Shown: positions 1 to 61,225 of the stretch, piece after piece | Layout: each line of letters starts with the position of its first letter | Numbering within the stretch: position 1 is the stretch's first letter | Source of the DNA: a virus | Direction: 5' to 3' (one strand) | IMG/VR virus record: IMGVR_UViG_3300043437_000207 | Coordinates: 1-61,225 of that record | Length of the DNA stretch: 61,225 nucleotides | Translations under genes and position numbers: made by a program | The notes under the pieces: generated by a model | Databases searched by the model: none | Seen by the model: the letters and a program-made list of their open reading frames with translations, nothing else | What the model was told of the DNA's origin: nothing

Positions 1-1247
1 TAACTTATATAAATGCATCTTTTGAAGTTATTACAACATCTGGTAATACAAATATTTGTTCTTACATAGAACCTAGAGTAATAGGAGGAACAGAAGGTGT
101 TGTTTTTGATTTTGGAAACTGTGTTGAGGGTTTATGTCCAGAAATTTGTTTTGAATTTACAAACTGTAAAACTGAAGAAACATTAATTGTATCTAACACT
201 ACAGCAATTCTTGGATACTATGCAAACAATAATGTAGTTACCCTACAGGGCTATGATGGTTGTTGGTCAATAGATATTGCAGCAGAACCTTGTGACTGTG
301 CTGTAAATGTAACTGTACTTCAAGTATTTAATTCTTGTTTTACATGTTTACCAATAATTGCATATAAGTTTACTAACTGTAATAATCAATCCATTGTTAA
401 ATATAGTACTGATGATTACTCAACTTATGTAGGTTACACAGTAATACTTGATTGTGGAGAATGCTGGTTTGTTGATTTAATTGATTACCAACCACCGGCT
501 ACTCAGACAATAGTTATTGTAACAGAGTTTGAGTCTTGTTTAGCTTGTAGTAGAACATATTATCAATTAGAGGATTGTTCAGGACCAGACGTTATTTATA
601 CTTATACTGATTTGTCCACCTTTGTTGGAAATGTTGTAAAACTTCAAGATTGTGCAACATGTTGGGAAGTCTCTGAGCTACCTGAACCAGGTATTGATCA
701 ATCTAGTGAAGCTACAGAAGTTAAAGTAGTAATTGATTATACTGATTGTCCAGCATGTCTTGCAGAACTTGCTTGTAGATGTTCTGTTGCTTGGCCAAAT
801 ACTTCTGGAGTATTATCTTATATAGATTGCACCGGTACCCCAGTTACCCTTACAGGTTTAGATCCTGATACACAATCTGAAAAAGTATGTGTAAGAGAAT
901 GGATAACAGCAAGAGAACCAATTTATTTTGGAGACTGTGTTAATGGTAACTGTCCAGTTGAACCTCTTCCTAAAAGATTTATTAGACCTGGCTATTACAC
1001 ACCTGCATGTGATACAGAAAGATTTGAAAAGGTAACATGTAATGCAGCAGAGATGTTATACAAAACAGTACTTACTGCAAGATATGGTATTTCAAATTGT
1101 TGCTATGCTCCGGATGATAAATGGATCATTAGAAAGGAACTGATAGACTTACAAGCAGTAAGAGATCCAAATTATGCTTGTACTCCAACTCAATCATGTT
1201 GTAATAATACATCATCTTGTGGATGTGGATCTTGCAATTCTAGATAA
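1..1247 (+). CDS. Cys-rich tandem-repeat structural protein, C-terminal part (5' end outside window)
   Basis: The frame is open from base 3 to the TAA at 1245-1247, so this is the C-terminal ~414 residues of a protein that begins upstream. A TTG at 612 is internal to the open frame and is not a likely start. The sequence holds at least four related units whose opening CxxC codons begin at 135, 336, 537 and 747, a period of 67, 67 and 70 residues. The middle units share the pattern CxxC, a Tyr/Phe-rich strand, a further Cys, then S-T-(Y/F)-V-G, V-x-L and CxxCW. The tail is also Cys-rich (SCCNN, CGCGSC). Such repeats suggest small beta domains held by disulfides or metal, as in phage surface or fibre proteins; that role is inferred. 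It is followed by a promoter-like motif and a fibre-like gene. Confidence 0.8.
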   Translation, partial: TYINASFEVITTSGNTNICSYIEPRVIGGTEGVVFDFGNCVEGLCPEICFEFTNCKTEETLIVSNTTAILGYYANNNVVTLQGYDGCWSIDIAAEPCDCAVNVTVLQVFNSCFTCLPIIAYKFTNCNNQSIVKYSTDDYSTYVGYTVILDCGECWFVDLIDYQPPATQTIVIVTEFESCLACSRTYYQLEDCSGPDVIYTYTDLSTFVGNVVKLQDCATCWEVSELPEPGIDQSSEATEVKVVIDYTDCPACLAELACRCSVAWPNTSGVLSYIDCTGTPVTLTGLDPDTQSEKVCVREWITAREPIYFGDCVNGNCPVEPLPKRFIRPGYYTPACDTERFEKVTCNAAEMLYKTVLTARYGISNCCYAPDDKWIIRKELIDLQAVRDPNYACTPTQSCCNNTSSCGCGSCNSR

Positions 1248-1250
1248 TTT

Positions 1251-1260
1251 TTAGTATATT
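1251..1260 (+). promoter_or_regulatory. Promoter-like motif TTAGTATATT, copy 1
   Basis: TTAGTATATT lies in the 30-base gap after the Cys-repeat gene, ending 17 bases before the ATG at 1278. The same 10-mer sits in front of the genes at 3681 and 16240, with the same 17-base distance at 16240. It differs from the Bacteroidota TAnnTTTG element, so it may be a phage-specific promoter or translation element. Its function is inferred from position only. Confidence 0.4.
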
Positions 1261-1277
1261 ATAATAATAGAGAAAGT

Positions 1278-2981
1278 ATGAAACCATTAAATTTAGATAA
1301 TAGACCATGTAGTCCAATCTCAAGTAACTGTGTTATTTGGCAGGGACCTGATATCCCATGCATTAAATTGTGCACGGGAGATTCTGTATCAGATGTAGTA
1401 TTCAAACTTGCTACAGAGTTATGTATCATCATGGATCAATTAAATGTGACTAACTATGATTTGTCTTGTTTAGGGATTAATTCTTGTCCTCCAGAAGATT
1501 TTCATGCTTTGATCCAATTATTAATTGATAAGGTCTGTGAAGCAAACGGAGTTACTGTCACAGAAGGAAAAGCATCAGGATGTCCTGACTGTGTTGTATC
1601 AGTAGCACCATGTTTTGTTGAAGGTACTCAAACTACCATGCAATTACTTGACTATGTACAAATGATTGCAAATAGAGTTTGTTCCATCTTAGATCAGATT
1701 AATGTTATCAATAATCAGATTACAAATTTAGATAATAGAGTAACTGTATTGGAGAATACACCTCCGCCAACATTTACTCTTCCAAGCATTAGTACAGGTT
1801 GTTTGGCTACTTATATGGGTAATCTTGCATCTGCACCAATTGATCAAGTACTTAATACATTATTAAATAATAGTACAATTGGTTACTGTAGTTTAATCCA
1901 AGCTACCGGTTTACCTGCAGATATTTTGTCTGCGGTAGCTAGTCAATGTATAGCATCAACGGATGATTCTCTAGCTTCATTAGCTGCAGGAGATTCTCCA
2001 GTTGAACCAATGTCAACATACTATAATGGTACTTGGGTAAACTCTCCAGCTAATGCTGCAGATGCAATTACTAACTTGTGGATTTCATTATGTGATATTA
2101 GAACTTATCTTGAAACATTACCTTTAAGTGTACAAGATACAACTTCAATAGATCTTACATATACAGATGGTACTCTTTCGGCAAATGTTGTTGATACAGG
2201 TTGGGTTAACTTACTTAATTTTTCAGAATTAGATGGTGGATATTATGCAGATGATACTACTACAAATTCAATAATTCCACAATGTAGAAGAATTGGAAAT
2301 GTTGTTCATTTTAGAGGTAGATTAGTTGTTCCTTTAGCATCAAGTGTTAGTGGTCCACCCTTAGTATATTCAATTTCAACAACTACTAATACATATATTG
2401 CAAATACAACAGTTGTACCGTCTCAAACTGGAACAGGAAGTGTTTTCTTAAACGCACCTGGAAGTGTGGTGTTTAATAATAATGCAAACATAATTCCTTC
2501 ATCAGTAGTAGGAGCTGGACAAAATTTTGATAATTCATACGTAGCAAAATTTTCAATTGGTGATAGACTTATAGGAGTAGATGATAGTTCAACAATATTA
2601 ACAACGGTAGCAAATATAATTATCACGACAGATAAAAAATTAATTGTTCAACTTGTTAAAGATGTTGAAGATACACAAGTTACTGGATATACAAGTATGC
2701 AGGGTATTAGTACATCACCATTAAATTATATAATATCGCATGTTACTTTAGATGAATATTTACCTGATTTTGCAAGTGCTTCTACAAATATAAACAGTGG
2801 TGCTGCATCAGGTACACAACCTGTAACTATCAATTTCAAAACTTTACAATATCCATTTAGTTGTGATGCTAATCAACAAGATCAGATTGGAGGATTTTCA
2901 TTTACATTAGATGGTTTAACTGCCTACTTGGATCCTTGTAATACAGATATTAAACCAACTAAAAATTGTAGTGTAGGTTAA
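1278..2981 (+). CDS. Fibre-like virion protein with N-terminal Cys module and short coiled coil
   Basis: 567 residues. The N-terminus has a Cys module (C18 V-x-W-x-G-x-x-I-x-C28, then C49) that reappears in the next gene at residues 48-82. Around residues 120-160 is a heptad-like stretch (INVINNQITNLDNRVTVLE) typical of trimeric fibre stalks. Asp/Asn/Thr/Ser-rich sequence follows. The C-terminal third (WVNLLNFSELDGG, GNVVHFRGRLVVPL) looks like a beta-rich tip. Recurrent segments such as NLWISLCDIRTYLE suggest repeated helical modules. There is no enzyme motif. A tail or head fibre, possibly host-binding, is the likeliest role given its length and neighbours, but no specific family was recognised. 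The start follows an A-rich leader without a Shine-Dalgarno sequence. Confidence 0.6.
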   Translation: MKPLNLDNRPCSPISSNCVIWQGPDIPCIKLCTGDSVSDVVFKLATELCIIMDQLNVTNYDLSCLGINSCPPEDFHALIQLLIDKVCEANGVTVTEGKASGCPDCVVSVAPCFVEGTQTTMQLLDYVQMIANRVCSILDQINVINNQITNLDNRVTVLENTPPPTFTLPSISTGCLATYMGNLASAPIDQVLNTLLNNSTIGYCSLIQATGLPADILSAVASQCIASTDDSLASLAAGDSPVEPMSTYYNGTWVNSPANAADAITNLWISLCDIRTYLETLPLSVQDTTSIDLTYTDGTLSANVVDTGWVNLLNFSELDGGYYADDTTTNSIIPQCRRIGNVVHFRGRLVVPLASSVSGPPLVYSISTTTNTYIANTTVVPSQTGTGSVFLNAPGSVVFNNNANIIPSSVVGAGQNFDNSYVAKFSIGDRLIGVDDSSTILTTVANIIITTDKKLIVQLVKDVEDTQVTGYTSMQGISTSPLNYIISHVTLDEYLPDFASASTNINSGAASGTQPVTINFKTLQYPFSCDANQQDQIGGFSFTLDGLTAYLDPCNTDIKPTKNCSVG

Positions 2982-2994
2982 AAAATAAAATATT

Positions 2995-3564
2995 ATGGCA
3001 ACAAATTGTACAAACTGCGGATGCAGTAAATTAAAGTGTGGCTGTCAAGATACAATGTTGACAACACCAGCAGCATTTCCTACTCCAGTAGGATGTCCTA
3101 AGCCGGAACCATGCTCTGAAGCTTTTGATTCTCAATGTGTATATTATACAGGAGATAATATCTTGTGTGATACTGATATTGTAGTCACTAAAAATGATAC
3201 TATAGAAACAGCATTAAATGATATAGTAGATTACTTTTGTAATAATACTCCTGTACCAACAGCAAATATATTAAAAGTTACTATTAATAAAAATCTTTTA
3301 AATCCTTTAAAGTTAGATTCTACAATTGTAGGAGGTACAGGACCCTTTATATACAATTGGTCTATTGCTCAAAATGTATTTATGGGTCATAACTTTAATG
3401 GTTCTACTACTATAAATAGTGCACTTTTTACTATAACTACCGATGGTATTCGCACTGTATCAGGTGAAGCCTTATATCAAACATTAGTAAAATTAGAAGT
3501 TACTGATGCTAATGGAAATTACGGTTCTGCATATTATTTATTTTCTACATTAATACCTGACTAA
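2995..3564 (+). CDS. Small Cys-rich structural protein related to the preceding fibre-like protein
   Basis: 189 residues. The first 40 residues carry many cysteines (C5, C8, C10, C15, C17, C34, C40). They are followed by a module (C48 V-Y-Y-T-G-x-x-I-x-C58, then DTIETALNDIVDYFC82) that matches the start of the 567-aa protein upstream. The C-terminal ~90 residues resemble an immunoglobulin-like beta sandwich (TGPFIYNWSI, LVKLEVTDANG), often used by phages for carbohydrate or surface attachment. It lies 13 bases after the previous gene and just before a strong terminator, so it is probably the last gene of a fibre operon. Its exact role is unknown. Confidence 0.6.
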   Translation: MATNCTNCGCSKLKCGCQDTMLTTPAAFPTPVGCPKPEPCSEAFDSQCVYYTGDNILCDTDIVVTKNDTIETALNDIVDYFCNNTPVPTANILKVTINKNLLNPLKLDSTIVGGTGPFIYNWSIAQNVFMGHNFNGSTTINSALFTITTDGIRTVSGEALYQTLVKLEVTDANGNYGSAYYLFSTLIPD

Positions 3565-3574
3565 AAAATATTAA

Positions 3575-3599
3575 GTTACAGTTTGTTGGTTTCTGTGAC
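3575..3599 (+). other. Short stem-loop preceding the terminator
   Basis: GTTACAG (3575-3581) pairs with CTGTGAC (3593-3599), including one G-U pair, around an 11-base loop. It lies between the stop codon at 3564 and the terminator, so it may protect the 3' end of the fibre transcript. Confidence 0.35.
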
Positions 3600-3606
3600 A
3601 ACAAAG

Positions 3607-3640
3607 CAAAGCCCCTGCACTTGTAGGGGTTTTGTTTTTT
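3607..3640 (+). terminator. Rho-independent terminator after the fibre genes
   Basis: CCCCTGC (3612-3618) pairs with GTAGGGG (3623-3629, one G-U pair) around an ACTT loop. The flanking CAAAG and TTTTG extend the stem to about 12 pairs, and a T-rich run (TTTTGTTTTTT) follows. It sits in the 116-base gap between the genes ending at 3564 and starting at 3681, separating the fibre group from the ring/nozzle group. Confidence 0.85.
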
Positions 3641-3667
3641 ATGTACATTTGCTAATGTCATTTATTT

Positions 3668-3677
3668 TTAGTATATT
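3668..3677 (+). promoter_or_regulatory. Promoter-like motif TTAGTATATT, copy 2
   Basis: An exact second copy of TTAGTATATT, directly downstream of the 3607-3640 terminator where a new transcript is expected. It ends only 3 bases before the ATG at 3681, so a transcript starting here would be nearly leaderless, or the motif may act in translation. Functional assignment is inference. Confidence 0.4.
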
Positions 3678-3680
3678 ATT

Positions 3681-4262
3681 ATGGAGGAATTTAAGAAGCC
3701 AGATGTAAAAGCGCCTAGGTTTAGACCGGATGTTTATAATGTAATGAATAAAAAGTTCTTTGAAAGTTTTAGAGAAAGATATCCAAAGTATAAACACTTA
3801 GATGATACTCAGTTAAGGAAGATTGGAAAGACCTTTAACCAAGTTATGTATCAGGCGGTTATAGATAATAGAGATGGAATACAACTTCCGGAACAGATTG
3901 GATGGCTTTTTATTGGCTCATGTCAACAGAGTAAGAAACCAAATATTGATTTTGCTAAATCAAAACAATACGGAGTTAGAGTTACTCATAACAATTGGGC
4001 CACAGATGGTAAGCTTGGAAAGATATTCTTTTCAAATTTTGCTCCTAAGCATAGAATAAGAAACAGAGAATATTGGACATTTATTGCATGCAGAGAATTT
4101 AAAAGGAATGCAGGCGCTGCTTATCAGGAAAACTGGAACATGTATCTTACAGTAGCAGCAACAAAACAAGTTAAACTTGCATATACAAAACATCTGTATA
4201 AAGATATGAAAAATAGAGAGACTGCTAAAGCTTTAGAAAACTATAATGAATTTGACTTATGA
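3681..4262 (+). CDS. Conserved neck/tail-assembly candidate, function not recognised
   Basis: 193 residues, basic. It contains a helix-turn region (HLDDTQLRKIGKTFNQV) followed by LPEQIGWLFIGSC, a layout faintly like HU/IHF-type DNA-binding proteins, then a conserved-looking stretch with WATDGKLGKIFFSNF and REFKRNAG. It is the first gene after a terminator and promoter motif. Its stop overlaps the next start by four bases (ATGA), so it is translationally coupled to the ring/adaptor candidates. In crAss-like genomes small neck and ring genes precede the nozzle gene, which supports a virion-assembly role by position. The HU/IHF similarity is too weak to rely on. Confidence 0.45.
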   Translation: MEEFKKPDVKAPRFRPDVYNVMNKKFFESFRERYPKYKHLDDTQLRKIGKTFNQVMYQAVIDNRDGIQLPEQIGWLFIGSCQQSKKPNIDFAKSKQYGVRVTHNNWATDGKLGKIFFSNFAPKHRIRNREYWTFIACREFKRNAGAAYQENWNMYLTVAATKQVKLAYTKHLYKDMKNRETAKALENYNEFDL

Positions 4263-4921
4263 CAACAATTGGAGAAGCAATATCAAGAGTAAGAAATACA
4301 TTAAAGGCCGTTAAGGAGGATCCATTCTTAACTGACCGGACAATATATTTTGCATTACTCAAATATGCACAGACTCTTATAAAGAGAGAAGACAATCAAT
4401 TCAGGCTTATGAAAATGAGCCAGATATTTAAGGTGATGCCTTATGTAGAACTTATTGATGTGGATAGAGTAGAAGCAGGGTGTGTTGGTGTGTACTCAGA
4501 ATGTTACTTCAAAAGGTCTAAGGAAAAACTCCCAAATATTTTAAATGGAATGTTTGGTCCTATTATCCGTACAGTATCTTCTATAGATTTATCTATTGAG
4601 ATGTTTAGAACTGATCCTGGAACTTGGACATCAATTACTAAATCTACAACTTTCAAATATAATAAAAACGCATACTTCTGGTATCTTAATGGATATTTAT
4701 ATTGCCCAAACATTGACTGGGATGCAGTTAGAATTGAAGCAATCTTTGATGGGCAATTAGACACCTGTGATACAGATCCTTGCCTTATCAGGCAAGATGA
4801 TCCTTTTGTACTTCCTGAATATCTATTTTCAGAAATAGAACAATATGTAGTAAAAGAATTAACCATGACAATGTCAGTTCCAACAGATGGTCCTGATGAT
4901 AGTCAAAATGTACTTAGATAA
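4259..4921 (+). CDS. Ring/adaptor-type neck protein candidate
   Basis: 220 residues. The helical N-terminus (TIGEAISRVRNTLKAV, then FALLKYAQTLIKRE) followed by a beta-rich middle and a C-terminal helix resembles the overall design of podovirus head-tail connector proteins (P22 gp4/T7 gp11 type). No diagnostic motif was found. It overlaps the upstream gene by four bases and meets the downstream one at TAATG. The order small neck protein, ring protein, nozzle protein is that of crAss-like phages, where stacked rings join portal and muzzle. A ring protein is the best guess from order and size. Confidence 0.5.
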   Translation: MTTIGEAISRVRNTLKAVKEDPFLTDRTIYFALLKYAQTLIKREDNQFRLMKMSQIFKVMPYVELIDVDRVEAGCVGVYSECYFKRSKEKLPNILNGMFGPIIRTVSSIDLSIEMFRTDPGTWTSITKSTTFKYNKNAYFWYLNGYLYCPNIDWDAVRIEAIFDGQLDTCDTDPCLIRQDDPFVLPEYLFSEIEQYVVKELTMTMSVPTDGPDDSQNVLR

Positions 4922-5955
4922 TGGACTTTAATTACACACTAAGATATAGAACATTTGACCAGTTACTGGAAGATGTTACTATTGACTTAAATACATTTGC
5001 TCTTGAAAATATGATAGAGCCACAGCAACTTATTAAATTAGTAAGAAAGCTGAACTATGAATTAGGTCTAAGAATAAACCAACAGAAAGAAGCACTGCTG
5101 GAAGTATGCCACGGAAAGGTAAAGCTTCCTGATGACTTCTATGTTTGGAATTATGCAATGGTGTGTAATGAATATACAGAAAGTGTTGGTTATACAGTAG
5201 GTGGAACAAATGTGCAAGAGGTACCATATCAGGAGTTTCCTAGTACTGTAGATGTATGCGCGCCTGAGACTGTAAATTGTAGAACATGTAATTCAAACCC
5301 ATGTAATCATACCGCAGCATGTGATCTTAATCATCCTATAGTAGATCCTATACCAACTGAGTATGATCCAAACAATCCTTATGGCAACACATGCATTGCT
5401 CCAAGAGTATTTATGAATTGCAAAGGAGAACAGTATGAACTTATCCAGGTGGTTAATCCTTCTGTTACTAGAACATATAGATCTTTATCTCCCTTGCGCA
5501 TGGTAAGAAGTCAGGAAATTGATTGTGATTGCCCAAACTTGTATTATAATACAATGGATCAAGGATGGCTGAAAGGAGGCTTCTTATTTACTACATTTCA
5601 TACAGGAAAGGTATATGTTAACTATATGGGAGAAATGGAAGATGATCAAGGACAATTACTTGTACCAGATCACCCACTTCTTAATGAGTACTATGAGTAT
5701 GCACTTAAAAAAAGAATCATTGAAAATCTTGCCCTTAACGGGGAAGATGTAGCACAAAGACTACAACTAATTATTCCTGATTACAGAGCTGCAAGAAACC
5801 AAGCAATGAGTTTAGTTAATACTCCAAACTTTAAAGAGATGGAGGAATTATGGTGGCAGAATAGACGCGCACAGTATTCTAAATACTATGACATGTTTAA
5901 ATCATACCAGAGAGGGAATTACGCAAGAACTTGGAATAATAATAGAGTTATCTAA
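4921..5955 (+). CDS. Ring/adaptor protein next to the nozzle (tail-stabilization type)
   Basis: 344 residues. It opens with helices (YRTFDQLLEDVTIDLNTF, PQQLIKLVRKLNYELGLR) like podovirus adaptor proteins. A middle insertion rich in Cys follows (CAPETVNCRTCNSNPC, ~residues 112-127). The C-terminus is helical and aromatic-basic (WWQNRRAQYSKYYDMFKSYQRG), suited to packing in a ring. Start and stop both overlap neighbours by one base (TAATG), so expression is tightly coupled to the nozzle gene. By synteny it may be the ring protein that bridges portal and muzzle in crAss-like virions. The Cys-rich insertion is unusual for this class. Confidence 0.5.
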   Translation: MDFNYTLRYRTFDQLLEDVTIDLNTFALENMIEPQQLIKLVRKLNYELGLRINQQKEALLEVCHGKVKLPDDFYVWNYAMVCNEYTESVGYTVGGTNVQEVPYQEFPSTVDVCAPETVNCRTCNSNPCNHTAACDLNHPIVDPIPTEYDPNNPYGNTCIAPRVFMNCKGEQYELIQVVNPSVTRTYRSLSPLRMVRSQEIDCDCPNLYYNTMDQGWLKGGFLFTTFHTGKVYVNYMGEMEDDQGQLLVPDHPLLNEYYEYALKKRIIENLALNGEDVAQRLQLIIPDYRAARNQAMSLVNTPNFKEMEELWWQNRRAQYSKYYDMFKSYQRGNYARTWNNNRVI

Positions 5956-8900
5956 TGGCTAAGAATAATATTCAAAATACTACAGACAATCAGACAAAGT
6001 CATTTATTAAAGGACTGAACAAAGATTCAGATCCTTCATATGTGACTGATGGTATGTGGACTCATGCTGTTAATGCAATGAACAATACAGCAGAGGGAGA
6101 TGTTGGTACATTATCAAATGAAATCTCAAATTTTCTTTGTGCTAATAGTGGTGCAACTATGCCAGCAACTGTCAGCAAAAAATATGTAATTGGTGCCATT
6201 CAAGTATTTTCTGATAAGTGGTTAATATTCACTGCAGGTCATAATGCATTAGGGCAACCTGTTATGTCTGAGATAGGTTTGTTTGAAGATGATGCTTGTA
6301 GATACCGTCCTATTGTACAAGATGCATGTTTAGGTTTTGATAAAAGATACTTGATATCTGGGTCCTCTAGGGAAAAAGAAGATTGTACATGGCAGGTTTA
6401 CTGGGCGGATGGTCTGAATCCGGATAGATACTTAAACATTGGGGATGATAAAACATGGCCAACATCAGACTATCAATGGGTAGGAGGTGGAGCTTCCAGT
6501 ATGAATTTCTATTCAAACGGAACTGACACAACTTTTTTATGGCCAGGAGTTGAATGGAATCAAAAATGTATAACTGAAAATAATTGCACAGTATGTACTA
6601 ATGTAAATTCATTAAATTGTGAACACATTAGATTGGCTAGACTAATGAAAACACCATGTCTTAATTTGACTTTAGGTTCTCAAGGAGGTACAATGGCTAA
6701 TGGTACATACTTTGCAGTTATTGCATATTGTATTAAAGGTCAAAAAGTAACAGACTGGTTTTCACCTAGTAATAATCAATTTGTATTTACACCAAATGAT
6801 CTTGAAAGCTCATTAGTTCTTGAGGTATCTGCAGATTCAGAAAACTTTGATGAGTTTGTTTTAGCATTGGTACAAAATATAAACCAGGGTACAGTTGCAA
6901 AACAGATTGGTTTTTATTCTACAAAAACTACAACTATTGCAATTGACCAAGTTGATCCTAGTTTGGTAACTATTCCTCTTGAGCAGATTCCAATACAGAC
7001 ACCTGTATTTGAAAAGTCTGATCAGATGACAGATGTAAATAATTATTTACTTCGCGTAGGACCTACATCTAAGTTTGATTTTAACTACCAACCACTTGCT
7101 AATCTTATTCAAGCTAAGTGGGCTTCTGTAGAGTATCCAGCTGACTATTATGTACAAGGTGGTAATCACACTAATTACTTGCGTGATGAAGTGTATGCAT
7201 TCTTTATCCGTTGGGTATATGATACTGGAGATAAATCTTCTTCTTATCACATTCCAGGGAGACCACCACAAAACTTTACTATTCCAACTACAGGAGCTTC
7301 AGTAGCAGAGACAGCAACAGCGGTGTTACCAAATAACTTAGCTACTGATGATCAAGTGTTTGAGGTTTACAATACTGCTTATTCTACTGGTGGTGCATAT
7401 GTTGGTACAACTCTTCCTGATGGTGGTGTTGTGCTAGACACAGGTAATATGGGATATTGGGAATCTTCTGAAATATATCCAGACAATAGGCCAGACATTT
7501 GGAACTCAAGTGAATATTGTTGGACAACTCCTGCAGGACAAAATTCACAGTATGATTTATGCGGGCAACCAATAAGACATCACAAGTTTCCAGAAAACTT
7601 TTTAAATAATAGTGCCAGTACAACAACAGTGCACTTTAGAAATAATCCTAACCCAAGTACATTTGGTAATGATTACTTCATAAGAATTATGGGAGTGTAT
7701 TTTGAAAATATTGTTCTTCCAAAAGATCAAGAAGGAAATGATATTCCTGGTATTGTTGGTTATGAAATTCTACGTGGTTCCCGTGAGGGGAACAAAACTA
7801 TCATTGCCAAAGGTATGGTTAACAACTTCAGAACTTTTACAATAAAAGGTTCTGCAGCAAAAGGCCGTACAGGATTGTATGCTAACTACCCATTTAACAC
7901 AATCAATCCTATAAGCCCTAACTCAGGTGACATGGTAGGTGTTGATGATCCATACATGCATCAAATTAATCAAACTATTCCACAAGATATAGTTTCTTTT
8001 CATTCACCTGATACAATGTTTAGATCTCCATACTTATCAACTACAGAGTTAAAGCTGTATGGTAACTTGTCAGGGTTTTCTTCTCAGCAATTTATTGAAC
8101 CGGATAAACATCCTAGATTCAAATTGCTTGCAGATATAGCATTGTTTCCAATGTTCTTACTTGGTATTGGTGAAGCTATTGTATCTATGATCGGTAAAAG
8201 AACTGATACAGCTCCAAACATTATTCCTGCTACAGGTGTATCTGATGGCGCGGGTGTTGCTGTTACAACATATACAACAGCAGCTACAGGTTTACAAACT
8301 TTACCAACTCCATTGACTTCTCCAATAACATTATACAATACATTCTATAACAACTATTATTCTTCAGGCGCGGCAATTGCAGATATTGGAGCTGGGCTTT
8401 TAGGTATCCCAACTACTGTAGAAGTTGCTGAAGGAGCTATAGTAACTGCATTGAATGCTACTTCTATTGCTCAAGTTAATGCACCTATTATTAGAACAGG
8501 TACAATTGAATTACCAGCATATGCATATTTACCGGCTCCTTTAAGAATTGCGGGAGGAGCAAATCAAATATTGTTTTATTTTTCTGAAGGAGCTAGTACA
8601 ACCTTAGATTTAATCTACGCGTTATTACCATATAGACAATTTGCATTACAACAAATTGCTCATGGTTTTTATAGTGGTATGAATAGAAACCCTGCAGCTA
8701 ATCTATACAGATTTAAGATTGAGGAAAGTTTCTACATGCGTGATAATATCCAGGAAATATCTAGATATCAAACTAATACAGGTGTATGGAAATCTTTCAG
8801 TATAAACAATCTTAAGAGACCAGACTCAGTAGTTGTACGGACAAAATCCGGACCTTACTTTAATCCAGCATATCCTGATGGTGTAACAACAGGTCCAAGT

Positions 8901-11330
8901 TTATTAAACACTGATAAGTCTTTAGTTACTCTTGGTTCTGTAGTTCAGGCTGGAGCATGGAGTGGTGCTGGATTCTTTGCTCCTGGTGCGCGACCTGATT
9001 TTGAAAATTTTGATGTTCCTTTTAGTTTACCAATAGGAAGTCATTATGCTGGAATAAAAGGTAGAGTAAGAAACCAATATGGTCAGCTTAATGGAATCAA
9101 ACAAATTGTAATTACGCCTTGTGAACAAAAGTTTGATCCAGCTTCTGTACCAACATTAGGACCTTATTCATTACCGGGATGTACAGGAATGTTTAGTTAT
9201 AAACAAATAGCTGCTACACCAATTTTATTTAATGGTGATACATATATCAACAGATACACTGAGAAAAATACAATGTGTTTCTATTATGATTGGTTGTATG
9301 CACAGCCTGATGGATTTGAGTATAACTACTACATTCATCAGATGATTCCTCAAACTAGATTTAATGTAAACAGTGTTAGATATGATGTTGGTGATTTGGC
9401 TGAAGCATTAAACTTTTCTTCACCTACTGTACCTGGTACCGGAGCTCTCCCTACTAGATTTTACAATCTTGATTATTATAAAGATAGTACTAGAAAATAT
9501 GATTATATAACAGATCAGCCAATAGGTTTTCCAGATACATATCCTGGTGTCTTTGGTGCCAAGCTTTCAAAGTTCTATTTGGCAAATTCATCTATCAGAG
9601 ATTTCTTTGTTGAGTCAGATGTATTAATTGACTTTAGAAAACAAGGAACTTATGATTGGGAAAAACATTATGATCCGTATAGATTTACAAACTATGGTAT
9701 CATGTTTAATGCAGATCCAAATATTTTGGGAAGAGGTAATGTCTATATTTATGATTATTCTTTAAGTGTATCTAAATTATACAACCAATACTTCTCTGCA
9801 GGTAATTTACAGAGTAGATACTATGACCCTAATGTGGCTAAGCTTTGCTTTACATATTATCCAGATAGATTGATCTATTCATTACCACAACAAGTAGAGG
9901 CCATTAAGGACAGCTGGTTTATTTTCTTAGCTAATAACTATGCTCAGTTTAGATCACAGATCTCAGGGGTTAAGTCAATAAATAAATCTGGTATCTTTAT
10001 TACTTTCAAAAATGATAGTCCAGTAATGTACCAAGGTGTTGATACACTACAAACTGATTTAGGTACTAAGATTACTATTGGTGATGGTGGATTATTTTCT
10101 CAACCACCACAGGCAGTATCTAATGCTGATAAGCCATATGAGTATGGATCATCTCAAAATAGATTGAGTGTTATTTCTACACCGGCTGGTATGTTCTATA
10201 CATGTCAAAACCAAGGTAAAATATTTTCTTATGCTGGAGGGTTAGATGAGATTTCTCAAAACGGAATGAAGTGGTGGTTTATCTTATTTATGCCATACAA
10301 ACTTACAGAAGATTTTCCTGATTACCCATATCAAGATAATCCTGTGGCCGGAATAGGTATGCAGTCAGTATATGATAACAATAATACTATCCTGTATTTT
10401 GCTAAGAAAGATTACGCGGTGAAACCAGACTATAAAGGTTTACTTGAGTATGTTCCATTAGATGCTAAAAAGAGAGGAGACTACTTTACATTGACAACAC
10501 AACCAGGCTCTCAGTTTTTACTTGGTGACCCAGTAGTATTTGATAATGCATCTTGGACAGTAAGTTATGATCCTAAGAATAAACATTGGATTAGTTTCCA
10601 TGACTGGCATCCAGATCTAATGATACCTGCTAAGGATGTATTCTTAACTACCAAGGATTCGGGGCTTTGGAAACATAACCTTATATGTTCAAACTACTGT
10701 AATTTCTACGGAGTGAATTATCCATTTGAGATAGAAATACCTATCCCTACAGGGCAAAGCGTAACTACTCTAAAATCTATTGAATACATATTAGAATGTT
10801 ATAGAAGATCAGCATTTAATTGTGTTGACCAGTTCCATGTTCTTGATTTTAATTTTGACCATGCTGTAATTTATAATACAGAACAAGTTTCAGGATACTT
10901 AAACCTTAACTTGTTTCCAAAGAATAATGTTACACTTAGTCTACAGTATCCAAAGTTAAATGCAAACCTATCATCTTTTGATGTATTGTTTTCTAAAGAG
11001 GAACAGAAGTATAGAATAAATCAGTTCTGGGATATTACTAGAGATCGCGCAGAGTTTCCTATTGGTTCAAACTATCCTCCAACAGGACCTGTTATTCCTG
11101 GAACAACAATCCTTCAAGGAAGTTATGATAGTAATTATACTTGGTTGACTGGTCCGGATGGGTACAGCAGAGTTCTTAATCCAACTAACATGGATTATAA
11201 TAAAGCACAAATGCAAAGAAAAAAGTTCAGACATTATCTTAACTTTATAACTTTGCGTAAAGATGTGTCTGGAGATGTAAACATGATCTTTAAATTAATG
11301 AATAGTAAGAACCAATTATCCCTTAGATAA
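5955..11330 (+). CDS. Giant tail nozzle/tubular protein (P22 gp10/T7 gp12-like; crAss 'muzzle' type)
   Basis: 1791 residues. The N-terminus (F17-I-K-G-L-N-K-D-S-D-P, then DGMWTHAVNAM and GTLSNE by residue 56) matches the opening typical of podovirus nozzle proteins: 'G-x-N-x-D-x-(D/N)-P ... G-x-x-x-x-A-x-N ... G-x-x-x-N-E'. The rest is rich in Tyr, Asn, Pro and Gly with beta-strand patterns, as expected of a beta-propeller tube. One hydrophobic patch lies near residues 727-745 (ALFPMFLLGIGEAIVSMIG). It is about four times the length of P22 gp10, as is usual for crAss-like muzzles. It is coupled by TAATG to the ring gene before and the cargo candidate after. The role would be to close the short tail and gate DNA and protein ejection. 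Confidence 0.65.
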   Translation: MAKNNIQNTTDNQTKSFIKGLNKDSDPSYVTDGMWTHAVNAMNNTAEGDVGTLSNEISNFLCANSGATMPATVSKKYVIGAIQVFSDKWLIFTAGHNALGQPVMSEIGLFEDDACRYRPIVQDACLGFDKRYLISGSSREKEDCTWQVYWADGLNPDRYLNIGDDKTWPTSDYQWVGGGASSMNFYSNGTDTTFLWPGVEWNQKCITENNCTVCTNVNSLNCEHIRLARLMKTPCLNLTLGSQGGTMANGTYFAVIAYCIKGQKVTDWFSPSNNQFVFTPNDLESSLVLEVSADSENFDEFVLALVQNINQGTVAKQIGFYSTKTTTIAIDQVDPSLVTIPLEQIPIQTPVFEKSDQMTDVNNYLLRVGPTSKFDFNYQPLANLIQAKWASVEYPADYYVQGGNHTNYLRDEVYAFFIRWVYDTGDKSSSYHIPGRPPQNFTIPTTGASVAETATAVLPNNLATDDQVFEVYNTAYSTGGAYVGTTLPDGGVVLDTGNMGYWESSEIYPDNRPDIWNSSEYCWTTPAGQNSQYDLCGQPIRHHKFPENFLNNSASTTTVHFRNNPNPSTFGNDYFIRIMGVYFENIVLPKDQEGNDIPGIVGYEILRGSREGNKTIIAKGMVNNFRTFTIKGSAAKGRTGLYANYPFNTINPISPNSGDMVGVDDPYMHQINQTIPQDIVSFHSPDTMFRSPYLSTTELKLYGNLSGFSSQQFIEPDKHPRFKLLADIALFPMFLLGIGEAIVSMIGKRTDTAPNIIPATGVSDGAGVAVTTYTTAATGLQTLPTPLTSPITLYNTFYNNYYSSGAAIADIGAGLLGIPTTVEVAEGAIVTALNATSIAQVNAPIIRTGTIELPAYAYLPAPLRIAGGANQILFYFSEGASTTLDLIYALLPYRQFALQQIAHGFYSGMNRNPAANLYRFKIEESFYMRDNIQEISRYQTNTGVWKSFSINNLKRPDSVVVRTKSGPYFNPAYPDGVTTGPSLLNTDKSLVTLGSVVQAGAWSGAGFFAPGARPDFENFDVPFSLPIGSHYAGIKGRVRNQYGQLNGIKQIVITPCEQKFDPASVPTLGPYSLPGCTGMFSYKQIAATPILFNGDTYINRYTEKNTMCFYYDWLYAQPDGFEYNYYIHQMIPQTRFNVNSVRYDVGDLAEALNFSSPTVPGTGALPTRFYNLDYYKDSTRKYDYITDQPIGFPDTYPGVFGAKLSKFYLANSSIRDFFVESDVLIDFRKQGTYDWEKHYDPYRFTNYGIMFNADPNILGRGNVYIYDYSLSVSKLYNQYFSAGNLQSRYYDPNVAKLCFTYYPDRLIYSLPQQVEAIKDSWFIFLANNYAQFRSQISGVKSINKSGIFITFKNDSPVMYQGVDTLQTDLGTKITIGDGGLFSQPPQAVSNADKPYEYGSSQNRLSVISTPAGMFYTCQNQGKIFSYAGGLDEISQNGMKWWFILFMPYKLTEDFPDYPYQDNPVAGIGMQSVYDNNNTILYFAKKDYAVKPDYKGLLEYVPLDAKKRGDYFTLTTQPGSQFLLGDPVVFDNASWTVSYDPKNKHWISFHDWHPDLMIPAKDVFLTTKDSGLWKHNLICSNYCNFYGVNYPFEIEIPIPTGQSVTTLKSIEYILECYRRSAFNCVDQFHVLDFNFDHAVIYNTEQVSGYLNLNLFPKNNVTLSLQYPKLNANLSSFDVLFSKEEQKYRINQFWDITRDRAEFPIGSNYPPTGPVIPGTTILQGSYDSNYTWLTGPDGYSRVLNPTNMDYNKAQMQRKKFRHYLNFITLRKDVSGDVNMIFKLMNSKNQLSLR

Positions 11331-14300
11331 TGTATAATAAAAAAGTCCTTAAGAAAATCACTTCTAGCTTAGACAAAGCTAAGAAACCTGCTGTTCCTAA
11401 AGATATTATTGTTGACCCAAAAGGACAATGGAATCACCCAGGAAAAGTAACACGTATACCTGCAAGTAACATTACTATGCAAGGAGTAAACTATCCTGTT
11501 ATGGGTGTACCAAATATTGGCATGCCTGTAATGATGTATCCAGGTCAAGACTATGATTTTCCAGGTGCTGACTATGTTGATGAGTATCCTCAAATGCAAG
11601 ATGGTGGTGAGCAAGATGGTATGAATGCAATGATGAAAGCTAGACTTGCATATGCAAATGAGTTTGGTAATCCTGCAGCTAAGAGAATGATCAACCTACC
11701 TGATAATCCATATCAATTTGATAATGGAGATACAGGTACACATTATATGGCAAGTATGGATAACTATGCTGTACCACAAATTCAAGATGAGAATGGTCAG
11801 TTGATGTTAGGAGACTATGGTCCGGAGTCTAATGAAGCAATGAGATTTGAGTCAGATGAAGATGCTAATTATTTTGCTAAGCATTATAAAGATGTTTCTC
11901 CAGGCTTTATGGAAATGGATCTTAGTCCAGAAGAAATAGAAGAGTATGCTAAAGGAGGTTTTATCATAGAAGATATATCCGTACCAGAACTTACTAAAGC
12001 TCAAAAAGGTCTTACTAAAAAACCTTTAGAAATTAGTGACCCAAAAGAATTTGCTTACAGAAATAAAATGTATAATGACAGTTTAGTAGCTTATAATAGA
12101 GATATTAACTTTGATAGAGAGTATATAAATTTAGTTAAAAAAGCAAAATCTTTTAATGAAATATATGAAGGAAAGCAAAAACTGCAAAATAAATATCCAT
12201 TAAATAAAGTTAAACCTTCCATAACACGACATATTAGTTCTTCTCCTATAATTGCAATTAATCCAATTGTTAATTATAAAGCTAAAAATGTAATAGATTT
12301 TAAAAAACCAACACAACCTGTAATATTTAAAAATCAAATTGTACCTACAGTAGAACAAATGGTAACACCTGCAAAAGTTGTACAACCTACACAAAAAAAA
12401 GTTGTTGCTCCTGTAGTACAACCTAAACCTATAACACCTAGTAAACCTACAGCTTATAGAAGTCAAACAGTAATGTATCCTGATGGTAGTTATGAATTAA
12501 GAAGAGTACCTTATTATACGGGTAATGATAAAGGTACATGGACACAAGGTACAAAACTTAATCCTCCGGGTGTTGTAAATGCAACAGATTTATCTCCAGA
12601 AGAACAACAGACTTTAAAAAATAAAAATAAATTAAATTCTAAGAAAGAAGGTGGTGTATTATTAAAAGCTCAAAATGGAAAAACTGTAAAACATACTGAT
12701 AAAAAAGGTAACACTACAACAACAGTTACTGATGATGATGGTACTCAATACATAAAAGTAAAAACTGCTGATGGTAAAGTTTATAATAAAACTGTACCAG
12801 CAATGAAACCAATGTCTCGTGATGAGTTTATGCAAACTGACTATTATAACCAACGTAATCAGTTTCCAGTAATTAATCAGAAATCAGAAACTTTACAAAA
12901 CAGTGCTGCACAGACCGGTCTTAAAACAGATCAAAGATCAGTAGCTCTTAGGAATAAAGCATCACAGGAATACCACACAATGCGTGAAGAACTAATTCCT
13001 ATGATGGCTCATAAAACTGGAATGTCAGAAGATGATGCTAGACGTGCTGTGTATAATATTGATACAGATGTAGATGCATTATACAACAAATATATTTCTC
13101 CTAATGCAGGTAGACCAGATACAATCAAAAAGTTTGTACCTAGAGCTAAACAAAAATGGGATGATAAAGCAATGGACATATTATTTAATCCTATGACTGC
13201 AGCTGGTCATTGGATGCGTGGCCAAGAAGTACCTGATTATTTACAAGAGTCATTAGATAATGGAACCTATGGGTATTGGGCAAACGGAGTATGGCATACT
13301 GAAAGAAATCCTTTTGATGTTGTAACTGATAATACCCCTATAGGGGCAGTCCATGCTGCAAAAAATATTTATGACAGAGCTACAGATAATGTAGATGGTA
13401 ATTTTTGGACTGCTGAAAATGCAATGGATGCTGCAAATATTATACCTACAGCAGCACTAATGAAAGGTATGAAAGGCTTAAAAGGATTTAGATCAAAATC
13501 TTTACCGTTAGATGTATCATCTGATATTTCAAGAATAACATCAAATTCAAATAGAGCGCTTGATTTAGGTTCAGATGTAATAAGACCTTTTAAATCTACA
13601 CAGGCTGGACTTACTACTATTGGTGATCTCACAAGACAATTAGAACCTATAGTTAATAATGAAGGTAGAGTAATTAGACAAATTGGAGATCCTAAATATA
13701 CAGAAACAGGATTACAAAAATTTATTGGTAATACAGGAGCTACTGCAAAAACAGCATCTAAAGCACTTGATGAACAAGGTTTATTAAATAAATCAATAAC
13801 TCAAGATGATATTTATAGCCAACAAGATATAGAAAGACTTAAACGTGTGAATAATGAAAATATATCATATGAAGATTTTGATTGGGGTAACCAAGATGAG
13901 AATGATGATCTAGGAATGAATATGTTTGGTGATAATGAAATGGCCAGAATCTTTGGTGAATCAAATCAACTAAGAACTCCTCCTAATGAAATTTATCTTC
14001 CGGATATTCAAACAAATCCTGTATCAAGAGATACACGTATGGAAATAGTAAATCAAAGAGCTCAACTTAAAAATAAATATGATGCGTTAGGTTTAGACAA
14101 TTATCCATCATTGGAGGAGGCTCCTGAAAATGTACGCTTAAGAGCTTTTGAATTAGAAAAGAAAATTTCTGATATTGATAATTTTTTAGATAGAGCAAGA
14201 CAAAAAAGAATTCAACAACTTACATCTACCCCAGGATTGAATGATATACTTGCTTTTAGAAACCAACCTGGATATATTAACTCAACAACACCTTCTACTG

Positions 14301-16204
14301 TTAATGGTATATCAAGTAAAGATCTTTATCAATTACGTGCTGATCTTGACCGTCTTAATGCTGAAGCAGTTGATCTTTTATTTAATTCATCTAACAAACC
14401 AAAAACACCTGAACAAATAGCAAGAGCTGAAGAAGTAAATAACCAAGTAAGAAAACTAAGAACAGAAATAAATAATAGAACATCTGCCGCACCAGCAGGC
14501 CAGATTGATTTAACCAGACCACGTAGAAATTCTAGAGGTGTAATTGACATTACAGATAATCAACAAATACAACCTATTGCAGAACCTAATCCATTTTTTG
14601 CTTTACAAGGAGATAGAACATCACCACATACAATTCCAAGAAGAACTTCGCGAATTATTAACAGTAATACAGTTCCTGGTACTCCATATACAATAGCAGA
14701 AACTCTTTCTGTACATGATAATCCATTAAATGTAGTTAATGAAGTTAGAAGGCTTGTCCAAGATCAAGCAATTAATTCAACAACTGCTTCTGATTTAATG
14801 AATGCGTTAAGAGGTGAAATAAGAGATATGCCTATAGATTCAAAACAGAAAAAGTTTTTTATATCTGAAGCTACAAGAATAAGTAAGATTCCAAAAGATG
14901 TAGTTTATACAGGTTCAGCAAAACCAAATTCTGAAATTTATAAACTTAGTGAAAGTTGGGCAACTACCCCAGAAGAAAGAGAAGCTATACAAAAGTTATT
15001 AGTTGATAATTATGGATATTCACTGGATGACCTAGAGGGATTTATAGATAGATATGTAACTAGTGATTTATTAATAAATGTTTTTAATAATCAAGTATAT
15101 GATGATGTAAGATATGTTTTAGAACATGGTGTACCAAATCCTAACCTTCCTGTTTTTAATCGTAGAACTGGTGAGATTTCACCATTATTAAAAAACCAAA
15201 CTGAACTTCATCAAGCAGGTTTATCTAAAGATGTTGTAAATAAGATTGAAGATACAATGTATACTTATTCAATGTCAAATACAACAGGTACAGTAAATTA
15301 TAGTCAAGTTCAAGAACCTATAATTCATAAACTTAAGGATAATAAACTTATTGCTAAAACTGAAGAACTTGACGGATTAATTTCAAGTTATGAAACAGCT
15401 ATTTCTAAATTAGGAGACGGTGAGTTAAAAGAAAATCTTACAAGACAACTTGAAGATTACAAAGGAACAAAATGGCTTAGAACAGAATATGCAGATGAAT
15501 TAAAAGCCCAGGGACTCAAACCAAATAAAATTGAAAAAGCTTCTATTATTTCAAACTCTCATGGTCAGAAAAATTTAGTAGATGGTGATGGAAATATTAT
15601 TGGTACCTTAAACGCATATAAAGCAAAAACTCATGAAGGAACACAAGGTTATAAAATTGGTAGTACCGGAGTAAATTATAAATTTCACCCCTACAATTTA
15701 AAACATAGTAAATTTGAAAATTGGGATGAAGCACAAGATTTTTTAGAAAATGAAGAAATTGAAAAACTTATAGCAACAATAACAAATGAATCTGATAAAA
15801 CAAATCCTATTGTTTTAAAACATTTTAAAAGACAAGCAAAAGCAAAAGCAAAAGAAACTGTTAAACGTCTTCAAGAAAATAATGAAAACAGATATGGTGA
15901 AGCATTATATAGAGGAGTTCATCATGCAGTTAAAGATACAAAAGGTGCAGTATTTACAGATCAACATTTTGTTAATACAAAACTTCCTGATCCATTTACT
16001 GGAGAAATTATTAACCGTAAAAGAGCTGAAGATTATTGGAACAGTCAAGCTAAACAATACAATGAAGCTGGAATTCCTAAATCTGAATTTGTAAATCCTC
16101 CTCCACCAACTAATGCTCATGGATATGGAACAGATGAACCACACATTATTATTAGAAGACAACAAGGTGGTGATTTAAGTAAACTAAATAAGTTTATTCA
16201 TTAA
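11330..16204 (+). CDS. Large capsid-cargo candidate with KAQxG/QxGG motifs (1624 aa)
   Basis: 1624 residues with no recognised enzyme domain. It is the first of three adjacent proteins sharing short motifs: M89-Q-D-G-G, K208-G-G, K223-A-Q-K-G, K438-K-E-G-G, K446-A-Q-N-G and Q1611-Q-G-G close to the C-terminus. The N-terminus is basic (KKVLKKITSSLDKAKK). Residues ~300-470 are low-complexity, with many Pro, Gln, Lys and Val, probably flexible. The remainder is helical and charged. Its position directly after the nozzle gene matches the place of a large cargo protein in crAss-like phages, so packaging in the head or tail is inferred. An upstream single-base overlap links it to the nozzle. A promoter-like motif follows it. 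Confidence 0.5.
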   Translation: MYNKKVLKKITSSLDKAKKPAVPKDIIVDPKGQWNHPGKVTRIPASNITMQGVNYPVMGVPNIGMPVMMYPGQDYDFPGADYVDEYPQMQDGGEQDGMNAMMKARLAYANEFGNPAAKRMINLPDNPYQFDNGDTGTHYMASMDNYAVPQIQDENGQLMLGDYGPESNEAMRFESDEDANYFAKHYKDVSPGFMEMDLSPEEIEEYAKGGFIIEDISVPELTKAQKGLTKKPLEISDPKEFAYRNKMYNDSLVAYNRDINFDREYINLVKKAKSFNEIYEGKQKLQNKYPLNKVKPSITRHISSSPIIAINPIVNYKAKNVIDFKKPTQPVIFKNQIVPTVEQMVTPAKVVQPTQKKVVAPVVQPKPITPSKPTAYRSQTVMYPDGSYELRRVPYYTGNDKGTWTQGTKLNPPGVVNATDLSPEEQQTLKNKNKLNSKKEGGVLLKAQNGKTVKHTDKKGNTTTTVTDDDGTQYIKVKTADGKVYNKTVPAMKPMSRDEFMQTDYYNQRNQFPVINQKSETLQNSAAQTGLKTDQRSVALRNKASQEYHTMREELIPMMAHKTGMSEDDARRAVYNIDTDVDALYNKYISPNAGRPDTIKKFVPRAKQKWDDKAMDILFNPMTAAGHWMRGQEVPDYLQESLDNGTYGYWANGVWHTERNPFDVVTDNTPIGAVHAAKNIYDRATDNVDGNFWTAENAMDAANIIPTAALMKGMKGLKGFRSKSLPLDVSSDISRITSNSNRALDLGSDVIRPFKSTQAGLTTIGDLTRQLEPIVNNEGRVIRQIGDPKYTETGLQKFIGNTGATAKTASKALDEQGLLNKSITQDDIYSQQDIERLKRVNNENISYEDFDWGNQDENDDLGMNMFGDNEMARIFGESNQLRTPPNEIYLPDIQTNPVSRDTRMEIVNQRAQLKNKYDALGLDNYPSLEEAPENVRLRAFELEKKISDIDNFLDRARQKRIQQLTSTPGLNDILAFRNQPGYINSTTPSTVNGISSKDLYQLRADLDRLNAEAVDLLFNSSNKPKTPEQIARAEEVNNQVRKLRTEINNRTSAAPAGQIDLTRPRRNSRGVIDITDNQQIQPIAEPNPFFALQGDRTSPHTIPRRTSRIINSNTVPGTPYTIAETLSVHDNPLNVVNEVRRLVQDQAINSTTASDLMNALRGEIRDMPIDSKQKKFFISEATRISKIPKDVVYTGSAKPNSEIYKLSESWATTPEEREAIQKLLVDNYGYSLDDLEGFIDRYVTSDLLINVFNNQVYDDVRYVLEHGVPNPNLPVFNRRTGEISPLLKNQTELHQAGLSKDVVNKIEDTMYTYSMSNTTGTVNYSQVQEPIIHKLKDNKLIAKTEELDGLISSYETAISKLGDGELKENLTRQLEDYKGTKWLRTEYADELKAQGLKPNKIEKASIISNSHGQKNLVDGDGNIIGTLNAYKAKTHEGTQGYKIGSTGVNYKFHPYNLKHSKFENWDEAQDFLENEEIEKLIATITNESDKTNPIVLKHFKRQAKAKAKETVKRLQENNENRYGEALYRGVHHAVKDTKGAVFTDQHFVNTKLPDPFTGEIINRKRAEDYWNSQAKQYNEAGIPKSEFVNPPPPTNAHGYGTDEPHIIIRRQQGGDLSKLNKFIH

Positions 16205-16212
16205 ATTAAAAA

Positions 16213-16222
16213 TTAGTATATT
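16213..16222 (+). promoter_or_regulatory. Promoter-like motif TTAGTATATT, copy 3
   Basis: A third exact copy in the 35-base gap between the 1624-aa and 803-aa genes. As in copy 1, it ends exactly 17 bases before the start codon (ATG at 16240). No terminator is visible between the two genes, so the motif may reinforce expression of the cargo genes. Confidence 0.4.
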
Positions 16223-16239
16223 TAGATATATAGACTATT

Positions 16240-18651
16240 ATGGCAAAAGTAAGAATACGTAAAGCTGGTCCTGGAGAAACTGCAGGATATTATAACAAGA
16301 CAGCTATGTTCTTGAACAAAGCTCAGATGGGACAAGAAGTACAGTCTGAAGAACCTCAAGGACAATCTCAAGAGGAAATGGTTCAAGCATACTATCAGTA
16401 TGCTGAACAACAGTTATCAAATGAGGTAGCACCTGATAAGGTGTATACTGACCTTGTTAGTAATGGTCTACCAGAACAAGTTGCATATCAGATGATTACA
16501 TCTCTTATGGATAAACTTGTAGATGATGGTATCATTAATCCTGATTACAAAAGAGAAAAAGAAAATCCTAATCAAGAAGAAGCTCAGGCAGTTGAAGAAG
16601 AGCCTGCTGCTGTTGAACAACAACAAGAGGATCAGTCAATGTTTGAAGAAGATCAAGATGCAGCTGATGCAGAAGAAGAGTATGTTCAAGATAGATCTTA
16701 CATGCAAATGGGAGGTTATACTGAAGATGACTATGATGCTCAAAATAGTATGATGGATCAGTATTCTGAAGTTAAGGATAATACTGCTGAACCATTTAAT
16801 TTTCAAGAACTTATTAGCAAAACACCGGGTATCCAACCTGGTTTAAACTTTCCAAGTTTATCAGAATATATTCCGGATTATCAAAATATCCAATGGAATA
16901 ATATGGATGCATTACAATCTGAACAAACTGATGAAGACATGTTACCACAACTTGAATCACAAAGAGTTGGTGGCATGGTTAAGAAAAAACAGTTTGTTAA
17001 AAATGTAATGTCTCTTTTGAAAAAACAAGAAGGAGGAGATAATACAGAACAAGAAGATCCAACATTGGGTAAAGGTAATCCTATGGATACACTTACTGAA
17101 GATGTTCAAAAACATAAAAACAATTTCTTAAGTGCTATTAAGACTAAGGCTAATACTGTCAAAACAGAAGAGATGTATGACAAGTTAAGAAAGTCTAATG
17201 ATCCTAGTATGCAGCAACTAGCAATGGGACAACAGTTTCAAGTTGGTGGTATGACGGGTGGTCAAGATCCATTGTTTAGATTTCTTGGTGGTGGTGATCA
17301 AGGATTTCAAGAAGATCCTAATTACTATGAAGCAGACTTTTTACCTGAAGCAGCTTATGGATATTCTACAGGAAACTTAAGAAAAGCTGAAGAAGGAGAA
17401 GAAGTAAAAGCTGATGCAATTCCTAAAGCTAGAATTAATTATGTTCCAAGATACAATAGTACTCCTGGTACATGGGCAAGAAGCTTAACACCATGGAATG
17501 CTATAATGGAATCTTCAAATGTTGATGTACCAATTAGCAAACCATATAACTATGGAACTAATACTGAGTACACAGGTCCATTTGCTGGATTAACACCTGT
17601 TGCTAGACAAGTTACTAAGAGAGGTATCTTTGGAAGACCAAAGAGATACACTGATATTTATGCTATGCAAGATGCTGAAGCTAATGGTGAAATAACAGCT
17701 GACGGCAACACATTAATATTCCCAGAGAGAAACTCCAGAGGGTATGCAGATCTTCCCCTATTGGATAATCCACATGGAGAAAAGATAAAGCATAACTATG
17801 AAGACTTTGATGATTTAAGTATGAAAGCTAAGATGGCTATCAGAAGAGGTGAGAGATTCATGAATAGAAACACTAGAAGACTAGATAGAGATCCAGACTT
17901 TAAAGATGTTGAATACGCGTATGGAGGAGCACTAGATAGTTACATGCCTAAAGCACAAGGAGGATTAACCATTAATAATCCTAATCTTCCTCAACCGGCA
18001 CCTGGTAATACAGAACTTACATTAACTAATCAGCCAGGTCTTATAGGGCAGGTTAATCAAGGCCCAAATACTGTATGGGGTCAGCAACAATCTTTCAGTC
18101 AACCTGCACCAGTTAATAAAGAAGCTGCTGCATACAATAGTAATAATCCTTCTTATGTAACTGAACCGTTAGGAAATGACTTGTCTGAATGTACAGAAGA
18201 ACAAAAGAAAGATCCTACTAGTAAATGTTACAATGCAGGACAAATGACTTATGTTGGTGTTGATGTCCGCAATGATAGAAGTAAGACTGTAGATCCAGAA
18301 GCTGGTGTAAATGTTTTTAATGCTGGTGTCAGAGGTATAACAGGACTATTGAATAGAAAAGATGAGAAGAGAAGAGAAAGACAGATGTATGACAATCAAA
18401 CATCTAATAATCTTTATGCTTCTCAAGCAGGCATGATGAAAGGTCAATGGAATGACTTAGGTTCTATGGCTGGTATGTATAATCCTGGTGACACCGGTCA
18501 AGATACAAGTGGTTATTCATCATATGGTAAATATGGTGGTTACATGCAAGACGGTGGTGAATCAGATTATGATGAAGGTGATGAAGTTTACATGACAGAA
18601 GATGACATTAAAAACTTCATGGCTAATGGTGGAGAAATTGAATACATATAA
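16240..18651 (+). CDS. Acidic capsid-cargo candidate with KAQxG/QxGG motifs (803 aa)
   Basis: 803 residues. The start (KVRIRKAG) resembles that of the next protein (KVRIKRLPQAKTG). Residues ~105-150 are strongly acidic and Gln-rich. Motifs shared with the flanking genes are K27-A-Q-M-G, M155-Q-M-G-G, V-G-G near 243, K262-Q-E-G-G, Q334-V-G-G, P369-E-A-A-Y-G followed by N379-L-R-K-A-E-E-G, K571-A-Q-G-G and M769-Q-D-G-G. The C-terminus is again acidic (DEGDEVYMTEDDIKNFM). No catalytic motif or membrane segment is seen. The acidic regions would suit packing beside DNA or another basic protein. A virion-internal or scaffold-like role is inferred from position between the nozzle and the RNA polymerase genes. 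Confidence 0.5.
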   Translation: MAKVRIRKAGPGETAGYYNKTAMFLNKAQMGQEVQSEEPQGQSQEEMVQAYYQYAEQQLSNEVAPDKVYTDLVSNGLPEQVAYQMITSLMDKLVDDGIINPDYKREKENPNQEEAQAVEEEPAAVEQQQEDQSMFEEDQDAADAEEEYVQDRSYMQMGGYTEDDYDAQNSMMDQYSEVKDNTAEPFNFQELISKTPGIQPGLNFPSLSEYIPDYQNIQWNNMDALQSEQTDEDMLPQLESQRVGGMVKKKQFVKNVMSLLKKQEGGDNTEQEDPTLGKGNPMDTLTEDVQKHKNNFLSAIKTKANTVKTEEMYDKLRKSNDPSMQQLAMGQQFQVGGMTGGQDPLFRFLGGGDQGFQEDPNYYEADFLPEAAYGYSTGNLRKAEEGEEVKADAIPKARINYVPRYNSTPGTWARSLTPWNAIMESSNVDVPISKPYNYGTNTEYTGPFAGLTPVARQVTKRGIFGRPKRYTDIYAMQDAEANGEITADGNTLIFPERNSRGYADLPLLDNPHGEKIKHNYEDFDDLSMKAKMAIRRGERFMNRNTRRLDRDPDFKDVEYAYGGALDSYMPKAQGGLTINNPNLPQPAPGNTELTLTNQPGLIGQVNQGPNTVWGQQQSFSQPAPVNKEAAAYNSNNPSYVTEPLGNDLSECTEEQKKDPTSKCYNAGQMTYVGVDVRNDRSKTVDPEAGVNVFNAGVRGITGLLNRKDEKRRERQMYDNQTSNNLYASQAGMMKGQWNDLGSMAGMYNPGDTGQDTSGYSSYGKYGGYMQDGGESDYDEGDEVYMTEDDIKNFMANGGEIEYI

Positions 18652-18660
18652 TTTTACAAC

Positions 18661-21630
18661 ATGTTAAAGAAAGTAAGAATCAAAAGACTGCCGCAAGCAA
18701 AGACAGGCTTTCAAGTACAAGGTTCATTATATAATGACGTGCCTGCTATGGGTGGTGGAGCTGACTATAATGCTTATATAGGTGAACCAAAACTTCAAGC
18801 AAGTAAATACATTACTGCTGTTCCAAGAGAAGAAGCTAATCTAGAAGCTGAAGGAGGTGAAACTGTTTATGGTGACATCAATGGAGATGGAATGCCAGAA
18901 CATAAAACTATCAAAGGTCCAAGACACTCTGCAGGTGGTGTACCATTAAAGTTACCAGATGATACATTTATCTTCAGTGATACAAAATCAATGAAAGTAA
19001 AGGAGCCACAGTTCTTAGCTGTGTTTGGTAAAAAGAGTGGTTCCTATACTCCGGCTGATTTAGCTAAGCAGTATGACATTGAAAAATATAGAAAGATCTT
19101 ACAGGATCCTAACACAGATGCATTAGATAGAAAAACTGCAGAGTTAATGCTTAAGAACTATACTCTTAAGTTAGGAGCTCTTGCATTAGCTCAAGAATCT
19201 AAAAAAGGATTCCCTCAAGGAATACCAGCTGTTGCTAGACCTTATATGGAAGCAATGGGTATTAAAGATGAGGATGTGCTTCCTGATCAACAAATTACAG
19301 AGACTGTTAAACAGTTGGATCAACAAGCTTCCAATAATCAAAGAAGTGCAGATACTATGGCTTCACCTACTGAAGAACAAGATGAACAGTATGGTGATGA
19401 AGCTGAGGAAGCACAAATGATTAATAGTGACCGTCCTATTGCACAACCAGAACCAATGCAAGATGAGGCTGCTGGTATGATGCCTGATCAAATGGAAATG
19501 CAAACTGGAGGTGTAATGTCTCAAAACAAATCATTTGCTTTTCAAGATGGTGGTTGGATGCCAGAAGATATTGCTGTATTTACAGGATCAATGCCTGAAG
19601 CTGCATATGGTATGGCTATGGGTGCTAATCCACAAAATTACCAAGGACGTGAGAAAGAACTAAGAGGTGCTTCACGTTTCTTTGAAGAAGGTGGAAATTT
19701 ACCAAAAGCTCAAGAAGGTGTACAGGTTGATGTAACTGGTATGACTCAAGATCAAAAAGACAGAGCTTATTATGATGCTAGAATAGCTAATCCAGATAAG
19801 AAAATTACTGTTATTGAAAATGGTAAAAGCTTAGGTACATTAAAGTATTCAAAAGATAAAGCTACAGATGTTGAAGGTATTGACATGAAAACATTTGGTA
19901 CTGGTCCAAATGCTATTGCTGCAGCGGCTCAATACAAACTTCTTGAAAATAGTTTAAAAGATCCTGATGTTGCTAAAAAACTTTGTGAAGAAACTCAAGC
20001 TTCCTTAAAAGATCCTAGATCTTATGTAAGTAAATCTGGAGCTAAAGGTAAAACTTGGGAACAAAGAGGACATAAAATGCCTGAATGTCAAGAAGTTGTA
20101 AATCAATTTTTAACACATCAAAAAAGAAACTTATCTTTTATGGGTCAAAACATTGATCCGAAATTATTTACAGATAGTGGACAAGGTCTTGCCAGCGCAG
20201 AAGAAATCTTAAAAAGAAAAGCTATTAACCCTAAGACAGGTGCACCAGTAAAAGATTTAGAAGAAGCTAAAGCTGTTAAAGATTACATGCGTACTACTTA
20301 CGGTGGTGGACGTGCCGGATATAAAGATAAAGAAGGAAAAGTTATTGATGTTTCAATTGATGAAGTATCTGGTAAACTTGGTGTACCTTTAGATAAAGAT
20401 GAAAAGTCTAGAGCTTTACAACAAGCTACTTTCCATGGTTATACACACATGTCTGAGAATAGAAGTAAGTATGATAAAGATCTTCAGTATAAAACACGTA
20501 ACTTCTTAGGTAATCTCCAAGTAGGAGTTAATGATGAAGCTGGTATGTCTAATGGATTGTTTAGTACTAAAGGTGTACAGATTTCTCCTATTGATGATTT
20601 TTACATGCCTGAAAAAGGAACTTATGGTAATACTACTGCAGGTCAATTGGCCGGAGCAGGACTGGATAAATATGATATTGAAAATGTAGAAGCTAAAACT
20701 GATACAAAAAAACAAGAATGTCCATGTCAAACATCTACAGGAATAATCTATGTAGGTAGAGATCCTAATACAGGACAATGTAATCCATGTGAGGAAGATG
20801 TACCATATGATGTAAACAAGCCAGCTGAATGGTGGTTACAAGATACAATTAAAACTGCAGGAGCATTTGGAGATAGAATGGGACTTAAGAAATATATGCC
20901 GTGGGCCCCTAGGGTAGACCTAGAAACTCCGCGTCCTACTTTCTTGGATCCTACAAGAGAACTTGCTGCTAATGCAGAACAAGCAAACATTCAGACTCAA
21001 GGGTTAGCACAGTTTGCTGGACCACAAGCAATGTCTTCTAGAGCATCATCTATTCAAGGTCAAGCTAGTAAACAAGCAGCAGATACTTTATCTAGATATA
21101 ATAATGCTAATGTTAATCTTGCAAATCAATTTGAAGGGCAAGTAACAAACATTAGAAACCAAGAACAAGGAATGAATCAGGCGGCTGCTCAAAGAGTATA
21201 TGATCAGAATACAATAGCAAATCAACAGTTTGATAATGCTAAATTGGCTATGAGAAATAATTTGAGAAATCAGTATACTAATGCAATGACAAATAGATCT
21301 AAGACAGATGCTCTTAATCAATTGTATCCACAGTTTGCTGTAAGCCCAGGTACTGGTGGATTCATGCACTTTACTCAAGGACGTGAACTTACACGTGAAA
21401 AATCTAGTACAGAAAAGACATATGATCAATGGTTACAGTATTATAAAGACCAGGGTATGACTGAATCAGCAGCTGTTGATGCAGCTAAGAATGCATTTAA
21501 TTCTCAAGGTTCTACAACTACTTCTGATAATAAAAAAGAAATACTAAAACAACAGTACGATAAGAAAGGTGGTCAGATGAAAAAAGGAGGATTTACTTAT
21601 GGAGATATCACCTACCCATTTATTATGTAA
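18661..21630 (+). CDS. Capsid-cargo candidate with KVRIK start and KAQxG/QxGG motifs (989 aa)
   Basis: 989 residues. The N-terminus KVRIKRLPQAKTG parallels the preceding protein. A segment GPRHSAGGVPLKLPDD (~residues 94-109) looks like a conserved structural motif. Shared short motifs are M280-Q-T-G-G, F294-Q-D-G-G, P312-E-A-A-Y-G, then G344-G-N-L-P-K-A-Q-E-G353, and K-G-G-Q-M-K-K-G-G in the last 25 residues. Residues ~770-880 are Ala/Asn/Gln-rich helices (SSIQGQASKQAADTLSRY) likely to form a coiled coil. A CPCQ...CNPC cluster lies around residue 690. No enzyme was recognised. It is probably an internal virion protein like its neighbours. A weak hairpin and a homing endonuclease gene follow. 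Confidence 0.5.
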   Translation: MLKKVRIKRLPQAKTGFQVQGSLYNDVPAMGGGADYNAYIGEPKLQASKYITAVPREEANLEAEGGETVYGDINGDGMPEHKTIKGPRHSAGGVPLKLPDDTFIFSDTKSMKVKEPQFLAVFGKKSGSYTPADLAKQYDIEKYRKILQDPNTDALDRKTAELMLKNYTLKLGALALAQESKKGFPQGIPAVARPYMEAMGIKDEDVLPDQQITETVKQLDQQASNNQRSADTMASPTEEQDEQYGDEAEEAQMINSDRPIAQPEPMQDEAAGMMPDQMEMQTGGVMSQNKSFAFQDGGWMPEDIAVFTGSMPEAAYGMAMGANPQNYQGREKELRGASRFFEEGGNLPKAQEGVQVDVTGMTQDQKDRAYYDARIANPDKKITVIENGKSLGTLKYSKDKATDVEGIDMKTFGTGPNAIAAAAQYKLLENSLKDPDVAKKLCEETQASLKDPRSYVSKSGAKGKTWEQRGHKMPECQEVVNQFLTHQKRNLSFMGQNIDPKLFTDSGQGLASAEEILKRKAINPKTGAPVKDLEEAKAVKDYMRTTYGGGRAGYKDKEGKVIDVSIDEVSGKLGVPLDKDEKSRALQQATFHGYTHMSENRSKYDKDLQYKTRNFLGNLQVGVNDEAGMSNGLFSTKGVQISPIDDFYMPEKGTYGNTTAGQLAGAGLDKYDIENVEAKTDTKKQECPCQTSTGIIYVGRDPNTGQCNPCEEDVPYDVNKPAEWWLQDTIKTAGAFGDRMGLKKYMPWAPRVDLETPRPTFLDPTRELAANAEQANIQTQGLAQFAGPQAMSSRASSIQGQASKQAADTLSRYNNANVNLANQFEGQVTNIRNQEQGMNQAAAQRVYDQNTIANQQFDNAKLAMRNNLRNQYTNAMTNRSKTDALNQLYPQFAVSPGTGGFMHFTQGRELTREKSSTEKTYDQWLQYYKDQGMTESAAVDAAKNAFNSQGSTTTSDNKKEILKQQYDKKGGQMKKGGFTYGDITYPFIM

Positions 21631-21637
21631 ACTTTTG

Positions 21638-21652
21638 AAGTTTATTAAACTT
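21638..21652 (+). other. Short AT-rich hairpin upstream of the homing endonuclease
   Basis: AAGTTT (21638-21643) pairs with AAACTT (21647-21652) around an ATT loop, followed by a mixed A/T run rather than clean Ts. It could be a weak terminator or processing site in the 57-base gap before the endonuclease gene. Stem stability is low. Confidence 0.25.
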
Positions 21653-21687
21653 TAAAAATTTTAATATTTTTACATCAAAGATTAATT

Positions 21688-22323
21688 ATGGCAACGTATT
21701 TACAATCAATTTCTGGAATATATAAAATTACTAATCTAATTAGTAATAAGTTATATGTTGGATGTGCTTCTAATATAAGAACAAGAATAAATGATCATAT
21801 TTACAATTTAAGAAAAGGTACGCATTCAAATATATATTTGCAAAAAGCGTGGATCAAATATGGTGAGAAAAGTTTTGTTTTTGAAATAATTGAAAAATGT
21901 AGTGTTTTTGATTTACATGATAAAGAACATTATTGGGTTAATAAATTTAATTGTTTAGATAGATTAATTGGTTATAATCTAAAACCAACAGATCCTAATG
22001 GTTGCTCTATTCATTCAGAAGAAACAAAAGAAAAATTAAGACAAACTAATAAAGGTAAAAAGCCATCTGCTTTATGTATTCAAAAACTTAAAGAAAGAAC
22101 TTTATCAATAGAGCATAAAGAAATTTTAGAAAAGTCAAGAAAACTTGTAAACTTTAAAGAAATACATAGAATGAAAAGAGGTAAAAAAGTCTTAGATACC
22201 ACAACAGAAATTGTCTATAGTTCTTTATCTGAAGTATGTGAATTACTAAATATTAAAAAAAGTTCTTTAAGCCGAAAATTATCAGGTAAAAGAATTAATA
22301 AAACAACATTTAAATATATTTAA
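21688..22323 (+). CDS. GIY-YIG homing endonuclease with NUMOD DNA-binding repeats
   Basis: 211 residues. The catalytic GIY-YIG domain spans residues ~9-95: G10-I-Y, Y24-V-G, R31 and E80 within KEHYWVN. A NUMOD3-type segment (HSEETKEKLRQTNKGKK, ~112-130) and a C-terminal NUMOD1-like helix-turn-helix (VYSSLSEVCELLNIKKSSL, ending at 211) would bind the target site. It is free-standing: no intron or intein boundaries are seen and both neighbours are intact. Its first six residues, MATYLQ, equal the first six of the downstream 1048-aa protein, although most of the matching codons differ at synonymous positions. Only two bases separate its stop from the next start. This is a selfish insertion into the virion operon, and its natural target is probably the corresponding junction in relatives lacking it. 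Confidence 0.92.
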   Translation: MATYLQSISGIYKITNLISNKLYVGCASNIRTRINDHIYNLRKGTHSNIYLQKAWIKYGEKSFVFEIIEKCSVFDLHDKEHYWVNKFNCLDRLIGYNLKPTDPNGCSIHSEETKEKLRQTNKGKKPSALCIQKLKERTLSIEHKEILEKSRKLVNFKEIHRMKRGKKVLDTTTEIVYSSLSEVCELLNIKKSSLSRKLSGKRINKTTFKYI

Positions 22324-22325
22324 TT

Positions 22326-25300
22326 ATGGCTACTTATCTTCAGGGTGTTACAGATTATATACCAGATTATCAGCCGTTCCAACCGGACCTGAATTTCTAT
22401 GGTTCTGCCATGCAGACTAAGCAAACACAATATGATTCCAACTGGAAGTCATTGAATAATCTTTATGCAGATTTGCATAATGCTGATTTAACTCATGACT
22501 TAAATATTAAAAAGAAAGATGATGTTTTAAAACAAATTGACTTTAACTTAAAAAGAGTTACAGGATTAGATTTGTCTTTACAACAAAATGTTGATCAAGC
22601 TACTCAAGTATTCAGACCTTTCTATGAGGATAAATATTTGATGAAAGATATGGCTTGGACAAAAAATTATACATCTAAACTAAGTCATGCATTAAATCTT
22701 AAGAATTCTCAAGATGAAAAAATGCGCGGGCAATACTGGGATACTGGAATAAAAGACATGCAGTACCGCAGAGAAGAATTTAAAAATGCAACATTGGAGG
22801 AAACATTAAATATGGGTAATGCAAGTTATACACCATATGTTAATGCAATGGAAAAGTATTTAAAGCTTGCAAAAGAAACTGGTTTATCTATTGACATAAA
22901 AGATGTAGATGCTTCTGGAATGTACTTTGTTAGAGAAAAGAATGGAAAAGCTTTAATGTCTCCATTACAAAATCTATTTATGAGCGCGTATGCAAATGAT
23001 CCTGCCCTACAGGCCGTATATGCTACGCAATCCTATGTAAAAAGAAAAGACTATGCAGAACAATATGCTACTAAGTTTAATGGTAACAAAGATGAAGCTG
23101 AGAAAGAATACTTAAGAGACCAATACAAGTTCTTACAAAACTATACTGCTAGTAAAAAGATTGAATCAAAAGAAGCTGTTGATGTAAATAAGAATAAAGC
23201 AAAAGATGTAGAAAATGCTATTAATAATAATGATGCTGATATTTTTACAGAGTCTTATTTTGAAAGTTTGAACAAAGCATTGGCTATTGATGAGACAGTA
23301 GCTGATCATGCTGAAAAACTTGATAAAGATATTAATGGTGGTAAAAATAATACAATTGCTACATCAGGTGTTACAGGAGATCCTAATGCACTTGACTTTA
23401 GTAATATGGAACTTGCAAGATTAAAAGTAGATGCAGGTACCGCTTCTGTATTAGCAGAACAAGATATTCTAGGAGCTTCAGAAATTTATGCTTTTAAAGA
23501 TTATGTTTATGAAAAATCTGCTAATCCTGTAGGGTTAGAGAACATGAGACATCAGAATGCTCTTGCAAGAATTGACCATACTCATCAACTTAAAAAAGAT
23601 GAGATGAAGTTAAAAGCTGCATATGACTTAGAAAAAACTAGAATTGACCAGGGTCTTAAGAACGGTACAATCTGGTATGATAAAGAGGGAAAAATTCATG
23701 AAGATGATGGTTCTGCTTTTGGACTTACTTTAGGTTCACCATCAGGTTCATTTACAGATGAAATCAATGTATTAAAAGATAACTCTAATAGATACAATGA
23801 AACAATTTCTAATATGACAGGAACTTATATTGGAAATACTTTAACACGTCTTAAAAATCTTGCAGAAAACAATAAAATACAAGACAAAGATTTATGGAAT
23901 GCTCTTTCATGGTTAGACCCTAATAGTAAAGAAGCTGCCAAAAGATATGGTACTAAAAATGGTAAAGTACTTCTTGATAAATTATGGAACAAGTATCAAA
24001 ACAATAATGACAAGTTTATAATAGAATTTACTAAAACTAATCAAGTTGTTAAACTTAAAAAGTTTATGGATAATTGGGCAAATAAAAATACAGGTTACCG
24101 TATTGCTGATGATTATCATAATGATATTAGTGGAAAAGACATTGAAAAATATATACGTTATAGAGATCAAGCATCTATTATTGATAAAGCTAATCATGAT
24201 AAAATTAGTTCTAATATAATTAAAGCTCTTGACTCTGATGAAGGCTTTAGAAAATTAAATGCTGCTACAAAAGAAAAGCTTGTTGATATTTATATTAAAA
24301 ATTTAAAAAGCGGACGAGAACCTAACAAAGGCAAACAAGGCACTAAGTACTTTCAAGCAGGTAAAGAACGTGATGAAACTGAAGAAGAAGTTTTTTATCA
24401 ATTTCTGGATAAACAATTAGGATATGAAAAAGATTCAAAGCCTAGATATAATCCAACAATGTTTGATGTTGAAACAAACAGTGGTGAATTTACACCATAT
24501 ACTAGCGGTTTTGCAAAGAAAAGCGGTATTAAAATAGACAAGATGTATAAAATAATGTCAGAGTCATATCTTAAAACTATTAATCAAACAGGACCAGAGG
24601 GTCTTAAAAGTTATGCGGGTTTTGTAAAAACTAAAGGAGGAAGATACTCTCTTGGAACAAATGAGGTGACCGCTAAAAAAGTAATACTTTCAAATCCAAG
24701 TTTTGGTGGTTTTCAAGATTTTCAAGAAATAATGGCTGACATAAATAGAATTAGATTTAGTCAAGATCCGAGTAAGTATGCTGTAACATATGGTGGTTTA
24801 ACAGAAACAGCAGCAAAAGATAAAACATTAGATCCTTCTTTTACTAAAGCTATGTTAAGAGAGTTACAAATGTCTGCAGGTAAGAATAGTAAGGAAGGTA
24901 GTTTTATGATTGCTCGTTCAGCAATTGCTAGAGAAAAAGCAGATTTAGGTGCTGTTATCATCATTCCATCACAAGAGTTTTTAAAAAAATATATTAAGAC
25001 TGATGCTGGTGCAATTGATTGGGCTAAGATAAAAGAAATTAAAGCTAATGGTATTAGTTTTATTGCTCCAAGACAACAATGGACAAATAACTTTTTTCAA
25101 GAAAATGAACTTACAGCTACAGAACAAATTCTTAATGCTAAAGGAAAAATTGATTATGTACACGGGCAAGGAGCGGGTAGATACACAATGGAAAAAATAA
25201 AAAATGTACCAGGAGTAGATTATAGAATTTCTTACTCTACTAAAAGAATAAATGAATATGGTGATGTTGAAGAAATGTCTGATGCCTTACCACTTATGAG

Positions 25301-25472
25301 ATCTGGTAATAACATTGATAATAATGAATCTGCTATTTATGATAGGCTTCAAGAAATTGCTGTGCATAATGCACAAATGACTAAAAAATTTCAAAGAGAA
25401 GGTAATCAAGAAGCATTAGCAAAAATTAGAAAATCTTTTAAAATACCTCCTGTTGGTGGTTATCAATATTAA
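22326..25472 (+). CDS. Large internal virion protein candidate (1048 aa)
   Basis: 1048 residues, highly charged and mostly helical, with no recognised catalytic motif or membrane segment. The N-terminus (MATYLQGVTDYIPDYQPF) looks conserved, followed by long helical stretches (YDSNWKSLNNLYADLHNADL) and many Lys/Asn/Asp. It lies directly before the nuclease and RNA polymerase giants and after the homing endonuclease, separated by 2 and 5 bases. Proteins in this position in crAss-like phages are virion components delivered with the DNA, which is the inference here. The start is fixed by the shared leader TTAATTATGGC, which also precedes the endonuclease gene. Confidence 0.5.
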   Translation: MATYLQGVTDYIPDYQPFQPDLNFYGSAMQTKQTQYDSNWKSLNNLYADLHNADLTHDLNIKKKDDVLKQIDFNLKRVTGLDLSLQQNVDQATQVFRPFYEDKYLMKDMAWTKNYTSKLSHALNLKNSQDEKMRGQYWDTGIKDMQYRREEFKNATLEETLNMGNASYTPYVNAMEKYLKLAKETGLSIDIKDVDASGMYFVREKNGKALMSPLQNLFMSAYANDPALQAVYATQSYVKRKDYAEQYATKFNGNKDEAEKEYLRDQYKFLQNYTASKKIESKEAVDVNKNKAKDVENAINNNDADIFTESYFESLNKALAIDETVADHAEKLDKDINGGKNNTIATSGVTGDPNALDFSNMELARLKVDAGTASVLAEQDILGASEIYAFKDYVYEKSANPVGLENMRHQNALARIDHTHQLKKDEMKLKAAYDLEKTRIDQGLKNGTIWYDKEGKIHEDDGSAFGLTLGSPSGSFTDEINVLKDNSNRYNETISNMTGTYIGNTLTRLKNLAENNKIQDKDLWNALSWLDPNSKEAAKRYGTKNGKVLLDKLWNKYQNNNDKFIIEFTKTNQVVKLKKFMDNWANKNTGYRIADDYHNDISGKDIEKYIRYRDQASIIDKANHDKISSNIIKALDSDEGFRKLNAATKEKLVDIYIKNLKSGREPNKGKQGTKYFQAGKERDETEEEVFYQFLDKQLGYEKDSKPRYNPTMFDVETNSGEFTPYTSGFAKKSGIKIDKMYKIMSESYLKTINQTGPEGLKSYAGFVKTKGGRYSLGTNEVTAKKVILSNPSFGGFQDFQEIMADINRIRFSQDPSKYAVTYGGLTETAAKDKTLDPSFTKAMLRELQMSAGKNSKEGSFMIARSAIAREKADLGAVIIIPSQEFLKKYIKTDAGAIDWAKIKEIKANGISFIAPRQQWTNNFFQENELTATEQILNAKGKIDYVHGQGAGRYTMEKIKNVPGVDYRISYSTKRINEYGDVEEMSDALPLMRSGNNIDNNESAIYDRLQEIAVHNAQMTKKFQREGNQEALAKIRKSFKIPPVGGYQY

Positions 25473-25477
25473 ACAAC

Positions 25478-28400
25478 ATGGCAGAAGAAACAAATGTACC
25501 AGATGAAGGAGTAAAAGATTTATCTCAAATGAGTGAATTTATTGCTCCAGCAGAAATTGGAGTTAATTTACATAAGTCAATGATTTCTCCAGCTTTAGAT
25601 ATTAATAAATATAATACAAAAGCTACTATAAGCAATCCGGCTTTAAGAATTAAAGATACAACAAAAGGTTCTGCTCCATATCATCCAAAAAAAATTACCT
25701 CTCCTAACTCTAAAGAATATGGAGGTTTAAAAGGAATCATGGATGATTTACGTGCAGAGTTATCTCAAAATGTAGATAAGAATGCATATAGTAAAATATA
25801 TGCATATGACTCTTCACCTAAAGGAGCACACAAAGCTAGATACAAAGGATATGGTCAAGAGACATATGATAAGATTGGATTTACTCCTGAAATAGATAAT
25901 GAAACTTGGTTCAATGCTAACACTACCATGTATGATGACTGGAAGCGTATGGCTACACAGGCTGCATGGCCTATGATGAAACTTGGTTTTATGAGTCCTA
26001 TCCATTCATACGGTAAACTTTTTGGACAAGCTGACATTGGTCAAGACTTAGCAGAGGCTAGAGACTATGAAGAATACAATGCTATTGGTTATTCCACTAA
26101 GGGTGGAATTGGTGGGTTCATGATTAACTTACAGAACTCAGCTGCATACTCAGTTGGTATACTTGCAGAGAGTGTAGTTGAAGGAGCTCTTATTGGTGCT
26201 GCAGTAGGGGCAGTAGGTGGAGAAGGTATCGGTGCTGCTCCAGGTGCAGTTATAGGAGGAGTTGTAGAAGGATTTGGAGCATTGTTAAAATTACCAGGTA
26301 CTCTATTTAATATGAGTAAGAATCTTGGTAAGATGACCATGAATCTTAAAAAGTTTGAAAAGATATCTGAAGTAAGAAACCTTTTTGGAAATGCTGGTAA
26401 ATCTATGGGTAACTTCGTAAACCCTATCAGCAATACTTCAGAGGCTGCAATGAAATATGTTTTTAAAAATCCTGATGATCTTAGTAACCTTGCAAGAAGT
26501 GCAAGAACTGTAGGAGCATTATGGCATGATGTAAAAAACATGAATGCTGCATTATCTGAAGGAAGACTTGAAGGCGGATTTACTGAACAAAGAGTTTTTG
26601 ATGAACTTTATAATAAGTACTATGAAAAGTATGGTGTAGCTCCAAGTGATGAGCTTCAAAAAGATATGCGTAAACAAGCAAAGGTAGCAGGTTATCAAAA
26701 CACTTGGAAGAATACTTTGCTTGTACACTATAGTAATAACATTGCTTTTCCATCTATTGCAAGAGCAGGTTTTATGAAAGGGCTTCCAACATTCAGCAAA
26801 ACAGTTGGTAAAGTTGGACCTTTTCAATTAGTATATGATCCAGCTAAAAAAGTTGCTTCTGAACTAGCCTATTCAGCTGAAAAAGTTTCTCTTAGAAATG
26901 CAGTAAAAGCATTTACTAAACCAGCAGCATATGGTAAGACAGCATTGAATTATTTCAAAGCTAACCTTGTAGAAGGTTTTCAAGAAACAGCACAGGATGT
27001 TTTATCAGATGCAACAGAGAATTATTACATAAATAGTTTTAAAAACAAAGACCGTCAAAATTTTGAATATTCTATGGCTACTCTTAACGGAGCCATGAAA
27101 AAACAAATTAGTGCACAAGGTCTTGAAACATTTGCTTCAGGTTTTGCAATGGGTTCTATCCTTGGAATTCCTGGAGGTGTCAAAGATTTTATGAGTGTTG
27201 GGTATAATAAGTATTTCAAACACCGTAATAACTATGATGAGTATATTCAAAAGAGACAAGATGAGGTTGATACAATTGTTGATGCATTAAACACAATGGA
27301 TAAAGGAGCCAAAAACTTTTTTGATCCAAGACTTACTAACTATACAACACAAATGCTTGCTGGTAAAGTTGCTGATGATCCTGAAGGCGCTACAACTAAA
27401 GAAGCAAAAGATACTAGCTTTGCAGCTTTTCAATCTGCTGTAAGAACATCTTTAAGAACAGGAACATTTGATATGTTTCTTAAGAACTATGAAGGATACA
27501 AACAAGCTACTCCAGAAGAGTTAGAACAAGCATGGAGATTGCAACCAGGACAAGGTCAAAAAGCTCTATTGAATATTGATAAGTCTATTGCTAATGCTAA
27601 AACAATTGCTGCTAGATGGCAGTATACTAAAAATAAATTTCCACATGTTGTAAATCCTGCAAACTTTAAGGATGATACTCCGGAGAAAGAAATGGCTGAA
27701 GTGTATAATGAAGCCTACCTTGCAGGTATTGACAATTTAGTATTCATGGGATCTGCATTTGACAATAATGCTGAAAGGTTAGATCAGATGTATAGTAAAT
27801 TATCATCTATTCCTGTAATACAAAATTCAAGATTTTCAGAGATTGCAACTATTACTGATCCTGCAAGATTGACTAAGGAAATAGCAATGCTCCGCACAGA
27901 GATTGAACTTTCTAAAAATGCTGCAACACCAGAAGCTAAAGAACAATATGAAAAACAAAAAGATCTTCTTGATAAATTAACAAGTTTTCAGAAAGAACAA
28001 TCAGGTGTTACTGTAGATTTCTTTAAAAGAATCATGAATGCTCAGAAAACTATCATGCAAACTGAGGGTATTTCTGCTAATGAGGCACAAGTCAAAGCTG
28101 TTGACCAGGTTACAAAAGAATTTGAAGATGAAGGATTACATCCTTTTGAAAGTTATAAAACAAGTTTTAGAGATTTGTTAGATACTCTTGCAGGTTCAGA
28201 AGAAAATAAAGCAAACCTTGGTAGACAATTAGATGATGCCGGAGGATTTGATGATATTTTTGAAATACTGGCTGATACACATCTTCTTAGAGATGAGAAC
28301 ATGCGTCTTAATAAATTCATAAATGTTCTTAATAGTCCACAAGATTTCTATGAACATGTTCAAAGAAACTTTGAATGGATGAAGAAGCTGTATAATAACA

Positions 28401-31400
28401 GACAAGATCATTATGATGAGTTGATTAATAATTCTATGACAGCTATTCAAAGAAATACACTTCTTGAAGAATTAGCTGAAAAAGGAATTTATGTTGACTT
28501 AGAAGAGTTTGCTGAATGGTGCCAAGATAATTCTAAGTTGCCTACATACTTTGTTGATCAAGTAAACAAAAGAATTATCAATAAAGACAGTTACATCTAT
28601 GATAAGTATATTGAGTATTTTGATCTAGCTAAAAATGCTGAAACAACTAATGCTCCTAGACCAAAAAGTACAGAAGAGCAGAAACTTGAAAGAACAATTG
28701 ATAATTATAACAATCAAAGAGAAGGTGAATTAGAAACTGTCAAAAATCAATATGACCAAAGCTTAAAAGATCTATTGGGTTATACTCAAGAAGAGATTGA
28801 TGAGATGCGTGATAAAGCTATGTTTGATGCTGACATGACACCGGAGGAAGCAGCTGAGGAATTAGAACTTGTCAAAAAAGCAATTAAACAATTAGATTCT
28901 GATAATCATCTTGAGATAGAAGCAGTATTTGATCTTGCTACAGAAAATGACATGTTTACTCCACAAGAGTATAACATGGCCAAAGAAGATTTGTTTAGTG
29001 ATGAAGATTCTGTAAATGAAATGGCTGACTTAGCTGAAAAGTTTACTGATGCTGAAGAAGAAGAAGCTATGGAAGCTGCTTCTAATGTATTAATTCTTAA
29101 ACCATTACTAGAAAAAAGAATAGAAGTTCTTCAATCATTTGTAGATGGAACAGCAATGGAGGGGATTCCTAACTATGAGGAAACACAACCCTATAAGGAT
29201 TACACAGAAGCGGTAGATGAAATCAATACTAAGTATGATGGTCTTATAGATGATGCTAGAGCAGAATTTGATAAGGCAGTTAAGGAAGGTGTTGAGTCCA
29301 CTAGACCTGAAGCAATGAAGAAATCCATCCAGGAAGTACAAGAGTTATTTGCTGGAAAAGAAGATATTGTTCAGACTAAAAGAAACTACATTATAGATGG
29401 TGAGGTACATGAAAGAATGTCAAACAGAATTAAAGCTGGTCATGACACTTATGGATACACTGGAGAAAAAGATCTTATGGATCTTTATGATGAGACTATT
29501 GGTGCAGCGCTTGCTGAGGATAGAGAATTAGACCAAGATTTGATTAATGAGTTCATAGAAGCTTTAGTAGCTGCTGACTTACCTGGTGTAAACACAAATA
29601 CTTTTACTGCAGATGTAGTAAGAGATGAGTTAGAAACATTAATTAAAACAGATGGCACTAAGTCTAAAAAGATTCAGAGATATATTTCTAAACTAAAATC
29701 TCAGTTAAGTGATATTGAAAATAAATTAGCTTCAGTAAAAGATAAAGACCGTCTTGCAAGCTTGCAGAAACAGAAAGTAGAATTAGAACAAGCTATTAAA
29801 GATGAAGAGGCTGGTAAGTTTGATGAGCCATTTGAAATGACATCAGACAATATTAAGTCTTTTATCTTAAATACTGTTAAGGAAAATGCATATGAAGAAT
29901 CTAGAGATGCGGGTAACATAATTGACCCTATGCTTAAAGATTATCTTGATACAGCAACTTCTGTAAAACCTAAGTGGGATCCTAAGAAGATGAGCAAAGA
30001 AGCATATGACGCTTTGTTTGATGATGAAACAGGTTACCTTACTGAGCTTAAAAGAAGAGCTGATGCTGGTGAGATCTATATTTTTACCAAAAATCTTATT
30101 GTACATGCTAATGATTTAGTAGATGCTGATGGTAAAAAACTTCCACCGGTAGCTGGTGAAATTGATATGATCATTGTTGACCGTAAAGGAAACAAATTTA
30201 TTGTAGATTTAAAAACAGGTAAAGTAAGAAAATGGTTTAACTATAAAACTATAGGAACTGATTCATTTAAGAAACAGTTAGAAAATACTTTACAACAAGT
30301 GGGATATGCAAATCTTGCAGAAGACATGTCTGGTCAACAATTTGGAGTTAAAATTTTACCTATTGAGATTGGCTTTGATAGTAAAGGTTATATTGTATCT
30401 GCAGGTAAACCAACTAATCCATCTATGTTTACGGGTGAAGAAGTTGTTGGAGATGAAGGCAGTGAAGCTTACACAATAGGATTAGATCCTACAAATATGA
30501 TTCAGGTTAAGAAAGAAGGAACCAATGTTTATGAAAACATAAGTATTGAAGATTTCATGCAAAAACTTATTCCTGTAAGAAGAGTGCCAGGTAGTAAAAG
30601 ACCAAAGCTTACTGTTAAAAAAGAAGTTTCAATCCCTGAAGAAGAAAGAGAGTTTGTTGATGACTTTATGAACAAACTTGCCAATGCTGGTCAGGCAAAA
30701 CCAAGCGGTAAATCATCAACTGCCCCTATAAGGAAAGCAGTAGTAACAATAGAAGATGCCATAGGTAAAACAGTATATTATAATGGTAAGCCTTACACAG
30801 TAAATAAAGAGGGTGTAAGATATGTACTTGAGTCAGAATCTACTGTTATTGAATTAGATACTACAGCTTCAGAAAATTTAAGTGATCTTGGTATTGACTA
30901 CTTTGAAGGAGAGTTCTATACACCTAAGTATGATGTTACAATCAATAGTGAAAATTCTGTTACTGTTGATGGTACTACATATGAGATTAGAGTAAATGAG
31001 TCAGGTAATGTAATTGGTTTAAGTCCGGAAAATAAACCAGAACAAGTTATTAAAAATGAAAGATTACTTGTTGCTGTTGAAATTGAAAGAAATAAAACTG
31101 ATTTCATAACTGAAGTTGAGGAACTAGAAGATGTTGATTATGCAGAAACAATGGATAATCTAAAAGCTAATGATCCTGCAGCTCATCAAAAACTTGAACT
31201 TCTTGAAGGAGTATACAATAAAAACTGGAATGAAACTGTTGAATCTGGTTTAAGTAAACTCTATAGTAAACAAGAACTAAATGATTCAGAAAGACTAGCT
31301 GTAGATTTATGGGTGACAGATGCTATAATTAGCATGACTAAATTATACACTAGACAGTCAGATGAAATTTATGCTAAAGGATTAGATAATCTTGAAATTA

Positions 31401-32293
31401 TTAATACACTTTTATATGAAGGATACAATGAACAATTTACAGAAGTTGGTGCTAATGAGCCTGCCAAAAGAACAGTTAAACAAACTGAAAGTCAAAAACA
31501 AAGAAAGCCAGGTAAAAATGTCACAGAAACAAACACCAGTGAAACAGTAAAAGAAACTGTTTCAGATAAAGAATACAAAGATTTTGTAGATAATGGTGTT
31601 GTTAAGAAAAGCAGAATAAAAAGTATTGCCGTAAATATACAAAAAGGTAATACTTTATCTCAAAGAGAGATGGCAATTTTTTCTGATAAAACATCTGAGA
31701 TCAATGATATGATTATTCAGATGACAGAAAATAAAAATGTAGAAGATTCCATTAAGGAAGATACATTTGATCAGATTCTTGAATTGTATGCTGAACTTGA
31801 TAAGGCTAAACCTAAATTGAGTGAAGAATCATACAATATGCTTAAGGAACAACTTGATGCCCGCGCCTCATTATTGTTTGATGAAACAGGAAATATAGTT
31901 TTAAAAACCGGAGAAATTTATATCTTTACAGCACCGGTAAAAGATGAACAAGTTGCTCAAGGATATAGAGTTAAAATAGATAGTTTTGACCCTATGGCTA
32001 AAACAGTTACTGTATCTAATGTTGGTCCTGGTAATAATAAAACTTTTACTATGAGTATCAAAGACTTTAATGATAGTGCAATGAGTGAAGAATTAATAAA
32101 CAATATGCCTAAAGAAGATGAACCATATGTTCCTTCTGAAGAAGAATTAGATCACTTAACAGAAAGTATGGCTGTTACAGATGGTCAGTTATCTGATTTT
32201 GAACAACTTGCCAAATGGGAAGATGAAGCATCAGCAGATACAATATCACTTGATGATTTAAAAAATGATTTCTTTAATAATTTTAAATGCTAA
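25478..32293 (+). CDS. Giant internal virion protein with glycine-zipper membrane segment and PD-(D/E)XK nuclease domain (2271 aa)
   Basis: 2271 residues. Residues ~218-275 are Gly/Ala-rich and hydrophobic (ESVVEGALIGAAVGAVGG and onward), a glycine-zipper pattern able to insert into membranes. Long acidic helical regions follow. Around residues 1540-1610 is a RecB/Cas4-type PD-(D/E)XK nuclease core: E1561-I-D1563, then D1577-L-K1579-T-G, with the downstream helix QLENTLQQVGYANLAED. The order is 1048-aa protein, this protein, RNA polymerase, with gaps of 5 and 4 bases. An ejected protein that helps the genome cross the host envelope and carries a nuclease for host DNA or end processing would fit, but neither activity is proven. 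The acidic, repeat-poor C-terminus has no known domain. Confidence 0.7.
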   Translation: MAEETNVPDEGVKDLSQMSEFIAPAEIGVNLHKSMISPALDINKYNTKATISNPALRIKDTTKGSAPYHPKKITSPNSKEYGGLKGIMDDLRAELSQNVDKNAYSKIYAYDSSPKGAHKARYKGYGQETYDKIGFTPEIDNETWFNANTTMYDDWKRMATQAAWPMMKLGFMSPIHSYGKLFGQADIGQDLAEARDYEEYNAIGYSTKGGIGGFMINLQNSAAYSVGILAESVVEGALIGAAVGAVGGEGIGAAPGAVIGGVVEGFGALLKLPGTLFNMSKNLGKMTMNLKKFEKISEVRNLFGNAGKSMGNFVNPISNTSEAAMKYVFKNPDDLSNLARSARTVGALWHDVKNMNAALSEGRLEGGFTEQRVFDELYNKYYEKYGVAPSDELQKDMRKQAKVAGYQNTWKNTLLVHYSNNIAFPSIARAGFMKGLPTFSKTVGKVGPFQLVYDPAKKVASELAYSAEKVSLRNAVKAFTKPAAYGKTALNYFKANLVEGFQETAQDVLSDATENYYINSFKNKDRQNFEYSMATLNGAMKKQISAQGLETFASGFAMGSILGIPGGVKDFMSVGYNKYFKHRNNYDEYIQKRQDEVDTIVDALNTMDKGAKNFFDPRLTNYTTQMLAGKVADDPEGATTKEAKDTSFAAFQSAVRTSLRTGTFDMFLKNYEGYKQATPEELEQAWRLQPGQGQKALLNIDKSIANAKTIAARWQYTKNKFPHVVNPANFKDDTPEKEMAEVYNEAYLAGIDNLVFMGSAFDNNAERLDQMYSKLSSIPVIQNSRFSEIATITDPARLTKEIAMLRTEIELSKNAATPEAKEQYEKQKDLLDKLTSFQKEQSGVTVDFFKRIMNAQKTIMQTEGISANEAQVKAVDQVTKEFEDEGLHPFESYKTSFRDLLDTLAGSEENKANLGRQLDDAGGFDDIFEILADTHLLRDENMRLNKFINVLNSPQDFYEHVQRNFEWMKKLYNNRQDHYDELINNSMTAIQRNTLLEELAEKGIYVDLEEFAEWCQDNSKLPTYFVDQVNKRIINKDSYIYDKYIEYFDLAKNAETTNAPRPKSTEEQKLERTIDNYNNQREGELETVKNQYDQSLKDLLGYTQEEIDEMRDKAMFDADMTPEEAAEELELVKKAIKQLDSDNHLEIEAVFDLATENDMFTPQEYNMAKEDLFSDEDSVNEMADLAEKFTDAEEEEAMEAASNVLILKPLLEKRIEVLQSFVDGTAMEGIPNYEETQPYKDYTEAVDEINTKYDGLIDDARAEFDKAVKEGVESTRPEAMKKSIQEVQELFAGKEDIVQTKRNYIIDGEVHERMSNRIKAGHDTYGYTGEKDLMDLYDETIGAALAEDRELDQDLINEFIEALVAADLPGVNTNTFTADVVRDELETLIKTDGTKSKKIQRYISKLKSQLSDIENKLASVKDKDRLASLQKQKVELEQAIKDEEAGKFDEPFEMTSDNIKSFILNTVKENAYEESRDAGNIIDPMLKDYLDTATSVKPKWDPKKMSKEAYDALFDDETGYLTELKRRADAGEIYIFTKNLIVHANDLVDADGKKLPPVAGEIDMIIVDRKGNKFIVDLKTGKVRKWFNYKTIGTDSFKKQLENTLQQVGYANLAEDMSGQQFGVKILPIEIGFDSKGYIVSAGKPTNPSMFTGEEVVGDEGSEAYTIGLDPTNMIQVKKEGTNVYENISIEDFMQKLIPVRRVPGSKRPKLTVKKEVSIPEEEREFVDDFMNKLANAGQAKPSGKSSTAPIRKAVVTIEDAIGKTVYYNGKPYTVNKEGVRYVLESESTVIELDTTASENLSDLGIDYFEGEFYTPKYDVTINSENSVTVDGTTYEIRVNESGNVIGLSPENKPEQVIKNERLLVAVEIERNKTDFITEVEELEDVDYAETMDNLKANDPAAHQKLELLEGVYNKNWNETVESGLSKLYSKQELNDSERLAVDLWVTDAIISMTKLYTRQSDEIYAKGLDNLEIINTLLYEGYNEQFTEVGANEPAKRTVKQTESQKQRKPGKNVTETNTSETVKETVSDKEYKDFVDNGVVKKSRIKSIAVNIQKGNTLSQREMAIFSDKTSEINDMIIQMTENKNVEDSIKEDTFDQILELYAELDKAKPKLSEESYNMLKEQLDARASLLFDETGNIVLKTGEIYIFTAPVKDEQVAQGYRVKIDSFDPMAKTVTVSNVGPGNNKTFTMSIKDFNDSAMSEELINNMPKEDEPYVPSEEELDHLTESMAVTDGQLSDFEQLAKWEDEASADTISLDDLKNDFFNNFKC

Positions 32294-32297
32294 TTAG

Positions 32298-35200
32298 ATG
32301 ATCAGTTGTCCAATTACCCAGTTACCTCTTGAAAATTTTTACAAGTATGTATTCCGCGCTATTAAAGATAGACTAGGAAATGATAAAACCTTTGACGTAA
32401 ATGATTTCATGGAGAAGTTGTTTGAGGAATCGGTTAAAAAGGCTGATCCTGAAACTGCAGCTAAATGGTTGCAAAGTACTCCGCGTGTAATAAATTTAAT
32501 TATTACAAAATCATTTAGTGATAAGATTCCTTTAGTAAAAGGATTAGAAAATATTTACGGATTGATGGCTGATTTCTCAAAACCAAACGGTGAAGGATTT
32601 CAGAATGTACTTAAGAAATATATAAAACCTGTAGATACTAAAGATCTAAAAGGAGAGGCTGCGCATCAATTGTCACTTGAGTTTTCTGATGAAGAAGAAG
32701 AGGGTCCTGAAGATGAGAAAAAAGAAACAAACCCAAGAGTTGAGGCAAGACTTAAAACTCCTGTGGTTATGTCTGGTACACTTCAATCATTTGTTCCGGT
32801 AGATCCATCTAGAAAAACTGATACTTACTCAGAAAGACTTGATAAACCAAGAGCTCAAATCCTTACTAATCTTGCAATTCTAGGTGATGCATTAAGTATG
32901 CAAGATCCATTTGATGGAGAGTTTACATATCAAGGAAAGAAAGTAAAAGTTAAAGCAACAAACTTATATACATTTGCTCAACAGAATTTTAATGATTTAG
33001 ATCCTACAACTCAGCAAGAGATTAAGGATTCAAACTTTTATACTAGCACAGGAAGAAACAAAGAAGGTGTTACTCAAAGTGATAAAAGAGTAATACTTGT
33101 TATTACAGATGATGCTGGACAGAACTTATATTTTGATACAGAAGGAAACCTTACTACTAAAGGTAATGGAACTCTAGTGTATCAATTCATGAGAGATGTT
33201 AGACAAACCTCAAAAGGTTATACAGTAACAGATATCTATGGAAAAGAAGAACAGTTAATGCCAATTGAGACTTATGCCCAACTAACATATGATGAAAAAA
33301 TTGACGGAGACTATCCTACATATCTTGAGAAAGTAAAAGATGATAGAGAGAAAGAGCTTAAGAGATTGTTTCAAATAAGAGAAAGTGCATTAGGTAATGA
33401 CATGATGTTGGAATTCTCAGGTCTTAGTGCCGGAGTTACTTCAGATCTCACAGCTACCAAACTTCCCCTATCTGACTTTCTAAAGATACCAGGAGCAACA
33501 AAGAAAGACTTAAAGAGTATCCGTACTCTTAAAAAAGCAGAAGGTAACTTTGGAGAGGGTAGAGCTGTAATTAATTTAAATGGAACAGACTTCCAAGTAA
33601 ACAGATCATCTATGCCAGACAGTGTAGCTGACCAGATTGCTGCAGTTATGTTTGATCCTAATATTCCTTTTGAAACTAAAAAAGATTTCTATTCACAGTT
33701 TATTCCGGAAGATAGTACAACCAAGCTTGCTTATACTATGAGAAAGCATGAGATCATTCCTGATATGGTGAACCAATCATTTAGAATTAAGCTATATGAT
33801 AAAGTAGGTGACAAGTATGGATTTGTTACTGAGCCTATTTTTGATTTTGTTATTTCTAAAGCTGTATTAGATAAGGCTAGTAGAGAAAAATTAGATGCCG
33901 GTATTAAGACTTTTAGTGACACTCTCAAATCTGGTAGAGCTAATGGTAAAGCAACTTACATGTCATACAAATCTGACTTGTTGAATGATGAGGAGTATTT
34001 AGTATACAATTCAAATACAAAACAAATTGAAGTTGCAAACTACATTGATTTTTTATCCACACTTGATGGTTACGTTGATTTATTTGACGGAGATCCTGGT
34101 TTCTACAATAAGCACCTGTTGTTTAATGAAGAGAATAAAGTGGAAAAAGAAATTAAAATTGCTTCTGCGGCAGCATCACAAACATTTGAAGAGGCCCTTG
34201 AGGAATCAATTAAATTAGCAGAAGAAAGAAAAGCATTGGAAAATGCTGATAAATCTCCTATGGAAATTGAGGCACAAGTTATTGCTGATCGCGCTCTTTC
34301 TCCAGAGTTTAGAGCTCAGTTAGCTCAACAAGGAATGGAAGGAAAGTATGATACATACTATTATGCCGCAAGTCTTATTCAAGCTATCAATACTAATATT
34401 AGTCAAAGATATACCAGAGAAGCTGCTGAACAGTTGCGTGATATATTTGCCGGTGCAAGATACATAAACGGTAAACAAATTAATACAGTCACTGATATTA
34501 TCAATAGAGCATTTCCAAAAGCAGAAGGACCTCTTCAGAGAGAAGTTGAAATAATCCAAAAGACTGTTGAACCTGAAATGCCAGACCCAACAACAATAAA
34601 TCCTTCTCCTAAGAAAGGAAGCTTACGTTCTAGAGCACCTAAGAATGATAGCTTAAACCGTGAAGGATACATGGCTGATGAAATTGGTGAAGAAGATACA
34701 GCTAAAGTCCTTGACTGGTGGAACAATACGGCATTAGGAAAAGAGTTACAAAAACATATTGAACTACAACATGCATTTAATCTGGTTAACTCAGATGTAT
34801 TTGCGCGCTTTGTAGTTAGCGGTGCTACATTAGCTAATCCTGACATTAAAGGTAAGATTCAAATTAATAAAGGTGTAGGTACATTGGTTGATGTTTACCA
34901 TGAAGCATGGCATGGTTTCTCTCAATTGTTTCTTACCCGTCAAGAAAAATACAGTCTTTATGATGAAGTAATTAATTACAAAGATGCCAGCGGAAACCAA
35001 CCCTATAAGTCTATGGACTATAAGGCAGTTGATGAGTTACTAGCTGAAGACTTTAGAACTTATATGAAGAGCAATTACATTAAGAAAGGTTCTCCTATAA
35101 GAAATAAACTCTTCAGAAAGATTATGAATTTTATCAGAAGCTTGTTTGGTAAAAAAGCAATTAATCCAACTGAAGTTATCACAGATGTAATGAATGTTCC

Positions 35201-38200
35201 AGCTGTGAGAGAATTGTTTGAGAAATTAAACTATAGTTCTAATAAGAAATCATTTGTGAGATCATACAAAGCCAATATGGATAATGTTGACTTTATGATG
35301 TTGAACCGTGGTATTAGTAAATTAAATAGACCAAGTGATAGTGCCCTTAGTGATCAAGACTCTAGATTAGTTTCTGATACTATGGACATGATCATTTCTG
35401 ATTTTGTTGATGATTGGTACAGAGAAAGAGTTGAAGAAGCTGAAGAAACTGGTAACTATAATAGTTTAAAATCTGGAACTATTGGTTTACTTATTGATCC
35501 AGACCACCGTGCATTCATGTATGAGGTAATCAAAGAAAGATTACAAGATAAGTTGGATGAGTTTAAAGAAAAATTACATTCTCAAGAAGGTGTAACACCT
35601 TTTAGTGAAATTAAAGCTTTAGAATCTTCTGACCCTAATCAGAAAACAATTGAATCAGAAGCAGTAGCTGTATTAAGATCTAATAAAGGAGAAGACAAAT
35701 ATGTATTCCTTAAATCACAGATTGATGGTTTTGATAATCTTGATGCTAACATGCGTAGAGGTACCAGAGTTAGAGGTGAGTCTTGGCATGGTATCAAAAT
35801 AGTTGGTGACTTCTATTCACATAAATCTATTAAGAAAGGTAAGAAGCCGGTAGGGATAATTGTAGTTTCTAGTTTAGAGGATGCTCAAGTTCAGTTTGAT
35901 AATTATAAAGCTGGAGGAGCCGAAGAGTATACAGATTTTGAAGTTAAAGATGTTCCGGATTACATGTTGTCTGCAGAACAAGAATTTATGTTAGATAATG
36001 TTAGAATTCTACAAGCTGCTGTAGATAACTTTGGAGATCCACAATGGGATATTAAAGGTATTGAAGCTACTGGAACAATTGCATATCACTTAGAGAATTC
36101 AGATTTTGATTTATCTAAAAAGAAATATGAGCTTGATTTTGACATGTTAGATGAGAATGGTGATGAGATTGATGAAGATCAAGAAAATGAAACTCATGAT
36201 TCTGAAACACCATTTGGTAGTTCAGCGGGTACTAAAAAATCTTTGATGCAATTAGCTGATAAAGAAGTAATCTACATTCTTAAAAGTTTGTATAAAGTAG
36301 ACCGTAATGGTAATGTTGCATACAATAGACTTGGTTTTAAAGAGCGCGCAGATTTCAAGAAAGTTTGGAACATTGTTACTAAAGCAATTGGTGGTATAAG
36401 AGATAGAGAAAAAGCATATGAGACATTAATGGCAGAAGCAGAAAACTTTCCAGAAATAGCTCAGCTTATTGAAACTAAATTCCCAGATCCAAGATTGATT
36501 ACTAATACATTTGAAATAGATGTGAGTAATTCATTCTGGCAAACATTTGCAAAACCTTCAGTTAAATACTGGCAATTCACTGTGTTCCCACAATATGAGC
36601 CGGGAACAAACTTCCTTACAGGGGAAACAGAAAATGTATTAAAAGGATTTGAAGCTGATGTTACTCAATCATCTATTGAAGTAGATAGCACTATTAGAAA
36701 ATTTGAATCAATTTTCAAAAGTAGTATAGCAAATGATTACATAGAAAAGAATTCAGATAACCAATCTACTTTAAAACTGGATGACGTAATTACTGCATTT
36801 GAGAATAAGAAATATCCTGGTCAGTTAGATACATCTAAAGCATTTGAGTTTGCTGCAGCATTAGGTATGAAGCTTGATGCTTTACCAGTTATCAAAAAAA
36901 ATATAGAAGATAGAGCAGAGTATTTTGGGTTACCATATATCTATGATATTATAAAAGACTTTGCAGGTATTCAGAAATCAAATAAAAGCACTGAACAACA
37001 ACTTGAATACTTAAACAAATTTGTTAGTAATCCAATAGGGACACTAAGAGGTGAGATTCCAAAAGGAATACTAAAAAGCTTTAAGAAAGAAGTAGCAGAA
37101 AAGAATATCCTTAAAAGAATTGCTGAGTTACAATCTCAGTATGGATATGATTCTGCTAATCCAGGTATCTTGCTACCGGACGGTAACAGAGTATTTGAAA
37201 ATGTAAATCATAGTCAAGTTACAGTTACTGTAGATGCAATAAACAATGTTGAAAATCTTAGTGATTTCTGGAGCAAACCAGAGCTAGGTTATATGTCACA
37301 CTTGAGACCAGGTAAATCATTCTTTACTTTAAGATCTAAAATTTTTGGAGCTATGTTTGACACTGCTCAAGGAACCTTTGATAGAAAAGGAACCAGATCT
37401 TTAGAGCTTTTACAAACTGCAGGTACACAGATAGCAGAGATGGAAGGAGTGAATACATCTGACTTAGATAAGTTAGGTAAATTCTTTCAAGAGTTTCATA
37501 CTATGAGCTTAAATGGTATAGCAGAGTTTATCCGCCATGCTGAAAAGAAATCTGCATATGGTATCAAGTTACTGGGTGGTAAAATGAAAGTTATTGTCAA
37601 TGGTATTACAAATGGTGTTGATCAAAACTTATACATTGATATCAGTAAGTTTGTAACTAAACCAAATGAACAAATTAGTGATGGAGAAATAGTTGCTGTA
37701 GGTGGTTATTTCCTTGACTATATTGCTGCAGAATTTGATAGAATTAGATACTTTAAACAAAATCCACAGGATCTTAAAAATATCAAAGGTTACAACAGAG
37801 AGATTAAAGATAAGAATGATAAATTAATTGGTAGAGCTGGAGAATTCTTTACTGCTTTTGATAACATCTTGAGAGATCAAACCAAAAAAGATTTATATGC
37901 TTTGGCATCTGATCCTTTGGTAGATTTACCTACCCATATCAGAAATAACCAAGGACTTTATTTAAAAATTCAACAAGACATTGCTGATTATTTCACTGAG
38001 AAAACAGAAGCAATGTATAATGATTACTTTAAAGATCTGCCTTATGTAGACAATAAGGTTTATGAGAAAGCTGGTATAGAAACTAAAGGTGATATATCTG
38101 ATGAATCAAAGAAAGCTGTTCTTAAATCTTATTTGTTTAATGACTGGATACATAAATTTGAAATGTTTAACATTTTCAATGGTGACCTTTCTCAGTTCAA

Positions 38201-41200
38201 TCATGACAAACAACAAGCAAGTAAACGTGCACCTGGTTCTACATCAGATGGTGATGGATTTGTCAATGATAAGTACATGCATGAATTCATTAACAAAGTG
38301 TTCAACAAGAATACTTATGCTAAAAAACTTGCTAAAGAAACAGGTCTTGACTTAGATAAGTTTGTTATGAATGGTACATTGAATACCGGTGTCATAGCAG
38401 ATGCAGAAAGAAAGTCTGTATATCTAGATGAAATGTTAGAAAGCTGGAAAGAGCAATATACAGCTGCCCTAACCCCTTTATACACAGATAAAGCTGCATT
38501 AAAGAAAGAAATAGATAGAAGACTTGCAAAAGATGCTAAGGCCTATAAGAAGATGACAGAATCTGATGGTGCAGCCTTTATGACATTTGATGCATACCGT
38601 ACACTTAAAAAACAAGGTAAAAGCTGGACCATTCCGCAAGAAACATTATACCAACAGATTGTTGCCGGAGAACAAGTTGATCCTTTAAAAGTAAAAGAGT
38701 TCTTTCCAATTTACAAACTTCATTACTATGGATCAATTGCTAATGCTCCTATAGCAACAACAGGAATGCATAAGTTTGCAGTAGCTCCTATTATTCCAAC
38801 TATTGCAGTAAAAGGTACAGAGCTTTATAATTTACATGTAAAAATGATGAAGGAAAATCTTCAGTATGTAGCATTTGGTTCTGGTTCTAAAGTTGCCACA
38901 CTTACTATGACTGGAGACTTTGATAACATCTTTGGTGATGAAACACAGAAAACAGTTTCTGCAGATGCACCAATTAGAAAAAATGTTATCTACTTGGAGT
39001 ATCTTAAGGATGTAACTAAAGTTGCAAGCAAACTTAAGAAAGAAATTAGCTATCCTACTCAGAAACGTGTATTATTATTAGATGGTCTCTTCAATGTTGG
39101 AGATGTAATTAACAAAGCAAATGCTGAAATAGCTAATAACTACAAAGCTAATGTTAAGGATTACACTGAAACATTAGCTCTGGATTTATTAAACAAGATA
39201 GGTTATGAATATGATCCTAAGACAGAAAAGTATGTTGGAAAGTTAGATAAGTTTATTGAACTTATCAGAGATGAATTAGGAGCTAAAGAAGTTCCTGAGC
39301 ATTTGATTAAACTTCTGGATACTACACTTAGTGATCAGCTATCTATGGACTTTTCTATTCACCCAGAGGCTGACATGCTTGAGAAAGTTATTGTAAATAG
39401 AATTCAAAAAAGTATAATAAAACAGAAGACAAAGGGAGAATCTATGGTTCAAGCTCCATCCACGTTCTATAACGGTGTGTGGGACAGTGCCTACCAAAGA
39501 GATGAAGCTATTAAAAATAATGATGAATTAATCAGAAAATATCTGGGTTCTAACAACTTACCTTTTTATACTAGAGGTAAATTAAATAAAGATGGTACAA
39601 GACAACCAACTTCAGCTATGAAAGTTGCAATACCTATGAATGGTGACTTTTTGAACATTCTTAATTTAAAACATCCTGATGGAGAACTTATTGGAACTAC
39701 AGACCGTCTTAATGAGTTAATTAAAAATGATGAGTGGTTAGATAAGAACAGAGAGCTTATCACTATTGTAGGACCAAGGATCCCAACAGATGCTGCTAAC
39801 TCTATGGAATTTGCTGAAGTATGGCACTTCCTTGATGCTAGTGCAGGTAACACAGTAATTGTACCAACTGAGATTGTTGCAAAAGCTGGATCTGACTTTG
39901 ACGTTGATAAGATTTTCTTCATGCTACCAAATATAAATTCTGATGGTACTTTAACTAAGGCACCTGCAGAAAATTTGGAACAGCTTACCAAGATGGTAAA
40001 AGAATCTAATAGTGTTAGCAAAAAAGTAAGAAAAGAAAAAGGGTTACCAAATCCTCAAGCTTTAATTGATCAGTACAAAAAAGCTGCACAAAATAAATTA
40101 ATCAAAAACACGCGGGACATTCTCTCCTTACCGGACAACTATGCAAGTTTAACAAAACCTAATAATACATATCTTGTAGAAGATGAAGTTGAATTCTATG
40201 ACAAGTATTCTAGAGGGTATAACAACAAAAAGAATGCACATGGTGAGTCTGTAAGGATAAATGGTGACAAAGAAGTAATGAGTCCATCAAGATCATTAGA
40301 TAATGATTACAACTTAAGTCAGCATGAAGCAATGTTATCTGGTAATATGCCGCTTGGTATTATGGCCAAGAAAAACAAAGTGCATGCATTATTCAAAAGT
40401 GTAGGAGCTATTATGCCGTTATCATACAATGCCACTGTGTGGAATGATGAAACTAAAAAGTATGATGAAATTCCTGCTCAGTATGATGTTGTAATCCGTA
40501 TGAGACATAATAAAACTATGTTTAATGAAAATATTTCTTTATCTAATCAGAATAATGTAGATGGTGAAAAGATTGGAGATATTTTTTCTCATGGTCTTCA
40601 AGGTTTGCTTGACCGTGCTAATAATCCTTTTCCATTTAAATTACAAATTGTAAAAGAGGCATTGGGTACAATCAATCACCTTATTGAAGCTGGAGTAAGT
40701 GTACCAGAAGTATTTGCTTTTATCAATAACCCTTGGATTGTAGATTACATTCAGAAACAAATGTACTATGGAGGCTCAATGGCTAAGCTTCAAGAAGCAC
40801 CTGTTCCTAGTCATCAAGTAAAATCTACAGCCTTTAGGGAGACTGTGGCTTCTCTTGTTTCTGCAGGTGGTGAAGAAATGAAGAAAATAGTTAAGCAGGT
40901 GGCAAACTATGCAAATGACCGCAGAATGATGGACATAGCTGATATGCTAAAACAAAAGGATCAAGATAAAGTTTACATCATTAAAACAAAAGATGCAGAA
41001 GGAGAAGAAGTTCTAAAAAAAGCTACTGGAAAAAGAATATTTCATAGTAATGACTTTCCAGTAGATCAAATTATTGAGTTAAAAGAATTTGAAGAAAATA
41101 CAGACTATGATAGTTTAAAAACTTTATTCAAAAGATCCGGTGGTATTGCTAATAATGATAACTTCTATTATGCATCAGAGGCTTTATGGAATAGAGCATT

Positions 41201-44078
41201 CCCAGGATCTTCTACAGTTTCTAAAGATAGATTACAATCTTTAGTAATGGGAGGGCATAATCCTAGTATAGAAAACTTGGCTATTTTAATGCACATGCTG
41301 CAGTTAGAAAAACAATTTAAGGGAATGGATGAATTGGAAATGGCATTTAGTCCAGACACAGGTTTAATGGATACTACTCTTCAGATTAAGAAGAGGGATG
41401 ATGCATTTAAACTATTTGATGAAACATCTAAAATTGATTCTGATTTCTTAAAAAGACTAAGAAATAATTCTATTCTTTCTTCATTCTATAAGAGTGGTTT
41501 GATTATGGATCTTGTAGTTCCATTATTTCCATTGAGACTTAATGAAACTATCTCAAAGTTTGTTGAGAAAAAGATAGACCAAACTAGAGATATGATTGTT
41601 CAAAAGTTTGGGCCTGGGGTAAAAGGAAAAGAAAGATTTATTAACATGTACAACAATGCAGTAGTAAATTACATTTTTCAGAATACCAAGTCTAACTCTC
41701 TTGATAATGATGGAAACGCAGTTACCCTACCGGAATCAGTTCACAGCTTACCAATTAAAGAAGTAACAACAGGTCCTGCAGTATCATTTACAGATAAGGA
41801 TGTAAAAGTTAATTTAGAACAAGCTAGAAAAGATTTTGATGCTAGGATATTCTTGAGTTCAAATAATACTCCTGAAGGTAACAGAGCTAAAAACTTAGAT
41901 ACATTTGATGCTGGAGAAAATCCTTTCCCAACATTTCCAACTTATCTTAAGTTTGCAATAGAGAAAGAATATTTAACTACTGTTTACACTAAAGAATCTT
42001 TAGCTAAGAATAAAGACTTTCTTAAGCTTTCTTTCCAAGCAGGCTCAGAAGATTTGGGTTATGATAAATACATTACTCAAACAGCATTGATGAACAGTTA
42101 TAACCGTGCATTTATTATGGGTACTACTAAGTATTCATATACTACAATGGTTATGGATATAATTAATGAGTTTGAAGACCAAAACATCAAAGATAACTTT
42201 CCTGTACTAGCTCAATTGGCTCCAGCTAAATTTACAAAAGATGTAAATGTTTTAGAGTTGAATGATAAAGCTACAGCTAAAGGAACTGTTGCTGATGATT
42301 ATTATAAAAATCTTAGACAACTAGCAGATTATACTGTAAGAAAAGTGGTAAACTCCAATAAGGAAGTTCAGAAAATGGATAATAATAGAATCAGTGATGT
42401 TTTCAAAAACTTTTCTATGTTTATGTATTATCAACATGGAACTGGTTATTCTAAATTAGGGTTTGTTAAAGTCTTGGATCCGGAGAAGTTTACTAAAATT
42501 ATGCAAAATGCTGCAAACTCTTTCTTGAATAATGATTTGTCAGAAGAAACATTAGAAAGAATCTATAACAGATTGAATGCAAAGTCTCAGTTTAAAAACT
42601 ACATGATTGACCCAAGTAATTTAAATGAAGAAGAATCTGTAGAAGATTTCTTAAGTACTTTTTCTGAAGATGACTTTGGAGATATGTCTGACTTCTTAGA
42701 ACAAGGTCCTACTCAACCAGCTATTAATGTTGATGAGTTTGATGTAGCAGATAAATTAACACCTATAGAACAAAACTTTGCAGATGGTCAAGGTGGTAGA
42801 CAAATGCAACCACAATTTAAAGGTAAGTCTACTATGGATCTTATTATATCAGGAGATAGAACTAGAACTACTAGAGCTAATACTGACATACAAAGAATGG
42901 CTAAGGATTATAACTTATCTAAAATATCAGATCTTGTAGGTAAACTTATAAGAATGACTGATAAAACAGGAAGACAAGTATATACTAGAATTACTAAAGT
43001 TACTCCATTTACACAAGAATATCAAGATGCCACATGGCAAAAAGAAGGTTGGGTAAAATCTGTAACAGATAAACATGTTGGTAATTATCCATATGCTATA
43101 GAGTTTGAAGTAGTAAATAAACCTACTCAACTATCCACTCAAAATCAACCTACAGAAGGTATTCCAAAAGGTCAAGAAGTTGTACCAGGTGTCTATGTTA
43201 ATCAAGGAGCTTTGACTCAAGATGAACAAATGGAGTTATTTGATTATTTAAAACCATATCTTGAAGAACAAGCTGCTAAAACTAATAAAGGTCAGAATGC
43301 AAGTAAAATGATCGGTCTTGGTTTAAGATGGGATTATAAAAGCAATAATGTTGGAAGAGCTGCTATCAATATTCCTGATGTAATTAATCCAGGTAATAAA
43401 ACTAAGTATGGTTATTATAATGTGTCTATCAATGATCAACCTCTTGGACAGATTACACCAAGATTTAAAGAGCTTATGCAAAAAGCTACAGGAGTTGACA
43501 TGACAAATTATGATGGAGCTATTATTAATCTTTATGAAAATGACTCATTTATTTCTTCACATAATGATGTTGATGAAAGTAAATCCGCTATACAATATCC
43601 TGTAATTGGAATTAATATTGGTGGTAAAGGTAATTTCTCAATTGAAAGAATACCTGGAGCAGGTGAGTTGAGTTTAGAAGCTGGAACAGGTTATGTGTTT
43701 GGAGTTGATGGTGTAAATAGAGAAGTATGGCATAGAACATTCCCTACTAAACAAGATACATTCTTACCTGAACTTACTACTAGAATTGATGGTAAAACAT
43801 ATCCAGCTGGATCTTATAGGGTGACTATTACTATGAGAAGGGTAGAACCACTTCTTCCGGAGATGCCAATAGTACCTGCTATTAATGCTGAACAGTTACC
43901 AGTGGAAACAGTAGCTGCGGGCAGTACAGTTATAATTAGTGAATTTTATAATGATCTTACTGAAGAACACAAAAAAATATTAGGTAACTTAGAGGACTTA
44001 ATAGCTGAGTATGATGAAATACCATTTGACTATTCAGAAGAAAAATATATTGAAAGTTTAAAATGTAAATTATCATGA
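32298..44078 (+). CDS. Giant virion RNA polymerase fused to zincin, ASCH-like and AlkB-like domains (3926 aa)
   Basis: 3926 residues. (1) H868-E-A-W-H872 with D912-E-L-L-A-E-D-F downstream is a zincin metallopeptidase signature. (2) The RNA polymerase active site: G2492-P-R-I-P-T (compare the R-x-P-T element of bacterial beta') lies ~40 residues before A-G-S-D2533-F-D2535-V-D2537-K, the metal-binding loop of the double-psi beta-barrel. It resembles the DFDID loop reported for crAss-like phage phi14:2 polymerase. (3) Residues ~3500-3608 (FKGKSTMDLIISGDRTRTTR) look like an ASCH/PUA-type fold. (4) The C-terminal ~300 residues are AlkB-like: N-L-Y-x8-H3755-x-D3757, H3812, R3841-x5-R3847. The gene sits 4 bases after the nuclease giant and overlaps the next by 4. 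The polymerase is expected to be packaged and to transcribe early genes. Whether the chain is cleaved is unknown. Confidence 0.85.
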   Translation: MISCPITQLPLENFYKYVFRAIKDRLGNDKTFDVNDFMEKLFEESVKKADPETAAKWLQSTPRVINLIITKSFSDKIPLVKGLENIYGLMADFSKPNGEGFQNVLKKYIKPVDTKDLKGEAAHQLSLEFSDEEEEGPEDEKKETNPRVEARLKTPVVMSGTLQSFVPVDPSRKTDTYSERLDKPRAQILTNLAILGDALSMQDPFDGEFTYQGKKVKVKATNLYTFAQQNFNDLDPTTQQEIKDSNFYTSTGRNKEGVTQSDKRVILVITDDAGQNLYFDTEGNLTTKGNGTLVYQFMRDVRQTSKGYTVTDIYGKEEQLMPIETYAQLTYDEKIDGDYPTYLEKVKDDREKELKRLFQIRESALGNDMMLEFSGLSAGVTSDLTATKLPLSDFLKIPGATKKDLKSIRTLKKAEGNFGEGRAVINLNGTDFQVNRSSMPDSVADQIAAVMFDPNIPFETKKDFYSQFIPEDSTTKLAYTMRKHEIIPDMVNQSFRIKLYDKVGDKYGFVTEPIFDFVISKAVLDKASREKLDAGIKTFSDTLKSGRANGKATYMSYKSDLLNDEEYLVYNSNTKQIEVANYIDFLSTLDGYVDLFDGDPGFYNKHLLFNEENKVEKEIKIASAAASQTFEEALEESIKLAEERKALENADKSPMEIEAQVIADRALSPEFRAQLAQQGMEGKYDTYYYAASLIQAINTNISQRYTREAAEQLRDIFAGARYINGKQINTVTDIINRAFPKAEGPLQREVEIIQKTVEPEMPDPTTINPSPKKGSLRSRAPKNDSLNREGYMADEIGEEDTAKVLDWWNNTALGKELQKHIELQHAFNLVNSDVFARFVVSGATLANPDIKGKIQINKGVGTLVDVYHEAWHGFSQLFLTRQEKYSLYDEVINYKDASGNQPYKSMDYKAVDELLAEDFRTYMKSNYIKKGSPIRNKLFRKIMNFIRSLFGKKAINPTEVITDVMNVPAVRELFEKLNYSSNKKSFVRSYKANMDNVDFMMLNRGISKLNRPSDSALSDQDSRLVSDTMDMIISDFVDDWYRERVEEAEETGNYNSLKSGTIGLLIDPDHRAFMYEVIKERLQDKLDEFKEKLHSQEGVTPFSEIKALESSDPNQKTIESEAVAVLRSNKGEDKYVFLKSQIDGFDNLDANMRRGTRVRGESWHGIKIVGDFYSHKSIKKGKKPVGIIVVSSLEDAQVQFDNYKAGGAEEYTDFEVKDVPDYMLSAEQEFMLDNVRILQAAVDNFGDPQWDIKGIEATGTIAYHLENSDFDLSKKKYELDFDMLDENGDEIDEDQENETHDSETPFGSSAGTKKSLMQLADKEVIYILKSLYKVDRNGNVAYNRLGFKERADFKKVWNIVTKAIGGIRDREKAYETLMAEAENFPEIAQLIETKFPDPRLITNTFEIDVSNSFWQTFAKPSVKYWQFTVFPQYEPGTNFLTGETENVLKGFEADVTQSSIEVDSTIRKFESIFKSSIANDYIEKNSDNQSTLKLDDVITAFENKKYPGQLDTSKAFEFAAALGMKLDALPVIKKNIEDRAEYFGLPYIYDIIKDFAGIQKSNKSTEQQLEYLNKFVSNPIGTLRGEIPKGILKSFKKEVAEKNILKRIAELQSQYGYDSANPGILLPDGNRVFENVNHSQVTVTVDAINNVENLSDFWSKPELGYMSHLRPGKSFFTLRSKIFGAMFDTAQGTFDRKGTRSLELLQTAGTQIAEMEGVNTSDLDKLGKFFQEFHTMSLNGIAEFIRHAEKKSAYGIKLLGGKMKVIVNGITNGVDQNLYIDISKFVTKPNEQISDGEIVAVGGYFLDYIAAEFDRIRYFKQNPQDLKNIKGYNREIKDKNDKLIGRAGEFFTAFDNILRDQTKKDLYALASDPLVDLPTHIRNNQGLYLKIQQDIADYFTEKTEAMYNDYFKDLPYVDNKVYEKAGIETKGDISDESKKAVLKSYLFNDWIHKFEMFNIFNGDLSQFNHDKQQASKRAPGSTSDGDGFVNDKYMHEFINKVFNKNTYAKKLAKETGLDLDKFVMNGTLNTGVIADAERKSVYLDEMLESWKEQYTAALTPLYTDKAALKKEIDRRLAKDAKAYKKMTESDGAAFMTFDAYRTLKKQGKSWTIPQETLYQQIVAGEQVDPLKVKEFFPIYKLHYYGSIANAPIATTGMHKFAVAPIIPTIAVKGTELYNLHVKMMKENLQYVAFGSGSKVATLTMTGDFDNIFGDETQKTVSADAPIRKNVIYLEYLKDVTKVASKLKKEISYPTQKRVLLLDGLFNVGDVINKANAEIANNYKANVKDYTETLALDLLNKIGYEYDPKTEKYVGKLDKFIELIRDELGAKEVPEHLIKLLDTTLSDQLSMDFSIHPEADMLEKVIVNRIQKSIIKQKTKGESMVQAPSTFYNGVWDSAYQRDEAIKNNDELIRKYLGSNNLPFYTRGKLNKDGTRQPTSAMKVAIPMNGDFLNILNLKHPDGELIGTTDRLNELIKNDEWLDKNRELITIVGPRIPTDAANSMEFAEVWHFLDASAGNTVIVPTEIVAKAGSDFDVDKIFFMLPNINSDGTLTKAPAENLEQLTKMVKESNSVSKKVRKEKGLPNPQALIDQYKKAAQNKLIKNTRDILSLPDNYASLTKPNNTYLVEDEVEFYDKYSRGYNNKKNAHGESVRINGDKEVMSPSRSLDNDYNLSQHEAMLSGNMPLGIMAKKNKVHALFKSVGAIMPLSYNATVWNDETKKYDEIPAQYDVVIRMRHNKTMFNENISLSNQNNVDGEKIGDIFSHGLQGLLDRANNPFPFKLQIVKEALGTINHLIEAGVSVPEVFAFINNPWIVDYIQKQMYYGGSMAKLQEAPVPSHQVKSTAFRETVASLVSAGGEEMKKIVKQVANYANDRRMMDIADMLKQKDQDKVYIIKTKDAEGEEVLKKATGKRIFHSNDFPVDQIIELKEFEENTDYDSLKTLFKRSGGIANNDNFYYASEALWNRAFPGSSTVSKDRLQSLVMGGHNPSIENLAILMHMLQLEKQFKGMDELEMAFSPDTGLMDTTLQIKKRDDAFKLFDETSKIDSDFLKRLRNNSILSSFYKSGLIMDLVVPLFPLRLNETISKFVEKKIDQTRDMIVQKFGPGVKGKERFINMYNNAVVNYIFQNTKSNSLDNDGNAVTLPESVHSLPIKEVTTGPAVSFTDKDVKVNLEQARKDFDARIFLSSNNTPEGNRAKNLDTFDAGENPFPTFPTYLKFAIEKEYLTTVYTKESLAKNKDFLKLSFQAGSEDLGYDKYITQTALMNSYNRAFIMGTTKYSYTTMVMDIINEFEDQNIKDNFPVLAQLAPAKFTKDVNVLELNDKATAKGTVADDYYKNLRQLADYTVRKVVNSNKEVQKMDNNRISDVFKNFSMFMYYQHGTGYSKLGFVKVLDPEKFTKIMQNAANSFLNNDLSEETLERIYNRLNAKSQFKNYMIDPSNLNEEESVEDFLSTFSEDDFGDMSDFLEQGPTQPAINVDEFDVADKLTPIEQNFADGQGGRQMQPQFKGKSTMDLIISGDRTRTTRANTDIQRMAKDYNLSKISDLVGKLIRMTDKTGRQVYTRITKVTPFTQEYQDATWQKEGWVKSVTDKHVGNYPYAIEFEVVNKPTQLSTQNQPTEGIPKGQEVVPGVYVNQGALTQDEQMELFDYLKPYLEEQAAKTNKGQNASKMIGLGLRWDYKSNNVGRAAINIPDVINPGNKTKYGYYNVSINDQPLGQITPRFKELMQKATGVDMTNYDGAIINLYENDSFISSHNDVDESKSAIQYPVIGINIGGKGNFSIERIPGAGELSLEAGTGYVFGVDGVNREVWHRTFPTKQDTFLPELTTRIDGKTYPAGSYRVTITMRRVEPLLPEMPIVPAINAEQLPVETVAAGSTVIISEFYNDLTEEHKKILGNLEDLIAEYDEIPFDYSEEKYIESLKCKLS

Positions 44079-44998
44079 GTTGTATAAACAAAGCAGATAA
44101 AGGTTATAAGGCTTTGCAGAGTGTCTATGGTGACGCTCTGGCAGAGGCTTTTGTCCGTGGGTATCCTACAAATACTGGAAGGTCAGAAGACTCAACATTT
44201 GATATTCCTACTAAGCAAGAAGTTAAAGACTGGCTTACTGAGAAAAAGAAAAACATTCCTAGTTTTATTAAGAGAGCAATGGAGCTTAATCCATACATGT
44301 CAGAGACAGCACTTAAAAGTATGTTGAAAGGTGTTATAAGTAAATACCAAGATGCCTACTTTATTACCACTGGTTTTATAAATTCAAGGTTACCATCTAT
44401 AAATGTTGAAGCTTTAGAAATTATATATAAGCCAAACAAAAAGGTAATGCAAATGTTACAAGAGGCTTATCCTGATATTTTTAAATTGCGTGAAACAAGA
44501 GATCCAAACTCAATAATAGTAGAGATCACTCCTAGAGTTAAATCTGAGACTGATGATCTTTTTGAGGATATTGAAGAAGAGATGTCTAGTGCTGATGAAA
44601 TAGATTTGGAAGATAGTTTGCGCACCTATCAGTCTATAGTAGAGACAAATAGAGGACGTAAACCTGTAGAGTTTATGGCAGGCACTTTAAAATGGCAGTT
44701 AAACAAAAATGGTTTATACAATTTAGTAGATAAGTATAACAATGATGTTTACTTTAGAAACATGGATTTAGAAACTGGAGAAATGGTTCCAGAAGGAGAT
44801 CCTGGTGTGCCTCTTGATGAAGCAAAAAGAGATAGAATTTTCAGAGCAGTATTGCAAATGATTAAAGAACAAAGATTTGATGAGTATCTTGCTGTAAAAG
44901 GTATTGATACTGCAGATATCTATGAGTCTTTAAGAGATGCAAAAACTGATAAAGATTTAAATAAAGTTATAGAAACCTTATTGAAAGCAATATGTTAA
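44075..44998 (+). CDS. RNA polymerase-module virion protein candidate (307 aa)
   Basis: 307 residues. It overlaps the RNA polymerase gene (ATGA) and, by seven bases, the next gene, so the three are translated as a unit. The N-terminus MSCINKADKGYKALQSVYGDAL shares a plan with MLSCPRKTSREWQDVLARAHG of the following protein: Cys near residue 3-4, basic residues, an aromatic and a 'small-Gly-Asp/Asn' turn. The middle is acidic (DDLFEDIEEEMSSADEIDLED), and the remainder is charged helices. No catalytic motif was recognised. It may be an accessory to the polymerase or an ejected protein; position is the only support. Confidence 0.45.
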   Translation: MSCINKADKGYKALQSVYGDALAEAFVRGYPTNTGRSEDSTFDIPTKQEVKDWLTEKKKNIPSFIKRAMELNPYMSETALKSMLKGVISKYQDAYFITTGFINSRLPSINVEALEIIYKPNKKVMQMLQEAYPDIFKLRETRDPNSIIVEITPRVKSETDDLFEDIEEEMSSADEIDLEDSLRTYQSIVETNRGRKPVEFMAGTLKWQLNKNGLYNLVDKYNNDVYFRNMDLETGEMVPEGDPGVPLDEAKRDRIFRAVLQMIKEQRFDEYLAVKGIDTADIYESLRDAKTDKDLNKVIETLLKAIC

Positions 44999-47900
44999 GT
45001 TGTCCAAGAAAAACAAGTAGAGAATGGCAAGATGTTCTTGCAAGAGCTCATGGTAATGAAGATGAAGCAATGAGAATTTGGATTGAAGAAGAGTATGAAT
45101 TCAATCCAGATTTAAATGTTGTAGTTAAAGAAGAGAACTATGAGGATGAACGTCAAGGAGTGCCTGGCCAAGAAGAGCTGGAGAATGATGATTTTTCTGG
45201 ATTAGTACAAAGAATCAAAGTTTACATCAACAAACAAATTGAGATCTTAAACAGTAAGAAGATTGCAAATGTAAAGTACAAGCAAAGTAAGTTAAAAGAA
45301 TTACTTACTGCTGTGGAAACTATGGATGGTGTAGCTTCAATTGGAATGTTTGTCAAGGATGCCTATGATAAAGCTAAACAAGTAGAGATTAGATTTGGTA
45401 AGCTATTAGCTAATAAAAAGAACATGACTTCTAAAGAGATCATGATTGAGCTGACTGGTATCAATGACTTTGCAAATAGCTATTCTATCTTAGATGAAAT
45501 TGACTCAGCTGATATGATGGACTATTTTACAACAGGAGCTGGAGTAGAAGATACATATGGCCCAATGACACCACAAAAGATGTTAACGGACGCTATTAAA
45601 ATCAGAGACAAGGTGAAGAAAAAAGTAGTCACTGAAGCTATTCCTCTTATGGCAGAGTATTTAGTGGAGTATAAGTCTACCCTACAAGACAAAACCATTC
45701 CTGAAGCAATTGCAAGATTACAACAAGAGATAAAAGACATTGAAGCTAATACAAAAATGTCTGATAAGACCAAAGCATCTGAAATAAAAAAGAAGCAAGA
45801 CTCACTTAAACTTTGGGAAGGATTTGATGTTGACCAAGGGTCAATGGAGAAGATTCTTAAGATGGCCAATAGGGATGAAGGAGTTCTTGACTTTTTGCTT
45901 TCACCTCTTATTACATCTTCTGATAGTGCTATGGCTTTATTTGCTAAGTCTGTTAAGAGTCAGTTAGAATTTGCTAGACAAAAGGATATCAAAGTCAGAG
46001 ACAGACTGGTTGATGCATTTCAGAAGTATAGAAAGACAGCTCCGGCTTCTTCAGATAACACAGCTAAATTCAATGAAGGAATTTATGATGAAGTTGAGAT
46101 ACCTATATATGATAAAGACGGTAGTATTTCCGGAAGCAGAAAAGAAGTACAGTTTGTTCAGAAGTTTGACATGAGTAAGTTTAACAAAGTAAAAAGAGAA
46201 TTCTTTGAAAAGTTGGGCCCATTGCCACAGAAAGTTGGAGAAAAAGCTACTAAGGAAGAAGCAGCTAAAATCAAGGCTTGGTGGGAGGCCCGCAATAAAT
46301 GGTATATAGATAATACACAAGCAAGACCAAAAGAAGAAAGAGATAAGATCATTCTCCAGATGCAAAAGGATAGAGACAACAAAATTATTAGTGAGGATGA
46401 TTACAATAAATGGCAAAGAAAAAATGTAAATGAGTATAAAGGTGTAGTAAATTACTTTGATGATCTTGCAACTCCATCTAATAAATATAAGAGTGATAAG
46501 TGGGATGCCATGTATGACTCTAATGATGTTGCAAAGAATGAGAAAGGTAGATATCATGCTGAGTTACTTAAGATTTATTTTGAAGCTCAAGCTAAACTTC
46601 CTGAATCACAGCAAAAAGAATTCAGAGTTCCTTCTGTTTCTAAGTCTGATCTAGAAAGAATAATGCAAAACGGTCTTAAAGACTTTGCTAAAACAAATGT
46701 AAGTGAAGCTGTCAAAATGCAATCATGGGATACAGAGTTTAAATTAGGTTCATTATCTGAGGAAGATGTAAAGTTCTTACCTATTTATTATACACAGAAG
46801 ATGGATGCTAAAGATGTTACACTAGATTTTGCAATGTCTGTTCTTGTCTTTAGTGCTATGGCCAATAAGTATGAAGCTTTGAATAATATAAATGCTGAAA
46901 CATCTCTTATGAAAACTATTGTTGGTGCCCGTAAAGTTCCAGAAACAAATAGTAAAGGTCAAGGTATACTAGATGCATTTGCAAAGAAGTATGGTTATGA
47001 AGAGTACATCCGTCAGAATGGTGAGAGTTATTCTAAAAAACATCTTGATGCATTTATAGACATGGTTATTTATGGTGAGATGCAAAAAGCTGAGGAGATC
47101 TTTGGTGGATTATCACTTACTAAAATTACCAATACTGCTATGAGTTACTCAGCAATTACTACAATTGCAGCTGATTTACTTAAAGGTGTGGCCAATAACT
47201 TACAAGGTAATATCCAAATAATGATTGAAGCTGTAGGTGGACAGTTCTTCAACCGTAAAAATCTAAGAAGAGGTAAAGCATTTCTTGCTAAAAACTTACC
47301 GGGAATCTTAAGTGATTTTGGAAAACCTGCCCCTACTAGCCTAGCAGGAAAGTTAGTAGAAAAATATGATCCAATGCAAGGTAACTTCAAAGATAACTAT
47401 GGTAAGAAAGTAAGTATGAGTATGGCAAATAAATTATTCCGTACAGATACTCTTTTCTTTAACCAACACTTTGGTGAATATGAAATCCAGGTATCAACCA
47501 TGTTTGCATTATTTGATTCTATTAAAGTTTTAGATAAAGCTACAGGAGAAGAAATAACATTACTACAAGCATATAATACCTATGGTGCAGATGAGGCACA
47601 CAGCAAAATAAAAATTGCAAAGACTAATAGCAAGGGTGAAGCAGAACTAGATCAAGATGGTAAACCTTTGTATGTTCCTTTTGGGGAAACACAAAGACAA
47701 GATATACAAGCTAGACTTCATGGGTTAAACAAGTATATGCATGGTGTTTATAATGATTTTGATAAAGGTACAATTCAGAAACATTCTCTTGGCCGCCTAG
47801 CATTAATGTGGAGAAAACATGTTGCTCCAGGTTATAAGAGAAGATTCAAACGTGTATCTATGGATCATGAAATTGGTACACCAACTGAAGGATACTATAG

Positions 47901-48423
47901 AACATTTGGAGATACTATGATGTCTGATATTAGACAGTATAAATTCAATGTAATTAAAAACTGGTCAACATATACACCCTATCAGAAAGCACAAATAAGT
48001 AAAGTACTTGCTGAGTTAAGTATTATTATGGCTTTGTCTACTCTAGCATTTATACTGACCAATATATTAGTAGATCCAGATGATGATGAAAGAGAAGCAA
48101 TCCAAGATAATTATCTTTATAACTTCTTATTGTATGAGACACTCAGAATGAGATCTGAAACTGCATCATATATTAATCCTATTGATGCTGTCAGAGTATT
48201 AAGATCTCCATCAGCTATGACAAGTACATTTGATAGAATAATTAAATTTGGAAATCAGGTTATGCCTTGGAACATTACTGAAGAGTATGAACGCAAGACA
48301 GGTATATGGGAAAAAGGAGATAACAAAGCTTGGGCAGCATTCTTAAAATTAATGGGATTCTCTGGATACAATACTAATCCGGAACAAGCATGGAAATCAT
48401 TTGAATCAACATTCTTTAAATAA
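44992..48423 (+). CDS. Large internal virion protein with C-terminal membrane helix (1143 aa)
   Basis: 1143 residues. The N-terminus (LSCPRKTSREWQDVLARAHGNEDEAMRIW) resembles N-terminal modules of polyvalent phage proteins that enter the host with DNA. The centre is long, charged and helical (KVKKKVVTEAIPLMAEYLVEY). Residues ~1011-1027 form a hydrophobic segment (IIMALSTLAFILTNILV) followed by DPDDDE, consistent with one membrane helix. The last 100 residues are aromatic and conserved-looking (GFSGYNTNPEQAWKSFESTF). It is the last giant of the module. A role in forming or anchoring an ejection conduit is inferred; no enzymatic motif is seen. Confidence 0.55.
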   Translation: MLSCPRKTSREWQDVLARAHGNEDEAMRIWIEEEYEFNPDLNVVVKEENYEDERQGVPGQEELENDDFSGLVQRIKVYINKQIEILNSKKIANVKYKQSKLKELLTAVETMDGVASIGMFVKDAYDKAKQVEIRFGKLLANKKNMTSKEIMIELTGINDFANSYSILDEIDSADMMDYFTTGAGVEDTYGPMTPQKMLTDAIKIRDKVKKKVVTEAIPLMAEYLVEYKSTLQDKTIPEAIARLQQEIKDIEANTKMSDKTKASEIKKKQDSLKLWEGFDVDQGSMEKILKMANRDEGVLDFLLSPLITSSDSAMALFAKSVKSQLEFARQKDIKVRDRLVDAFQKYRKTAPASSDNTAKFNEGIYDEVEIPIYDKDGSISGSRKEVQFVQKFDMSKFNKVKREFFEKLGPLPQKVGEKATKEEAAKIKAWWEARNKWYIDNTQARPKEERDKIILQMQKDRDNKIISEDDYNKWQRKNVNEYKGVVNYFDDLATPSNKYKSDKWDAMYDSNDVAKNEKGRYHAELLKIYFEAQAKLPESQQKEFRVPSVSKSDLERIMQNGLKDFAKTNVSEAVKMQSWDTEFKLGSLSEEDVKFLPIYYTQKMDAKDVTLDFAMSVLVFSAMANKYEALNNINAETSLMKTIVGARKVPETNSKGQGILDAFAKKYGYEEYIRQNGESYSKKHLDAFIDMVIYGEMQKAEEIFGGLSLTKITNTAMSYSAITTIAADLLKGVANNLQGNIQIMIEAVGGQFFNRKNLRRGKAFLAKNLPGILSDFGKPAPTSLAGKLVEKYDPMQGNFKDNYGKKVSMSMANKLFRTDTLFFNQHFGEYEIQVSTMFALFDSIKVLDKATGEEITLLQAYNTYGADEAHSKIKIAKTNSKGEAELDQDGKPLYVPFGETQRQDIQARLHGLNKYMHGVYNDFDKGTIQKHSLGRLALMWRKHVAPGYKRRFKRVSMDHEIGTPTEGYYRTFGDTMMSDIRQYKFNVIKNWSTYTPYQKAQISKVLAELSIIMALSTLAFILTNILVDPDDDEREAIQDNYLYNFLLYETLRMRSETASYINPIDAVRVLRSPSAMTSTFDRIIKFGNQVMPWNITEEYERKTGIWEKGDNKAWAAFLKLMGFSGYNTNPEQAWKSFESTFFK

Positions 48424-48430
48424 AATAACA

Positions 48431-48571
48431 ATGGCAAAAGTAGGAACAGCAACAGTAAGAGCATACACCGCAGTAAAAAAATCACGTCCGGGAGTACATG
48501 CAAAAACAAAATCTTCTAAGATGAAGAAATCTAAACACTACACTAAGTCTTATAGAGGACAAGGAAGGTAG
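48431..48571 (+). CDS. Small basic conserved protein (46 aa)
   Basis: ATG at 48431, TAG at 48569. The product is 46 residues and rich in Lys and Arg (KKSRPGVHAKTKSSKMKKSK, ending KSYRGQGR) with no acidic residues. Similar Lys-rich proteins with a '(R/K)PG-(I/V)-HAKTK...YRGQGR' pattern are familiar from phages of Bacteroidota, though their role is not known to me. It lies 7 bases after the 1143-aa gene and closes the plus-strand block, so it is probably expressed late. A DNA- or RNA-binding packaging function would fit the charge but is speculation. Confidence 0.7.
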   Translation: MAKVGTATVRAYTAVKKSRPGVHAKTKSSKMKKSKHYTKSYRGQGR

Positions 48572-48579
48572 TTAGACAG

Positions 48580-48606
48580 AAAAAAAAGGGGACCATTACA
48601 GTCCCC
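48580..48606 (-). terminator. Rho-independent terminator of the minus-strand block at the convergence point
   Basis: Read on the minus strand, GGGGAC (48606-48601) pairs with GTCCCC (48593-48588) around TGTAATG, followed by eight Ts (48587-48580). The TAA of the 117-aa gene (48598-48596) falls inside the loop. The T-run favours minus-strand termination. The plus-strand side has only a weak T-tract. Confidence 0.75.
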
Positions 48607-48949
48607 CTATTTCTATATCCATCAATTGACAGAATAATCTTTTTGTCTCAGCTTCTACAGCTTCTTTTGGCCATTTTTCTTCTGTATCATCCCAGTGTTT
48701 AGTATCAAAACCAAATACCCAATAATTACGTAGTATATCTGGATGATCTACAAATAGGCCAGGAACATCATTCATTTCTGAATAGGTTAATCCACCATGA
48801 ACATCTATATCATCAACATTATTATAATCTACTCCCCATAAAGGATGAGAAGGGGGAACAGCTACATAACCATTCCCCCATCCATTTGGTAATCTTTGAT
48901 TTAGTTTTACTGATTTAAACTCAAATCCTTTAACTACAAACCATTTCAT
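48596..48949 (-). CDS. Conserved phage protein of unknown function (117 aa)
   Basis: 117 residues. The pattern GYVAVPPSHPLWG, DVHGGLTYSE, then FGFDTKHWDD and a C-terminal KRLFCQLMDIE belongs to a widespread family of uncharacterised phage proteins with invariant His and Asp residues. These could bind metal, but no activity is known. It overlaps the upstream 60-aa gene by four bases (ATGA) and is the last gene of the minus-strand block, with its stop inside the terminator hairpin. Confidence 0.65.
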   Translation of the reverse strand: MKWFVVKGFEFKSVKLNQRLPNGWGNGYVAVPPSHPLWGVDYNNVDDIDVHGGLTYSEMNDVPGLFVDHPDILRNYWVFGFDTKHWDDTEEKWPKEAVEAETKRLFCQLMDIEIGGL

Positions 48950-49128
48950 TCTTCATCATCTTCTTCACAACAATCACATTTGTTTTCTGCTAAGTCTAGT
49001 ATTCCAAACTCATCATCATAATAATCAACAGCTTCTCTTTTAGTAGGCATAATACCTCCACCATTTGTAACTGCTGCTCCTGCAATATATGCTTTGATAA
49101 TTGCTTTTCTAATTGCTATTGGGTGCAT
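48946..49128 (-). CDS. Small protein with acidic Cys-rich tail (60 aa)
   Basis: 60 residues: an amphipathic N-terminal helix (AIRKAIIKAYIAGAA) and an acidic tail containing C51-D-C-C54 followed by EEDDEE. The family is not recognised. It is tightly packed, 3 bases after the MazG-like gene and overlapping the 117-aa gene by 4, so it is probably co-translated. The clustered cysteines may bind a metal, but there are too few for a complete zinc finger. Confidence 0.5.
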   Translation of the reverse strand: MHPIAIRKAIIKAYIAGAAVTNGGGIMPTKREAVDYYDDEFGILDLAENKCDCCEEDDEE

Positions 49129-49131
49129 ACT

Positions 49132-49515
49132 CTATTGTTTAATAAATTTTGTTAAATCTGGTTTAAAATAATTTATACCTTTCATGATTTTACCATCTCC
49201 TCTAAGGACAGGCTTTCCATCTTCACCAAGTTTACTCATATTACTAGCTTGTATTTCATCAAATACATCTTCTATAATATGTTGCATACCATGTTTAAGA
49301 ATAGTACCACAAAGAATATAAAGTTGATCACCTAAAGCATCTGCAATCTCAACAAGATCTTTTTTATGACATGCTTCTAAGTATTCATCATTTTCTTCTT
49401 TCATAAGACTATGTCTTAAATCATACTGACTATGGATTATTAATCTTGGTGATTCTCCATTCTCTTGACCAAATGCATTGTGGAATTTCTCCACACCTTC
49501 TAATTGTTTCTTCAT
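49132..49515 (-). CDS. MazG-like nucleotide pyrophosphohydrolase
   Basis: 127 residues. An all-alpha NTP-pyrophosphatase pattern is visible: E40-E-x-x-E44 on the first metal-binding helix and E56-x-x-D59-x-x-x-D63 on the second (LVEIADALGDQLYILCG), followed by the conserved tail NMSKLGEDGKPVLR and GINYFKPDL. Such enzymes hydrolyse (d)NTPs to monophosphates and pyrophosphate. In phages they adjust nucleotide pools or the alarmone response. The start lies only 19 bases beyond the hairpin terminator at 49527-49556, so it needs its own promoter or readthrough. Confidence 0.8.
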   Translation of the reverse strand: MKKQLEGVEKFHNAFGQENGESPRLIIHSQYDLRHSLMKEENDEYLEACHKKDLVEIADALGDQLYILCGTILKHGMQHIIEDVFDEIQASNMSKLGEDGKPVLRGDGKIMKGINYFKPDLTKFIKQ

Positions 49516-49518
49516 GCT

Positions 49519-49526
49519 ACAAATTT
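49519..49526 (-). promoter_or_regulatory. Possible Bacteroidota -7 element TAnnTTTG before the MazG-like gene
   Basis: On the minus strand the bases just after the terminator T-run read TAAATTTG, sharing a T with the run, which fits the Bacteroidota -7 consensus TAnnTTTG. No convincing TTTG -33 element is seen at the usual 19-21 base distance, where the terminator hairpin lies. It could start a very short-leader transcript. A chance match in AT-rich DNA is quite possible. Confidence 0.25.
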
Positions 49527-49556
49527 AAAAAAAAGGGGACAACTTGCGCCATCCCC
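49527..49556 (-). terminator. Rho-independent terminator after the DUF932-like gene
   Basis: On the minus strand GGGGATGGC pairs with GTTGTCCCC (including G-U pairs) around a GCAA tetraloop, followed by eight Ts (49534-49527). It is in the 75-base gap between the 473-aa gene and the MazG-like gene. Confidence 0.8.
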
Positions 49557-49590
49557 TAGTGATTATTGTTCCTACATTAACTATAGGCTC

Positions 49591-51012
49591 TTAAAAGAAA
49601 TCAGGTATATCATCTCCTGATTCTTCAGTATCATCTGATACAAAATCCAAATCAAATGAATTGTCAATAATTTCTTCTTTTTTCTCAACAGGAACATTAT
49701 CCAAATTAGCTTCAATTGGTGTACCTTCAGAAGATTCAATAGCTTCCATCATCTCATAATCAGCAACCATTTGGTCTATAGATTCATCATCATGCGCTAG
49801 GGAGAAATCAACTTCAGGTGCAACTTCCTCAAGAAAGTTTTTTACTTCAGTCTCGCGGATTTCTTCTTCCAAATCTTTTTCTGTTTCTGTATCATATCCA
49901 ACACATGGAACTACTGGAGCTTCAAAAGTATTACCTACAGGATCAGTATACTGTATTGTTTCATCTAAGATTGTAGCAATTTTTTGTGGTTCTTCCTCAG
50001 TTGTCCAAATTTCATCATCAATAATAATATGATCTTCTTCAGCTTCATTAGCATCTAGAATCATTTCCTCAGACTGGTGCACAACTGGCTCTATTTCTAC
50101 CTCTTCTTGCACCACTTGATTATCAGATAGTTGAAAAGCTTCTTCTTCAGTTACTGGATATTGAGCAGCTAATAAAGATTCATCTCCAGTAATTTCAGCT
50201 ATTTGAACTAAAAGATTAGTCTGGTTTTCTGGCTGACCATAATTGTTTTCTAATTCATCCACTACAGCTTCTTCTACAGGAGCTATAACAGCTACAGGAG
50301 TAAAGTTACCAACAGTACTGATAAAGTAATGTAAGATTCTTTGGTCTTCCATCCAAGTGCGCGGGTGTGAATGTTGTAATGCAATAGTCACATAGTTATA
50401 GAAGGCCCATAAGCTATTTGAATCTGCAAATACATGTGATGGACGGTCCATTTGGCTACGTACCATGCTTGCTTGCTCAGTTGTTAAAATCTGAAACTCT
50501 GCAAACAAAATACCCAGCATCTGTGCTTGTCTTCTTTTGTTAAGACTGATACCTTCCATAGAAGCCTTATCTGAAACTAACTGATTATAGTACATATTTG
50601 CATTTTGTACTTGACTATCAATCATATCTTTTGTTTCAATGTCAGCACTTCCCGTATGCTTTCTAGTCCATGTACCTAATTCTCCAGATGTCATAACAGA
50701 CCCTGTTCTATTTATGTATGCACCAACCAAACATTTGAATTTTACTTGTTTGTTGTAACTGTTTGTCCAAGCAAACATCATTGATAGTTCAGGATCACTG
50801 TTGAAATTCAACTTATAAATCCCTTGAGCAATTTGCCCGTCAGCAGTACATCTGTACTCTTCATCTACAATAACAAAACCTTCAGCTAATAACTGTTGTT
50901 TTGAGTAATCAATAACAAATTGGTGACTTATAGTAGTATAAGTAGCACCATGAGCTGGCAAAGGCACACTGATTAAGTGCGCCATTGTGCAATCTTGAAT
51001 TTTCTTTGGCAT
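49591..51012 (-). CDS. DUF932-like protein with SSB-like acidic C-terminal tip (473 aa)
   Basis: 473 residues. The N-terminal ~240 residues (THGATYTTISHQFVIDY region, GIYKLNF, FAWTNSYNKQVKFKCLVGAYI) resemble the DUF932 / phage-plasmid-like protein family of unknown function. Residues ~250-473 are strongly acidic and look disordered. The extreme C-terminus is DDIPDFF, very like the DDDIPF tip by which bacterial SSB recruits replication and repair proteins. It is immediately downstream of DNA polymerase B (1-base gap) and before a terminator. A single-strand-binding or polymerase-associated role is attractive but unproven. Domain assignment is moderate. Confidence 0.6.
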   Translation of the reverse strand: MPKKIQDCTMAHLISVPLPAHGATYTTISHQFVIDYSKQQLLAEGFVIVDEEYRCTADGQIAQGIYKLNFNSDPELSMMFAWTNSYNKQVKFKCLVGAYINRTGSVMTSGELGTWTRKHTGSADIETKDMIDSQVQNANMYYNQLVSDKASMEGISLNKRRQAQMLGILFAEFQILTTEQASMVRSQMDRPSHVFADSNSLWAFYNYVTIALQHSHPRTWMEDQRILHYFISTVGNFTPVAVIAPVEEAVVDELENNYGQPENQTNLLVQIAEITGDESLLAAQYPVTEEEAFQLSDNQVVQEEVEIEPVVHQSEEMILDANEAEEDHIIIDDEIWTTEEEPQKIATILDETIQYTDPVGNTFEAPVVPCVGYDTETEKDLEEEIRETEVKNFLEEVAPEVDFSLAHDDESIDQMVADYEMMEAIESSEGTPIEANLDNVPVEKKEEIIDNSFDLDFVSDDTEESGDDIPDFF

Positions 51013-51013
51013 T

Positions 51014-52912
51014 TTAAAATAAACTTAATTGATTAGTTTTTGGTTCTAGACTGGCAATTTCTTTTCTTATCTTCTCTAGATAGAATTCAGTATTAATGTT
51101 GTATTCTTCAAAAGGTTTCTCAACATAATCTATGAATACTGTCTGTAACCATTTACCAGATTCTACCTGGATTTCTCGGCCATCCAATAAATTAGTCTTA
51201 ACTATTTTGGAACCAGTTTTACTTATGAAATATCTAATAGTATGTTGTAAGTCTTTAACTTTATAGTTCTTATCTACAACATTGTGTTCAACAAACTTCC
51301 AGTCACCTTTGATCTTCACTCCACCACAATAGTCAAATATATTTGTGTTAGCTTTAAGAAAATCTTCAGGCTGTATTCCATCTACAAAATAAGCATGCAG
51401 AGCTTTAGGAATAATCAGGAAACTTTTGTTTTTATGAAGAGCTAAATCCTTAAACTCAAATCTACCTTTACACTTAGACTTACCATCTTCTGTAACTGCT
51501 ATATAGTTATTTACATCACCTAAGACAATCTTAGAATAGGTATCATGTTCTAACTCCAACATAGTAATCTTTTCCCATTCAGCACAAATTTCCATATACC
51601 TATCAACTCTGTGTCTAGGAACTAAAGTCTCAAGACCATCAGTATTTTGCATTAGAGGAACAGCTTCTGGAATTTCTTCTAGGATCATTTCATACAACAT
51701 AGTCAAACTCAGCTGACCATTGATAGTAATCCTCATTGTAAACTCCGGATCATATAGAAAACTATTCTTATCATTACTTAACCCATAGGTTGAGTTTAGG
51801 ATAATCTTGTACACATAATTCTTAGGATCTTTCTTAGGAATCTTTACTCTCTCATCATAGAACCATTCATATTGATCACAGAATATTTCTTGTGGTAAAT
51901 GTGCTGGCGCCCATCTGTTTCTAATAGCAAGATTAGGATAAAAAGATTTTACATCTGAGGTAATGATAACCATATCCTCGGTAGACATATACACCTTACT
52001 AGTTCTAGCACCATGAATACCACCAAGACCATAATCAGTTTTAACACCTCTATACTGTGCAGAATACTTAAAGCCTCCTTTAGTTTCACCTGGAAAGATA
52101 ACAACATCATTAAACTTTCTCAATAGATTCTGAAAAGTAGCAGTCCTAAACTTTATATAAGGTAGTATGATATCTTTTACAACAATCTTATCACGGTTAG
52201 TTCTCATCTGTCTGAGCTCCCATTTCTTAATTCCAGTCTGATCACTTAAGAACATCAAGAATAATTCCTTGGAGATTCTAGGTTCAGATGCAGAAAACAA
52301 ATCAATATTGTACTCTGAAGTTAAGTTTTTTCTAAGCTCAATCTGTCCTTTGCTTAAGAACATGATAGCTTTAGTTGACTTAACATCATTAATACAATAG
52401 TTTATGATTTCCGGAATCTGTTTAGCTTTAATCTCAGTACTATGATGAATAGGCATATCCATAATGTTGTGCCAATCCATACTAAACTGAATCCATTTTA
52501 AGGAACTTCTCTTAGCTGGATTATCCCAATGGTTAAGCTTAAATACATCAACCTGTTTAATCTGTAAATCTCTTGGACTAAATTCTAGAAACTCTCCTTC
52601 ACTTTGTCTTTGAATTACATCTTGTGCTTTATCATATACAAATCTTGCAATAGACTCACCATCCATTTCAAGAAGTTGTTCTTTTGTACGGAGTATATGT
52701 TCTGTTATTTGGCTGTCAAATCCTAAACCATTGAAACTAACATGCCATTCATCATAAGCAATATTCCTTTCTAGAAAAGTTACCAATTCTAAAATATCAT
52801 TTTTGCTTGAATGACAAACAAAAATCTCTCTGTCTTCTGATTTTACACTTTCAAACACTGCTAAAAAACAGTTGGATAGTGTTTCATAATCATGTACCCA
52901 ATGTGTTCTCAT
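51014..52912 (-). CDS. Family B DNA polymerase with 3'-5' exonuclease and clamp-binding tail
   Basis: 632 residues, short for the family. The exonuclease motifs are D8-Y-E10 (Exo I), N61-G-L-G-F-D66 (Exo II) and Y172-C-I-N-D176 (Exo III), so proofreading is probably active. Polymerase motifs: GLGGIHGA (295-302, a YxGG-like region), A D320-V-K-S-F-Y-P326, B K369-I-I-L-N-S-T-Y-G377, and C Q422-N-T-D425-G, where the usual DTD is NTD but the catalytic Asp is kept. The last residues, QLSLF, form a canonical beta-clamp-binding peptide. It overlaps the zinc-ribbon gene upstream by four bases. This is the phage replicase; some crAss-like lineages carry PolB instead of PolA. Confidence 0.93.
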   Translation of the reverse strand: MRTHWVHDYETLSNCFLAVFESVKSEDREIFVCHSSKNDILELVTFLERNIAYDEWHVSFNGLGFDSQITEHILRTKEQLLEMDGESIARFVYDKAQDVIQRQSEGEFLEFSPRDLQIKQVDVFKLNHWDNPAKRSSLKWIQFSMDWHNIMDMPIHHSTEIKAKQIPEIINYCINDVKSTKAIMFLSKGQIELRKNLTSEYNIDLFSASEPRISKELFLMFLSDQTGIKKWELRQMRTNRDKIVVKDIILPYIKFRTATFQNLLRKFNDVVIFPGETKGGFKYSAQYRGVKTDYGLGGIHGARTSKVYMSTEDMVIITSDVKSFYPNLAIRNRWAPAHLPQEIFCDQYEWFYDERVKIPKKDPKNYVYKIILNSTYGLSNDKNSFLYDPEFTMRITINGQLSLTMLYEMILEEIPEAVPLMQNTDGLETLVPRHRVDRYMEICAEWEKITMLELEHDTYSKIVLGDVNNYIAVTEDGKSKCKGRFEFKDLALHKNKSFLIIPKALHAYFVDGIQPEDFLKANTNIFDYCGGVKIKGDWKFVEHNVVDKNYKVKDLQHTIRYFISKTGSKIVKTNLLDGREIQVESGKWLQTVFIDYVEKPFEEYNINTEFYLEKIRKEIASLEPKTNQLSLF

Positions 52913-53139
52913 GGTAGTTTTGTGAATAAACCTTCGTGAATAGGATCTTGTAATTTTTTAGTATTAATATATACTTTTGTTTGACTAGGCATTCTAGCTT
53001 CACATTTACTGCAATGCTCAACTCTTTCTGAATGACTTGGACTACAACAGTCACATTTAATTGGAAAGCTGAAGTAGGTAATTCTTAATGGACCTTCATC
53101 ACTACAATAGTAGCATGGTCCCCATGGCATATCTCCCAT
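52909..53139 (-). CDS. Small zinc-ribbon-like protein (76 aa)
   Basis: 76 residues with three Cys pairs: C9-x-x-C12, C29-D-C-C32 and C43-S-K-C46, the spacing of a small zinc ribbon or double knuckle. Its stop overlaps the DNA polymerase start (ATGA-type), so the two are translationally coupled, suggesting an accessory nucleic-acid-binding role. It begins after the 53181-53214 terminator. The function is inferred from motif and position only. Confidence 0.6.
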   Translation of the reverse strand: MGDMPWGPCYYCSDEGPLRITYFSFPIKCDCCSPSHSERVEHCSKCEARMPSQTKVYINTKKLQDPIHEGLFTKLP

Positions 53140-53180
53140 AATCTTGATGTTCAGTTAAGCTGTTCCCCCATTTAGTTAAT

Positions 53181-53214
53181 AAAAAAGGTGGATATTGCGT
53201 CATACCCACCTTTT
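53181..53214 (-). terminator. Rho-independent terminator after the 133-aa gene
   Basis: On the minus strand AAAAGGTGG pairs with CCACCTTTT; an inner GTAT/ATAT stem with one G-U pair closes a GACGCA loop. Six Ts end the structure. It occupies the 97-base gap between the 133-aa gene and the zinc-ribbon/polymerase pair, and resembles the 49527 terminator in containing ATGRCGCAA. Confidence 0.8.
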
Positions 53215-53236
53215 CCGCGTCCAAAGTAAAAGCTAA

Positions 53237-53638
53237 TTACTTAGCTACCTTCTTAAGTTTAGTATCTCCACTTACCTCACCTAAGAATGTTTTATAATCA
53301 AATGAGTCTGCATTAACTGCAAACATTGAAATTAGTGCATTCATAGCGGTAGTATCTTCAACATAGAATTCTTGAAAAACTTCAATTTTGTGTCTTTCTT
53401 CTCTGAAGTTTCTACCATTTGGTCTCTTAGATTTTACTGCCATTGGATCACCATTGTCATCCAATTTAGGTAGCATATGAAGAGATTGTTTTGCAATTTT
53501 TGAAATAACAACAAATACTTTTGTGTCAGGATCAAAGATGCATTCTACATAAGGACATGAATCCGCTACAGGAATCATTCTGAAAGTTTGCTTGTCATTC
53601 CAAGTGGCTTGGACAAGCATCATAGTGTTTTCACTCAT
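53237..53638 (-). CDS. Conserved replication-module protein, unknown function (133 aa)
   Basis: 133 residues, mixed alpha/beta: a beta-rich start (MMLVQATWNDKQTFRMIPV, CPYVECIFDPDTKVFVVI), a basic loop (KSKRPNGRNFREERHK), helices and a Lys-rich end (TKLKKVAK). Size and charge would suit a DNA-binding protein, but no family was recognised. It lies between a nuclease operon and the polymerase and is followed by a strong terminator, so it may be needed at high level. Confidence 0.5.
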   Translation of the reverse strand: MSENTMMLVQATWNDKQTFRMIPVADSCPYVECIFDPDTKVFVVISKIAKQSLHMLPKLDDNGDPMAVKSKRPNGRNFREERHKIEVFQEFYVEDTTAMNALISMFAVNADSFDYKTFLGEVSGDTKLKKVAK

Positions 53639-53657
53639 TTTTTGTTGATTTTAATTA

Positions 53658-54230
53658 TTACAAAGATAATCCAGAATCTGATATGTTCTCAAAATTTGCA
53701 ACTTGAATTAATAATTTTTCTTTTTCTAGATCGGGTTTGTCACAGAGTTCACCTACTTCATACAAAAGAGCTTCAGAAACATTTAATATTTCTGCATACC
53801 TTTTGAAGAACTTTTCAGGAAACATATAGCTTGTAACATAAACATGGTTTCCACTATGTTTATCATAGAAATTAACAATTTTGCGCTTTATTTCATCACT
53901 TATTCTACTGTATCTACCATTAATTAAATGGTGCCAATCAGTACCTAAATCAGAGAAGTCAAATACAAATACAGTTTGTTGAGCATTCACCTTATTAAAA
54001 TTACATAACCTTGTATGTTTTAATAAAATTGTTTTCTCAAACTCTTCATAACCTGACTCATTAGTCTCATATACACAAATAAGTTTTTTATCCTCGGGTG
54101 CATGCACATCATTCCAAGAAAGATAAGTCTCACTTGGAACAATTTGTGTTCCCCTTTTAATATCTAAGAGCGGATAAATTAATATCTTAGACTTTTGAAA
54201 ATACTTCTTATAAAGCGCGTTGATCACCAT
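53658..54230 (-). CDS. Unknown replication-module protein (190 aa)
   Basis: 190 residues. The N-terminal half is beta-rich (SKILIYPLLDIKRGTQIVPS, KLICVYET); the second half is helical with FVFDFSDLGTDWHHLINGRYS and a run KFFKRYAEILNVSEALLYEVG. No catalytic motif is clear. It is 5 bases downstream of the RecB-like nuclease gene and therefore in the same operon. A nuclease partner is possible but not supported by any motif. Confidence 0.45.
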   Translation of the reverse strand: MVINALYKKYFQKSKILIYPLLDIKRGTQIVPSETYLSWNDVHAPEDKKLICVYETNESGYEEFEKTILLKHTRLCNFNKVNAQQTVFVFDFSDLGTDWHHLINGRYSRISDEIKRKIVNFYDKHSGNHVYVTSYMFPEKFFKRYAEILNVSEALLYEVGELCDKPDLEKEKLLIQVANFENISDSGLSL

Positions 54231-54235
54231 AAATG

Positions 54236-55252
54236 CTAAAGTTTTAAATTACCATTAGCCAGTTCATAAGGAAGATCATATCTTTTGTTTTCATAGTGCC
54301 ATTTAAGTTTGTCAACTAATTCTACAAAAGATTCTGCCCATTTAGCCAGCGTTTCATCTGACACCTGAAATGGATAGACTTGATTATATTTATCTATGAC
54401 AATAAATGTAATCTTTATTTTCCATTCAGTTGCCTCTGGCAAATCAATCAGATATTTATCAGCAACAAGTATTGAGTATATCACAGCTTGAATCCAATAT
54501 CTGTAATACTCTACTGCATTTGGAAAATCCTGAAGAGGTTTGCCAGTAGTCTTAAGGTCATTAATAAAGATGACCTTTGCTTCATGATCAATTACAACAT
54601 TGTCTAAGACTCCTTTAAACCCAAACGGAAGTTGTGGATCATCTGTAGAGAGCAACTGCTCATTGAATACTTGTATTTGAGTATTCTCTGGATCCCTATC
54701 AAGCTGGAGAAGAGCTCTAACATCAGAGTTAGATTTCAGTGCTTCAAGAGATGCATTGCAGCCATCCAATGTAACCTGATCAATCACTGTTTTATCCAAA
54801 CTAGCTTTTAAGAATTCAAAGTATTCAATGTTCTCTGTTGTGAGAATCTTATCAAGTCTTTGTTGATCTGTTTTGAGTGTCTGATATAAGTTTGCGGTGA
54901 GTAGCTGTGTGAGTATCTCTTGTGTATAGTCTCCCAAAGTTAAGGTATTATTCCCTAATGTCAAATGATATTTGAATAAACTGTCAATTATTTTCTTTTG
55001 ACTGTCTGTAGGTACTTTACCCGGTAGGGTGAGAAATTGTTTACCAAAATCATCTGGCTCCAAGAGCAAACAGTGCAGTGCCCTACCTGCTACCAAGTGG
55101 GCATCTGTACTATCTTCTCTTTGTTGCAGCACATAATGGTTATAAAACATAATAGGGGAAAACAATAGTTTATTAATCCCACTGTAGCTGAAGTAAAACT
55201 TCTGCTTGTAAAATTGTTCTAGTTCTTCAGAACCAATCAATGTCAGATTCAT
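54236..55252 (-). CDS. PD-(D/E)XK (RecB/exonuclease VIII-like) nuclease
   Basis: 338 residues. Conserved features of the RecB-like exonuclease superfamily: YSGINKLLFSP near the start, G56-R-A-L-H60-C-L-L-L-E-P, F212-K-G-V-L-D217, I-N-D232-L-K234-T-T-G-K, and the helix YYRYWIQAVIYS (249-260). This is the full H...D...DxK set, so it is probably catalytically active on DNA, acting in recombination or end processing. It overlaps the upstream 417-aa gene by 26 bases, an unusually long overlap that fixes coupled translation. It is distinct from the PD-(D/E)XK domain inside the 2271-aa virion protein. Confidence 0.88.
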   Translation of the reverse strand: MNLTLIGSEELEQFYKQKFYFSYSGINKLLFSPIMFYNHYVLQQREDSTDAHLVAGRALHCLLLEPDDFGKQFLTLPGKVPTDSQKKIIDSLFKYHLTLGNNTLTLGDYTQEILTQLLTANLYQTLKTDQQRLDKILTTENIEYFEFLKASLDKTVIDQVTLDGCNASLEALKSNSDVRALLQLDRDPENTQIQVFNEQLLSTDDPQLPFGFKGVLDNVVIDHEAKVIFINDLKTTGKPLQDFPNAVEYYRYWIQAVIYSILVADKYLIDLPEATEWKIKITFIVIDKYNQVYPFQVSDETLAKWAESFVELVDKLKWHYENKRYDLPYELANGNLKL

Positions 55253-56480
55253 TTGTTTGTGTTATTTGATGGTTATTTGATACGGGTTCTAATTTTAATG
55301 GAGTTTCTATAACTTCTTCAGGGATTATTTCAGCCTCTGGTTCAAAGTTATCCTCAACTGCAAACTCAGATTCAGGCGCCTCTTCTATCCCTATAGGCTC
55401 AACTTCTTCTACTTCATCTTCTACAATTTCATAAGGAGTATACTCTTCTTGAACTTGATACTCATAGTTAAAATTCATCTCTGCTAAAAACTGTGGGTCA
55501 ACTGTGATGGTTTTAACTTTGAAATATGTATGATCACCCCTATCTATGATGTCCTCTTTAGAATGATTAAGAATGATGTCTAACTTATCCGGTGTAAACT
55601 GTCCTTTCTCATGTAAAATTCTACATATATCATCTATAGAGTTTCTATACATAATGTTATCTGAAATCCAGCTTATCAAAGACTTAAAGTTAACATGATT
55701 TTTAGTATTAGAATTACCTATAAGATGATTTTGTTTCTTGAATAACAACAATAGATAGACTAGACTTGCATTGTATTTACAATTGGCCATAATTTCCATA
55801 GCAAGTACATGATTGTCATTATCTGAACTATCAAACATTGTAGTTAACTGTTCATACATTTCTTCATCAATAACACTTGCATCTTTACCATTTAGTTTAT
55901 CAACCATTGTGGTTTCCTCATAAATAGTTTTTCCTATTAATGCTTTCCCTAAGTCAGTAAAATCATCTGAAATAAAATAAGTTTTGCTTTGATCTGCATC
56001 TACTCCTTCAGGTAATAAAGCCAATTTTAACGGGTGGTCAACAGTGATAAATTCATTTGTGTAGTATTCTAAAGCTGTTTTTAACTTGTCAATATAAAAG
56101 CTATCTAAATTAAGAGCTTCATTATCCAAAGCATCAGTTAAATACTTAGTATCAATTTTGTAATGCCAATTACTATTAGTTATTTTATCTACTGTGCTTT
56201 TATTTCCAAAAAATACATCTGCATCAAAAGGACTTCTGACACTTTTAATTCCATACTCAAGAGCAACATTTTTTAGTTTTACTCTTGGTACATTTACGCC
56301 AGGTAAGAAATAAATCTTATCTCCTTTTTGAGGAATATACTCTCCTGTATTTAAAGTAAGTATGTCTTTAGACTCAAATGAACCTATTTTACTTTCAATA
56401 CTAATTACAACATTTTTATGTTTATTTATCTCACCCCAAAAACCTAAGTTAGTAGTAATATTTAATATTTGTTCTGTCAT
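55227..56480 (-). CDS. Replication-module protein with long acidic tail ending DIDWF (417 aa)
   Basis: 417 residues. The N-terminal ~330 residues are mixed alpha/beta without a recognised fold (GDKIYFLPGVNVPRVKL, a helical segment around MEIMANCKYNASLVYLLL). Residues ~335-417 are strongly acidic (EDEVEEVEPIGIEEAPESE) and end in DIDWF, an acidic-plus-aromatic tip reminiscent of SSB tails. It overlaps the nuclease gene by 26 bases, so the pair probably acts together. Its start follows the terminator at 56492-56518 by about ten bases. It could be a single-strand-binding or recombination mediator, but this rests on the tail only. Confidence 0.5.
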   Translation of the reverse strand: MTEQILNITTNLGFWGEINKHKNVVISIESKIGSFESKDILTLNTGEYIPQKGDKIYFLPGVNVPRVKLKNVALEYGIKSVRSPFDADVFFGNKSTVDKITNSNWHYKIDTKYLTDALDNEALNLDSFYIDKLKTALEYYTNEFITVDHPLKLALLPEGVDADQSKTYFISDDFTDLGKALIGKTIYEETTMVDKLNGKDASVIDEEMYEQLTTMFDSSDNDNHVLAMEIMANCKYNASLVYLLLLFKKQNHLIGNSNTKNHVNFKSLISWISDNIMYRNSIDDICRILHEKGQFTPDKLDIILNHSKEDIIDRGDHTYFKVKTITVDPQFLAEMNFNYEYQVQEEYTPYEIVEDEVEEVEPIGIEEAPESEFAVEDNFEPEAEIIPEEVIETPLKLEPVSNNHQITQTNESDIDWF

Positions 56481-56491
56481 TTTCTTAAATT

Positions 56492-56518
56492 AAAAAGAGG
56501 GGAGTATTACGTCCCCTC
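56492..56518 (-). terminator. Rho-independent terminator after the MoxR-like gene
   Basis: On the minus strand GAGGGGA pairs with TCCCCTC around CGTAATAC, followed by five Ts. It lies in the 98-base gap between the MoxR-like gene and the 417-aa gene. The rest of that gap (56519-56578) is AT-rich and shows nothing recognisable. Confidence 0.75.
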
Positions 56519-56578
56519 ATGTTTGTATTTGATTAGTTAGATGAATAGAATAAAAAGGGAAAATGTTTTATGTCAGAT

Positions 56579-57769
56579 TTATTTGACAGCCATTTTCACC
56601 ACTTCATTATTCATCATTAGTTTTGAGAACTTCAACTTATTACCATTTACAATCTCCTTAATCATGTAATATCTTAAGTCATCTGTAAAAGCTTCACAGT
56701 CTGTAGTCAACTTAATTAAACGGTTGACCATTGGATCAGAAATAGATTTAGTTTCTGCATAAACTAATGAATAGTTTACCACACGCGTAGCAATTACACT
56801 TGAGATATCAGCTCTAAAATCTTGATCTTTACCAACTGCAGCAGTTAGAGAGTTCATAACATACTGCTCATCTTTAGTCAAGATATCTTCAGGAGAAATA
56901 ATTTTATCAAGTTGGTTATTGATAAACATAGTAAACATTGCTGCAAAGTCTACACCTACAGAACCTTCACCAATCATCTGAATCATTGGTAGTCTTTGGT
57001 TAAAGTTCTTGAATGAACTAATAGCATTGAAGAATGTAGTTACAGCTCTAGGATTCACACTTTGAGTTACCAATTCTGGGTGCATCAACATGAAATTAAT
57101 ACATCTACCATCAATCCCTGCAGTCTCAGCCCACTTAGCCCAAACATCTTTGTCATACTTCAAGCCAACAGAGATAAATCTAGTCTTCTGAGCAATATCC
57201 AAACTAGTAACATTATAGTCACCATTGTCCGGGTTAGTAGTCAAAATAACATGCCAGTTCTTAGGAAGTTTCCAAGAAACATATTCTTGTCTATCCAAAA
57301 TCTCCATAGTAGCTTGCATGAATCTATGGTCAGCTCTGGTGTAATCATCAAGGATTAAGAAACCACCTTCACCTTTGCCTTGAATCCACTCTGGTGCAGC
57401 ATGAGACATGCGTTTAGCAACAACTTTATATCCTTTCTTAACAGCTGCATCTATCTGAGCTTCATTAATCCACATTGTTTTACCTTCTTGGTTCTGAATT
57501 TCAAATTCTTTAACCGGGAAACCAACTAAATCACCTAATTCTTCTAACTGAGATAAATTAAGTTTTACAACTTGCATGTTCATCTCTTTACCCAACTGCA
57601 TAATAGCAGAAGTTTTACCAAGACCTGCATCACCTTCAATGTTTATTGCAACAGGAACTTTTCCTTCAGCTTGAATATACTGATTATTTTCAACCATGTG
57701 TGAGATAAAGTCTTTCATCTCTTCAACATTCAACAATACCTGACTGTTTTCAACTTTCTTTTTTGACAT
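56579..57769 (-). CDS. MoxR-like AAA+ ATPase
   Basis: 396 residues. AAA+ motifs: Walker A G46-D-A-G-L-G-K-T53, Walker B F137-L-I-L-D-D142, sensor 1 in T-T-N179-P-D-N, and a likely arginine finger at R197 (DIAQKTRFIS). The order and the 'LTTNPDNGDY' segment are characteristic of MoxR-type chaperone ATPases, which usually work with a VWA partner to mature or insert metal into target complexes. The VWA protein gene lies 11 bases upstream, so the two form an operon. In this phage the target is unknown. A role in remodelling host or virion complexes is inferred. Confidence 0.88.
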   Translation of the reverse strand: MSKKKVENSQVLLNVEEMKDFISHMVENNQYIQAEGKVPVAINIEGDAGLGKTSAIMQLGKEMNMQVVKLNLSQLEELGDLVGFPVKEFEIQNQEGKTMWINEAQIDAAVKKGYKVVAKRMSHAAPEWIQGKGEGGFLILDDYTRADHRFMQATMEILDRQEYVSWKLPKNWHVILTTNPDNGDYNVTSLDIAQKTRFISVGLKYDKDVWAKWAETAGIDGRCINFMLMHPELVTQSVNPRAVTTFFNAISSFKNFNQRLPMIQMIGEGSVGVDFAAMFTMFINNQLDKIISPEDILTKDEQYVMNSLTAAVGKDQDFRADISSVIATRVVNYSLVYAETKSISDPMVNRLIKLTTDCEAFTDDLRYYMIKEIVNGNKLKFSKLMMNNEVVKMAVK

Positions 57770-57780
57770 CTTTTTTCTTT

Positions 57781-59088
57781 TTATAATTCTAACTTAATTA
57801 CTCTTCCAGGAAGATTCTCATTCATATACGACTGTTCAGATAACACCCATAGGGTTGGACCTTTTGGTAAAACATCTACACTGCATTCACCATCAGTAAA
57901 ATATACAAGACTAGTATATAATTTATTGTTTTGATTAAAATATTCAATGACAGGATCAAACTCAGTGCCTCCTCTACCGTGTATTTTTAAATCAAGTTCA
58001 CCTTTGTAAGGTTCAATAGAATGAATTCTAGTATCACATTGTATTACTGTGATATCTACACCAGCTTTGTAAATATGATGCATTTCATTCATAAACTCTG
58101 CAAGTTCTTTATCACTTACAGAACCTGAAGTATCAATGGCCAACAACATATGCTGTTTCATCTTAAGTTTTAATCCAGGACTATCAGGAAACTTTCTGTT
58201 CTCTTTTCTTCTGATTTTCTTAGAAAAAACTCTTGTACTTACTCCAGTAAATCTACGGATGTAACCTCTCCAATCAAACTTAGGAGGAAGTATTTCATCA
58301 ATTTCAATAAGACCTTCAATTTCTCCAGGAACTGTACCGCGTTTCTTAACAGTCTGTTCTTTAGCATCTGATAAAAGTTTTTGTAACTGTTTACCAATTA
58401 ACTTTTGTTCAGCTTCAGACATGTTTTCAAAATCTTCCCATGTACTATGATCAGGTATACCTTCACCACTTTCTAATTGATCAAGAAGTTTATCCATTCC
58501 AGGAGACCCACAGGTACCATTTTGTTCTTTATTTTCCTTAGCTTCTTGAAGCTTGTCATAGTAATATCTAGAACCAGCTTTAGTATCTAAGTTAAGTTCA
58601 GGATAATCTTCAATCATTATACCACGGTTCGGAATTTGTTCAGCAAGTTCTGCAATCTGTTCTTCAGTCAAAGTACCATCTTCTCTCCCGGCAGTAATTT
58701 TCTCCTTAAGGGACTCTACCAAAGTGTCATATTCTTCTTTAGTATACTCATCTCCCGGTAACCAATCCCTTTCAATATATTGGTTAATCTCCATATCCAT
58801 TGCAATATTGGCTAACTTTCTATCACTAAATTTAAATATAGTAGATAAGTGACCAAATGCAATATGCAGTAACTCATGCTTAAGAAGACCAAGTCTATGG
58901 TTATCTGTTAGCTTAGCCCAGAAATCTGCATTAATTTCTAGCTGATAATTTATATTCATTTTACTCACACCAGCCGTGGGTACTCTTGTACTCCAATACT
59001 TATTCAACATAATAAGAAAGTGCCCATAATAGGGCTCTTTCAACATTAAGTCTTTGGCTGCTTTACTTAGAGTTTCTTGTTGGCTCAT
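57781..59088 (-). CDS. DUF2201-type metallopeptidase/VWA protein, MoxR partner
   Basis: 435 residues with two domains. N-terminal: a putative zincin H71-E-L-L-H75-I-A-F-G-H80 followed by NIAMDMEINQYI (94-105), as in the DUF2201 putative metallopeptidase domain. C-terminal: a VWA domain with a MIDAS D319-T-S-G-S323, GRGGTEFDP, and YFTDGEC. A linker (~115-300) is charged and helical. It is encoded next to the MoxR-like ATPase, matching the common MoxR-VWA pairing in bacteria. It overlaps the 132-aa gene upstream by four bases. Protease activity is predicted from the intact HExxH but not proven in this family. Confidence 0.88.
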   Translation of the reverse strand: MSQQETLSKAAKDLMLKEPYYGHFLIMLNKYWSTRVPTAGVSKMNINYQLEINADFWAKLTDNHRLGLLKHELLHIAFGHLSTIFKFSDRKLANIAMDMEINQYIERDWLPGDEYTKEEYDTLVESLKEKITAGREDGTLTEEQIAELAEQIPNRGIMIEDYPELNLDTKAGSRYYYDKLQEAKENKEQNGTCGSPGMDKLLDQLESGEGIPDHSTWEDFENMSEAEQKLIGKQLQKLLSDAKEQTVKKRGTVPGEIEGLIEIDEILPPKFDWRGYIRRFTGVSTRVFSKKIRRKENRKFPDSPGLKLKMKQHMLLAIDTSGSVSDKELAEFMNEMHHIYKAGVDITVIQCDTRIHSIEPYKGELDLKIHGRGGTEFDPVIEYFNQNNKLYTSLVYFTDGECSVDVLPKGPTLWVLSEQSYMNENLPGRVIKLEL

Positions 59089-59483
59089 TCTTTCAATTTA
59101 ATATTAATATCAAATTTTTCTGCGGGATACCCTAACTGGTCAAGAAAACCAATCATATCCCCTACAAAGTTTTCAAAATACAACTCAAGTGAATCCTTAC
59201 TAGCTTTTTTCTCTGTCATAATAGACAAACATTTACCACTGGACATTGCAGTTTTATCTACAAAATGTTCAGATATCTTTTTCCAAGACATAGGAGCTTC
59301 TTTCTCCCATACTGTATGATCTTTTTTACCATACTTATATAATACAATCAATTCCCCAAAATAGTCTTTTAAATCAGAGTTTTCCAATACTTCAAATGCA
59401 ATTGTTGCATTTTCTGCATCAGTTGAAGAAATCATATTCAAAAGATTCTTTGTCTCTTCTTTGTTTAATTTAACCTTTGCCAT
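59085..59483 (-). CDS. Unknown protein upstream of the VWA gene (132 aa)
   Basis: 132 residues, soluble and helical, acidic N-terminal half with a basic start (MAKVKLNKEETKNLLNMI). No motif was recognised. It is joined to its neighbours by a one-base overlap (59483, TAATG) and a four-base overlap with the VWA gene. Co-translation with the MoxR/VWA pair suggests it could be a third component or adaptor, which is inference from position only. Confidence 0.45.
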   Translation of the reverse strand: MAKVKLNKEETKNLLNMISSTDAENATIAFEVLENSDLKDYFGELIVLYKYGKKDHTVWEKEAPMSWKKISEHFVDKTAMSSGKCLSIMTEKKASKDSLELYFENFVGDMIGFLDQLGYPAEKFDINIKLKE

Positions 59484-59833
59484 TACATTTCAACTTTTAG
59501 ATTTTCTCCATCTAAATTCATTACTTCCATTAGAGCATCATTTAAACTCATAATAGCAATAGCTTCTGGACTCATCATATCTTCATCTACATTATACTCT
59601 TTTTCTAAAATGTCAATAGCTTTAGTAATTAAAGCTTCCAATTCATTTTTCATGTTATTTAATCTACTCATTTTTTCTTCATTTTTACTAATTACTATTT
59701 TATATGCTGCATGAAAACCAGCTAAAAAACCTACATATAAATCAGGATGAGGAGCACCATAACTTTCTTCAAGCATGTACTTTTTAGCCATTTCTTCTCT
59801 TTCTCCATCAGCTAGATCTAAAATATTTTCCAT
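59483..59833 (-). CDS. Unknown small helical protein (116 aa)
   Basis: 116 residues, mostly helical with a probable coiled coil in the middle (NEEKMSRLNNMKNELEALITKAIDILEKE) and an acidic end. No family was recognised. It has one-base overlaps with both neighbours, typical of a tightly coupled early operon. Confidence 0.45.
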   Translation of the reverse strand: MENILDLADGEREEMAKKYMLEESYGAPHPDLYVGFLAGFHAAYKIVISKNEEKMSRLNNMKNELEALITKAIDILEKEYNVDEDMMSPEAIAIMSLNDALMEVMNLDGENLKVEM

Positions 59834-60180
59834 CAGTCTTCAATTTTTAAAGTTTTGATTGCCCATTCTTTAGGCTTACCAGATGCAATCATATCTACCC
59901 ATTCTTTTGCACTAGGGATATACCCGTTGCAATCTTCTTTTACATGTTGTTCAGCAACATATCTTGTATATACAGTTTTACCATCTGAGTTGACAAAAGA
60001 CATTCCAAATATCTTTTCACATTCAAATATACCTTCACTATGATGTCTAAACATTCTGTGTTTACTATGACCAATCCATTTTTTAGTTTCATCAAACCAA
60101 TTATGTATTGCAATATAATCACTCCATTCTCCACCCCATTTTTTTATTGAGGATTTACAGTGTTCTAAAGGATGTGCCAT
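59833..60180 (-). CDS. DUF6915-like protein (115 aa)
   Basis: 115 residues. The pattern MAHPLEHCKSSIKKWGG, IHNWFDETK, HRMFRHHSEGIFECEKIFG and YVAEQHVKEDCN matches a small uncharacterised family (DUF6915 as I recall it), with several invariant His and Asp residues that could bind metal. It is found in phages and mobile elements. The biochemical role is unknown. One-base overlaps on each side put it in the early operon. Confidence 0.65.
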   Translation of the reverse strand: MAHPLEHCKSSIKKWGGEWSDYIAIHNWFDETKKWIGHSKHRMFRHHSEGIFECEKIFGMSFVNSDGKTVYTRYVAEQHVKEDCNGYIPSAKEWVDMIASGKPKEWAIKTLKIED

Positions 60181-60584
60181 TACTCTAAAGTTTTATCAAT
60201 CAAATTACCATCATGCGTATACTCTTCATACTCTGTAACTCTAATGTTATTATAAATACAATATTTACCGGACGGTACACAGATGCAAACATCTCCATTA
60301 CCCCCTTCATTATTCCACCAATCTTCAATATCTTGTAGTAGTTTATCATTAACCCATTCATCAACAGAATCAGTAAGATTACTATTTAAATCTTCAAGTC
60401 TATCTTCTAAAGAAAATGCATCTACTTCATCTAAAACATCAGATGGTTCATTTATTTCTCCAGTGGTATAATTTATGCTTTCAATTGCACCGCTGTCTCC
60501 TTCACCTTCATAGTGTACTCTGATACCAGTCACACCAAGGTCAGCCAACTGCAATAGAAGGCCTGTCATTTCTTTTTCTGTCAT
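60180..60584 (-). CDS. DUF6878-like protein (134 aa)
   Basis: 134 residues, acidic. The opening (LLLQLADLGVTGIRVHYEGEGDSGAIESI) and the later DWWNNEGGNGDVCICV with a short beta region (CIYNNIRVTEYEEYTHDG) resemble the small family I recall as DUF6878, common in phages and plasmids. Function is unknown. Its start lies two bases past the stop of a ten-codon mini-ORF at 60587-60619, which may influence its translation. Confidence 0.55.
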   Translation of the reverse strand: MTEKEMTGLLLQLADLGVTGIRVHYEGEGDSGAIESINYTTGEINEPSDVLDEVDAFSLEDRLEDLNSNLTDSVDEWVNDKLLQDIEDWWNNEGGNGDVCICVPSGKYCIYNNIRVTEYEEYTHDGNLIDKTLE

Positions 60585-60586
60585 AA

Positions 60587-60619
60587 TTATTTTGTTTTGT
60601 AAAATCTATTCTCTTTCAT
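60587..60619 (-). other. Ten-codon mini-ORF (MKENRFYKTK) in the leader of the DUF6878-like gene
   Basis: ATG at 60619 and TAA at 60587 enclose ten codons. The ATG sits in the same 21-base repeat context that initiates the 61-aa zinc-finger gene, so it should be recognised by ribosomes. It stops two bases before the DUF6878-like start. It could be a coupling leader peptide or the remnant of a deleted copy of the zinc-finger gene. Confidence 0.4.
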
Positions 60620-60634
60620 TGTTCTTGTTGTTTA
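60614..60634 (-). repeat. 21-base direct repeat, copy 1 (translation start region)
   Basis: Positions 60614-60634 are identical to 60819-60839. On the minus strand each copy reads A-rich leader, AACAAGAACA, then ATGAAA. This copy starts the mini-ORF; the other starts the 61-aa gene. The spacing of the two copies is 205 bases. Confidence 0.8.
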
Positions 60635-60638
60635 AAGG

Positions 60639-60824
60639 TTACTCAATATCAAGTTGTCTCATTTGATAATCATAGAATTCTATTTCATCTGATTCTTCAC
60701 AGCATTTATCACAAGACCAAAGAATTATAAGTCTTGTTTCTTTTGGGTCATCTTGTTGTTTATCTACAATTGTTGAATGTAGACAATTCATACATACAAT
60801 TCTGTTTTTTTCTGCTTTTTTCAT
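60639..60824 (-). CDS. Small zinc-finger-like protein (61 aa)
   Basis: 61 residues with C11-M-N-C14 and C38-D-K-C-C42, spaced like a small zinc ribbon, and an acidic C-terminus. The start is set by the A-rich 21-base repeat. It lies 12 bases after the partial homing endonuclease. A nucleic-acid-binding or regulatory role is plausible from the fingers, but the family was not recognised. Confidence 0.55.
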   Translation of the reverse strand: MKKAEKNRIVCMNCLHSTIVDKQQDDPKETRLIILWSCDKCCEESDEIEFYDYQMRQLDIE

Positions 60825-60839
60825 TGTTCTTGTTGTTTA
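60819..60839 (-). repeat. 21-base direct repeat, copy 2 (translation start region)
   Basis: Identical to 60614-60634. This copy includes the TAA of the homing endonuclease (60837-60839) and the ATG of the 61-aa gene (60824-60822). Confidence 0.8.
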
Positions 60840-61225
60840 GTTAATAATTTCCAAGTACTTATTGTACTTTCTTGTTATATACATGTTATCTTTTAAATCT
60901 TCATAAAGAGCATTCAATAGAGGTAAGTACATTTTACCTACAAAGTTTATTGAATATACTTCTATAGCAGATTTAATTTTATAAGGTTTAACCTTAACAG
61001 GTTTATCTAAGATAAATTCACAGAACTTTTTAAATGCATCAATAGTATGTTTTGTACCAACTAAAGATACACCATAAGTTGTGTACTGTTTTTCATACTT
61101 AAATATACAGCCATCACCATCAATCATTCCTCTCCAAAAGTGAGCATTATATAAATAAAAGTCTGGAACTTGATAGTCATGTGTTTTGTTTTTTACAACA
61201 CCTCTTTTTTCAAAAAACTTTCTAA
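60837..61225 (-). CDS. LAGLIDADG homing endonuclease, C-terminal part (5' end outside window)
   Basis: The minus-strand frame is open from the window edge (61225) to the TAA at 60837-60839, giving ~128 residues. The signature FWRGMIDGDGCIF matches the second LAGLIDADG motif (GxxDGDG type), with the catalytic Asp in the motif. It is followed by a typical alpha-beta tail (GVSLVGTKHTIDAFKKFCEFIL, then SINFVGKMYLPLLNALY). The ATG at 61127 lies inside the motif and cannot be the true start. This is probably a free-standing homing endonuclease or the end of one within a larger gene. It is the second mobile endonuclease of the window. Confidence 0.85.
   Translation of the reverse strand, partial: RKFFEKRGVVKNKTHDYQVPDFYLYNAHFWRGMIDGDGCIFKYEKQYTTYGVSLVGTKHTIDAFKKFCEFILDKPVKVKPYKIKSAIEVYSINFVGKMYLPLLNALYEDLKDNMYITRKYNKYLEIIN

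Follow-up and report, generated by a model that had tools for sequence, protein, structure and literature searches.

The giant gene and its surroundings

We analyzed a virus contig of 61,225 bases, referred to here as the window, which probably represents an incomplete genome. On its plus strand, a single uninterrupted frame of 3926 codons runs from an ATG at 32298 to a stop at 44078 and, judging from the open frame and its motifs, encodes a virion-type RNA polymerase (RNAP) polyprotein of 3926 residues. An earlier note on this DNA had described one continuous 3926-residue frame and placed a series of catalytic motifs within it. The frame is borne out, and all of the positions are exact: HEAWH at residues 868–872, RIPT at 2494–2497, DFDVDK at 2533–2538, HND at 3755–3757, H3812, and R3841-x5-R3847.

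Immediately upstream in the same block, positions 25478–32293 (+) encode a 2271-residue protein that synteny suggests is also an RNAP-block protein. Within this gene, about 160 bp (31557–31726) are missing from the closely related locus L017, and the flanks are 99% identical. On the other side, positions 44075–44998 (+) encode a 307-residue protein, the C-terminal domain of which is fused onto the giant ORF in the relatives L003, L006, and L010. Several proteins of the giant block (25478–32293, 32298–44078, 44075–44998, and 44992–48423) display an M(I/L/S)SC start and a terminal or near-terminal cysteine (FKC, KCKLS, LKAIC). It is possible that these starts and ends are shared packaging or ejection signals.

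The tail region contains a crassvirus hallmark, a muzzle-type tail protein (5955–11330, +). Its best annotated match is the "Muzzle protein" of csAssE-Sib, and it also matches virion proteins of Cellulophaga phage phi4:1. The muzzle homologue and the RNAP block follow the Crassvirales order in the window, while terL, portal, and major capsid protein genes were not identified within it. A muzzle-like protein matching 82% of that of the window, with a downstream block of giant genes, is also found in the cyanobacterial Leptolyngbya phage Lbo-JY46 (L047/L211). When the RNAP-block sequences of phi4:1, csAssE-Sib, and Lbo-JY46 were scanned, neither the polymerase HMM nor any module HMM gave a match, although the muzzles do match. 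A GIY-YIG-type homing endonuclease (21688–22323; PHROG 314, 9.5e-35) lies amid the virion genes. The GC skew changes sign near 48 kb, coinciding with the turn of the genes to the minus strand. On that strand (56579–59088), an AAA ATPase adjoins a DUF2201 VWA/metallopeptidase-like protein, forming a MoxR/VWA-like pair.

Domains of the polyprotein

The catalytic core of the polymerase spans 37845–40847 (+), with RIPT at 39777–39788 and DFDVDK at 39894–39911. A profile built from 23 family members reached a single PDB entry, 6VR4, the RNAP of Cellulophaga phage phi14:2, with E 1.6e-67 and both conserved halves aligned; a phmmer search of the whole protein against the PDB gave no match, so that 6VR4 is reached by the family profile only. 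The R-I-P residues and the D/D/D/K of DxDxDK are invariant across the 23 divergent members. Together, these results bear out the multisubunit-type RNAP active site claimed earlier, and for the placement of the DFDVDK loop in a double-psi beta-barrel, the evidence is the homology to 6VR4, not a newly built model. A tblastn search with residues 1601–3100 returned 86 phage records, nearly all crAss-like and including phi14:2 gp66, whereas a full Pfam scan of the 3926-residue protein revealed no N4-like or T7-like single-subunit polymerase domains. By homology, the polymerase is of the crAss-like, single-chain double-psi type and not of the N4 type. It has a core homologous to that of phi14:2 gp66 and the same catalytic motifs, and both occupy the same position in a giant-protein block that follows the tail genes. 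The two differ in extent: gp66 has about 2180 residues and no detected cargo modules, whereas the 3926-residue protein also carries a zincin-like region and exchangeable cargo. The median length of complete family ORFs is 3737 residues (n = 47).

The zincin-like metallopeptidase region occupies 34635–35327 (+), with HEAWH at 34899–34913 (residues 868–872) and a downstream glutamate, E913. Fifteen members share H868, E869, H872, and E913 without exception, and all 47 complete family ORFs contain the motif region. The motif part of the zincin claim therefore stands. The fold part does not gain similar support, as the AF2 model is poor (pLDDT 51) and the PDB profile search returned no match. We therefore regard this conserved HExxH region as a putative, metallopeptidase-like domain. 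A second zincin-like motif (HEFMHH) occurs near the C-terminus of L008. Neither the fusion of a zincin within the RNAP block nor the giant size is new for crAss-like phages: the fusion is already annotated in public records, and large multidomain transcription-block proteins have been described (PMC7886860).

Toward the C-terminus lies an AlkB-type 2OG-Fe(II) dioxygenase module (43164–43844, +; residues ~3623–3849). The C-terminal AlkB-like dioxygenase proposed in the earlier note is confirmed by Pfam (PF13532, 2OG-FeII_Oxy_2; E 3.9e-12, residues 3631–3847), by PDB profiles (OsALKBH1, 2.5e-10; E. coli AlkB, 4e-9), and by structure prediction. An AF2 model of 42750–43923 has a pLDDT of 85, and a Foldseek search matches it to the AlkB of E. 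coli (E 3.9e-11, TMt 0.73). At the level of the overall fold, this agrees with a double-stranded beta-helix carrying the HxD/H/R residues. The identity to E. coli AlkB and OsALKBH1 is only ~18%, and the present AlkB is embedded in a virion-type polyprotein, but the fold, the Fe-binding HxD...H, and the second arginine of R-x5-R are common to all three. H3755, D3757, and H3812 are kept in 26 of 26 nonredundant relatives, and the second arginine is kept in all 24 relatives that cover the site. The first arginine, which we take to be 2OG-binding in E. coli AlkB, is replaced by threonine in 7 of these 24, which form a second AlkB clade. This clade (L017 and others) is found in the same arrays, and its activity may differ because of the replacement. 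The dN/dS of the AlkB module, 0.08–0.17 (about 0.1), indicates purifying selection. No match to the module was found in INPHARED phages, and scanning 84,980 bacterial and archaeal genomes for its pattern, a method sensitive to close relatives only, found none. So far, this AlkB lineage has been seen in these polyproteins only.

Directly N-terminal of AlkB is a conserved module of ~120 residues (42756–43115, +), contained in a block conserved at the nucleotide level (about 42709–43138) at 20+ loci. An ASCH/PUA-like region had been suggested here. Pfam, NCBIfam, PDB profiles, and a six-frame PF04266 search gave no ASCH match. In hhalign, only the ASCH-like motif aligned to E. coli YqfB, with low probability. 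Several features of the module are compatible with ASCH, namely an I-x-x-G-x-x-T-x-T-x-R motif, E-G-W and I-E-F elements, and the order of helices and strands; the lysine of the YqfB G-R-K-T-I-T motif, presumably catalytic, is an arginine in the local alignment with the module. ASCH is a plausible name, which we use only as a label. Of the 21 loci to which this module by itself led, one belongs to the window's own species; in the remaining ones, the module lies in giant RNAP ORFs, mostly of 23–38% identity.

Exchange of the cargo modules

The two modules lie in a hypervariable C-terminal cargo bay (residues ~3475–3880), and a comparison with near-identical genomes reveals that its content is exchanged. 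The DNA of L017 and L018 is 98.8% identical to the window over 31726–42722 (11.0 kb) and 98.0% identical over 43940–49551 (5.6 kb, L017). Between these junctions (42723–43939, +), everything is different in L017 and L018, which come from two separate metagenomes: they encode a NADAR module (Pfam, 4.6e-13), a SLOG/cpYpsA-like module, and an AlkB that is only ~30% identical. The conserved C-terminal tail (43908–44072, +; ...GNLEDLI..Y...YIESLKCKLS) is retained in both despite the new cargo. The pair L147/L141 is 99.9% identical over 12.8 kb as far as the junction, after which the cargo differs, and with L144/L055, L003/L057, L172/L177, and L153/L174 there are five such cases beyond the window and L017. 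AlkB and the ASCH-like module are two among about ten interchangeable cargo modules and are not stable features of this polymerase. This exchange of whole domains inside an otherwise near-constant gene is the unusual property of the system; the polymerase and the polyvalent kind of protein are themselves known.

The same modules recur in highly divergent polymerases. Our module census comprised 207 loci in 139 nonredundant groups. The ASCH-like module lies inside RNAP ORFs in 25 of 25 cases, AlkB in 32 of 33, and NADAR in 29 of 35, mostly C-terminal of the polymerase and sometimes N-terminal. The relatives combine AlkB, ASCH-like, NADAR, SLOG-like, A1S_2505/macro-like, ART, and DUF4326-like modules in various ways. 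The names of NADAR (Pfam, 4.6e-13), A1S_2505 (NCBIfam, 2.2e-34), and ART-PolyVal (1.3e-5) are supported by profiles, that of NADAR strongly; cpYpsA is matched in 7 of 27 members (best 1.1e-3) and DUF4326 in 4 of 17 (best 1.4e-4), which is weak or partial support. The names of a kinase-like and a second SLOG-like module are our own provisional labels. In an unbiased RNAP scan, a recognizable module was present in 25 of 58 nonredundant ORFs, and the cargo of the remaining ORFs may be unrecognized or absent.

The edges of the AlkB module are the same at the nucleotide level in many divergent polyproteins. In L003 and L005–L013, they fall at about window positions 43164 and 43844 with a DNA identity of 74–86%, and most of the corresponding polymerases are only 25–45% identical in protein. 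Across 26 viruses (325 pairs), AlkB and RNAP identities have a Spearman coefficient of −0.20, i.e., no positive correlation. An AlkB identity of at least 65% accompanies an RNAP identity of at most 40% in 80 of the 325 pairs, the extreme being L077/L005 (94% versus 26%). In L008 (residues 2870–3640) and L084, both giant RNAP ORFs, a PIF1/RecD-like helicase follows the cargo.

The modules are separated by linkers with a characteristic motif. The pattern [TS]QP[TSA] occurs 22.2 times per 1000 residues between modules versus 0.03 in the polymerase core. T-Q-P is spelled ACTCAACC in 86% of cases, against ~35% predicted from core codon usage, and its codons depart from the gene's own usage (ACT 87% versus 49%, CAA 97% versus 71%). 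In the DNA, ACTCAACC reaches 0.343 per kb in the arrays versus 0.016 per kb in the core. Its sole plus-strand copy in the window (42711–42718) encodes the T-Q-P of the linker GPTQPA and lies four bases short of the last position common to the window and L017. Several other swap junctions are also at or near ACTCAACC. We propose that cargo swapping proceeds by recombination at these short linker homologies. No site-specific recombinase was found in the phage. An exonuclease VIII-like PD-(D/E)XK nuclease (54236–55252, −; PHROG 412, 2.3e-23; Pfam PDDEXK_1, 4.2e-9) is a plausible candidate for the recombination enzyme and may take part in the swapping.

The linkers could instead be flexible spacers or cleavage sites of the zincin, with the exchange due to ordinary illegitimate or homologous recombination followed by selection for the reading frame. 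We give this explanation somewhat less than an even chance. Thr/Pro-rich linkers are, as is generally known, common spacers, no complete family ORF lacks a zincin, and the survival of whole domains requires junctions within linkers in any case. A spacer function alone does not predict the synonymous bias in T-Q-P beyond the usage of the gene, but this bias could still arise because the linkers share descent with the modules.

A more far-reaching version of the linker proposal would make the cargo bay a dedicated exchange site, with the ACTCAACC/T-Q-P linkers acting as a DNA-level joint for short-homology or programmed recombination. Phages of the crAss-like and N4-like groups would then shuffle a shared pool of injected anti-defense modules onto unrelated virion polymerases, so that the payload varies while the polymerase stays constant. 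We regard this version as conceivable but unlikely.

Delivery, possible roles, and related systems

We consider the product of this ORF likely to be a polyvalent polyprotein, packaged in the virion, in which an RNAP and a zincin-like domain are joined to accessory-enzyme cargo, probably serving counter-defense or nucleic-acid repair, that is swapped by recombination at T-Q-P linkers. The RNAP proteins of PhicrAss001 are found in virions (PMC10172136), and the phi14:2 RNAP (gp66) and the syntenic giant block proteins of phi4:1 were detected in virions by MS/MS. For phi14:2 and PhicrAss001, a function of the RNAP in early transcription is known as well. Given these precedents, the polymerase and its cargo would enter the cell early. 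By homology to the phi14:2 and PhicrAss001 virion proteins, the polyprotein is probably packaged and injected.

According to this proposal, the polymerase and the attached cargo would enter the cell with the DNA, and the zincin-like domain may cut the polyprotein chain. After injection, the polymerase would start early transcription, and the cargo enzymes would act within the first minutes of infection. This phage would deliver an ASCH-like module and an AlkB-type dioxygenase, and its relatives would deliver others, many of them from NAD/ADP-ribose conflict chemistry. The modules would pass between phages as whole domains through recombination at the T-Q-P linkers (ACTCAACC in the DNA).

The cargo modules appear to be functional enzymes under purifying selection, for which dN/dS was measured for AlkB. 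AlkB would most likely remove alkyl or methyl groups from incoming phage DNA or early RNA; such a reaction has been shown on RNA in vitro for a plant-virus AlkB (PMC9249622). The module could serve to repair alkylated nucleic acid of the phage. A broader early counter-defense is at least as likely because most of the cargo types that occur alongside (NADAR, SLOG-like, macro-like, and ART) belong to NAD/ADP-ribose conflict chemistry. It is conceivable, though we consider it rather unlikely, that AlkB and the other cargo act mainly on soluble NAD/ADP-ribose-type immune signals or on host RNAs rather than in phage nucleic-acid repair. Most of the co-occurring modules (NADAR, 4.6e-13; ART-PolyVal, 1.3e-5; A1S_2505, 2.2e-34; SLOG-like) are indeed related to ADP-ribose, and phage Macro, NADAR, and SLOG domains have been argued to target soluble ADPr derivatives (PMC9503650). 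Conversely, nucleic acids are the substrates of characterized AlkB enzymes, and the structures closest to the present module are nucleic-acid demethylases.

AlkB and the ASCH-like module might also be integral, functionally required parts of the polymerase, e.g., processivity or RNA-binding accessories, as their presence in the same chain, the conserved active site, and the purifying selection would allow. This is very unlikely: unrelated modules take their place in genomes whose polymerase is almost the same, the two domains precede the zincin and the polymerase in the chain in L009, L034, L039, and L040, and other relatives lack them. The replacement in genomes that are 98–99% identical on both sides largely refutes AlkB as a fixed polymerase part and bears out the earlier note's view of it as a nonstandard component. 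Assembly chimeras have hardly any probability left and were rejected: although the clade is known from metagenomic contigs alone, the alternative cargo recurs in separately sampled metagenomes (L017 and L018; L051–L053 versus L055–L056), frames stay open across junctions that lie at linkers, modules with conserved edges recur in many contigs, and similar polymerase-module fusions exist in deposited complete genomes, cultured phages included.

Such fusions extend beyond the immediate relatives. In the Suoliviridae, the giant RNAPs cr109_1 and cr130_1 carry a fused SLOG-like module, and cr272_1 combines RNAP, NADAR, ASCH-like, and SLOG-like modules; these genes contain in-frame stops under the standard code. 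In the Steigviridae, an A1S_2505/macro-like module is C-terminal (residues 1891–2026) in the RNAP of the cultured Bacteroides phage Kolpuevirus "frurule" (L223) and N-terminal (residues 69–201) in that of cr112_1 (L225). As in the window, all five have the RNAP core and a SLOG, NADAR, ASCH-like, or A1S_2505-type module in one gene, but AlkB was not detected in these gut or wastewater phages. The N4-type vRNAP of Klebsiella phage Pylas (L217) contains a SLOG/cpYpsA-like module (residues ~987–1161 of a 3822-residue frame, 47% identity), and the corresponding HMM matches Pylas with 2.3e-61 and Alteromonas phage PT15-A5 (L221) with 5.5e-30. This module is also found in the crAss-like polyproteins, whereas the polymerase of Pylas and PT15-A5 is of the N4 type (Pfam N4_RNAP_helical and vRNAP domains). 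SLOG-like cargo is thus common to two unrelated virion polymerases, crAss-like and N4-type. Since the same arrangement exists in cultured phages ("frurule", Pylas), it can be tested.

Among the closest known systems are the polyvalent proteins (Iyer et al. 2017), a concept that was introduced for such an early role. In that paper (PMC5512222), an N4-like vRNAP is fused to MPTase and ART/lysozyme/PBECR domains. The likeness to the window protein consists of an RNAP, a zincin, and mixed enzymatic domains in one chain with predicted DNA co-injection, and the release of domains by the zincin is a hypothesis already published there. The N4-like RNAP described there is of the single-subunit type, whereas the window RNAP is of the unrelated crAss double-psi type. 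AlkB, NADAR, SLOG, and ASCH do not appear in that account, and the sections consulted describe no exchange of modules within a species. With disparate activities in one phage polypeptide and a zincin-like motif, the window protein is polyvalent in this sense. We found no description of such a crAss module array in the literature within our scope; subscription papers, e.g., the 2018 crAss family paper, lie outside that scope and may contain a prior mention.

If the proposed reading is correct, crAss-like phages, some of which are among the most abundant known, carry a fast-changing payload fused to an early-delivered protein, and the exchange of cargo perhaps keeps pace with bacterial defenses. 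The modules would then provide a direct list of candidate early counter-defense enzymes, the AlkB lineage included, and would suggest that ADP-ribosylation/NAD signaling and nucleic-acid methylation are host defenses that matter. The gene would also be a case of whole-domain exchange within a single gene with near-identical flanks.

Comparable combinations are known from RNA viruses. The polyproteins of blackberry virus Y and endive necrotic mosaic virus contain AlkB, apparently gained independently by recombination (PMC9249622), and Macro/NADAR domains occur in other RNA-virus polyproteins (PMC9503650). Here, too, AlkB or ADPr domains lie inside protease-containing polyproteins, but the viruses are unrelated and have RNA genomes, and the analogy is operational only. 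In a eukaryotic virus, the BFVD entry A0A481YQG8 of Pithovirus LCDPAC02 bears the name of a NADAR domain protein and also has a fold match to the AlkB model, so that the same two cargo types, NADAR and AlkB, are found in one protein.
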